From contig JAAYRW010000033.1 in assembly GCA_012518555.1 (NCBI GenBank), positions 1 through 32,652 on the forward strand: 32,652 nucleotides of DNA, written 5' to 3'. A program made the position numbers and the translations under genes. Source of the DNA: Tissierellia bacterium. Lineage in GTDB: Bacteria > Bacillota > Clostridia > Tissierellales > Sedimentibacteraceae. This document shows, one piece after another, positions 1 through 32,652 of this stretch. The first letter of the stretch is position 1, and the number at the start of each line of letters is the position of its first letter. The notes under the pieces were generated by a model. That model was not told the origin of the DNA. It did not search any database and worked only from the letters and a program-made list of their open reading frames with translations.

Positions 1-256
1 CGTCAACCCGTTTAGATAAACCGTCAAACTTATTGTCCAGTCCATCAAACTTATTATCCAAACCGTCAACCCGTTTAGATAAACCGTCAAACTTATTGTC
101 CAGTCCATCAAACTTATTATCCAAACCATCAACCCGTTTAGTTAATCCATCTACATTGTTCGATAGTCCATCAACACTTTTAGATAATTCGTCAAACTTA
201 CCGTCCAGTGCACCTACTTGTAAGGCTATTTTTTCCAGTAACTCTCTGTTGGTCAC
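1..256 (-). CDS. Heptad-repeat coiled-coil protein, 3' end outside window
   Basis: Function unknown. The minus strand is open from a GTG at 256-254 to the window edge, giving 85 visible residues. An AAGGAGG ribosome binding site (plus positions 264-271) lies 8 bases upstream of this GTG. An ATG seven bases further upstream is in another frame. After a short N-terminus (MTNRELLEKIALQVGAL) the protein is an uninterrupted run of about ten 7-residue units of the types GLDNKFD, GLSKRVD and GLTKRVD. This pattern predicts a long amphipathic helix or coiled coil. No signal peptide or membrane segment is seen. The gene diverges from the flagellar cluster and has its own promoter. Small heptad-repeat proteins of this style occur in clostridia, but I cannot assign a role. 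The plus-strand reading of this segment is a shadow of the repeat. Confidence 0.75.
   Translation of the reverse strand, partial: MTNRELLEKIALQVGALDGKFDELSKSVDGLSNNVDGLTKRVDGLDNKFDGLDNKFDGLSKRVDGLDNKFDGLDNKFDGLSKRVD
2..127 (-). repeat. Perfect 63-bp tandem duplication inside the coiled-coil gene
   Basis: Positions 2-64 and 65-127 are identical 63-bp blocks. Each is made of three related 21-bp (7-codon) units beginning at 2, 23, 44 and 65, 86, 107. Three or four more diverged 21-mers continue to about 211. The array keeps the minus-strand frame open, encoding GLSKRVD-GLDNKFD-GLDNKFD style blocks. Perfect identity implies a recent duplication, and copy number may vary between strains. The array may continue beyond the left edge. 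Confidence 0.9.
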
Positions 257-324
257 AATTCATCCCTCCTTTATTAAGAATTTATAGGTCCCATTCTTGT
301 ACTCTTGTAGCTATTTATAGAATC

Positions 325-353
325 ATTATATTAAAGGCTTGTGGATTTGTAAA
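325..353 (-). promoter_or_regulatory. Sigma-A-type promoter for the minus-strand coiled-coil gene
   Basis: Read on the minus strand, TTTACA (plus 353-348) is followed after exactly 17 bases by TATAAT (plus 330-325). These match the consensus 5/6 and 6/6. Transcription would start near 318, leaving a leader of about 60 bases before the GTG at 256. The leader contains a weak AAGAAT/ATTCTT hairpin. Confidence 0.65.
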
Positions 354-387
354 TAAGAAAATTTAAAGCTTATTTTTTAAATTTTTC

Positions 388-414
388 TAATGTTTTTCTA
401 AAAAGTGACGATAG
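388..414 (+). promoter_or_regulatory. Candidate sigma-28 (SigD/FliA) promoter of cheW1
   Basis: TAAT (388-391), a 15-base spacer and GACGATAG (407-414) resemble the flagellar sigma consensus TAAA-N15-GCCGATAA (3/4 and 6/8). The predicted start near 421 leaves too short a leader for translation from the ATG at 432. It suits the GTG at 444 with its GAGGTGG site. Confidence 0.55.
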
Positions 415-443
415 TATATAAAGAATGAACTATGAGGTGGATC

Positions 444-1076
444 GTGGATAGATTAAATAACTTTTATGATGAATATGTAGAAAATACAGATACTCAGAAG
501 GAAGATACTCTATATAACAAGTATTTGACATTCTTTATTGAAAGTCAATTATATGGAATTCCTATTTCCAACGTTGTTCAGATTGCAGGAATGCAAGAAG
601 TTACCCAGGTTCCGGAGTTTCCTGCCTATGCCAAGGGTGTTATTAATTTAAGAGGAATTATTATCCCCATAATCGACATTAGATTAAGATTGAAAAAAGA
701 GGAAATGGAACGCAATGAAAGACAGTGTATAATTATAACGAATATGGATGATCAATACATGGGCTTTATTGTAGATTCAGTTAGTGAAGTTACAGACATA
801 CATAGTGATGATATATCAACCCCTCCCAAGATGGGAGCTGATTACGTTAATAGATATATAATTGGCATAGCTAAATTAAATGATAATATAGTTCTATTAA
901 TGGACCTGAACAAAATTCTGAGCGAAAAGGAAGTCAAATTTATAGCGGGTAATTTTGACGGGCAAGATGGTGAAGATAACCACAATGGTGGAAAGGATAA
1001 CAATGATCTGGATGACCTAGATGATCACAATGATGAAAACGACCAAGATGACGTAGAAAACAACGAAAATGACTAA
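444..1076 (+). CDS. cheW: CheW-type chemotaxis coupling protein with acidic tail
   Basis: Cytoplasmic adaptor that joins chemoreceptors to the CheA kinase. The CheW fold spans roughly residues 22-165, with LTFFIESQLYGIPISNV at its start, the conserved GVINLRGIIIPIIDIR strand pair and MGFIVDSVSEV. I prefer the in-frame GTG at 444, which has GAGGTGG just upstream. The ATG at 432 (four codons earlier) has no ribosome binding site and lies too close to the predicted transcription start. After the fold, about 42 residues are almost only D, N, E, G, Q and H, a tail not typical of CheW. A second cheW follows 26 bases later. CheW is a certain family call; the role of the tail is unknown. Confidence 0.9.
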   Translation: MDRLNNFYDEYVENTDTQKEDTLYNKYLTFFIESQLYGIPISNVVQIAGMQEVTQVPEFPAYAKGVINLRGIIIPIIDIRLRLKKEEMERNERQCIIITNMDDQYMGFIVDSVSEVTDIHSDDISTPPKMGADYVNRYIIGIAKLNDNIVLLMDLNKILSEKEVKFIAGNFDGQDGEDNHNGGKDNNDLDDLDDHNDENDQDDVENNEND

Positions 1077-1102
1077 AGGGAATTATAAAGGATGGGATAA
1101 GA

Positions 1103-1564
1103 ATGCATGAAAATATAAGAAATGAATCAATTCCTTGGCTAATATTTAAGCTTAATGAAAGTTTATATACGGTAAACAGTAGGCTTATAAGTTCCATAGT
1201 TATTAAACCTGACGATATTACCTTTGTACCTAAAGTACCCGATTATATGGAAGGTTTAATACATTTAAGAGGAAATGTAGTTCCTTTAATTAATTTAAAA
1301 TTATTGTTAAAGATAGAAGCTGAAGCTAACTTAGACCAAGGCAAGGAAACTCAGGAAATGGTTGTTGTATTGGAAAAGGAAAATACAATGATAGGTCTTC
1401 TAGTAGATGAAGTTATATCTGTGGAAAATATCGCAGCTTACGAAGAAACTGAAGAAATAAAAAAAATATACAAGGATGGGTTCGTTACCGGTCTAGCAAA
1501 AAGTCATAGAAACAAGGATGTGCTTTTGATTTTAGATGAAGAAAAAATAATGACTAATGCATAA
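1103..1564 (+). CDS. cheW: Second CheW-like coupling protein
   Basis: 153 residues consisting of essentially only a CheW fold: PWLIFKLNESLYTVNS at the start, MEGLIHLRGNVVPLINLK in the middle and IGLLVDEVISVENI towards the end. It should link receptors to CheA, as the upstream paralogue does, but the two proteins are clearly diverged and this one lacks the acidic tail. Upstream AAAGGA is a modest ribosome binding site. The ATG at 1103 is the only sensible start, because an ATG at 1093 is followed at once by a stop. It shares the sigma-28-type transcription unit with cheW1. No cheA, cheB or cheR is present in the window, so its kinase is encoded elsewhere. Confidence 0.88.
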   Translation: MHENIRNESIPWLIFKLNESLYTVNSRLISSIVIKPDDITFVPKVPDYMEGLIHLRGNVVPLINLKLLLKIEAEANLDQGKETQEMVVVLEKENTMIGLLVDEVISVENIAAYEETEEIKKIYKDGFVTGLAKSHRNKDVLLILDEEKIMTNA

Positions 1565-1579
1565 ATAATGCAGTTCAGC

Positions 1580-1606
1580 TAAACTTTTCTATGTTGTAGC
1601 CGAAAA
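1580..1606 (+). promoter_or_regulatory. Sigma-28 (SigD/FliA) promoter of the flgM operon
   Basis: TAAA (1580-1583), a 15-base spacer and GCCGAAAA (1599-1606) match the flagellar sigma consensus TAAA-N15-GCCGATAA at 4/4 and 7/8. A start near 1613 leaves a short leader containing the GAGGTGG ribosome binding site of flgM. This is the best sigma-28 match I found in the window. Confidence 0.85.
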
Positions 1607-1632
1607 TTATTATAAGAATAAAGAGGTGGGCT

Positions 1633-1902
1633 ATGAGAATTCAAAATATCAATAATTATATAAATTTTCAAGGTAATTGCAAGCCTGTTAAAAAGGATGA
1701 AGTAAATAAAACTAAAAAATATGATGTTATAGAAATTAAAAATAAAGATTTCCAAGACAGTCAAGATAGTAATATTAAAAAAGATTTAGTTTCAAAAATT
1801 AATGAAAGAGATATTGATAAAATCAATAGGATAAAAGAAAGAATAAAGAATGAAACTTATACTATTGATGTGGAAGAAATAGTGAAAAAAATGTTAAGAT
1901 AG
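1633..1902 (+). CDS. flgM: Anti-sigma-28 factor FlgM
   Basis: Binds and inhibits the flagellar sigma factor FliA/SigD until the hook-basal body is complete. The 89-residue length fits the family. The C-terminal third (about residues 59-89), with DKINRIKERIKNETYTIDV and a final VEEIVKKMLR helix, is the typical FlgM sigma-binding segment. The N-terminal half is charged and probably disordered, as in known FlgM proteins. A GAGGTGG site precedes the ATG. It is the first gene after a strong sigma-28-type promoter, giving the classic feedback loop with fliA at 26.1 kb. The order flgM-flgN-flgK-flgL-yviE-fliW-csrA is the same as in Bacillus subtilis. Confidence 0.92.
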   Translation: MRIQNINNYINFQGNCKPVKKDEVNKTKKYDVIEIKNKDFQDSQDSNIKKDLVSKINERDIDKINRIKERIKNETYTIDVEEIVKKMLR

Positions 1903-1911
1903 AGGTAGACT

Positions 1912-2355
1912 ATGGATGTCCTAACTAGTGTTTTAAAAGAAAGCACGGACTTATACAGACAAATTTTAGACTTAGAATATAAAAAATACGATGCTGTACT
2001 AAAAAATGATATAGAATTATTAGATAAAGTAGTAGCCGAGGAACAAGTTTTCTACATGAAAATGAGAGGCTTGGAACAAAAAAGAGAAAAGCATTTAGAT
2101 TCTATAGGAATGAAGGAAAAAACCCTAAAAGAAATCATTGCACTAGTAGATAACAATCAAGTACTCCAGGAACAGTACGATGAATTTAGCTCTATAGTAA
2201 AAGAATTAAAGAAAATAAATAGTTTATTAAAAACCGTAATAGAAGTACAACTTAATAAAATTGATAAAGCGATGAAAGATTTAGGTGAAAGAGAAAACAC
2301 ATATTCTAATGAGAAAGATGAAAACAAGGGATTGCTAATTTCTCGAAAAATATAG
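1912..2355 (+). CDS. flgN: FlgN-type export chaperone for hook-filament junction proteins
   Basis: Predicted cytoplasmic chaperone that delivers FlgK and FlgL to the flagellar export gate. The 147-residue protein is almost entirely helical with long charged coiled-coil stretches, for example DLYRQILDLEYKKYDAVLKN near the N-terminus, matching the FlgN/YvyG architecture. Primary sequence is poorly conserved in this family, so the call rests on the helical pattern and on position between flgM and flgK. A GAGGTAG site lies before the ATG, and the gap to flgM is only 9 bases. Confidence 0.85.
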   Translation: MDVLTSVLKESTDLYRQILDLEYKKYDAVLKNDIELLDKVVAEEQVFYMKMRGLEQKREKHLDSIGMKEKTLKEIIALVDNNQVLQEQYDEFSSIVKELKKINSLLKTVIEVQLNKIDKAMKDLGERENTYSNEKDENKGLLISRKI

Positions 2356-2366
2356 TAGGAGTAAAT

Positions 2367-3980
2367 ATGTTAAGATCAACTTTTATAGGATATAAAACTG
2401 CAACGGGAGCCCTAAAGGTAAATCAATATATGTTAGATGTTGTAGGTCAAAATATATCAAATATTAACACCGAAGGTTATACCCGACAGCGGCTCGACAT
2501 AAATTCCGTGTCCATTAATGCAGTTAATATGAAATTAGGGACATCAGGTACAATAATCGGACAAGGTGTTGAGGCTAAAGGAGTAAGTCAGTTTAGAGAC
2601 GTCTTTTTAGATTTAAGATATAGGATGGAAGCTTCAAAAACAGGTAGTGAGTATATACAACTAGAAGCATTGGAAGATTTAGAAGAGGTATTCGACGAGA
2701 TAACTATGTACGGTTTAGATGCGCAATTCTCTGATCTGATAACCCAGCTGCATTCTCTTACTTCCAGCCCTTCAGATCCTGTTTTAGAAGGTGTCGTTCG
2801 AACGTCTGCTCAAATGCTTACCCAAATGTTTAACAATTATTCTAAGGAAATAGAAACTATTGAAGCTCAACAGTTAAGCTACTTGAAAACAGGAGCTATT
2901 GTTAAAGTTAACCAGCTATCTGAAAATATTGCTAAACTAAATAGACAAATAAGAGAAAGCAATATAAGCGGTAACCCTGCCTTAGAATTAAATGACCAAA
3001 GAAATATGCTTATAGATGAACTTTCAAACTATTTAGATATCGAAGTTGATATAGAGCCCCTAGACATAGGTGGAGGAAAAACTATAGATGAATTAGTTAT
3101 TAGTTTAAGGGACAGTAAAGATAGTGATGGAAATGCAATAAAAATTATAGATAGAAATAATTTCAATCAATTAAGAGTTACAACAAACAGCAATAAAGTT
3201 TCTATAGAAATGACTAAAAGAGATGCTGATGGCAAAATAGTAAAAGATGGTGATGGTAATGTAGAATATCAGGACATCAGCTTCCAAATAAAAGGTGGCC
3301 GTATAAATGGATACTTAAAATTTTTAAATGGAAAAGGTGAATTTGCCTCATCAGCTGATGAATTTGAAAATTCAATGGGTGTTCAATACTATAGCAGTAT
3401 GTTAGATACCTTAGCTGAAAAATTTGCAACAACCATGAATAATTTAAACCAAATACCCTCAGCTTTTGACAGCGATGGAAATGTGACAGATTGGATAGAT
3501 AGACCATTGTTTGATACAAAGGACAAGACAGGTAAAATAACAGCAGGAAATATTAAAATAACAGATGCTTGGGCAGAAGCAACGGAATCCTACATAACAA
3601 ATTCTATAGTTAATCCTAAGGGAGACAATTCCGGAGCAACAGACAATATATTAAGAATTATAAATAGTTTCCAAGAATCGAAAACATATTATGCTGATGA
3701 AGATGAAAACAAAGCATTATTTGAAGGAACTTACCAGGAATTTCTGTCCTTTACAACTACCAAGTTAAACCTTCAGGTTAGCAGTACGGAAATATCCTTC
3801 GACACATATAGGGAAACCCTCTTCCACATAGATTATGCCAGAAGCAGTATGTCTAGTGTTGACTTAAACGAAGAAGGGGTAAACTTACTTCAATATAGTA
3901 AATCTTATAATGCTGCAGCAAGGTTGATGACTACTTTAGATGAAATGTTAGATACATTAATTAACAGAATGGGAGTGTAA
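2367..3980 (+). CDS. flgK: Hook-associated protein 1 (FlgK)
   Basis: Extracellular junction protein between hook and filament, secreted by the flagellar type III system. The N-terminus carries the axial-protein rod motif, with VVGQNISNINTEGYTRQR at about residues 26-43. The C-terminal helix (VNLLQYSKSYNAAARLMTTLDEML, about residues 505-530) closes the D0 domain. The 537-residue length is normal for FlgK. A GTAGGAG site precedes the ATG, and flgL starts 2 bases after the stop, indicating coupled translation. It is expressed from the sigma-28 promoter at flgM. Confidence 0.96.
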   Translation: MLRSTFIGYKTATGALKVNQYMLDVVGQNISNINTEGYTRQRLDINSVSINAVNMKLGTSGTIIGQGVEAKGVSQFRDVFLDLRYRMEASKTGSEYIQLEALEDLEEVFDEITMYGLDAQFSDLITQLHSLTSSPSDPVLEGVVRTSAQMLTQMFNNYSKEIETIEAQQLSYLKTGAIVKVNQLSENIAKLNRQIRESNISGNPALELNDQRNMLIDELSNYLDIEVDIEPLDIGGGKTIDELVISLRDSKDSDGNAIKIIDRNNFNQLRVTTNSNKVSIEMTKRDADGKIVKDGDGNVEYQDISFQIKGGRINGYLKFLNGKGEFASSADEFENSMGVQYYSSMLDTLAEKFATTMNNLNQIPSAFDSDGNVTDWIDRPLFDTKDKTGKITAGNIKITDAWAEATESYITNSIVNPKGDNSGATDNILRIINSFQESKTYYADEDENKALFEGTYQEFLSFTTTKLNLQVSSTEISFDTYRETLFHIDYARSSMSSVDLNEEGVNLLQYSKSYNAAARLMTTLDEMLDTLINRMGV

Positions 3981-3982
3981 TT

Positions 3983-4984
3983 ATGAGAATAACAACCGGT
4001 ATGATGACTAACCGATATATAAGAAACTTAAATAAGTCGGCAAAAGAAATGAATTATTTGAATGAAAGGGTATATACAGGAAGAAAGTTTTTCAAAGGCT
4101 CGGAAGACCCGGTGTCTGCCATAAAAGCATACAAACTTAGAAGAGAGTATAGGTCTACAGAAATGTATGATACCAATCTACGAGATGTAGAGTCCTTTTT
4201 AACAGCTGCAGAATCTTCCCTAATGGAAATAAGCAATAATTTAGAAACAGTCTATACTTCCTACTTAAAAGGTATAACCGGAACTATGGGCAAGGAAGAT
4301 AGAGAAATTATAGCAAAGGAATTAGAAAACCTTCAAAATTCTATACTGACTTCCTTAAATGCAAAGTTTGAAGATAGATACCTTTTCGGCGGTACCAGCA
4401 AGGATGTACTCCCCTTTTCGGTGGAAGATGGTAAATTGTATTTTAAAGGATACGATATTACTACAGGTGAACATAAGAGTGACGGGACAACAGTTGATTT
4501 AAGCCAACTGGAAAATGAAGTAATAAATATTGACCTAGGTTTAGGTATGACCTTTAATGATGGAAATTTAAATCAGAATACTGTATTTAATATGTCTATG
4601 TCTGGTGTAAAATTTATAGGATATGGGGAAACCGACGGTATTTCAAACAATCTACATACACTAATAGGAAATATCAAGGACGAACTTTTAAAGGAAGATT
4701 TTTCTTTAGATGAAATTTCACCCTATATAGAAAGATTTGAACAACAAAAAAAGCAAGTATTGGTTAACGTAACCGATATTGGTTCTAAAGTTAATTATTT
4801 GGATTTCCTGAAAGTACGAAATGAAGATAATCAATTTAATTTAAACAAAAAAATATTAGACCTAGAACATGTAGATCCGGCAGAAGCAATAATTGATTTT
4901 AAAATGCAGGAATATTCATATAATGCTGCTCTATCTATGGGCAACAAAATACTTCAGAACAGCTTTATAGATTTTATGAGATAA
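3983..4984 (+). CDS. flgL: Hook-associated protein 3 (FlgL)
   Basis: Second junction protein, linking FlgK to flagellin. The 333-residue protein has a flagellin-like N-terminal helix (RITTGMMTNRYIRNLNKSAK, then GRKFFKGSEDPVSA at about residues 33-46) and a C-terminal helix ending AALSMGNKILQNSFIDFMR. KFEDRYLFGGT near residue 128 is a widely conserved FlgL/flagellin patch. The ribosome binding site GGGAGTG overlaps the end of flgK. Confidence 0.95.
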   Translation: MRITTGMMTNRYIRNLNKSAKEMNYLNERVYTGRKFFKGSEDPVSAIKAYKLRREYRSTEMYDTNLRDVESFLTAAESSLMEISNNLETVYTSYLKGITGTMGKEDREIIAKELENLQNSILTSLNAKFEDRYLFGGTSKDVLPFSVEDGKLYFKGYDITTGEHKSDGTTVDLSQLENEVINIDLGLGMTFNDGNLNQNTVFNMSMSGVKFIGYGETDGISNNLHTLIGNIKDELLKEDFSLDEISPYIERFEQQKKQVLVNVTDIGSKVNYLDFLKVRNEDNQFNLNKKILDLEHVDPAEAIIDFKMQEYSYNAALSMGNKILQNSFIDFMR

Positions 4985-4996
4985 GGAGTGACTAAG

Positions 4997-5599
4997 ATGA
5001 TAGAACCACTTTTAGAAATAAAGACGATTCCCATGTCATTTGAACTTAAAATTAATAAAGCCCAATATGAAATAGAAAGTAATAAGGCCAGCCTTAAATT
5101 AAGTAAGGATAAAGGTGGCCTTAAAATAAAAACCCAGCCTGCTAAAGCTAATATAGATACAGTAGAAACGAGATATTCTGCTGGGATAAAAAGTGCAATG
5201 CGATCTGTCGAAGATTATTCCCAAAAAGGCATAAAAGCTGCCCATGAGGCAACTGCCAGCTATGCAAAAGAAGGCAACTTCATGCTGGAAAACATGGATA
5301 ACCCTATACCTGAAATTGCCATGAGAAAAATTTTCAGTAATGTTAACTTCAACTTAGGCTTTATCCCTAAAGTAAGACCGGATATTTCCTGGGATACAGG
5401 GGGGATTTTCATGAACTTTGAAAAAGATAAGCTTAATTTCGACTGGACTATAAAAAGACCTGAAATCAACTATATTCCCGGTAGTGTAGAATTTATCATA
5501 AAAGAATACCCTCGTGTAGAAATTAATTACAAGGGTAGTCCGATTTTTGTTCCACCTAGTGCCAATCCCAACTATAAGGAGATAGATACTCTTGTATAA
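4997..5599 (+). CDS. yviE: YviE-like DUF6470 protein of flagellar operons
   Basis: Function not established. Conserved flagellar operons carry a gene of this family between flgL and fliW, as B. subtilis does (yviE). About 200 residues: an N-terminal part built of short alternating strands (LEIKTIPMSFELKINKAQYE), a helical middle (SAMRSVEDYSQKGIKAAHEA) and a C-terminal strand-rich section. There is no signal peptide or membrane segment. I chose the ATG at 4997, because AAGGAG (4983-4988) then sits at normal spacing. An in-frame GTG at 4988 overlaps that same site. fliW starts 8 bases before this gene's end, implying coupling. Confidence 0.8.
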   Translation: MIEPLLEIKTIPMSFELKINKAQYEIESNKASLKLSKDKGGLKIKTQPAKANIDTVETRYSAGIKSAMRSVEDYSQKGIKAAHEATASYAKEGNFMLENMDNPIPEIAMRKIFSNVNFNLGFIPKVRPDISWDTGGIFMNFEKDKLNFDWTIKRPEINYIPGSVEFIIKEYPRVEINYKGSPIFVPPSANPNYKEIDTLV

Positions 5600-6038
5600 A
5601 GAAAAAAAAATTAAAACCAGAGATTTCGGTGAAATATCTGTTCAAGAAGATGATATTATAAATTTCACCAGCGGTATGTATGGTTTCGAAGATTATAAAA
5701 ATTATATAATCCTAAAGGATGAACCGGAAGATACGGTAATGTTTCTTCAATCATTAGACAATATGGACCTATCCTTTGTCTTAGTTGATCCTTTTGCCAT
5801 TATAAGAAATTATAATCCTTCTCTTACGGAAGAAGATTTACATGAACTTAAGGTAAGGGAGGAATCAGCACTTAAATACTTAGCAATTGCAATAATTAGA
5901 GAAAATATTAAAGAATCAGTAGTTAATTTAAAAAGTCCTATTGCTATTAATCCTAAGAGCAAGAAAGCTAAGCAGGTAATACTACAAAATTCATATCCAC
6001 TCAGGTATAGCATTATGTCAACTGAGGAGGGTATTTAA
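5592..6038 (+). CDS. fliW: Flagellar assembly factor FliW
   Basis: Antagonist of CsrA: FliW binds CsrA and frees flagellin mRNA, and flagellin in turn titrates FliW. The 148-residue protein carries family features including the FTSGMYGFEDYKNYIIL segment at about residues 25-41, and DLSFVLVDPFAI. It starts at TTG (5592), 9 bases after AAGGAG (5577-5582), and overlaps the end of the DUF6470 gene by 8 bases. Its stop overlaps the csrA start by one base (TAATG), so the two regulators are probably made in a fixed ratio. Confidence 0.95.
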   Translation: MYKEKKIKTRDFGEISVQEDDIINFTSGMYGFEDYKNYIILKDEPEDTVMFLQSLDNMDLSFVLVDPFAIIRNYNPSLTEEDLHELKVREESALKYLAIAIIRENIKESVVNLKSPIAINPKSKKAKQVILQNSYPLRYSIMSTEEGI

Positions 6039-6274
6039 TGTTAGTAATAAAGCGAAAAGCATCAGAATCAATACTAATAGGAGAGGATATTGAAATAATC
6101 ATTACGGACATATCCCAGGATAAAGTACAGCTTGCTATTAAAGCCCCTAAGGAAATAATAATTACCAGAAAAGAATTAGCGGAAACTTGTGAATTTAACA
6201 AGATGGCTTCTAAAAAAGTAAATATAAAAAGTCTAAATAACGTAAAAAACAAATTTAAAAATACAAAAATTTAA
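6038..6274 (+). CDS. csrA: Carbon storage regulator CsrA
   Basis: Small RNA-binding dimer that represses translation of target mRNAs, including flagellin in Bacillus. MLVIKRKASESILIGEDIEI at the N-terminus and IKAPKEIIITRKEL near residues 34-47 carry the two conserved arginines of the RNA-binding face (R6, R44). At 78 residues it is slightly longer than the ~74 typical in Bacillus, with a lysine/asparagine-rich C-terminal tail. It is translationally coupled to fliW and followed by an intrinsic terminator. Confidence 0.96.
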   Translation: MLVIKRKASESILIGEDIEIIITDISQDKVQLAIKAPKEIIITRKELAETCEFNKMASKKVNIKSLNNVKNKFKNTKI

Positions 6275-6297
6275 ATTTTTTAAGAAAAATTTTTTCC

Positions 6298-6322
6298 AAA
6301 ACTAATAATTATTAGTTTTTTT
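6298..6322 (+). terminator. Intrinsic terminator after csrA
   Basis: AAAACTAAT (6298-6306) pairs with ATTAGTTTT (6311-6319) around a 4-base loop, and the T run extends to 6322. The stem is A/T rich but the tail is good, and it lies 24 bases after the csrA stop. It separates the late flgM unit from the flgB unit. Confidence 0.8.
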
Positions 6323-6482
6323 ATAGTGCTAAAAATATTATTTATAACAGCATGGATATTTATTCATATATCTAATGTTGTTTTTTGTTTTTTGAAAGAC
6401 CTATATTTTAACACTATTTCTATAAAATACTAGGGTCGAAATTCAATAAAGATAGTAAAAAAAGGATAATTATAAAAAAAGA

Positions 6483-6522
6483 ACACGAATATATATTAAT
6501 AAACATCATTTAATATTCGTGT
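6483..6522. promoter_or_regulatory. 10-bp perfect inverted repeat before the flgB promoters
   Basis: ACACGAATAT (6483-6492) and ATATTCGTGT (6513-6522) are perfect complements separated by 20 bases. It ends 10 bases before the -35 region of the predicted promoters, so it could be an operator. On the minus strand the stem is followed by CTTTTTTTAT, so it also has the form of an intrinsic terminator for leftward transcription. On the plus strand there is no T tail. Confidence 0.5.
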
Positions 6523-6531
6523 CATAGATTG

Positions 6532-6558
6532 TAAAACACCCTTGCAATTTGTCGAAAT
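6532..6558 (+). promoter_or_regulatory. Candidate sigma-28 promoter of the flgB operon
   Basis: TAAA (6532-6535), a 15-base spacer and GTCGAAAT (6551-6558) match the flagellar sigma consensus 4/4 and 6/8. It overlaps the sigma-A-type promoter. This recalls the B. subtilis fla/che operon, which has both sigma-A and sigma-D promoters before flgB. Confidence 0.45.
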
Positions 6559-6570
6559 TTCAATTATAAT
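6542..6570 (+). promoter_or_regulatory. Sigma-A-type promoter of the flgB flagellar operon
   Basis: TTGCAA (6542-6547) and TATAAT (6565-6570) are separated by exactly 17 bases, giving 4/6 and 6/6 matches to consensus. Transcription would begin near 6577, about 20 bases before the riboswitch core, so the riboswitch lies at the 5' end of the flagellar transcript. Confidence 0.75.
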
Positions 6571-6595
6571 ACCTTATATTAAGAAATATAAATTG

Positions 6596-6677
6596 AAAAA
6601 GGTAAAGCTACTGAAAAGTAGTGACACAAAACTATAGGGTCTAAAGATTTATTTCCATGGTTGCCAGTTGCCATTTT
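6596..6677 (+). promoter_or_regulatory. Cyclic-di-GMP-I (GEMM-I) riboswitch controlling flgB operon
   Basis: The layout matches the clostridial GEMM-I aptamer. GGTAA (6601-6605) pairs with TTGCC (6668-6672) to form P1, with flanking A/T pairs beyond a mismatch. The P2 hairpin is CTACT/AGTAG capped by a GAAA tetraloop (6613-6616). It is followed by GTGACACAAAAC, then a second arm with CTAAAG (6641-6646) and CCATGG (6655-6660) as tetraloop-receptor strands, closing with GGTTGCCAGTTGCC. In Clostridioides difficile a riboswitch of this class precedes flgB and turns the operon off when c-di-GMP is high. The same position here suggests the same logic, but the direction of control cannot be read from sequence alone. 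Confidence 0.9.
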
Positions 6678-6695
6678 ATGTAGTTAATATTCTAG

Positions 6696-6751
6696 GAGAG
6701 GAATGTATATTTATAGCCTGCATGATGACTATTAAACTATATATTCCTTTT
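6696..6751 (+). promoter_or_regulatory. Hairpin downstream of riboswitch, possible expression platform
   Basis: Positions 6696-6709 can pair with 6738-6751, 14 bp including G-U pairs, with the core AGGAATGTATA against TATATATTCCT. The T run (6748-6751) is short and partly inside the stem, so it is not a textbook terminator. It lies between the aptamer and the flgB ribosome binding site at the place where a switching element is expected. Confidence 0.45.
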
Positions 6752-6798
6752 GAATTATTATGAAGAATTTTGATTTTTTATTAATAGGGGGATAAAGG

Positions 6799-7188
6799 AT
6801 GAAAGTAAGTAATAATGTAAATTTACATTTATTAAACAAAAGTTTGGACGGTCTTTGGTTGAGACAACAAACTACAATGGAAAACATAGCCAACTATACT
6901 ACCCCAGGATATAAAAGCAAAGTAGTGGACTTTGAAAACATTTTAAAATCTAACATAAAAAATGCTAAGGGTAAAAGCACATCTGAAGTTAAAGAACAAA
7001 TTTTATCCGGTAATATAGTAGTTAAAGAAAATGACAATCAATCTATGCGTTTAGACGGCAATAATGTAGATTTGGAAAAGGAAAATTTACAGCTTGCCAA
7101 GACACAAATCCAATATATGTACACTATAAGTGAAATCAATTCTTATTTTTCAAAATTAAAATCGGTAATTTCCGAAGGAAAAAAATAA
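6799..7188 (+). CDS. flgB: Flagellar basal-body rod protein FlgB
   Basis: Proximal rod subunit, exported and assembled above the MS ring. At 129 residues it is normal for FlgB. The N-terminal axial motif reads TTMENIANYTTPGYKSKVVDFE (about residues 25-46), with the usual asparagine-rich turn. The C-terminal helix is NLQLAKTQIQYMYTISEINS. An AGGGGG site (6785-6791) precedes the ATG. It is the first gene of the long operon behind the riboswitch, and flgC follows 15 bases later. Confidence 0.95.
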   Translation: MKVSNNVNLHLLNKSLDGLWLRQQTTMENIANYTTPGYKSKVVDFENILKSNIKNAKGKSTSEVKEQILSGNIVVKENDNQSMRLDGNNVDLEKENLQLAKTQIQYMYTISEINSYFSKLKSVISEGKK

Positions 7189-7203
7189 TTTAAGGAGAAT
7201 GAT

Positions 7204-7635
7204 ATGTCTTTTTTGCAATCGATGAATATAAGTGGCTCTGGCCTTACAGCACAAAGGCTAAGGATGGATGTAATATCGGAGAATATAGCAAATATTGATA
7301 CTACACGAACGGAAGATGGAGGACCCTATAGAAGAAAAATGGTTGTCCTTGAAAGTGCTAATAGCTTTAGGGATATGGTGCTTAGAAACATAAATGACTA
7401 TGAAGCCGGAGGAGTAGAAGTTGCTGAAATAGTAGAAGATCTAAGCGAGTTTAAAAAAGTATACAATCCGGAACATCCTGATGCAGATGAAGATGGATAT
7501 GTAAATATGCCTAATGTTGATTCGCTAAAAGAAACTGTTGATATGATGGAAGCTTACAGAGCTTACCAGGCAAATATAACTGCACTTAATACTTTAAAAC
7601 AAATGGCGACTAAAGCATTAGAAATAGGGAGGTAA
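7204..7635 (+). CDS. flgC: Flagellar basal-body rod protein FlgC
   Basis: Second proximal rod protein. In its 143 residues the N-terminal motif GLTAQRLRMDVISENIANIDT is clear. The middle carries VYNPEHPDADEDGYVNMPNV (about residues 92-111), the FlgC-specific block. The C-terminal helix is MMEAYRAYQANITALNTLKQM. A TAAGGAG site lies 8 bases before the ATG. fliE follows after only 2 bases. Confidence 0.97.
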   Translation: MSFLQSMNISGSGLTAQRLRMDVISENIANIDTTRTEDGGPYRRKMVVLESANSFRDMVLRNINDYEAGGVEVAEIVEDLSEFKKVYNPEHPDADEDGYVNMPNVDSLKETVDMMEAYRAYQANITALNTLKQMATKALEIGR

Positions 7636-7637
7636 AA

Positions 7638-7931
7638 ATGTTTATTAAACCGATTCAGCCTATTAAAGGAATTGAAACTGCTGACACCACTGAAGTAAAC
7701 ACAGGGAAGGAAAACCTATTTAAAGATATATTTAGCAATGCTATCGATAACTATAAAAATGCAGAAGCAGAAGTAGATAAAGACATTTACAACTTGGCTA
7801 TAGGAGAAAGTGATGATTTGCATAATTTAATGATAAATATGGAAAAAGCACAAATTTCTTTAGATTTTCTTCTACAGTTAAGAAACAAGGCATTAGATGC
7901 TTATAATGAAATAATGCGTATGGGAGTTTAG
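7638..7931 (+). CDS. fliE: Hook-basal body complex protein FliE
   Basis: Adaptor between the FliF MS ring and the rod. The 97 residues match FliE size. Positions 27-97 hold the conserved helices: LFKDIFSNAIDNYKNAEAE, then DDLHNLMINMEKAQISLDFL and LRNKALDAYNEIMRMGV at the C-terminus. The ribosome binding site GGGAGG lies at the end of flgC. Confidence 0.95.
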   Translation: MFIKPIQPIKGIETADTTEVNTGKENLFKDIFSNAIDNYKNAEAEVDKDIYNLAIGESDDLHNLMINMEKAQISLDFLLQLRNKALDAYNEIMRMGV

Positions 7932-7956
7932 TAGATATACATATTAGGAGCTGCAA

Positions 7957-9522
7957 ATGGTAGAGCAATTTAAAAATATACAGAACAGTGTAATGGAATT
8001 TTGGGGAAAATTAAGCGACAAAAAAAGAAAACTATTGATAGGCGGACTTGCTGCTTTTTTAATAGCTGCTTTAATTATAGCCTTGTTACTTAATCGTAAG
8101 GACTATACTGTTCTATTCCGTAATATGGATGAAGCTGAAAGCGTTGAAGTTATGCAACAGCTCCAACAAAACAATGTTGATTATAAATATGAAGATGGAG
8201 GAACTATACTGATACCTAAGCAACAAGAAAGTATGTTAAGAATGCAATTAGCTCAGGCAGGACATCCTCGAACTGGAATAAATTATAGTCTTTTTACTGA
8301 AAACATTGATTTTATGACTACGGATTATGAAAAACGACAATATGAAATTTTCCAACTACAAGAAAGATTGCAAGGCTCCATAGAAACTATTGCAGGTGTA
8401 GAACAAGCAATAGTAACTATAAATGTACCGGAACAAAGGAGTTTTGCATGGGAAACAGATAAAAGAGAATCCTCCGCCTCGGTTAAGATTAATTTGAAAA
8501 ATGGATATACTTTAACTCCTTCGCAAGCTAACGGAATAATGCAGTTATTAGTAAAAAGCGTTGAAGGACTGAAGGAAGAGAATGTAGCCATAATTGATAC
8601 TGACGGAAACAGCTTAAAGCTAAGTAATGAAATGCAGCAAACAAGTACTATAAAACTAAAACTTGATATAGAAAAAGAATTTGAAAAAGAAACTGAAAGA
8701 GATGTAACAGAATTTCTATCTAAAATCTATGGCCCTGAAAACGTACAAGTTTCTGCAAAATGCACTATTAATTTTGATAAAAAAATAAGCGAAATACTTC
8801 AGTATCTTCCTGATGAGGAAACTAACTTAGGCGTACCCGGCAATACTCAAGACGAAAGAGAAATTACAGGACAGGGAGAAGTTACCGGCGGAGTTCCCGG
8901 AGCTGAATCTAATGCTGAACTACCTACATATCCGGGAGTAGTAGTAAATGGAGATAATATATACTTTAGAGATTCAAATACCATTAATTACTTAGTAAGC
9001 CAACTTAAAGAACAAGTTGAACACAATCCAGGAACTATAGAAAAACTTACTGTAGCCGCTGTAATTAACCAAGTAAATATGAGTGATGAAGAATTAGACA
9101 ATGTAAGAGAACTCATAGCTTATTCAGTAGGTATTGAAAGTGAAGATATAGCTTTAAGTAACATGGCATTTTACGATCCGGATTCACCTTCTGTTCCCGT
9201 TATTACACCGGAGCCTGGCGAGGAAGGTATTGAGTTAAGAGACATTCTGATTTTTGGTGGAGCTGCATTAGTATTAATTGCATTAATATCACTAATAATA
9301 GTTCTGTTACTTAATAGAAGAAAGAAGAAAAAGGAACTATTAGCTTCCCAAGTAACAATGGCTATACCTGAAGAAGAATTTTCTTGGTCAGATATACAAG
9401 AGGGAATAAAAGTACAAGAAACTCAAGAGCAAGCTATAATAAAACAGCTTAAAGAATTTACAACAGCTAATCCGGAAATTGCGGCACAGCTTATCAGAAC
9501 ATGGATAAAAGGAGATGATTAA
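7957..9522 (+). CDS. fliF: Flagellar MS-ring protein FliF
   Basis: Integral membrane ring on which the basal body is built. It has 521 residues. The first membrane helix (about residues 26-47, LLIGGLAAFLIAALIIALLL) is followed by the extracytoplasmic ring-building domains (NMDEAESVEVMQQLQQNNVDY; TTDYEKRQYEIFQLQERLQG). A second helix lies at about 430-455 (ILIFGGAALVLIALISLIIV). The cytoplasmic tail, which binds FliG, ends EIAAQLIRTWIKGDD. The stop directly abuts the fliG start. An AGGAGC site precedes the ATG. Confidence 0.97.
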   Translation: MVEQFKNIQNSVMEFWGKLSDKKRKLLIGGLAAFLIAALIIALLLNRKDYTVLFRNMDEAESVEVMQQLQQNNVDYKYEDGGTILIPKQQESMLRMQLAQAGHPRTGINYSLFTENIDFMTTDYEKRQYEIFQLQERLQGSIETIAGVEQAIVTINVPEQRSFAWETDKRESSASVKINLKNGYTLTPSQANGIMQLLVKSVEGLKEENVAIIDTDGNSLKLSNEMQQTSTIKLKLDIEKEFEKETERDVTEFLSKIYGPENVQVSAKCTINFDKKISEILQYLPDEETNLGVPGNTQDEREITGQGEVTGGVPGAESNAELPTYPGVVVNGDNIYFRDSNTINYLVSQLKEQVEHNPGTIEKLTVAAVINQVNMSDEELDNVRELIAYSVGIESEDIALSNMAFYDPDSPSVPVITPEPGEEGIELRDILIFGGAALVLIALISLIIVLLLNRRKKKKELLASQVTMAIPEEEFSWSDIQEGIKVQETQEQAIIKQLKEFTTANPEIAAQLIRTWIKGDD

Positions 9523-10527
9523 ATGTCAGGAAGATTAACGGGAAAACAGAAAGCCGCGGCTATAATTATCTCTTTAGGTGCTGAGGATGCAGCTAAAATT
9601 TACAAATACCTTAAAGAAGATGAAATAGAACAATTAACTTATGAAATTTCCCGATTACAACATTTAAGTCCCCAAACTATGGAGGAAACTCTAAAAGATT
9701 TTTATGAATTATGTCTAACCCAAAAAGTTATAACAGAAGGTGGACTTGAGTACGCAAGGAATGTATTAGAAAAGGCCTTCGGCTCACAGACAGCAGCCAG
9801 TCTTTTAGAAAGAGTAACCAAGACTTTGCGTTCAAAATCCTTTGATTTTGTAAGGAAGGCTGACTATAAAAATCTTCTGGCAATTATACAAAATGAACAT
9901 CCTCAAACTATAGCCTTAATACTATCCTATGCAAGGGCAGACCAAGCATCGACAGTTATAGCAGAATTACCAAAAGAAAAAAGAATAGACGTAGTTGAAA
10001 GAATTGCAAAAATGGACAGAACTTCACCGGAAGTTGTTAAATATGTGGAAAGAGAGTTAGAGAAAAAATTCCTTTCTATTGCATCTGTTGATTTTACAGA
10101 AATAGGTGGTATAAACTACGTTGCCGACATTATGAACAATATGGATAGATCTAATGAAAAATATATATTTGACGAGCTAAGTAAGACTGATGCCAAACTA
10201 TCTGATGAAATTAGAATGAGAATGTTCATATTTGAAGATATAGTTACATTAGATCCAATGAGTATTCAAAGATTCCTCAGAGAAGTTGATAGTAAAGACC
10301 TGGTATTGTCTATTAAAGGTTCAAATAAAGAAGTTGCTGATATTTTATTTAACAATATGTCCACCAAAATGGCAGAAACTATTAGATCTGAATTAGAATA
10401 CACTCACAATGTACGTTTAAGAGATGTGGAAGAGGCCCAACAAAGAATCGTATCTGTTATAAGGCGCCTCGAGGAAGAAGGAGAATTGGTAATAGCAAAA
10501 GGCGGAAAGGATGATATTATTGTCTAA
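9523..10527 (+). CDS. fliG: Flagellar motor switch protein FliG
   Basis: Rotor component that binds FliF and interacts with MotA to make torque. The 334-residue length is typical. The EHPQ motif of the middle domain is at residues 125-128, followed by TIALILSYARADQASTVIAEL. The C-terminal torque helix with alternating charges lies around residues 225-260 (LSDEIRMRMFIFEDIVTLD). An AAAGGAG site sits inside the end of fliF. The last codons overlap the fliH start. Confidence 0.97.
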   Translation: MSGRLTGKQKAAAIIISLGAEDAAKIYKYLKEDEIEQLTYEISRLQHLSPQTMEETLKDFYELCLTQKVITEGGLEYARNVLEKAFGSQTAASLLERVTKTLRSKSFDFVRKADYKNLLAIIQNEHPQTIALILSYARADQASTVIAELPKEKRIDVVERIAKMDRTSPEVVKYVERELEKKFLSIASVDFTEIGGINYVADIMNNMDRSNEKYIFDELSKTDAKLSDEIRMRMFIFEDIVTLDPMSIQRFLREVDSKDLVLSIKGSNKEVADILFNNMSTKMAETIRSELEYTHNVRLRDVEEAQQRIVSVIRRLEEEGELVIAKGGKDDIIV

Positions 10528-11281
10528 TATTATTAAGGGGGAATATGTAGTTTATAAGGAGGAACCCTACTACAAAGTTAAATCAGTTGAAGAGGAAGAA
10601 GTTACAAGCACTCCAAAAGAGGATTTATTCGAAATATATAATCAGCGAGAAATTATATTAAAAGAAGCTGAAGAAGAAGCTATGAAAATTATCAATAGTG
10701 CCAAAAGAAGAGCCCAGGCTGAAGTAGAACAATTCAAAAAAAGAGGCTATGAAGAGGGATATAATTCAGGTTTAGAAATAGGAAAAAGCAAAGGTTACAA
10801 AGAAGGATACCAAAAGGGACAAACAGAAATTTCAGAATTATTAGAAAATCAAAACAAAGAAAAAGTCAGAGAATTAGCGGCAATGATAGAAACAATCGAA
10901 AATGAAAAATTAGAAATAATTTCTAACTACGAAAATGAATTAATTGAACTCTCTGTAGAAATAGCAGAAAAAATAATAAAAAATGAAGTTGACACAAAAG
11001 ACCATATAGTATCATCAATAATCAGCAATGCTATTAAAGATTACCGCAATGTAGAATGGATCAAAATTTACCTTTCAACTAGTGATATTGCAACTATTGA
11101 AGGGGATAAAGATTTAGCAAATGAACTTAAAAAAATATCTAAAGATGTGAAAATAGAAGCATTAGAACAATTGGAAAAAGGCAGTGCGATTATTGAAACA
11201 GAAGACGGAATAGTTAATACAAGTATAGATACACGGTTAAAAAATCTTAAAGAAATGGTTTTGAATAAAAATGCAGGTTAA
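10520..11281 (+). CDS. fliH: Flagellar export ATPase regulator FliH
   Basis: Peripheral stalk-like partner of the FliI ATPase. I prefer the TTG at 10520, which yields MSNIIKGEYVVYKEEPYYK, the usual beginning of FliH, and lies 8 bases after AAAGGA. An ATG three codons upstream (10511) overlaps that site. A glutamate/lysine-rich coiled coil (about residues 45-80) precedes glycine-spaced repeats (GYEEGYNSGLEIGKSKGYKE, about 76-95) similar to the GxxxG segments known in FliH. A helical/strand C-terminal domain contains ELSVEIAEKIIKNEV. It overlaps fliG by 8 bases and fliI by 11. Confidence 0.9.
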   Translation: MSNIIKGEYVVYKEEPYYKVKSVEEEEVTSTPKEDLFEIYNQREIILKEAEEEAMKIINSAKRRAQAEVEQFKKRGYEEGYNSGLEIGKSKGYKEGYQKGQTEISELLENQNKEKVRELAAMIETIENEKLEIISNYENELIELSVEIAEKIIKNEVDTKDHIVSSIISNAIKDYRNVEWIKIYLSTSDIATIEGDKDLANELKKISKDVKIEALEQLEKGSAIIETEDGIVNTSIDTRLKNLKEMVLNKNAG

Positions 11282-12584
11282 GGATAAATTTAAGCGCATC
11301 CGACAGATGTTAAAACATGAAGATTTTTGTACATACATAGGAAAAGTAAAAAGAATATCCGGAATGATGGTAGAAGCAACAGGTAGCAAGTATAAAATCG
11401 GAGAGATTTGCCAAATAAATACAGATGTAGCCGGCAAAACAATTCCCGCAGAAGTGGTAGGTTTCAACGACGGGCAAGTACTCTTGATGCCCTATGAAGA
11501 TATTAAGGGTATAGGCTTAGGTAATACTGTAACTTCCACTAACAATAAACTTAAAATACCTGTTGGAGACTTCCTCATAGGAAGAATAGTAGATGCAACA
11601 GGTCAGCCTATAGATGATGGAGAAAAATTTACATCTAATGAATATTGCTACGTTGATAATGAATATATAAATCCTTTGTCAAGACCTAGAATAAATGAAA
11701 CATTAAGTTTCGGGGTAAAGGCTATCGATGGACTTTTAACTATTGGAAAAGGACAACGTATGGGAATTTTCGCAGGAAGTGGAGTAGGCAAAAGCACACT
11801 TTTAGGCATGGTTGCTAAAAATGTAAAAGCAGATATAAATGTTATTGCATTAGTAGGAGAGAGGGGAAGAGAAGTAAGAGAATTTATCGAAAAAGACTTA
11901 GGGGAAGAAGGGCTGAAAAGGTCTGTATTAGTAATTGCAACTTCAGACCAACCGGCAATGCTTAGAGTAAAATGCGCTTTAACTGCAACTACTATTGCCG
12001 AATATTTTAAAGACAAAGGAAAAGACGTACTTTTAATGATGGACTCTCTTACCAGATTTGCCATGGCTCAAAGAGAAATAGGCTTGGCAACGGGAGAACC
12101 TCCCGTATCCAGAGGATATACCCCCTCTATATATGCAGAACTGCCAAAACTATTAGAAAGAAGTGGAAATTTCGCCCAAGGCTCAATAACTGGTATTTAT
12201 ACCGTATTAGTTGAAGGAGATGATACTAATGAACCTATTTCAGATACGGTAAGAGGTATAGTAGATGGTCATATAGTATTAACCAGAAAATTAGCAAATT
12301 CAAATCATTATCCGGCTATAGACATTAATGGAAGTATATCGAGACTTATGACAGATATAGCAGGGGAAGAACATAATGAAAAGGCTAAAAAAATCAGAGA
12401 TATTTTAGCAGAATATTACGCAAACTATGATTTAATTTCTATAGGGGCTTACAAAAAGGGTACAAACCCAAAGTTAGATGAAGCAATAAAAAAGATAGAC
12501 AAAGTAAATTCCTTCTTGAAACAAGGAATTAATGAAAAATATACTTTTGACGAAATTATAGATTTAATGGATGAAATAATATAA
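11271..12584 (+). CDS. fliI: Flagellum-specific ATPase FliI
   Basis: Hexameric ATPase that powers or primes flagellar type III export. Walker A is AGSGVGKST at residues 168-176, and Walker B (VLLMMDSLTRFAMA) has its aspartate at about 258. GERGREVREF and YTPSIYAELPKLLERSG are standard F1-like blocks. The 437-residue length is normal. It begins inside fliH, so translation is probably coupled. Confidence 0.97.
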   Translation: MQVKDKFKRIRQMLKHEDFCTYIGKVKRISGMMVEATGSKYKIGEICQINTDVAGKTIPAEVVGFNDGQVLLMPYEDIKGIGLGNTVTSTNNKLKIPVGDFLIGRIVDATGQPIDDGEKFTSNEYCYVDNEYINPLSRPRINETLSFGVKAIDGLLTIGKGQRMGIFAGSGVGKSTLLGMVAKNVKADINVIALVGERGREVREFIEKDLGEEGLKRSVLVIATSDQPAMLRVKCALTATTIAEYFKDKGKDVLLMMDSLTRFAMAQREIGLATGEPPVSRGYTPSIYAELPKLLERSGNFAQGSITGIYTVLVEGDDTNEPISDTVRGIVDGHIVLTRKLANSNHYPAIDINGSISRLMTDIAGEEHNEKAKKIRDILAEYYANYDLISIGAYKKGTNPKLDEAIKKIDKVNSFLKQGINEKYTFDEIIDLMDEII

Positions 12585-12597
12585 AAACGAGGTAGAA

Positions 12598-13050
12598 ATG
12601 AAAAAATTTACTTTCTCATTGCAAAAAGTATTAGAGATAAAAGAACAACTTTTAGAAAATTTAAAAATTGAACTTAGTAATTTAAATCTTCAATTAAGAA
12701 ATATCGAATTGTCTATTAAAAATATAGAAGAAAAATACCAAGATATAGAAAATGAATACAGTGAAAAAACATCTAAGGCTATATCTGTTGGTCAAATGGC
12801 TTACTATAAAATATTAATGACCAGCACTTTAAAACAACTTGAAGAAAAGGAAGAAGAAAAAGAATTAACCCTAAAGAAAATAGCAGCAAAGAGACAAGAA
12901 ATAATCAATATGAATATCGAAATTTCAAGTTTAGACAAGCTAAAAGAAAAAGAGTTGGAAAAATACAAAAAAGAATATAACAGAAAGCAAGAATTATTTA
13001 TAGAAGAATTCGTTTCAAACAAAAGTATAGTAAATGAATATGCAATTTAA
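12598..13050 (+). CDS. fliJ: Flagellar export chaperone FliJ
   Basis: Coiled-coil stalk that sits in the FliI hexamer and contacts FlhA. It has 150 residues, nearly all charged helix, starting MKKFTFSLQKVLEIKEQLLE, which is the typical FliJ opening (F-x-L-q-x-V-L-x-i-K). It lies directly between fliI and fliK, as in most Firmicutes. An ACGAGGT site precedes the ATG. The family is weakly conserved in sequence, but start motif and context agree. Confidence 0.92.
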   Translation: MKKFTFSLQKVLEIKEQLLENLKIELSNLNLQLRNIELSIKNIEEKYQDIENEYSEKTSKAISVGQMAYYKILMTSTLKQLEEKEEEKELTLKKIAAKRQEIINMNIEISSLDKLKEKELEKYKKEYNRKQELFIEEFVSNKSIVNEYAI

Positions 13051-13079
13051 TAGGCAATAGATTGAAAGGAGGTGAAAAA

Positions 13080-14258
13080 TTGAAGATCCTACAAAATGTA
13101 GCCATAGGTCAAGACCTTCCCCCTATTGTCAGAAATATCAAGCTAGGCAATAACTTTGCAACTCTCTTGCAAAATGCGACAGAAAATCTTACTGGAAAAT
13201 TGTTAGAAGATAGTAGTTTGATAGCGGGTGATTTAACAGTAAGTAACTTACTAGCTACTGAAGATACTGAGGATATTGAAGATATTATAGAAGAAAGTTT
13301 TGAAGACATTGAGAACCCTCAAGAAAATTATGAAAATTTAAAAAATTTAGCAAATTTCTTTTATAGACCAACAAGTCTGCCAGTAGAAATAATTAATGAG
13401 GAAATAGCTTCAGAAGGGGTATCAATAAAGGGAAGGCCTGTAGAGGGTATAGTAGCAAAGGAATATGAAATGCTTTCAGAAGTTCCTACTGAAAATCTTC
13501 TTCCACAAGCAAAGCAAGAAACTCAATTATTAAAACAAAGGCTTTTTGCAGATCATAAAGCTATGGGAAAGCAAGTAGCTGTAAAAGAGGAAAAACAAGT
13601 TGCTTTTGAAAAACTAAGGACTTTAGAAAGCTTAAAAGCTCAAGTAGAGAAATTTCAAGTCGAAAAAACCCAAGTTGAAAAAGCTGAAGAAAAACCAGAA
13701 GTTGAAGTTGAAATAGGCACTCTGGCTAAACTGCCCTTTGGGGAAAATAGAATTACTATAAGTGATGAATCTAACAAAATTCAATCGCAAGTATTGACTC
13801 AAGTTAAAGACAAAATAGTTATTATGGTAGAGCAGTCAGAAGGTTCAGAAATCAAAACTGTCACTATGCAGCTACAGCCTGAAAGTTTAGGTAAAGTTAG
13901 TATTAAAATGGTTTTTGAAAACAACAAGTTATCAGTAGAAATTGAAGCACAAAAGGAAGAAAGTCAGAAAATAATATCTTCAAGTGTCGGTGAACTAAAA
14001 GAAATGCTAGGTAAAAGATCAGAAGAAGTAACAGTTTTAGTCAAGACTTATGGCCAAGAAGAAAGACAGGTGCAAAATAATTGGAACAGTCAACAAATTG
14101 CTGAAAATTTTTACCAGGGAGATAATTTAGACCATGGGAGAGGTCGACAGCAAAACAATTATTACAAGGGTCCAAAGGAAAAAAAAGAGACATTTTCTGA
14201 CCTTATAAACTTAAACAATAAGATAGAGGAGGGTAATTTTGAATATCAATCCTTATAA
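13080..14258 (+). CDS. fliK: Hook-length control protein FliK
   Basis: Secreted ruler that switches export specificity when the hook is finished. The conserved C-terminal domain is at about residues 255-350, with VTMQLQPESLGKVSIKMVFE and VEIEAQKEESQKI. The N-terminal two thirds are low complexity, including an acidic stretch (ATEDTEDIEDIIEESFEDIE) and a QVEKFQVEKTQVEKAEEK repeat. The start is the TTG at 13080, 5 bases after a perfect AAAGGAGGTGA. An in-frame TTG at 13062 lies before that site and has none of its own. The 3' end overlaps flgD by 20 bases. Confidence 0.9.
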   Translation: MKILQNVAIGQDLPPIVRNIKLGNNFATLLQNATENLTGKLLEDSSLIAGDLTVSNLLATEDTEDIEDIIEESFEDIENPQENYENLKNLANFFYRPTSLPVEIINEEIASEGVSIKGRPVEGIVAKEYEMLSEVPTENLLPQAKQETQLLKQRLFADHKAMGKQVAVKEEKQVAFEKLRTLESLKAQVEKFQVEKTQVEKAEEKPEVEVEIGTLAKLPFGENRITISDESNKIQSQVLTQVKDKIVIMVEQSEGSEIKTVTMQLQPESLGKVSIKMVFENNKLSVEIEAQKEESQKIISSSVGELKEMLGKRSEEVTVLVKTYGQEERQVQNNWNSQQIAENFYQGDNLDHGRGRQQNNYYKGPKEKKETFSDLINLNNKIEEGNFEYQSL

Positions 14259-14835
14259 CTCAGCTTTTAAAAGCCACAATGTAAACAATGACTTAAATGT
14301 TCAAAACAGCAACGAAGCTTTGAACATGCAGGACTTTTTAAACTTGCTGGTAGCCCAAATATCTAATCAAGATGTATTAAATCCTATGGACAATACAGAA
14401 TTTGTAGCACAAATGGCACAATTTTCAGCCTTACAAGCTATGACCGATTTAACAGAATTGGCAATGCAGGGACAAGCCACATCTCTCATAGGGAAAAATG
14501 TTGTAGTAGCCCATTACAACAATTCAGGCCAGCTAGAAGTTCAAGAAGGTCTTGTTGAAAGAGTTACTATCCACGGTGGAAAAACAAAGCTCTATGTAAA
14601 TGATATGGAATACGACTATTCTAATGTAATGGAAATAAAAGAAGCCCAAAAAGAGGAAGATCCTCTAGTGGAAATGCTAGGCACTATAGCAGATAAAATA
14701 GACAATATTGACAACAGTCTAGCAACAATCAGAGAAAATAATAAGGCTGATATTAGCAAGAACATGGGCGAAGACTTTTACCAAGACAATCCAGACATGG
14801 ATTTTGAAGGAGAAAGCCAGACAATTGAAGAATAA
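14239..14835 (+). CDS. flgD: Hook assembly (capping) protein FlgD
   Basis: Caps the growing hook. The FlgD N-terminal block is clear: ALNMQDFLNLLVAQISNQD, then PMDNTEFVAQMAQFSALQAM (about residues 28-70). A small strand-rich section (LIGKNVVVAHYNNSGQLEVQ) follows. The rest is a short acidic helical tail, so the immunoglobulin-like domains of enterobacterial FlgD are missing, as in other short Gram-positive FlgD proteins. It starts at TTG (14239) 8 bases after GAGGAGGG, inside the end of fliK. Confidence 0.93.
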   Translation: MNINPYNSAFKSHNVNNDLNVQNSNEALNMQDFLNLLVAQISNQDVLNPMDNTEFVAQMAQFSALQAMTDLTELAMQGQATSLIGKNVVVAHYNNSGQLEVQEGLVERVTIHGGKTKLYVNDMEYDYSNVMEIKEAQKEEDPLVEMLGTIADKIDNIDNSLATIRENNKADISKNMGEDFYQDNPDMDFEGESQTIEE

Positions 14836-14865
14836 GACTGCAAATAAAAGATAGGCAGGTGAGTC

Positions 14866-15231
14866 ATGACAGACCTAAATTTTATAAGAAAAATTAGCAA
14901 TTTAAACTCAGTCCAACCAAACTACAAGGTAAAAAAGGAAAACAACTTTAAAGAATTACTTAATGAGAAAATTGAAAATGAAGTAGTTTTTTCTAAACAT
15001 GCAAATGAAAGAATTGCCCAAAGAAATATCAATGTAAGCAGTCAGGTTACAGAAAAGCTCAAGGAAGCCAACCTGCAAGCAAAGGATAAGGGGCTAAAAA
15101 ACGTACTTGTAATGGTTGACAATTTAGCTTTTATAATTAACACTAAAAGCAACAAAGTTATAACAGCTGTAAATAATGAAGATTTAAAGGAAAATATTTT
15201 TACTAATATTGATGGAGCTGTAATAAAATAG
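14866..15231 (+). CDS. TIGR02530-type small flagellar operon protein
   Basis: 121-residue protein of the family annotated only as a flagellar operon protein (TIGR02530), regularly found between flgD and flgE in clostridia and relatives. The family signature is visible in residues 42-105: VVFSKHANERIAQRNINVSS, then LKEANLQAKDKGLKNVLVMV and FIINTKSNKVITAVN. No signal peptide or membrane segment is present. The biochemical role is not known to me, and position suggests hook assembly. The ribosome binding site is GGCAGGTG before the ATG. Confidence 0.88.
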   Translation: MTDLNFIRKISNLNSVQPNYKVKKENNFKELLNEKIENEVVFSKHANERIAQRNINVSSQVTEKLKEANLQAKDKGLKNVLVMVDNLAFIINTKSNKVITAVNNEDLKENIFTNIDGAVIK

Positions 15232-15306
15232 CCGGTCCTTTTAAGGAGGCTAAGGTTCCGACGATTGAAGAACTAAACAGCTTAAGAATAAAAGGAGAAA
15301 GATACT

Positions 15307-16152
15307 ATGATGAAAGCACTATATTCTGGAGTTTCCGGAATGAGAAGTCACCAAACGAAAATGGACGTAATAGGTAACAACATTGCCAACGTTAATACAT
15401 ACGGTTTTAAATCACAAAGAGCCACCTTTAGAGATGTTTACTACCAAACCCTGAGAAACCCTGGTGCCCCAGATACAGACAGAGGAGGAACTAATGCTTC
15501 CCAAGTAGGTTACGGCGCCCAAGTAGGTTCTATAGATACTATCCATACAATTTCAGGATATACACCTACAGGTAAACAAACAGATATATATATAAATGGA
15601 GATGGATATTTAAGAGTTCAAAATTCCAGTGGTGAAACTCTTTATACCCGCCTTGGGGCACTGAATTTTGACTCAGAAGGGAACTTAGTTGATGTAAATG
15701 GTTCCCGAGTTATCGGACTTGATAATCAGAGCGGTAATATAACTACAACACCAACAGACTTTACTAGTGCAGATGTAATAAGCATAAAAGATTATGAAGA
15801 CTACAGAAATATTACCATAAATGCCGATGGTTCAATAACAGCTGTTGATACAACTGATACTATTGTTACCATAGCTTGGATTCCTGTTTACAACATTCCT
15901 AACCAGGACGCCTTAATTTTGGAAGGAGATTCATACTACTCGGTAGGTAATAATGCAGGAATTCCTGAAGCTTTTGTCCCAGGTGCTGGAGGCACAGGTC
16001 CTTTGGTAACCGGCGGTCTAGAAATGTCAAACGTTGATTTAGCTAATGAATTCTCTGATATGATTATTACACAAAGAGGATTCCAAGCTAATACTAAAAT
16101 AATATCTGTAGTAGACCAAATGCTAGAAGAACTGGTCAACCTGAAGAGGTAA
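15307..16152 (+). CDS. flgE: Flagellar hook protein FlgE (short form)
   Basis: Major hook subunit, secreted. The 281-residue length is close to the short FlgE of B. subtilis and well under the ~400 of enterobacteria. The axial N-terminal motif is GVSGMRSHQTKMDVIGNNIA and NVNTYGFKSQRATFRDV. The middle block is TDIYINGDGYLRVQNSSGE, and the C-terminal helix is LANEFSDMIITQRGFQANTK. It could be mistaken for FlgG, but its place after flgD and two separate rod genes at 26.9-28.3 kb favour FlgE. AAGGAG lies 9 bases before the first of two adjacent ATG codons. Confidence 0.9.
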   Translation: MMKALYSGVSGMRSHQTKMDVIGNNIANVNTYGFKSQRATFRDVYYQTLRNPGAPDTDRGGTNASQVGYGAQVGSIDTIHTISGYTPTGKQTDIYINGDGYLRVQNSSGETLYTRLGALNFDSEGNLVDVNGSRVIGLDNQSGNITTTPTDFTSADVISIKDYEDYRNITINADGSITAVDTTDTIVTIAWIPVYNIPNQDALILEGDSYYSVGNNAGIPEAFVPGAGGTGPLVTGGLEMSNVDLANEFSDMIITQRGFQANTKIISVVDQMLEELVNLKR

Positions 16153-16159
16153 ATGCCCA

Positions 16160-16189
16160 AGGGGAACACCTTTCGAGGAATGTTCCCCT
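16160..16189 (+). repeat. GGGG...CCCC hairpin after flgE, copy A
   Basis: AGGGGAACA (16160-16168) pairs with TGTTCCCCT (16181-16189). A CC/GG extension and an AA bulge surround a TTTCGA loop. No T tail follows, so it is not an ordinary terminator. The right arm GAGGAATGTTCCCCTC is nearly identical to 30962-30976 at the other end of the cluster. Confidence 0.6.
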
Positions 16190-16215
16190 CATAAAAATAA
16201 TCCGCCCCTTGCCAT

Positions 16216-16265
16216 AAAATTATTAGTTATGTTCATATGGAATTGTGAATATAATTAATAATTTT
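16216..16265 (+). terminator. Long AT-rich hairpin between flgE and flbD
   Basis: A 20-base arm (16216-16235, beginning AAAATTATTA) pairs with 16246-16265 (ending TAATAATTTT). The pairing is 18 Watson-Crick plus 2 G-U pairs, around a 10-base loop. It begins with A's and ends with T's, so it could act as a weak bidirectional terminator or as an mRNA stability or processing element. Genes on both sides are in the same direction and functionally linked. Confidence 0.5.
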
Positions 16266-16269
16266 ATAA

Positions 16270-16299
16270 GTAGGTGTGTCCCACTAAATAAGGACCTAC
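16270..16299 (+). other. Third stem-loop in the flgE-flbD gap
   Basis: GTAGGT (16270-16275) pairs with ACCTAC (16294-16299). TCC/GGA (16279-16281 with 16292-16294) is an alternative inner pairing that competes for A16294. With the two hairpins to its left, it fills the only sizeable gap inside the flgB operon. I do not recognise it as a known riboswitch. Confidence 0.4.
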
Positions 16300-16343
16300 C
16301 TTAACTAGCTAAATAAAAAGTGTACCATACCAGAGGAGGAATT

Positions 16344-16544
16344 ATGATAGAGGTATTAGGAATCAATGGAGAGGCTTTTTTAATCAATGCGGCATTAATT
16401 GAAAAAATAGATTTTATCCCGGAAACAAAAATTACACTGACAACGGGAAAATACTATTTAGTGAGAGACACCAAAGAAGAAATCATTAATAAAGTCATTA
16501 CATTTAATCAGAAAATAATTAAAGGCGTTACTGCTGCTGAGTAA
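16344..16544 (+). CDS. flbD: FlbD family protein
   Basis: 66-residue protein of the Gram-positive flagellar FlbD family (the SwrD type, not the Caulobacter regulator of the same name). The typical pattern is MIEVLGINGEAFLINAALIE, then KIDFIPETKITLTTGKYYLV. In Bacillus the equivalent swrD supports motor torque by raising stator function, and here it directly precedes motA and motB. The start is the ATG at 16344, since GAGGAGG lies just upstream. A longer in-frame reading from about 16320 has no ribosome binding site. Confidence 0.92.
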   Translation: MIEVLGINGEAFLINAALIEKIDFIPETKITLTTGKYYLVRDTKEEIINKVITFNQKIIKGVTAAE

Positions 16545-16557
16545 AGAGGAGAGTTAC

Positions 16558-17400
16558 ATGAATTTATCGTTTTTATTAGGTGCATTTTCAGGAATTGGAC
16601 TAGTACTGTTCGGAATATTACAAAGTGGGTCAAGTACTTCTCAGGTACTATCAAGTTTCGTAGATATGCCCAGTGTTTATATAACTTTTGGAGGTTCTAT
16701 AGCTGCCACCATAATGTCAGTTCCGGTTAAATATTTAAAAGATGTACCACGAAACTTGAGAGTTTTAATGAAGAGAGAAAAAATAGATTTAAACTATTAT
16801 ATTGATGTTATTGAAGAGCTGGCCAAGGAAGCAAGGTTAAAAGGACTCTTAGTTCTTGAAGAAAAAGTTAATTCAATGGAATTAGAGGATGAATTTCTAA
16901 AATACTGTGTAATGCTTATTGTAGATGCTATTGAGCCTACCAAAGTAAAGACTCAGATTGAAAATGAAATTGATTGTGTAGAAGCAAGACATGCATCTGC
17001 TTGGAATGTATTTGATACTTTAGGTTCCTTCGGTCCATCCTTTGGTATGCTGGGAACATTAATCGGTCTGATAAACATGCTTGCTAATATGGATGCTAGT
17101 CAAGGGGCTGATGCTTTAGGAAAGGGTATGTCTGTTGCCTTAGTTACTACCTTTTACGGTTCCGTTTTAGCAAATATGATTTGTGCTCCTATATCAAATA
17201 GATTAAAAGCAAAGCATGACGAGGAAATGATAGCAAAAGAATTAATAATGGAAGGTGTTTTGTCAATACAGTCAGGAGAAAATCCCCGTTATATAAGAGA
17301 AAAATTAAATTCATACATAACCTATCAAGAAAGAAGGACTATGGCAGGAGCAGCCGAAGGGGAAAAACCAAAGAGATCTATCTTTAGAAGAAGAAGCTAA
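16558..17400 (+). CDS. motA: Flagellar motor stator protein MotA
   Basis: Membrane ion-channel subunit of the stator. The 280 residues include hydrophobic segments at about 3-22 and 35-53, and a pair at about 155-175 and 185-210 (GSFGPSFGMLGTLIGLINML; GMSVALVTTFYGSVLANMIC), the conserved MotA core. The cytoplasmic loop between them (about 60-150) contacts FliG. The basic tail ends KRSIFRRRS. An AGAGGAGAG site precedes the ATG. It pairs with the motB gene 22 bases downstream. Confidence 0.96.
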   Translation: MNLSFLLGAFSGIGLVLFGILQSGSSTSQVLSSFVDMPSVYITFGGSIAATIMSVPVKYLKDVPRNLRVLMKREKIDLNYYIDVIEELAKEARLKGLLVLEEKVNSMELEDEFLKYCVMLIVDAIEPTKVKTQIENEIDCVEARHASAWNVFDTLGSFGPSFGMLGTLIGLINMLANMDASQGADALGKGMSVALVTTFYGSVLANMICAPISNRLKAKHDEEMIAKELIMEGVLSIQSGENPRYIREKLNSYITYQERRTMAGAAEGEKPKRSIFRRRS

Positions 17401-17422
17401 CTAACAAAAAGTAGGGATGAAA

Positions 17423-18223
17423 ATGTCAAGAAAAAGAAGAAAAGATACAGGCGGTGGCGCAAGTTGGATGGAAACCTACAGTGATATGGTAACCTTGCTA
17501 CTAACATTTTTTATAATGTTATATGCTATGTCAACTATTGATGCACAAAAATATGCAGCCATAGTAGCTTCCTTTTCCAAGGAGTTAAATCCGCAAGCAT
17601 ACCAGCAGATAATTTCCCAAGAGGAAGAAGCAGATGGTATTGATATAGTTGAAGATGAGGAAGAAATAAAAAAAGAAATAGAAGAAATAGATAAATTGTA
17701 TACCCTCCTTAAACAATATATAGATGAAAGAGGTATGGAACAACAAGTAGAAATAAGTAAAAGTGAAGAATATGTATTTATAAGATTTTCCGATTCAGTA
17801 ACTTTTAGAGGGTATAGCGATATATTAGAACAAAGTGGAAGAGAAATATTAGATGTTTTAGCTGAGGGGTTAGTATTAGTAGATGAATACATAGAAGAAG
17901 TGGTAATTGCCGGTCATACTGCTGAAGTAGAACACGATACAACAGATATAGACAGATCACTTTCCACTAATAGGGCCAATGTAGTTCTAAGATATTTGGA
18001 AGACAAAGCTGTTATAGACCCTGCAAAATACTTAGCAATAGGATATGGAATGCACAGCCCCATAGCCGACAATAGTACCTCAGAAGGTAGATCCAAAAAC
18101 AGAAGGGTCGAAATATATATCAGTAGGAAAGGCCACCCTATAAGCTATACTAAAATAATCCAAGATACAATAAATAGCGATGAAGACAATACAGAATATC
18201 AGAGACAAACATATATTGATTAA
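17423..18223 (+). CDS. motB: Flagellar motor stator protein MotB
   Basis: Peptidoglycan-anchored stator subunit. A short basic cytoplasmic tail is followed by one membrane helix with the ion-carrying aspartate in ETYSDMVTLLLTFFIMLYAM (D21 from the chosen start). The C-terminal OmpA-like domain contains VVIAGHTAEVEHDTTD, RSLSTNRANVVLRYL and GRSKNRRVEIYI. I chose the ATG at 17423, 6 bases after AGGG; the ATG at 17417 abuts that site. Whether protons or sodium drive it cannot be told here. fliL, often next in order, is absent. Confidence 0.95.
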   Translation: MSRKRRKDTGGGASWMETYSDMVTLLLTFFIMLYAMSTIDAQKYAAIVASFSKELNPQAYQQIISQEEEADGIDIVEDEEEIKKEIEEIDKLYTLLKQYIDERGMEQQVEISKSEEYVFIRFSDSVTFRGYSDILEQSGREILDVLAEGLVLVDEYIEEVVIAGHTAEVEHDTTDIDRSLSTNRANVVLRYLEDKAVIDPAKYLAIGYGMHSPIADNSTSEGRSKNRRVEIYISRKGHPISYTKIIQDTINSDEDNTEYQRQTYID

Positions 18224-18249
18224 GAAAATATACAGAATGAGGATTGAAT

Positions 18250-19236
18250 ATGGCAGAAATATTATCACAAAGCCAAATTGACGAATTGCTTAATAATTTA
18301 AGTTCCGGTGATGTAAGTTTACAAGAATTAGAATCTACGGAGAAAAGGGTAAAGGAATATGATTTTAGAAGTCCAAAAAAAATCACAAAAGAAACTATAG
18401 GACTTATAACAGGCATATACGAAAATTACTGTAGAATACTTACGTCCAGACTTACGTCCATGCTGAGACTGATGTGCGACGTAACCTTAGAACAGGCGGA
18501 AGAAACTGTATTTCAGGAGTATAACAACGCCTTAGACGATTATGTTTTAATGGGCGTTATAGACCTTAAATATCCTGATGACACAACTTCCGACAATCAA
18601 ATTTTAATGGAAGTGTCAAGACCTTTATCCTTCGTTATAATAGATAGATTATTGGGAGGAAGTGGCGAAGAATATGCCAATATAAGGGATTACACCGACA
18701 TAGAACTATCATTGTTAGGCAATGTCCTAAGGGAGCTTGTAAAGCTTATGGGTCCAACTTGGGAGAATACTTTAGCAATAGAAACAGATTTAGCTAAAGT
18801 TGAAACTAATGCCAGGTTTATACAGTCTATAAATTATAATGATACAGTGGTAGTAATTGTTCTAAATGTAACCATAAATGATTTGTCTGGGAAAATCACC
18901 ATCTGCATTCCCACAGACCTAGTAGAAGAAATATTTAAGAAAGTAGATACTTTAGCCAAAAGCTTAGTTAAAAAATCAAAGGAAAATATTAATGAGCAAA
19001 AATCAGCAATTATTAATTCTATTAAATCATCTGACTTAACTATAACTGGAATACTAGGTAGTGCTCAGGCTACATTGGAAGATATACTGAATATGCAAGA
19101 AGGAGATTTAATCATATTAGATAAAAAGATAAATTCCAATGTAGACATAAATGTTGAAAACAAAAAATGGTTTGAAGGTAAGTGGGGAAGCAGGAAAAAT
19201 AAAAGTGCAATTAAGATAAAGAAAACTATGGACTAA
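18250..19236 (+). CDS. fliM: Flagellar motor switch protein FliM
   Basis: C-ring switch component that binds phosphorylated CheY. The N-terminus MAEILSQSQIDELLNNL is the conserved CheY-binding peptide. The middle CheC-like domain includes YDFRSPKKITKET, ENYCRILTSRLTSMLR and LLRRLLGGSGE-like text (actual: VIIDRLLGGSGEEYAN). The C-terminal surface-presentation domain contains LTITGILGSAQATLEDILNM. The ATG at 18250 sits 6 bases after GAGGA; an in-frame TTG at 18244 overlaps that spacing. The length of about 328 residues is normal. Confidence 0.96.
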   Translation: MAEILSQSQIDELLNNLSSGDVSLQELESTEKRVKEYDFRSPKKITKETIGLITGIYENYCRILTSRLTSMLRLMCDVTLEQAEETVFQEYNNALDDYVLMGVIDLKYPDDTTSDNQILMEVSRPLSFVIIDRLLGGSGEEYANIRDYTDIELSLLGNVLRELVKLMGPTWENTLAIETDLAKVETNARFIQSINYNDTVVVIVLNVTINDLSGKITICIPTDLVEEIFKKVDTLAKSLVKKSKENINEQKSAIINSIKSSDLTITGILGSAQATLEDILNMQEGDLIILDKKINSNVDINVENKKWFEGKWGSRKNKSAIKIKKTMD

Positions 19237-19247
19237 GGGAGTTATCT

Positions 19248-20360
19248 ATGTTAAACGAAAATGTATTTTCTCATATGGAACGGGATGTAATAGGAGAAGT
19301 TATGAATATAAGCTTAGGCTCATCTGCTACGTCACTGTCAGAGCTTTTAGGCAAAAGAGTTGAAATAACCGTTCCGGAAATTGATGTAACTAATGTTAAA
19401 GGTTTTAATTATAAGAATTTAGAACCTGCAGTAGGGGTTGAAATTAACTATGTTGAAGGTTTAAAAGGCGTTAATCTCATGATATGGAGAAGAGATGATG
19501 TCAAAACCATTGTTGAAATACTTATGGGTCAACCTATGGAAGAAGAGTTTGAAATGAATGAAATTAATACTAGTGCCATATGCGAAGTAATGAATCAAAT
19601 GATGGGTTCTGCAGCTACAGCTCTTTCAGACTTTTTAACAAAACCAATAAATATTTCTACACCTATAGCTTATGAAATTGACGACAATACAGAATTTAAA
19701 AACAAGTACTTCAAAGATGAAGACGTAATAGTTGCAGTAAGTTTCGAATTATTTGTGGAAGAAAGTATTGAAAGTCGATTCATAAATGTCATGCCGGTTA
19801 CCCTAGCAAGAGAAATAGTATCAAATTTTTTAAAAGGAACCGAAAGTATCGAAAGTATTGAAAGTTTTGAAAGTATTCCAAGTATGGAAATGGATATGGA
19901 GGTTAGTGATCAGAAGAATTTAGAAATTCCTAAACCAGAAGAAACATTTAGCCAGCAGTATGAAGAAGCTACAGCTGTGAAACAATCAAAAGCTGCTGTA
20001 ACAAATCAAAAGAAAAGGGAACAAAAACCTGTATATGTAAAACCCATGGAACTTACTTCTTTTGATGAAAATGAAGAAGAGGTAGAAGTAACCCAGGTAC
20101 AAAAATCTAACTTAGATTTAATAATGTTGGTACCTTTGACAATCTCTGTTGAAATAGGAAAGACTAGCAAAGCTATAAAAGAAATCCTTGAATTCGGACC
20201 GGGAACTATAGTTGAATTAGACAAGCAAGCAGGAGCATTAGTTGACGTTGTAGTCAACGGCAAGTTAATTGCCAAAGGAGAAGTTGTTGTTGTAAATGAC
20301 AATTTCGGAGTAAGAATAGTTGAAATAATTAAAAAAGATGAATTAGTAAAATCATTATAA
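19248..20360 (+). CDS. fliY: FliY: CheY-P phosphatase and FliN-type switch protein
   Basis: Bifunctional C-ring protein: a CheC-like phosphatase for CheY-P fused to a FliN domain. Two ExxN active-site motifs are present (DVIGEVMNISLGSSATSLSE near residues 13-32; SAICEVMNQMMGSAATALSD near 106-125). A low-complexity linker (about 195-280) contains an ESIESIESFESI repeat. The C-terminal FliN part is LIMLVPLTISVEIGKTSKAI, then GTIVELDKQAGALVDVVVNG. The 370-residue length matches Bacillus FliY. GGGAG precedes the ATG, and cheY follows. Confidence 0.95.
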   Translation: MLNENVFSHMERDVIGEVMNISLGSSATSLSELLGKRVEITVPEIDVTNVKGFNYKNLEPAVGVEINYVEGLKGVNLMIWRRDDVKTIVEILMGQPMEEEFEMNEINTSAICEVMNQMMGSAATALSDFLTKPINISTPIAYEIDDNTEFKNKYFKDEDVIVAVSFELFVEESIESRFINVMPVTLAREIVSNFLKGTESIESIESFESIPSMEMDMEVSDQKNLEIPKPEETFSQQYEEATAVKQSKAAVTNQKKREQKPVYVKPMELTSFDENEEEVEVTQVQKSNLDLIMLVPLTISVEIGKTSKAIKEILEFGPGTIVELDKQAGALVDVVVNGKLIAKGEVVVVNDNFGVRIVEIIKKDELVKSL

Positions 20361-20379
20361 AGGCATAACGGAGGAAAAA

Positions 20380-20742
20380 ATGGCAAGTAAAATTTTAATA
20401 GTAGATGATGCTGCATTTATGAGAATGATGATAAAGGACACTTTAAAAAAGAATGGTTATGAAAATTTTTTAGAGGCTGCTGATGGAGAACAAGCAGTAC
20501 AAGTTTATAAAGCTGAAAAGCCGGACTTAGTATTGTTGGATATAACTATGCCTAATAAAAACGGCATAGATGCATTAAAAGAAATAAAGGAAATGGATCC
20601 AGATGCTAAAATAGTTATGTGTTCTGCAATGGGACAAGAATCTATGGTTGTAGAAGCCATAAGGCATGGTGCCAAAGACTTTATAGTTAAACCTTTTAAA
20701 GCAGAAAGAATTTTAAAAACAGTACAAAGTATAATCGGATAG
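20380..20742 (+). CDS. cheY: Chemotaxis response regulator CheY
   Basis: Single receiver domain of 120 residues with no output domain. It is phosphorylated by CheA and binds FliM/FliY to change motor rotation. Catalytic residues are present: the acidic pair D9/D10 in ILIVDDAAF, phospho-acceptor D54 in VLLDITMP, S82 in MCSAMG, and K104 in IVKPFKAER. A GGAGG site precedes the ATG. The fliY-cheY-fliO order is the usual Firmicute arrangement. Confidence 0.96.
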   Translation: MASKILIVDDAAFMRMMIKDTLKKNGYENFLEAADGEQAVQVYKAEKPDLVLLDITMPNKNGIDALKEIKEMDPDAKIVMCSAMGQESMVVEAIRHGAKDFIVKPFKAERILKTVQSIIG

Positions 20743-20754
20743 GAGCTGATTGTA

Positions 20755-21105
20755 ATTAAAGATATAATCACACTTATACTATCGATTATAGGGATAATCT
20801 TAGTTTTGTTCTTAACTTATTTTTGTACAAAATGGATTTCCACTAAAACTACTTTGGCAGCTAAATCAAAGTATATGAAGATTCTAGATAGAATAATGCT
20901 GGGACAAAATAAATTTATTGCTATTGCAGAAATACACAAGAGCTACTACCTGCTGAGTATTACTGAAAAGCATATAAATATACTTAAAGAATTAGATGAT
21001 TTTCAACCTTTAGATACCGACGATGAAAGTAGTTTAAAGTTTAATAAAATTTTAGACAAGTATAAATTTAGGAAAATAGGAAGCGACAATGACGAGAAAA
21101 TATAA
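20755..21105 (+). CDS. fliO: Flagellar export protein FliO/FliZ, apparent ATT start
   Basis: Small membrane protein that supports FliP complex assembly. The frame has no ATG or GTG ahead of the membrane helix. Starting at ATT (20755), AGGAG (20741-20745) is 9 bases upstream and the product begins (M)KDIITLILSIIGIILVLFL, a complete helix at residues 4-24. It then reads TKWISTKTTLAAKSKYMKIL and a short FliO domain containing LDRIMLGQNKFIAIAEI. The next usable start, TTG at 20806, would cut the helix in half and lacks a good site. FliO identity also rests on position before fliP. The ATT start is inferred; a sequence error is possible. Confidence 0.8.
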   Translation: MKDIITLILSIIGIILVLFLTYFCTKWISTKTTLAAKSKYMKILDRIMLGQNKFIAIAEIHKSYYLLSITEKHINILKELDDFQPLDTDDESSLKFNKILDKYKFRKIGSDNDEKI

Positions 21106-21832
21106 TTATAAATTAATAATTTTTATATCGTTAATAATGATAGCAACTATCCGTCCAGCCTACGGCGGAGTTATTAATATGGATATTAACGGAAGTTCTG
21201 TAGAAACCTTAGAAATTTTATTTCTATTGACTGTTATAACATTACTTCCTTCCATTTTAATAATGATGACTTCCTTTACACGAATTATTATAGTGCTTTC
21301 ATTTGTTAAAAATGCTTTAGGTTTGCAACAAACACCTCCTAACCAGGTCTTAATAGGAATAGCTATATTTTTGACTTTATTTACTATGTCACCAGTATTA
21401 AATGAAATAAACACTAGGGCCTATGAACCTTATCGAAATGAAGAAATATCACAAGAGGAGTTTTTTGACAGAGTTTCAGTTCCCATAAAAGTATGGATGC
21501 TTAAACAAACCGGCAATGATGAATTAAGAATGTTTTTAGATATATCTAATGACGAAACTATAAGAAATACAGAAAATATTGAGGACCTACCCTTGACGGT
21601 AGTAATTCCATCATTCGTTACCAGTGAATTGAAAAGAGCATTTATAATCGGATTCTTACTTTTCATACCATTTTTGATAATAGATATGATAGTTTCAAGT
21701 GTACTTATGTCAATGGGTATGATGATGTTACCTCCGGTAATGATTTCAATGCCTTTTAAAATACTATTGTTTGTAGTAGTCGACGGATGGTCCTTGCTCT
21801 TTAAAACTTTGATCACTAGTTTTAACTTCTAA
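21089..21832 (+). CDS. fliP: Flagellar export gate protein FliP
   Basis: Core of the type III export gate. The 247 residues begin with a cleavable-type signal sequence (basic MTRKYNYK, then IIFISLIMIATIRPAYG), as known for FliP. The conserved MMTSFTRIIIVLSFVKNALG and QQTPPNQVLIGIAIFLTLF segments follow. The C-terminal half has KRAFIIGFLLFIPFLIIDMI and SSVLMSMGMMMLPPVMIS. It overlaps the end of fliO by 17 bases. Confidence 0.96.
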   Translation: MTRKYNYKLIIFISLIMIATIRPAYGGVINMDINGSSVETLEILFLLTVITLLPSILIMMTSFTRIIIVLSFVKNALGLQQTPPNQVLIGIAIFLTLFTMSPVLNEINTRAYEPYRNEEISQEEFFDRVSVPIKVWMLKQTGNDELRMFLDISNDETIRNTENIEDLPLTVVIPSFVTSELKRAFIIGFLLFIPFLIIDMIVSSVLMSMGMMMLPPVMISMPFKILLFVVVDGWSLLFKTLITSFNF

Positions 21833-21900
21833 AGTGAAAAATTGGTGAATGAGACTGGGCAAGGAATGAGAGACTGCGAGGGAATGAGGGGAGGAGAAAG
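21833..21900 (+). repeat. G-rich triple repeat between fliP and fliQ
   Basis: This 68-bp gap contains three copies of GAATGAG (21847-21853, 21864-21870, 21882-21888), spaced 17 and 18 bases apart within longer imperfect repeats. It is much richer in G than its surroundings. It ends in GGGGAGGAGAAAG, the ribosome binding site of fliQ. Two tiny frames (starting at ATG 21849 and 21866) could be read; the second would end in a TGA overlapping the fliQ ATG. Confidence 0.55.
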
Positions 21901-22167
21901 ATGAGTATTTCACTGGTTATGGAAATTATGCAGGCAGCAGCCGGAGTTGCCATTAAAGTAGGTGGGCCTATCCTAGCTTCAAGTTTAATAATAGGTTTAA
22001 CTATAGCAATTTTCCAAGCTGCAACTCAAATACATGAACAAACATTAACCTTTGTTCCAAAATTATTTCTTACTGCAATAATATTAGTACTGCTAGGAAA
22101 CTGGATGTTGGAAACTTTATCAGACTTTACCTACTATATATTTGATTTAATGTTAAGAGTTTATTAG
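21901..22167 (+). CDS. fliQ: Flagellar export gate protein FliQ
   Basis: 88-residue membrane protein with two helices, part of the FliPQR gate. The helices lie at about residues 16-39 (KVGGPILASSLIIGLTIAIF) and 52-74 (LFLTAIILVLLGNWMLETL). Between them is the highly conserved QAATQIHEQTLTFVPK block. A strong GGGGAGGAG site precedes the ATG. Confidence 0.96.
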   Translation: MSISLVMEIMQAAAGVAIKVGGPILASSLIIGLTIAIFQAATQIHEQTLTFVPKLFLTAIILVLLGNWMLETLSDFTYYIFDLMLRVY

Positions 22168-22176
22168 AGGAAAGCT

Positions 22177-22947
22177 ATGGAATTTTCAGGGGATTTTACA
22201 TACTTCTTATTAATATTTGCAAGAATGAGCGGCTGTGTTTTTTTCAATCAAATATTCGGAAGAGGGAATTTGCCGCTTATATTAAAAGTATCTTTATCTT
22301 TGTTTTTAGCTATGACAGTATACGCTATACTACCCCCCCAGGGAAGTTTTCTTATAAATTCAGTATTAGTATATTCATTAATAGTATTAAAGGAAATATT
22401 CATAGGTTTTATAATAGGTTATATTTTCAATATGTTTTTTTCTACCCTTATAATAAGCGGTGAAATTATAGGGATGCAAACAGGAATGTCCATGGCAAGT
22501 ATCTATGACCCTACTAGTAATATTTCAACAGGAATTACAGGAAGTTTTTTAAATATTATTTTAATGTTAGTATTTTTCACTGCCAATGGTCACATTACCC
22601 TCTTGAAAATATTCATAACCAGCTGTAAATTAATAGAAATTGGTAATTTTTCCATACCTTCAAATTTGTTTTACAAGATGGTAGAACTTTTTCAGCAAAT
22701 TTTAATATTAGCATTAAAATTATCTATGCCTATTATTGCCGTGGAAATAATATTAGAATCGGGAATCGGTATTTTAATGAAAGCAATTCCCCAAATACAA
22801 GTTTTTTCAGTAAATGTTCAGTTGAAAATTATAATAGGTTTATCCATGCTATTTATCTTAGTACCTACATTTGCAACTTTTATTGAAAATTTAATTACAT
22901 TAATGTTTGAAGCTGCCCAAAACAGCTTAGCTGCATTAATTACTTAA
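22177..22947 (+). CDS. fliR: Flagellar export gate protein FliR
   Basis: Polytopic membrane protein of the export gate, 256 residues with about six hydrophobic segments. Conserved text includes FARMSGCVFFNQIFGRGNLP near residues 14-33, then LKEIFIGFIIGYIFNMFF and GEIIGMQTGMSMASIYDPTS (about 98-117). AIPQIQVFSVNVQLKIIIGL lies near the C-terminus. AGAGGAAAG precedes the ATG. Confidence 0.96.
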   Translation: MEFSGDFTYFLLIFARMSGCVFFNQIFGRGNLPLILKVSLSLFLAMTVYAILPPQGSFLINSVLVYSLIVLKEIFIGFIIGYIFNMFFSTLIISGEIIGMQTGMSMASIYDPTSNISTGITGSFLNIILMLVFFTANGHITLLKIFITSCKLIEIGNFSIPSNLFYKMVELFQQILILALKLSMPIIAVEIILESGIGILMKAIPQIQVFSVNVQLKIIIGLSMLFILVPTFATFIENLITLMFEAAQNSLAALIT

Positions 22948-22956
22948 GGTGGTATT

Positions 22957-24024
22957 ATGCCTGGAGAAGATAGAACTGAAAAGGCCTCCCCTAAGAAAAG
23001 GCGGGATGAAAGAAAAAAGGGAAATGTATTTAAAAGTAAAGATGTAGTAACTGTAGGAGTTATTGCAATATCATTTTATATATTAAACTTTTGGACTAGA
23101 TATATTTATAAATATACATCTAACATACTTTACAAATATATTTCTCTCATAAATAGCACTTATAATATTAACGATAATTTTGTAATTCAGATCTTCAAAG
23201 ATATTGCTTTTACTGTCTTTGCTTCTGTAGGACCCTTGATGGTTGCCGTAATAGTTGCAACTATTGTATTAACTGGTGCCCAAACGAAGTTTTTAATTAC
23301 CCGGGAGAATATTAAGTTTAAGTTTTCTAAATTAAATCCATTATCCGGCATAAAAAGAATGTTTTCCATTAGGGCTATTGTGGAAGTAATTAAAAATTTA
23401 ATCAAAATAGTAATTTTAGGGTATGTAATATATTCTGCAATTATAAAAAATTTAAACTTTGTGCCCAAGCTAGTTTCAATAAATTTACTTTCCGGAGTAA
23501 ATTTCATCAGCACTACTATTATGTCAATAGTAAAAAGTGTAATAATCGCTTTCGTTGCTATTTCTGCCTTTGACTTTTTCTATTCCTGGTGGGAATATGA
23601 AAAGAATATTAGAATGACTAAGCAGGAAGTTAAGGAAGAGTACAAGCAATTAGAAGGAGATCCTAAAATTAAAGGAAAAATCAAAGAGAAACAAAGAGCA
23701 TTTTCAATGTCCAGAATGATGCAACAAGTTCCAAAAGCAGATGTTATTATAAGAAACCCTAGCCATTATGCCGTAGCAATAGCTTATGATATTGAAAAGG
23801 ACAATGCTCCAATAGTAGTGGCAAAAGGTATAGACAGCATAGCCATGGGAATTATAGAAAAGGCAGAGGAAAATAAAATTAACATAGTTGAAAATATTCC
23901 ATTAGCCAGAGCTCTATATGCAAAATCAGAGCTAAACAGGGAAATCCCCATAGAATATTATGAACCTGTAGCAGAAATATTAGCTTGGGTTTACAGGCTT
24001 AAAGAAAAGGAAAAACATAGATGA
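22957..24024 (+). CDS. flhB: Flagellar export switch protein FlhB (NPSH variant)
   Basis: Membrane export component whose cytoplasmic domain cleaves itself to change substrate class from hook to filament. The basic N-terminus contains EDRTEKASPKKRRDERKKGN. Four hydrophobic segments lie within about residues 28-210, and the cytoplasmic domain follows with MTKQEVKEEYKQLEGDPKIK. The autocleavage motif reads N267-P268-S269-H270, whereas most family members have NPTH. The asparagine and proline at the cut are kept, so cleavage is plausible. The 355-residue length is normal. It overlaps flhA by 4 bases. Confidence 0.95.
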   Translation: MPGEDRTEKASPKKRRDERKKGNVFKSKDVVTVGVIAISFYILNFWTRYIYKYTSNILYKYISLINSTYNINDNFVIQIFKDIAFTVFASVGPLMVAVIVATIVLTGAQTKFLITRENIKFKFSKLNPLSGIKRMFSIRAIVEVIKNLIKIVILGYVIYSAIIKNLNFVPKLVSINLLSGVNFISTTIMSIVKSVIIAFVAISAFDFFYSWWEYEKNIRMTKQEVKEEYKQLEGDPKIKGKIKEKQRAFSMSRMMQQVPKADVIIRNPSHYAVAIAYDIEKDNAPIVVAKGIDSIAMGIIEKAEENKINIVENIPLARALYAKSELNREIPIEYYEPVAEILAWVYRLKEKEKHR

Positions 24025-26063
24025 AAAGTATATTTAGAAATTCTATTTCTTTATTTATAGTAGCAGTAATACTTATGATAATAATACCCTTACCTCCATT
24101 TTTCCTGGATTTAATGTTTATTATTAACATAGGAGTAGCCATAATTATACTACTTACAACCATGTATATAAAAGAAGCCTTGGAGTTCTCTGTATTTCCA
24201 TCACTTCTTTTGATTACTACCTTGTTTCGACTGTCATTAAACGTGTCTTCTACAAGGTTAATATTAACTAACAAGGGATATGCAGGGGCAGTAATAGCTA
24301 CCTTTGGAAATTTTGTTTTGCAAGGAAATGCAGTTGTAGGATTTATAATATTTATAATTATTGTATTAGTTCAATTTATAGTAATTACAAAGGGTGCCGA
24401 AAGAGTGGCAGAAGTTACTGCAAGATTTACCCTAGATGCAATGCCTGGTAAACAAATGGCAATAGATGCAGATTTAAGTTCCGGTATAATTACGGAACAG
24501 CAAGCCCAATTAAGACGACAAAATGTTCAAAGGGAAGCTGACTTTTATGGGGCAATGGACGGTGCTACTAAGTTTGTAAAAGGCGATGCCATAATGTCCA
24601 TCCTAGTTACCTTCATAAACTTTATTGGAGGGGTAATTATAGGAATGGTACAGGGAGGCGCAACTTTTGATGCAGTACTGCAAACTTACTCTATAGCAAC
24701 TGTAGGGGATGGTCTGGTTTCTCAGATACCGGCTTTATTAATATCTACTGCAACCAGTATGATTGTTACAAGAGCTGCTTCTGAATCAAGCTTAAACGTT
24801 GATCTTACTAACCAACTACGATCTCAGCCCTTGGTTTTGATAATATCGGGAGTTGTAATATTATCAATGGCCTTAATTCCCGGCTTTCCTAAAAGCCAAG
24901 TAATCGTAATGTCGGTGATTTTAATATTTCTAGGAAGTAGGCTTTTAAAGACTAAGGATATAGTCACAGAACCAGAGCTGCCGGAGGAAAGTGCTGAAGT
25001 ATCCGAAGAAGAATACTATAGAAATATAGATAATATATATGAGTTAATTCAAATAGATCCTATAGCAATGGAAGTAGGTTATAGTTTAATACCCTTAGTA
25101 GACGAATCAAGTGGAGGAAACTTTATCGACAGGGTAGTAATGTTTAGAAGACAATTTGCCCAAGATATGGGAATGGTAGTACCTTCCGTAAGATTAAGGG
25201 ACAATGGATATTTAAATCCTAACCAATATCTAATAAAGATAAAGGGTGAGGAAGTAGCAAGAGGAGAAATATTAGTAGATTATTACTTAGCTTTAGATCC
25301 TGGTAATTTAACTGGAGAAGTAGATGGTATTGAAACTATTGAACCAGCCTACGGTATACCCAGCCGGTGGATTAAAGAGGATAAGAAAGAATTAGCGGAA
25401 ATTTACGGCTACACTGTAATTGATCCCTTATCCGTGCTTATTACCCATTTGTCAGAAGTAATAAAAACTCACGCTCATGAATTATTGTCAAGACAAGATT
25501 TAAACCAACTTCTTAACAATATAAGGGAAAGTAATGAACTATTAGTAGATGAAGTAGTTCCAGGAATTCTATCTCAGGGTAACTTGCAAAAAATATTAGG
25601 CAACTTGTTGAAAGAAGGAATTCCTATAAAAGATATGGAAACTATTTTAGAAACTATAAGCGAATACGGAAGCTCAGTAAAAGATACGGAAATGCTTACA
25701 GAGTACGTAAGACAAGCTCTAAAAAGAACTATTACCCGCAAATGGTCTGAAGGAGGTCAAATTAAGGTTATTACCTTAAGTACAGAAATTGAAAAATTAA
25801 TTATTAATTCAATAGGCAAAAACGACAAAGGCTCTTATTTATCTTTAGACCCTGAACTGATGCAAAAATTGGTAAGTCAGTTAATTGAGCAAATCAACAA
25901 ATTAAAAGGTGAAATAAATATACCTATAATCCTTACTTCACCCTTTGTAAGAGGGTATTTCAGAAAGTTGTTAGACCAATTTTATCCCAAGGCAATCGTC
26001 TTGTCATTTAACGAAATTGACAATTCAGTACAGATACAAGCCTTAGGCAATATAGCAATATAA
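24021..26063 (+). CDS. flhA: Flagellar export gate protein FlhA
   Basis: Largest export-gate subunit, forming the nonameric ring that receives substrates and chaperones. The 680 residues comprise an N-terminal membrane half (several helices to about residue 310) and a cytoplasmic half. Between them lies the charged conserved loop with FVVTKGAERVAEVTARFTLD-like text (here FIVITKGAERVAEVTARF), DAMPGKQMAIDADLSSGII and FYGAMDGATKFVKGDA. The cytoplasmic part has VVPSVRLRDNGYLNPNQYLI. It overlaps flhB by the ATGA arrangement. flhF and flhG do not follow it; the sigma factor does. Confidence 0.97.
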   Translation: MKSIFRNSISLFIVAVILMIIIPLPPFFLDLMFIINIGVAIIILLTTMYIKEALEFSVFPSLLLITTLFRLSLNVSSTRLILTNKGYAGAVIATFGNFVLQGNAVVGFIIFIIIVLVQFIVITKGAERVAEVTARFTLDAMPGKQMAIDADLSSGIITEQQAQLRRQNVQREADFYGAMDGATKFVKGDAIMSILVTFINFIGGVIIGMVQGGATFDAVLQTYSIATVGDGLVSQIPALLISTATSMIVTRAASESSLNVDLTNQLRSQPLVLIISGVVILSMALIPGFPKSQVIVMSVILIFLGSRLLKTKDIVTEPELPEESAEVSEEEYYRNIDNIYELIQIDPIAMEVGYSLIPLVDESSGGNFIDRVVMFRRQFAQDMGMVVPSVRLRDNGYLNPNQYLIKIKGEEVARGEILVDYYLALDPGNLTGEVDGIETIEPAYGIPSRWIKEDKKELAEIYGYTVIDPLSVLITHLSEVIKTHAHELLSRQDLNQLLNNIRESNELLVDEVVPGILSQGNLQKILGNLLKEGIPIKDMETILETISEYGSSVKDTEMLTEYVRQALKRTITRKWSEGGQIKVITLSTEIEKLIINSIGKNDKGSYLSLDPELMQKLVSQLIEQINKLKGEINIPIILTSPFVRGYFRKLLDQFYPKAIVLSFNEIDNSVQIQALGNIAI

Positions 26064-26071
26064 AGGAAAGA

Positions 26072-26851
26072 GTGGTTCCTATGATTTTAACCCAAAATAA
26101 AAAAATCGAAGAAGACAGTATTCAATTATTACAGCAGTATTCTAGGACAAAAGATATTAACATTAGAAATAAAATAATTGAAAAGCATAGTAATTTAGTT
26201 AAGATAATTGCCTTAAAAATGAGAGGCATATACCAGCAGTATGGTGATCTTGATGATGTTGTAAACGAAGGTATAATAGCCCTTATGGATGCTGTTGAAA
26301 GATTCGATCCATCTAAAAATACTAAATTTGAAACTTATGCCTCAATCCGCATAAGGGGTTCAATTATCGATTATGTAAGAAAACAAGATTGGATTCCTCG
26401 TAAAGTAAAAAGTGATTACAAAATGGTAAAAGAGGCAGAAGATTTACTAGCTAATAAACTAGGACGAGAACCTACTGATATTGAAGTTGTAGAGCATCTA
26501 GAAATAGACATAGAAGAATACAATAAAATAATCAGCAATGCCCACGGTTCCGGCATACTATCCTTTGAAGAGTTAATAGGAGAAGCTCATTTAGCAGAGT
26601 ATGGGATGATAAATGGATATGAATTGCCTGAATATGAAATAGAATCAAAGGAATTATACAAAGTTTTAGTAGATAGTGTAAATAAATTAAATGAAAAGGA
26701 ACAGCTGGTAATTTCCTTATACTATAAAGAAGAATTAAAGTTAAAAGACATTGCAGATATTTTGGAAATAAGCAATTCCAGAGTATCTCAAATACATACA
26801 GCAGCTTTAAGAAAATTAGAAAAAGATGTGAAAAACTACTTACACAAATAA
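26072..26851 (+). CDS. fliA: Flagellar sigma factor FliA/SigD (sigma-28)
   Basis: Directs RNA polymerase to late flagellar and chemotaxis promoters of the TAAA-N15-GCCGATAA type, several of which occur in this window, and is held by FlgM. Region 2 shows DLDDVVNEGIIALMDAVERF, FETYASIRIRGSIIDYVRKQ and DWIPRKV (about residues 65-120). Region 3 has LANKLGREPTDIEVVEHLEI. Region 4 has LVISLYYKEELKLKDIADIL and ISNSRVSQIHTAALRKLE. The start is either GTG 26072 (4 bases after AAAGGA) or ATG 26081; the shared core is unaffected. It ends one long coupled run of export genes. Confidence 0.95.
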   Translation: MVPMILTQNKKIEEDSIQLLQQYSRTKDINIRNKIIEKHSNLVKIIALKMRGIYQQYGDLDDVVNEGIIALMDAVERFDPSKNTKFETYASIRIRGSIIDYVRKQDWIPRKVKSDYKMVKEAEDLLANKLGREPTDIEVVEHLEIDIEEYNKIISNAHGSGILSFEELIGEAHLAEYGMINGYELPEYEIESKELYKVLVDSVNKLNEKEQLVISLYYKEELKLKDIADILEISNSRVSQIHTAALRKLEKDVKNYLHK

Positions 26852-26864
26852 GAGGAGGAAGAAT

Positions 26865-27614
26865 ATGTCAAGGGGATTTTATACTTTAACTTCAGGCATG
26901 TTAACTCAACAGAGGAAAATTGACCTACTGAGTAATAATATATCCAATATAAACACTGCCGGCTATAAAAAAGAACAGGCAGTAACTTCAAACTTTGGAA
27001 ATCTCTTAATAAACAAGTATAAAGAAAATGGAATATACCAAGAAACAAGCCCTATTAATAATGTTTCACTTATTAGAACCCTAGTGGAAAACAATACTGT
27101 CCATAGTCAGGGGGCCTTGGAGGAAACGGGGAATATTACAGATTTTGCAATAATGGGACCGGGATTTTTCGCTGTAGACAGTGATGGAGTTATACTATAT
27201 ACACGGAACGGAAGTTTCAACATCGATGAAGAAGGCTACTTAGTTCTTGAAAATATAGGCCGAGTACAAGGAGAATTCGGAGATATATATATTGGAAGTG
27301 ACAAATTTGACTTTGTTAATGATGGCAGCATAATAGTGGAAGGGGAAGCAGTAGATGCTATTACTGTTTATGATTTTTTAGACTATGACAGTTTGGATAA
27401 ATTTGGTCAAGGCATGTTTTTTTCAGATCAAGAGCCGGAATTAGTTATTTACCCTACTATAGCAAATAGAACTATCGAAAGATCTAATGTTGACCCTACG
27501 GAAGAGTTTACAAATATGCTTGCTTCACAAAGGGCTTTGCAAACGGCAGCTCAAGCATTGAAAATATACGATATGATAAATGACCAAGCAGTTAATGAAA
27601 TAGCTAAGGTATAG
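26865..27614 (+). CDS. flgF: Distal rod protein, FlgF/FlhO-like
   Basis: 249-residue axial protein, one of two adjacent rod genes, equivalent by context to FlhO/FlhP of Bacillus. The N-terminal motif MSRGFYTLTSGMLTQQRKID continues into LLSNNISNINTAGYKKEQAV. The central block is DFAIMGPGFFAVDSDGVILY and TRNGSFNIDEEGYLV. The C-terminal helix is EEFTNMLASQRALQTAAQAL. FlgF and FlgG are hard to tell apart by eye, so the exact letter is less certain than the family. A GAGGAGGAAG site precedes the ATG. Confidence 0.88.
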   Translation: MSRGFYTLTSGMLTQQRKIDLLSNNISNINTAGYKKEQAVTSNFGNLLINKYKENGIYQETSPINNVSLIRTLVENNTVHSQGALEETGNITDFAIMGPGFFAVDSDGVILYTRNGSFNIDEEGYLVLENIGRVQGEFGDIYIGSDKFDFVNDGSIIVEGEAVDAITVYDFLDYDSLDKFGQGMFFSDQEPELVIYPTIANRTIERSNVDPTEEFTNMLASQRALQTAAQALKIYDMINDQAVNEIAKV

Positions 27615-27622
27615 GAGGAAAT

Positions 27623-28336
27623 ATGATTAAGGCATATTATACGGCTACAAATGGAGCAATTAGCAATAAAAATTATTTAGACGTTCTATCAAACAATATG
27701 GCTAATATACAGACTGTAGGCTTTAAGAAATCTAAGGCAGAATTTTCCGATTTAGTCTATACTAATATTAGAGATGTTGAAGGAGCAAATTCCAACTTAA
27801 AATCTGGTAGTGGCTCTAAAGTTAACAAGGTAGATCTTGTATTCAGTCAAGGGGCCCCCTATAGGACGGGACTAGCTACAGACTTTGCAATAGTGGGAGA
27901 TGGATTTTTTTCGGTGCAATTTGAGGAGGAAAATTTATTTACCAGAGGCGGAAATTTTGAAATTGTAAATCTAGAGGGGGAAAACTATCTTATGTATCAA
28001 GGTGGCTATGTACTGGATAGTAATGAGGAGCCTATATTTTTAGAAAATCCTGACGATATAAATAATGTAAGCATAGGTGTGTTTACTTTTTATAACAATG
28101 AAGATTTAGAACAAGTAGGAAATAATTTATATAGAATATCCAATGAATATGGTGAATATGAAATAGTTGAAAGAAGCGACAGTAAATTAATGCAGGGTTT
28201 TTTGGAAGCATCAAATGTTGAAGTTTCTGAAGAAATGGTAAAGCTTATCCAACTACAAAAAGCTTTTCAACTTAATTCAAAAGTAATACAAACTGCTGAT
28301 GAAATCCAGCAAGTTATCAATTCACTAAGAGGATAA
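27623..28336 (+). CDS. flgG: Distal rod protein, FlgG/FlhP-like
   Basis: 237-residue axial protein paired with the preceding gene. The opening MIKAYYTATNGAISNKNYLD has the family turn in VLSNNMANIQTVGFKKSKAE. The middle is DFAIVGDGFFSVQFEEENLF and TRGGNFEIV, and the C-terminal helix is VSEEMVKLIQLQKAFQLNSK. It is more diverged than typical FlgG, which usually reads NNLANVNTTGFK. Assignment as FlgG rather than a second FlgF rests on position. GGAGG precedes the ATG. Confidence 0.85.
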   Translation: MIKAYYTATNGAISNKNYLDVLSNNMANIQTVGFKKSKAEFSDLVYTNIRDVEGANSNLKSGSGSKVNKVDLVFSQGAPYRTGLATDFAIVGDGFFSVQFEEENLFTRGGNFEIVNLEGENYLMYQGGYVLDSNEEPIFLENPDDINNVSIGVFTFYNNEDLEQVGNNLYRISNEYGEYEIVERSDSKLMQGFLEASNVEVSEEMVKLIQLQKAFQLNSKVIQTADEIQQVINSLRG

Positions 28337-28359
28337 ATACTTTATAAGGAAGGGCAGCC

Positions 28360-29817
28360 ATGGATAATAAAAAATCAATATCTGAAAATAAATTAGCAGA
28401 AGATATACAAGCTAGCTACAAAATCAACCATCTAATATCTGCAAACCGATTGAGTGCCTATATTAGAATTGAACTGTTGGATGAATTTGCTGAAATTCCA
28501 CCGGAAGAAATATTTAATTATCTAAAAGAGCAGAATATAGTATATGGTATCCAAAAAGATTCTATAGTAGACTTTTGTAAAAATAAGCAATACTCAAAAG
28601 AACTTCTAGCTGCGCGAGGGAAAAGGCCTATAGACGGTAAAGATGCTAAATTAATTTATAATTTTGATATTGAAAAAGATAAAGCCTTTAAGGAAGATGA
28701 TGATGGAACTATCGATTTTAGAAATTTAGATAATATTATTAACGTAAAAAAGGATACCATTTTATCTTATATAATTCCTCCCTCCAAAGGGGAGGATGGA
28801 ATCGATGTCTATGGCAATCCTATAAAATATAAAGAAGGAAAAAATGTGCGTTTCGATTATGGTAACAATACCTATATATCAAAAGACGGTCTCCAATTGT
28901 TAGCAAGCACCGACGGAGCAGTGGAATATAAAAAGGGTAAAGTATTTGTAAAAAATATATACAGAGTAAAGGATGTAGACAATTCTACAGGTAATATCAA
29001 CTTTGTAGGAGACGTCCTTATAGATGGAGATGTAAAAGAAGGTTTCACTGTTACAGCAAAGGGAAGTATAAAAATAAGGGGAATGGTTGAAGGAGCATAT
29101 ATAAAGTCTGACGCTAGTGTGGTTATAGGCAGAGGAATGAACGGCATGAGCAAGGGCAGCATATATGCAAAAGGAAATATAACAAGTAAGTATATTGAAA
29201 ACGCAACCATAGTTTCAGAACAAAATGTTTATGCGGAAGCCTTAATAAATAGTGATGTAAAAGCAGGCGATTCAGTAATCATCAAGGGTTCAACAGCTTC
29301 AATTATCGGAGGAAGAACTTATGCTGAAAACCTTATCTATGCTAAAACAATAGGCAATAAAGTAAATGCTGAAACTAACTTAATAATAGGATTGAAAAAG
29401 TATTACGAAAAAGAAAAGCTAATTACAAAAAAGAAAGAATCTAATAAGAAGCTAGAAAGAGAATTGTCTAAAAAAACAAAAGACTTAAAAGAGCTAGAAA
29501 AAAAGATAAAATTAATTATGAAATCTGATCTATCTGTAGATAAAAAAACATCCCTGCAAAAACAATTATTATTAGTAAAGGTAAAATTAAACACAGAAAT
29601 TCAAAAATTGAAAAGTAGCCTGTCAGAAACCACATCCTTGGAGGATATTAGAAAGCATAGAATTATATGTAGAGGAATAATTTATTCAAATACAAGGATA
29701 ACTGTAGGTTTTTTAAGGTATAGGGTAAGACAGGATATAAATTATAGTAAAATATATAACGACGGTGAGGATATAGCCATTGTTACCCTTAATCCTGCCG
29801 ATTTAGATATAAACTAA
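28360..29817 (+). CDS. fapA: FapA/DUF342 family polymer-like protein
   Basis: 485-residue protein of the FapA (DUF342) family, common in flagellar clusters but of uncertain function. The N-terminal part (about 1-190) includes PPSKGEDGIDVYGNPI, a family hallmark. A right-handed parallel-beta section follows (about 205-340), with short alternating glycine/valine repeats such as INFVGDVLIDGDVKEGFTVT and KGSIKIRGMVEGAYIKSDAS. A lysine/glutamate coiled coil spans about 345-425. There is no signal peptide. AAGGAAGGG precedes the ATG. Its place between the rod genes and cheC-cheD suggests a motility role. Confidence 0.85.
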   Translation: MDNKKSISENKLAEDIQASYKINHLISANRLSAYIRIELLDEFAEIPPEEIFNYLKEQNIVYGIQKDSIVDFCKNKQYSKELLAARGKRPIDGKDAKLIYNFDIEKDKAFKEDDDGTIDFRNLDNIINVKKDTILSYIIPPSKGEDGIDVYGNPIKYKEGKNVRFDYGNNTYISKDGLQLLASTDGAVEYKKGKVFVKNIYRVKDVDNSTGNINFVGDVLIDGDVKEGFTVTAKGSIKIRGMVEGAYIKSDASVVIGRGMNGMSKGSIYAKGNITSKYIENATIVSEQNVYAEALINSDVKAGDSVIIKGSTASIIGGRTYAENLIYAKTIGNKVNAETNLIIGLKKYYEKEKLITKKKESNKKLERELSKKTKDLKELEKKIKLIMKSDLSVDKKTSLQKQLLLVKVKLNTEIQKLKSSLSETTSLEDIRKHRIICRGIIYSNTRITVGFLRYRVRQDINYSKIYNDGEDIAIVTLNPADLDIN

Positions 29818-29830
29818 AGGGGGTCTAATC

Positions 29831-30436
29831 TTGGAACTAAATGAATTGCAAATCGATCTTTTAAAAGAAATAGGAAATATAGGTGCAGGAAATGCAGCAA
29901 CCTCACTTTCTCATATGTTGTCTAAACGTATAGACATGAATGTACCAGAAGTAAGTTTGTTAGATTATAATCATATTATAGAATCTATTGGAGGAGCCGA
30001 AAATATTGTAGTAGGCGTTCTTATAGCCTTCGAAGGGGATATCCAAGGAGTAATATTATTTTTATTGAAAAAGGAATTCGTACATCTAATATTAAATTCC
30101 TTGCTGGGAACAGAACTCCAAAGTTTTGAGGAAATAGAAGATATAGAAAGATCTGCCTTATCCGAAATAAGTAATATAATGGTTTCTTCCTATGTAAATT
30201 CAATAGCGTCTTTGACAGGTATGAAAATAAATATAACTATTCCATCTCTAAATATTGATATGTCAGGGGCCCTTTTAGATGCTGTTACATCAGAATTTTC
30301 TGAAGTAGCCGACAAAGTTGTTTTTATAAAAGAAAAATACCACTGCCAAAATGAAACAGTCTATAGCTACATGCTTTTACTACCAGACATACCATCCCTG
30401 AAAATTTTACTTAATAAATTTGGAATAGATTCATGA
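29831..30436 (+). CDS. cheC: CheY-P phosphatase CheC
   Basis: Removes phosphate from CheY-P and binds CheD in Bacillus-type adaptation. Two ExxN sites are seen: LLKEIGNIGAGNAATSLSHM near residues 10-29 and LSEISNIMVSSYVNSIASL near 108-126. Both are followed by the usual proline some 20 residues on (NVPE, TIPS). The 201-residue length is normal. The start is TTG at 29831 after AAAGGGGGTC. The stop overlaps the cheD ATG (ATGA), giving close coupling. Together with FliY it provides two CheY-P phosphatases in one operon. Confidence 0.94.
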   Translation: MELNELQIDLLKEIGNIGAGNAATSLSHMLSKRIDMNVPEVSLLDYNHIIESIGGAENIVVGVLIAFEGDIQGVILFLLKKEFVHLILNSLLGTELQSFEEIEDIERSALSEISNIMVSSYVNSIASLTGMKINITIPSLNIDMSGALLDAVTSEFSEVADKVVFIKEKYHCQNETVYSYMLLLPDIPSLKILLNKFGIDS

Positions 30437-30909
30437 AAACTATAACTGTAGGAATTTCAGATATGAAAATAGTAAGGGTGCCGGATTTATTGATTTCCTA
30501 TGCCTTAGGTTCTTGTGTAGGTGTTTGTATAATCGATAAAAGTGCACAAGTTGCAGGAATGGCACATATTTTGTTATCTTATAACAAAAACGGGGATAAG
30601 AATATTTTTAAATATGCAGATACGGGAATTACAGAAATGGTTAGACAAATGGAAGGTTTAGGCGCCTTAAAATCCAGAATGACAGCGAAAATTGCTGGAG
30701 GCGCAAAAATGTTTGAAATAAAAGGCAGTTCAAGCCTTGGACATATTGGAGAAAGAAATGTAGCAGCAACCAAAGAAACTTTGGCAGACTTAAAAATTCG
30801 AATTACAGCCCAAGATGTAGGTAAAAATTACGGTAGAACAATAACCTTTGACAGTTCAACGGGAAAGCTAACTATAAAATCCTTCGGAAAAGAATTGAAG
30901 GTGATTTAA
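30433..30909 (+). CDS. cheD: Chemoreceptor glutamine deamidase CheD
   Basis: Deamidates receptor glutamines and is regulated by CheC. The catalytic Cys-His-Thr set is visible: C in YALGSCVGVCIID (about residue 28), H in VAGMAHILLS (about 45) and T in SRMTAKIAGGAKMF (about 77). The C-terminal block DVGKNYGRTITFDSSTGKLT is typical. It is the last gene of the flgB operon, and a GC-rich hairpin follows within 10 bases. Confidence 0.95.
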   Translation: MKTITVGISDMKIVRVPDLLISYALGSCVGVCIIDKSAQVAGMAHILLSYNKNGDKNIFKYADTGITEMVRQMEGLGALKSRMTAKIAGGAKMFEIKGSSSLGHIGERNVAATKETLADLKIRITAQDVGKNYGRTITFDSSTGKLTIKSFGKELKVI

Positions 30910-30918
30910 TAAAGTTAT

Positions 30919-30974
30919 GGGGGCAAACCTCTTTCTAACAGGCTTAGTCTTTGTAGGATAGGAGGAATGTCCCC
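30919..30974. repeat. GGGG...CCCC hairpin at convergent junction, copy B
   Basis: GGGGGCA (30919-30925) pairs with TGTCCCC (30968-30974). CCTC (30928-30931) pairs with GAGG (30962-30965) after a 2-by-2 internal loop, around a 30-base loop. No T tail follows on either strand. It sits between cheD and the end of comFB, where a bidirectional terminator is expected. It shares GAGGAATGT(T)CCCCTC with copy A at 16160-16190. Confidence 0.6.
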
Positions 30975-30980
30975 TCTTGC

Positions 30981-31247
30981 TTAATGATTTGGGTTTTTAG
31001 AAACAAATTCTAAGGCTTTAACAACTTCTGCAACTACTTCAGCCTGATGTTGATTTTCTAAAGAAGAATATTCTGCAAACACTTCTCCTTTTTTGGTAGT
31101 AATGTAAAAGGGCTTTAAATTATTTAATGCTTTTGCCATAATATCGTCTAGGCAAGATTCACACTTACATATAGAAACATAATCTTCATCTTGAAGAATT
31201 TTCTTAAGATACCTGCTTACTACTTCCTCCATATAATTTATTACCAT
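30981..31247 (-). CDS. comFB: ComFB family protein
   Basis: 88 residues of the late-competence ComFB family. The pattern matches Bacillus ComFB: an N-terminal helix (MEEVVSRYLKKILQ), a cysteine cluster CKCESCLDDIMAKALNNL (C-x-C-x2-C) probably binding metal, a PFYITTKKGEVFAEYS stretch, then a C-terminal helix. ComFB-type proteins have been reported to include cyclic-dinucleotide receptors, so a link with the nearby c-di-GMP riboswitch is possible but unproven. A GAAAGGGG site precedes the ATG. It lies 41 bases after the SLH gene, probably in one operon with it. Confidence 0.88.
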   Translation of the reverse strand: MVINYMEEVVSRYLKKILQDEDYVSICKCESCLDDIMAKALNNLKPFYITTKKGEVFAEYSSLENQHQAEVVAEVVKALEFVSKNPNH

Positions 31248-31288
31248 CTTTCTACCCCTTTCAAAATATTTACTAAAGTTATATTTCT

Positions 31289-32652
31289 TTATTCAACAAC
31301 TTCTCTATACATACCTACTAAAGAAATAATTATATCTATATAATGTTGGTGATTGTTTATATCGGTGAAATTATAATAATTATTATATAAAGACTTTATA
31401 TAAGCTAATTCCCAATAGGTTGGATTAAATCCATAAAGTCTGTTTATGGCGTAAACAACTTCCCCCCGACTCATAGGCTTATCTGGATAAAAATAATCAG
31501 AATCTACTGGAATTAGATCCCTTCCTGTAACCGCTAATATTGCCTTTTCAGCCCAGTGATCTTCTATATCTAGGAAATTTTTATTGCTTACTGCAGGAAT
31601 GGCGTTTAAATAAGGTCTATAGGAGCTTATTTTCGTAATCATTTCACTAAATTCAGCTCTGCTAACTGGATTATCAGGCTTAAAAGTTCTGTCCCTATAT
31701 CCGGAAACATATCTTTTGCTACTACCCATTGCAATATAATCCCTTGCCCAATGGTCGTTTATATCGGTAAATCTAGATCTTAAATAAATGCTATTATCAT
31801 AGGGTAGATTGTTCAATCTACAGAAAATTGCAACTATTTCTGCCCTTGTAATAGAAGAATCTGGACTAAACTTATCTATATTTTTTCCGTTCATATATCC
31901 AGGAAGTATACTTTCAAACATTTTAATCTTATCTTTTTCCTGGTATTTAACGCCTATATTTTCAAACAATTCTTCTGTATACCTAAAATCATGAACACCT
32001 AATTCAATAGCATGTCTGTACCTAGTGGTATTCCATCTCCTCCGCCCAGATTTTATTTCCATAGTTTTAACTGTTCGGTTTCCTTTTTTATCTCCAACAA
32101 TAAACTTATACTTACCATTGTAAATAACTTCTTCAGGATGGCTGTAAGTTGCTTCCCTACCTTCTATATCTACATACTTGCCATCATAAGTAATAATATA
32201 GCTAAGTTCAAAATCATCTTCAGCCTTTAAAGTAATTCTGTCGTCAGATAGTTCAGTAGTAATAGAAGGCCTTCTGTAATCTATATCCTCAATATTAATG
32301 TTAAATATATGTTGACTATTGTCCGATTTAATTAAAATATTGTAATTTCCGTTATCGTCGTAAATGTCCTTAGGTGGATAGGCCCTATATACTTCATTGT
32401 TGGTAAAGTTATAGCCGTAATACTCTACTAAAGTACTATAGTCATTGTAATTAACCGGAGAGATATATATAAGCAGGTAGAATTCACCGGATTTAACAAT
32501 TTTAAAGTTAGAAACTTCATGGTCAATTTCTATGCTTAAATTATAGGGATCATTATTGTTCATATTTCCTATGTAATAATTAGCCTCATTTGATACGGTG
32601 GTTCTATTAGGGGTTTTTATAGTCCTTACTTTATCAGTTTGAATATTAAACA
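31289..32652 (-). CDS. S-layer-homology (SLH) domain protein, 5' end outside window
   Basis: Cell-wall-attached surface protein. The minus frame has no stop from the right edge to the stop at 31289, giving 453 visible residues. An internal ATG at 32563 has only a weak site, so the true start is probably beyond the window. The C-terminal third holds three SLH repeats: MNGKNIDKFSPDSSITRAEI, FTDINDHWARDYIAMG with FKPDNPVSRAEF, and FLDIEDHWAEKAILAV with FYPDKPMSRGEV. SLH triplets bind pyruvylated wall polymers. The upstream part is strand-rich, with Ig-like text such as IVGDKKGNRTVKTMEIKSGR. The ligand or enzymatic role is unknown. Confidence 0.9.
   Translation of the reverse strand, partial: FNIQTDKVRTIKTPNRTTVSNEANYYIGNMNNNDPYNLSIEIDHEVSNFKIVKSGEFYLLIYISPVNYNDYSTLVEYYGYNFTNNEVYRAYPPKDIYDDNGNYNILIKSDNSQHIFNINIEDIDYRRPSITTELSDDRITLKAEDDFELSYIITYDGKYVDIEGREATYSHPEEVIYNGKYKFIVGDKKGNRTVKTMEIKSGRRRWNTTRYRHAIELGVHDFRYTEELFENIGVKYQEKDKIKMFESILPGYMNGKNIDKFSPDSSITRAEIVAIFCRLNNLPYDNSIYLRSRFTDINDHWARDYIAMGSSKRYVSGYRDRTFKPDNPVSRAEFSEMITKISSYRPYLNAIPAVSNKNFLDIEDHWAEKAILAVTGRDLIPVDSDYFYPDKPMSRGEVVYAINRLYGFNPTYWELAYIKSLYNNYYNFTDINNHQHYIDIIISLVGMYREVVE

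Follow-up and report, generated by a model that had tools for sequence, protein, structure and literature searches.

The window, by which we mean the whole 32,652-nt stretch of Tissierellia bacterium DNA that was analysed, carries a long run of flagellar and chemotaxis genes preceded by a leader that contains a riboswitch aptamer. By comparing 29 ORFs with NCBIfam and the small flbD with Pfam, the genes were ordered as flgB, flgC, fliE, fliF, fliG, fliH, fliI, fliJ, fliK, flgD, TIGR02530, an flgE/flgG-like gene, flbD, motA, motB, fliM, fliY, cheY, fliO, fliP, fliQ, fliR, flhB, flhA, the sigma-28 gene, an flgF/G-like gene, an flgG-like gene, fapA, cheC and cheD. A flagellar or chemotaxis model was the best NCBIfam match for 27 of the 29 ORFs; several assignments (FliH, FliJ, FliO, FlgD, MotA, MotB, CheY, CheC and CheD) fell below the curated NCBIfam cut-off, the fliK-like ORF matched a needle-length model only in NCBIfam and Flg_hook in Pfam, and the fapA ORF was matched by Pfam FapA and by no NCBIfam model. 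The largest intergenic gap in the unit was 191 nt (16153-16343, taking 16344 as the start of flbD), and terminator-like sites on both strands showed no excess over shuffled sequence in 6700-16000 (2 versus a shuffle mean of 5.0) or in 15900-32652 (4 versus 7.8). We infer that the 30 ORFs from flgB to cheD are co-transcribed; the 30 same-strand ORFs and the TIGR02479 match agree with the initial annotation, which had seen the aptamer as heading a 30-gene flagellar operon that includes the flagellar sigma factor.

Features of the flgB leader and the downstream flagellar unit (window coordinates)
Feature	Position	Strand	Evidence
Sigma-A-type promoter: TTGCAA (6542-6547), 17 nt, TATAAT (6565-6570)	6542..6570	+	promoter scan, 10/12 matches
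TTGTCGAAA, Spo0A-box-like motif in the -35/-10 spacer	6549..6557	+	TGTCGAA at 6550
c-di-GMP-I (GEMM-I) riboswitch aptamer	6591..6675	+	RF01051, 69.3 bits, full length
Aptamer 3' strand AGTTGCCAT, expected antiterminator partner	6666..6674	+	pairing across 19 leaders
Terminator-like hairpin (GGAATGTATAT...ATATATTCC)	6700..6747	+	-11.0 kcal/mol
CATGATGACT, degenerate antiterminator strand in the hairpin loop	6721..6730	+	window pairing -7.8 kcal/mol
Short U tract UUUUGAAU directly after the hairpin	6748..6755	+	5 of the first 8 nt are U
Presumed regulated unit, 30 ORFs from flgB to cheD	6799..30909	+	ORFs and family scans
Flagellar sigma factor (FliA/WhiG family)	26072..26851	+	TIGR02479, 230.5 bits vs cut-off 189.6

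Upstream of the leader come fliW and csrA and then a perfect 11-bp inverted repeat with a terminal T-run (6298-6319), probably the boundary between two operons. The flhA and sigma-28 genes are just 8 nt apart (26063-26072), a spacing that leaves flhF or flhG absent from that place, and no FlhF match above the cut-off was found in any of the 25 genus genomes. Enzymes of c-di-GMP metabolism are encoded in the window's genome as well, with 9 GGDEF and 6 EAL matches.

The TTGCAA-17-TATAAT-type promoter layout of the window is common to all 18 leaders of the genus for which upstream sequence was available, the window included (promoter counts are out of 18 because the G013 contig begins within its aptamer), and transcription would start near 6577. 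The aptamer had been placed between the promoter and flgB, and the coordinates obtained here put it there, with flgB beginning at 6799.

The covariance-model search proposed with the initial annotation identified the aptamer as RF01051 (c-di-GMP-I), matched over the full length of the model (positions 1-87 of 87) with E = 8.6e-12 in the whole-window scan and a score nearly twofold the gathering value of 35 bits, so that its description as a well-formed GEMM-I aptamer was borne out. Nothing else in the window passed an Rfam gathering threshold, and the window's genome (88% complete, 176 contigs) contains no second RF01051 match. Alignments contained both the GAAA-capped P2 and the CUAA-type receptor strand that had been described, two elements which we take to dock with one another in c-di-GMP-I aptamers. 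The proposed P1 helix (GGTAA/TTGCC) fared differently, as the Rfam consensus structure has no such helix: GGT instead pairs through its second G and its T, across P2, with the A-C of GACAC, and P3 is closed by the strand ahead of the final GCC. Beside the binding site the C-G pair of the family is U-A in the window aptamer (GGU...GACAC), which, judged from the sequence, is a compensating change. The window aptamer would be expected to bind c-di-GMP.

Ligand choice was considered at model position 11, which we equate, by our own assignment, with the nucleotide responsible for guiding it in pilM. According to PMC9262584, the counterpart of G11 of Cd1 (the riboswitch of the Clostridioides difficile flgB operon) guides selectivity in pilM, a change of G11 in Cd1 itself was without large effect, and cGAMP-sensing relatives of this aptamer class exist. 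The alignment of the 19 genus aptamers has 32 invariant columns, and the window aptamer retains G at position 11, as do 18 of the 19 leaders. That the window aptamer senses another cyclic dinucleotide such as cGAMP, as could be argued from those relatives and from the A at this position in one genus member (G011), is therefore extremely improbable in view of the retained G. The G011 aptamer itself (L047, 2004-2089 on the - strand) is the single one of the 19 with A in place of G, and could favour a different cyclic dinucleotide.

The aptamer-flgB arrangement is constant in the flgB-bearing genomes of the genus, which includes Sedimentibacter, and sporadic in an order-level sample. Among 25 genus genomes flgB was found in 19, and all 19 carry RF01051 directly upstream on the same strand (the G017 flgB is spread over two contigs and the G020 locus contains Ns). 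The other 18 leaders resemble that of the window in aptamer, hairpin position and flgB, 17 of the 18 also in promoter layout, and their aptamers score 62.2-74.8 bits. Outside the genus, where 26 flgB loci (one per genome, flanks up to 1500 nt) were sampled, RF01051 lay close upstream of flgB at only three (L103, L081 and L084).

Between the aptamer and flgB, a hairpin followed by a U-rich tail could be drawn by hand in 19 of 19 leaders. An automatic hairpin-and-tail score, for which platform lengths were set by hand from the aptamer and flgB coordinates, was equalled by no more than 3 of 60 shuffles in 13 leaders and was unremarkable in the other six (8 to 26 of 60 shuffles); in G022, G019 and G011 it picked other hairpins than those drawn by hand. 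In the window the combined score was equalled by 1 of 60 shuffles, and the hairpin is the third strongest of the 19. With hairpin bounds taken by hand or from patterns read off the leaders, the U content of its tail (5/8) is the lowest of the set, versus 6-8 of 8 in the rest, while its weighted T-score of 3.49 is undercut in three leaders (G011, G010 and G018). Further, a standard terminator scan of 6200-7200 found nothing. The initial annotation, noting that this hairpin is not a textbook terminator, suggested a different switching device; this is corrected by the relatives, whose hairpins at the same place have longer U-runs. By this comparison, the hairpin at 6700-6747 most likely represents a terminator homologue whose U tract is short, at which transcription would be terminated.

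Other structural measures gave mixed results. A hairpin just before the terminator 5' arm was above chance over the leader set (0/300 shuffles) and at chance level in the window (139/300), and the whole window leader was no more stable than its shuffles (z -0.51, 60/200 as good). In the G009 leader (L036), two similar terminator-like modules stand in tandem past the aptamer, resembling a duplicated platform. A leader-peptide ORF within the hairpin (ATG 6703 after AGGAG) was considered and rejected, because the ATG, which is common to the stems of the window, G013 and G005, is absent in G017 and in ATATAATTTA-type stems.

To compete with such a terminator, the aptamer 3' strand would need a partner in the platform. 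When the last 24 nt of each aptamer were paired with the platform in the 19 leaders, with platform ends hand-set at the U-runs, the summed pairing was -268.6 kcal/mol; none of 200 dinucleotide-shuffled sets reached it (mean -169.6, best -200.4), and 13 of the 19 individual leaders were matched by no more than 10 of 200 shuffles. Upon exchanging the aptamer 3' strands among leaders, the true sum was reached in only 4 of 2000 trials, so that the aptamer strand and its platform partner seem to covary. In ensemble folding of growing transcripts, 17 of the 19 leaders reached a pairing probability of 0.72 or more at one or more lengths; the exceptions were the window (at most 0.09) and G009 (0.19). 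These leaders are related, some being near-identical (G015 and G021), and hence do not constitute independent tests. Where leaders were examined in detail, the partner strand belongs to the loop or the 3' arm of the terminator, and the pairing would thereby block the terminator.

The window departs from this pattern. Its pairing energy was at chance (175/200 shuffles as good), its own strand came only 11th of 19 when the strands were exchanged, and the antiterminator duplex was stronger in all 18 other leaders; where G005 has CATGGTGACT, the expected antiterminator strand of the window reads CATGATGACT. G009 was likewise at chance (117/200) and G017 nearly so (71/200). Forcing the best pairing once the strand is complete was unfavourable in the window, costing 4.9 kcal/mol, and the cost was higher in G017 (7.0), G009 (6.5), G018 (6.5) and G024 (6.3); such energies, which leave out tertiary contacts, are rough. 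An antiterminator complementary to the aptamer 3' strand, as expected of a Cd1-type switch, was therefore found over the 19 leaders but not in the window. The window's leader is accordingly filed as a c-di-GMP-I riboswitch, without Cd1-type switching being taken as proven, and its functioning like Cd1 is suggested by analogy with its relatives.

Taken with the genus-wide series, we consider it likely that the flgB leader is a c-di-GMP-I riboswitch acting as a Cd1-type transcriptional OFF switch, probably leaky and shallow in this genome. At low c-di-GMP, the aptamer 3' strand, containing the ligand-pairing C, would be free to pair with a strand of the terminator hairpin, and the antiterminator so formed would let polymerase continue into the flagellar operon. 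At high c-di-GMP the 3' strand would be kept in the aptamer and the hairpin at 6700-6747 would form, giving transcripts of about 175 nt that end near 6750. Leakiness is probable because, compared with most relatives, the window has a U tract and an antiterminator strand that look degenerate. The aptamer, promoter, gene order, conservation and platform architecture across relatives are supported by computation; ligand binding, termination, co-transcription, and the direction and depth of the c-di-GMP response in the window's organism are what we infer.

The same weakness could mean that the aptamer has been kept and the switch lost, the hairpin then forming independently of ligand, with a short U tract that leaks, and leaving operon expression fixed and partly attenuated. 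Besides the chance-level antiterminator, its pairing probability and the poor tail, this would fit the dominance of the hairpin at the U-run end, where antiterminator pairing costs 11.1 kcal/mol. Yet G013 and G017 also need about 12 kcal/mol at that point and nevertheless pair strongly earlier (0.94 and 0.96), and the aptamer is undecayed, scoring within the range of its relatives, which suggests continued use; we thus regard loss of the switch as unlikely. With the switching part looking weak, direct c-di-GMP control could be slight or lost, and the switch in the window is probably weak, short of being proven dead.

Control at the level of translation, with ON polarity, would require the ligand-free aptamer to pair with the flgB ribosome-binding site and c-di-GMP to free that site. 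Such a pairing, between UUUAUUUCC (6648-6656) and GGGGGAUAAA, does occur in the minimum-free-energy fold of 6578-6800, but this fold is no better than shuffles, the pairing is absent from the fold of 6591-6798, and the leaders of the relatives point to termination, all of which makes this mode of control very improbable.

The preferred Cd1-type reading was compared with characterized systems. A c-di-GMP-I riboswitch at a flgB operon is already known in C. difficile, where Cd1 (Cdi-1-3) has an aptamer of the same class as the window, as given in PMC6366702, PMC3649979, PMC6200980 and PMC9262584, and the window adds a further example. In C. difficile, as in the window, the aptamer stands ahead of a flagellar operon of ~23-24 kb that contains the flagellar sigma factor; in Cd1, as over the genus leader set, the 3' strand of the aptamer is competed for by a strand further downstream. 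The Cd1 response is described there as OFF, and PMC9262584 has the Cd1 antiterminator pairing G147 with C87, the ligand-pairing nucleotide, thereby unfolding the binding pocket. The terminated RNA is ~160 nt in C. difficile and predicted at ~175 nt here, whereas the start site lies 496 nt from flgB in C. difficile and presumably ~220 nt in the window. The likeness to C. difficile drawn in the initial annotation thus holds for a c-di-GMP-I aptamer heading a flagellar operon with sigma-28, the aptamer being conserved in every flgB-bearing genus genome. In contrast to Cd1, the U tract and antiterminator of the window look weak, and its promoter carries a Spo0A-box-like motif. The Bc1 c-di-GMP-I riboswitch of Bacillus thuringiensis shares the aptamer class and a terminator-based platform, with two terminators 28 bp apart by the abstract of PMC11218506; a repeated terminator-like module is seen here only in G009. 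Among the matches listed by a literature search on Sedimentibacter riboswitches and on Firmicutes c-di-GMP-I riboswitches and flagellar operons, no title concerned this leader.

A perfect 10-bp inverted repeat (ACACGAATAT/ATATTCGTGT, 6483-6492 and 6513-6522) with a 20-nt loop lies ~20 nt ahead of the -35 element. An invertible switch of the C. difficile type was ruled out, as only 51 nt separate the hairpin from flgB, too few for such an element, and the upstream repeat encloses just its 20-nt loop.

At the promoter, TGTCGAA or TGTCAAA was found in the flgB promoter region of 17 of the 18 leaders, versus 0.59 occurrences expected by base composition on the + strand of all 18, counts that were made after the motif had been spotted by eye and in leaders that are related. 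Fifteen leaders have it at a fixed place before the -35 element (7 TGTCGAA, 8 TGTCAAA), two (the window and G017) have TGTCGAA within the -35/-10 spacer, and neither form was found in the G005 leader; TGTAAAA occupies the place before -35 in the window, G005 and G017. In C. difficile, TGTCGAA is termed the consensus Spo0A box upstream of spo0A and sigH (PMC7643835), and a Spo0A_C match is present in 24 of the 25 genus genomes (G000:C116 in the window's genome). As Spo0A was suggested before, in PMC3395874, to regulate clostridial motility operons negatively through such boxes, a putative Spo0A box at flgB is a consistent extension and no new idea. Sporulation and c-di-GMP inputs may, by these motifs, converge on one operon.

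A broader proposal is that control of motility is shifting from RNA to promoter in this lineage, the platform degenerating while the aptamer is kept. The antiterminator strand and U tract would have decayed into a shallow rheostat or frozen attenuator, and the Spo0A-box-like motif would have moved from its place before -35 into the spacer in the window and G017, where a bound factor would block polymerase. We hold this to be decidedly unlikely; if true, the genus would be a graded series of riboswitch-platform decay alongside takeover by a transcription factor.

The conserved leaders suggest that direct c-di-GMP control of a whole flagellar operon is not unique to C. difficile and has been kept genus-wide in non-model anaerobes. 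The main interest lies in this leader series, which offers natural variation in terminator and antiterminator strength across 19 members, and in the weak platform of the window's genome, a useful case for how much antiterminator a c-di-GMP switch requires. Genome-wide, each of the 25 genus genomes contains between 0 and 12 c-di-GMP-I matches, with 1 in the window's genome.
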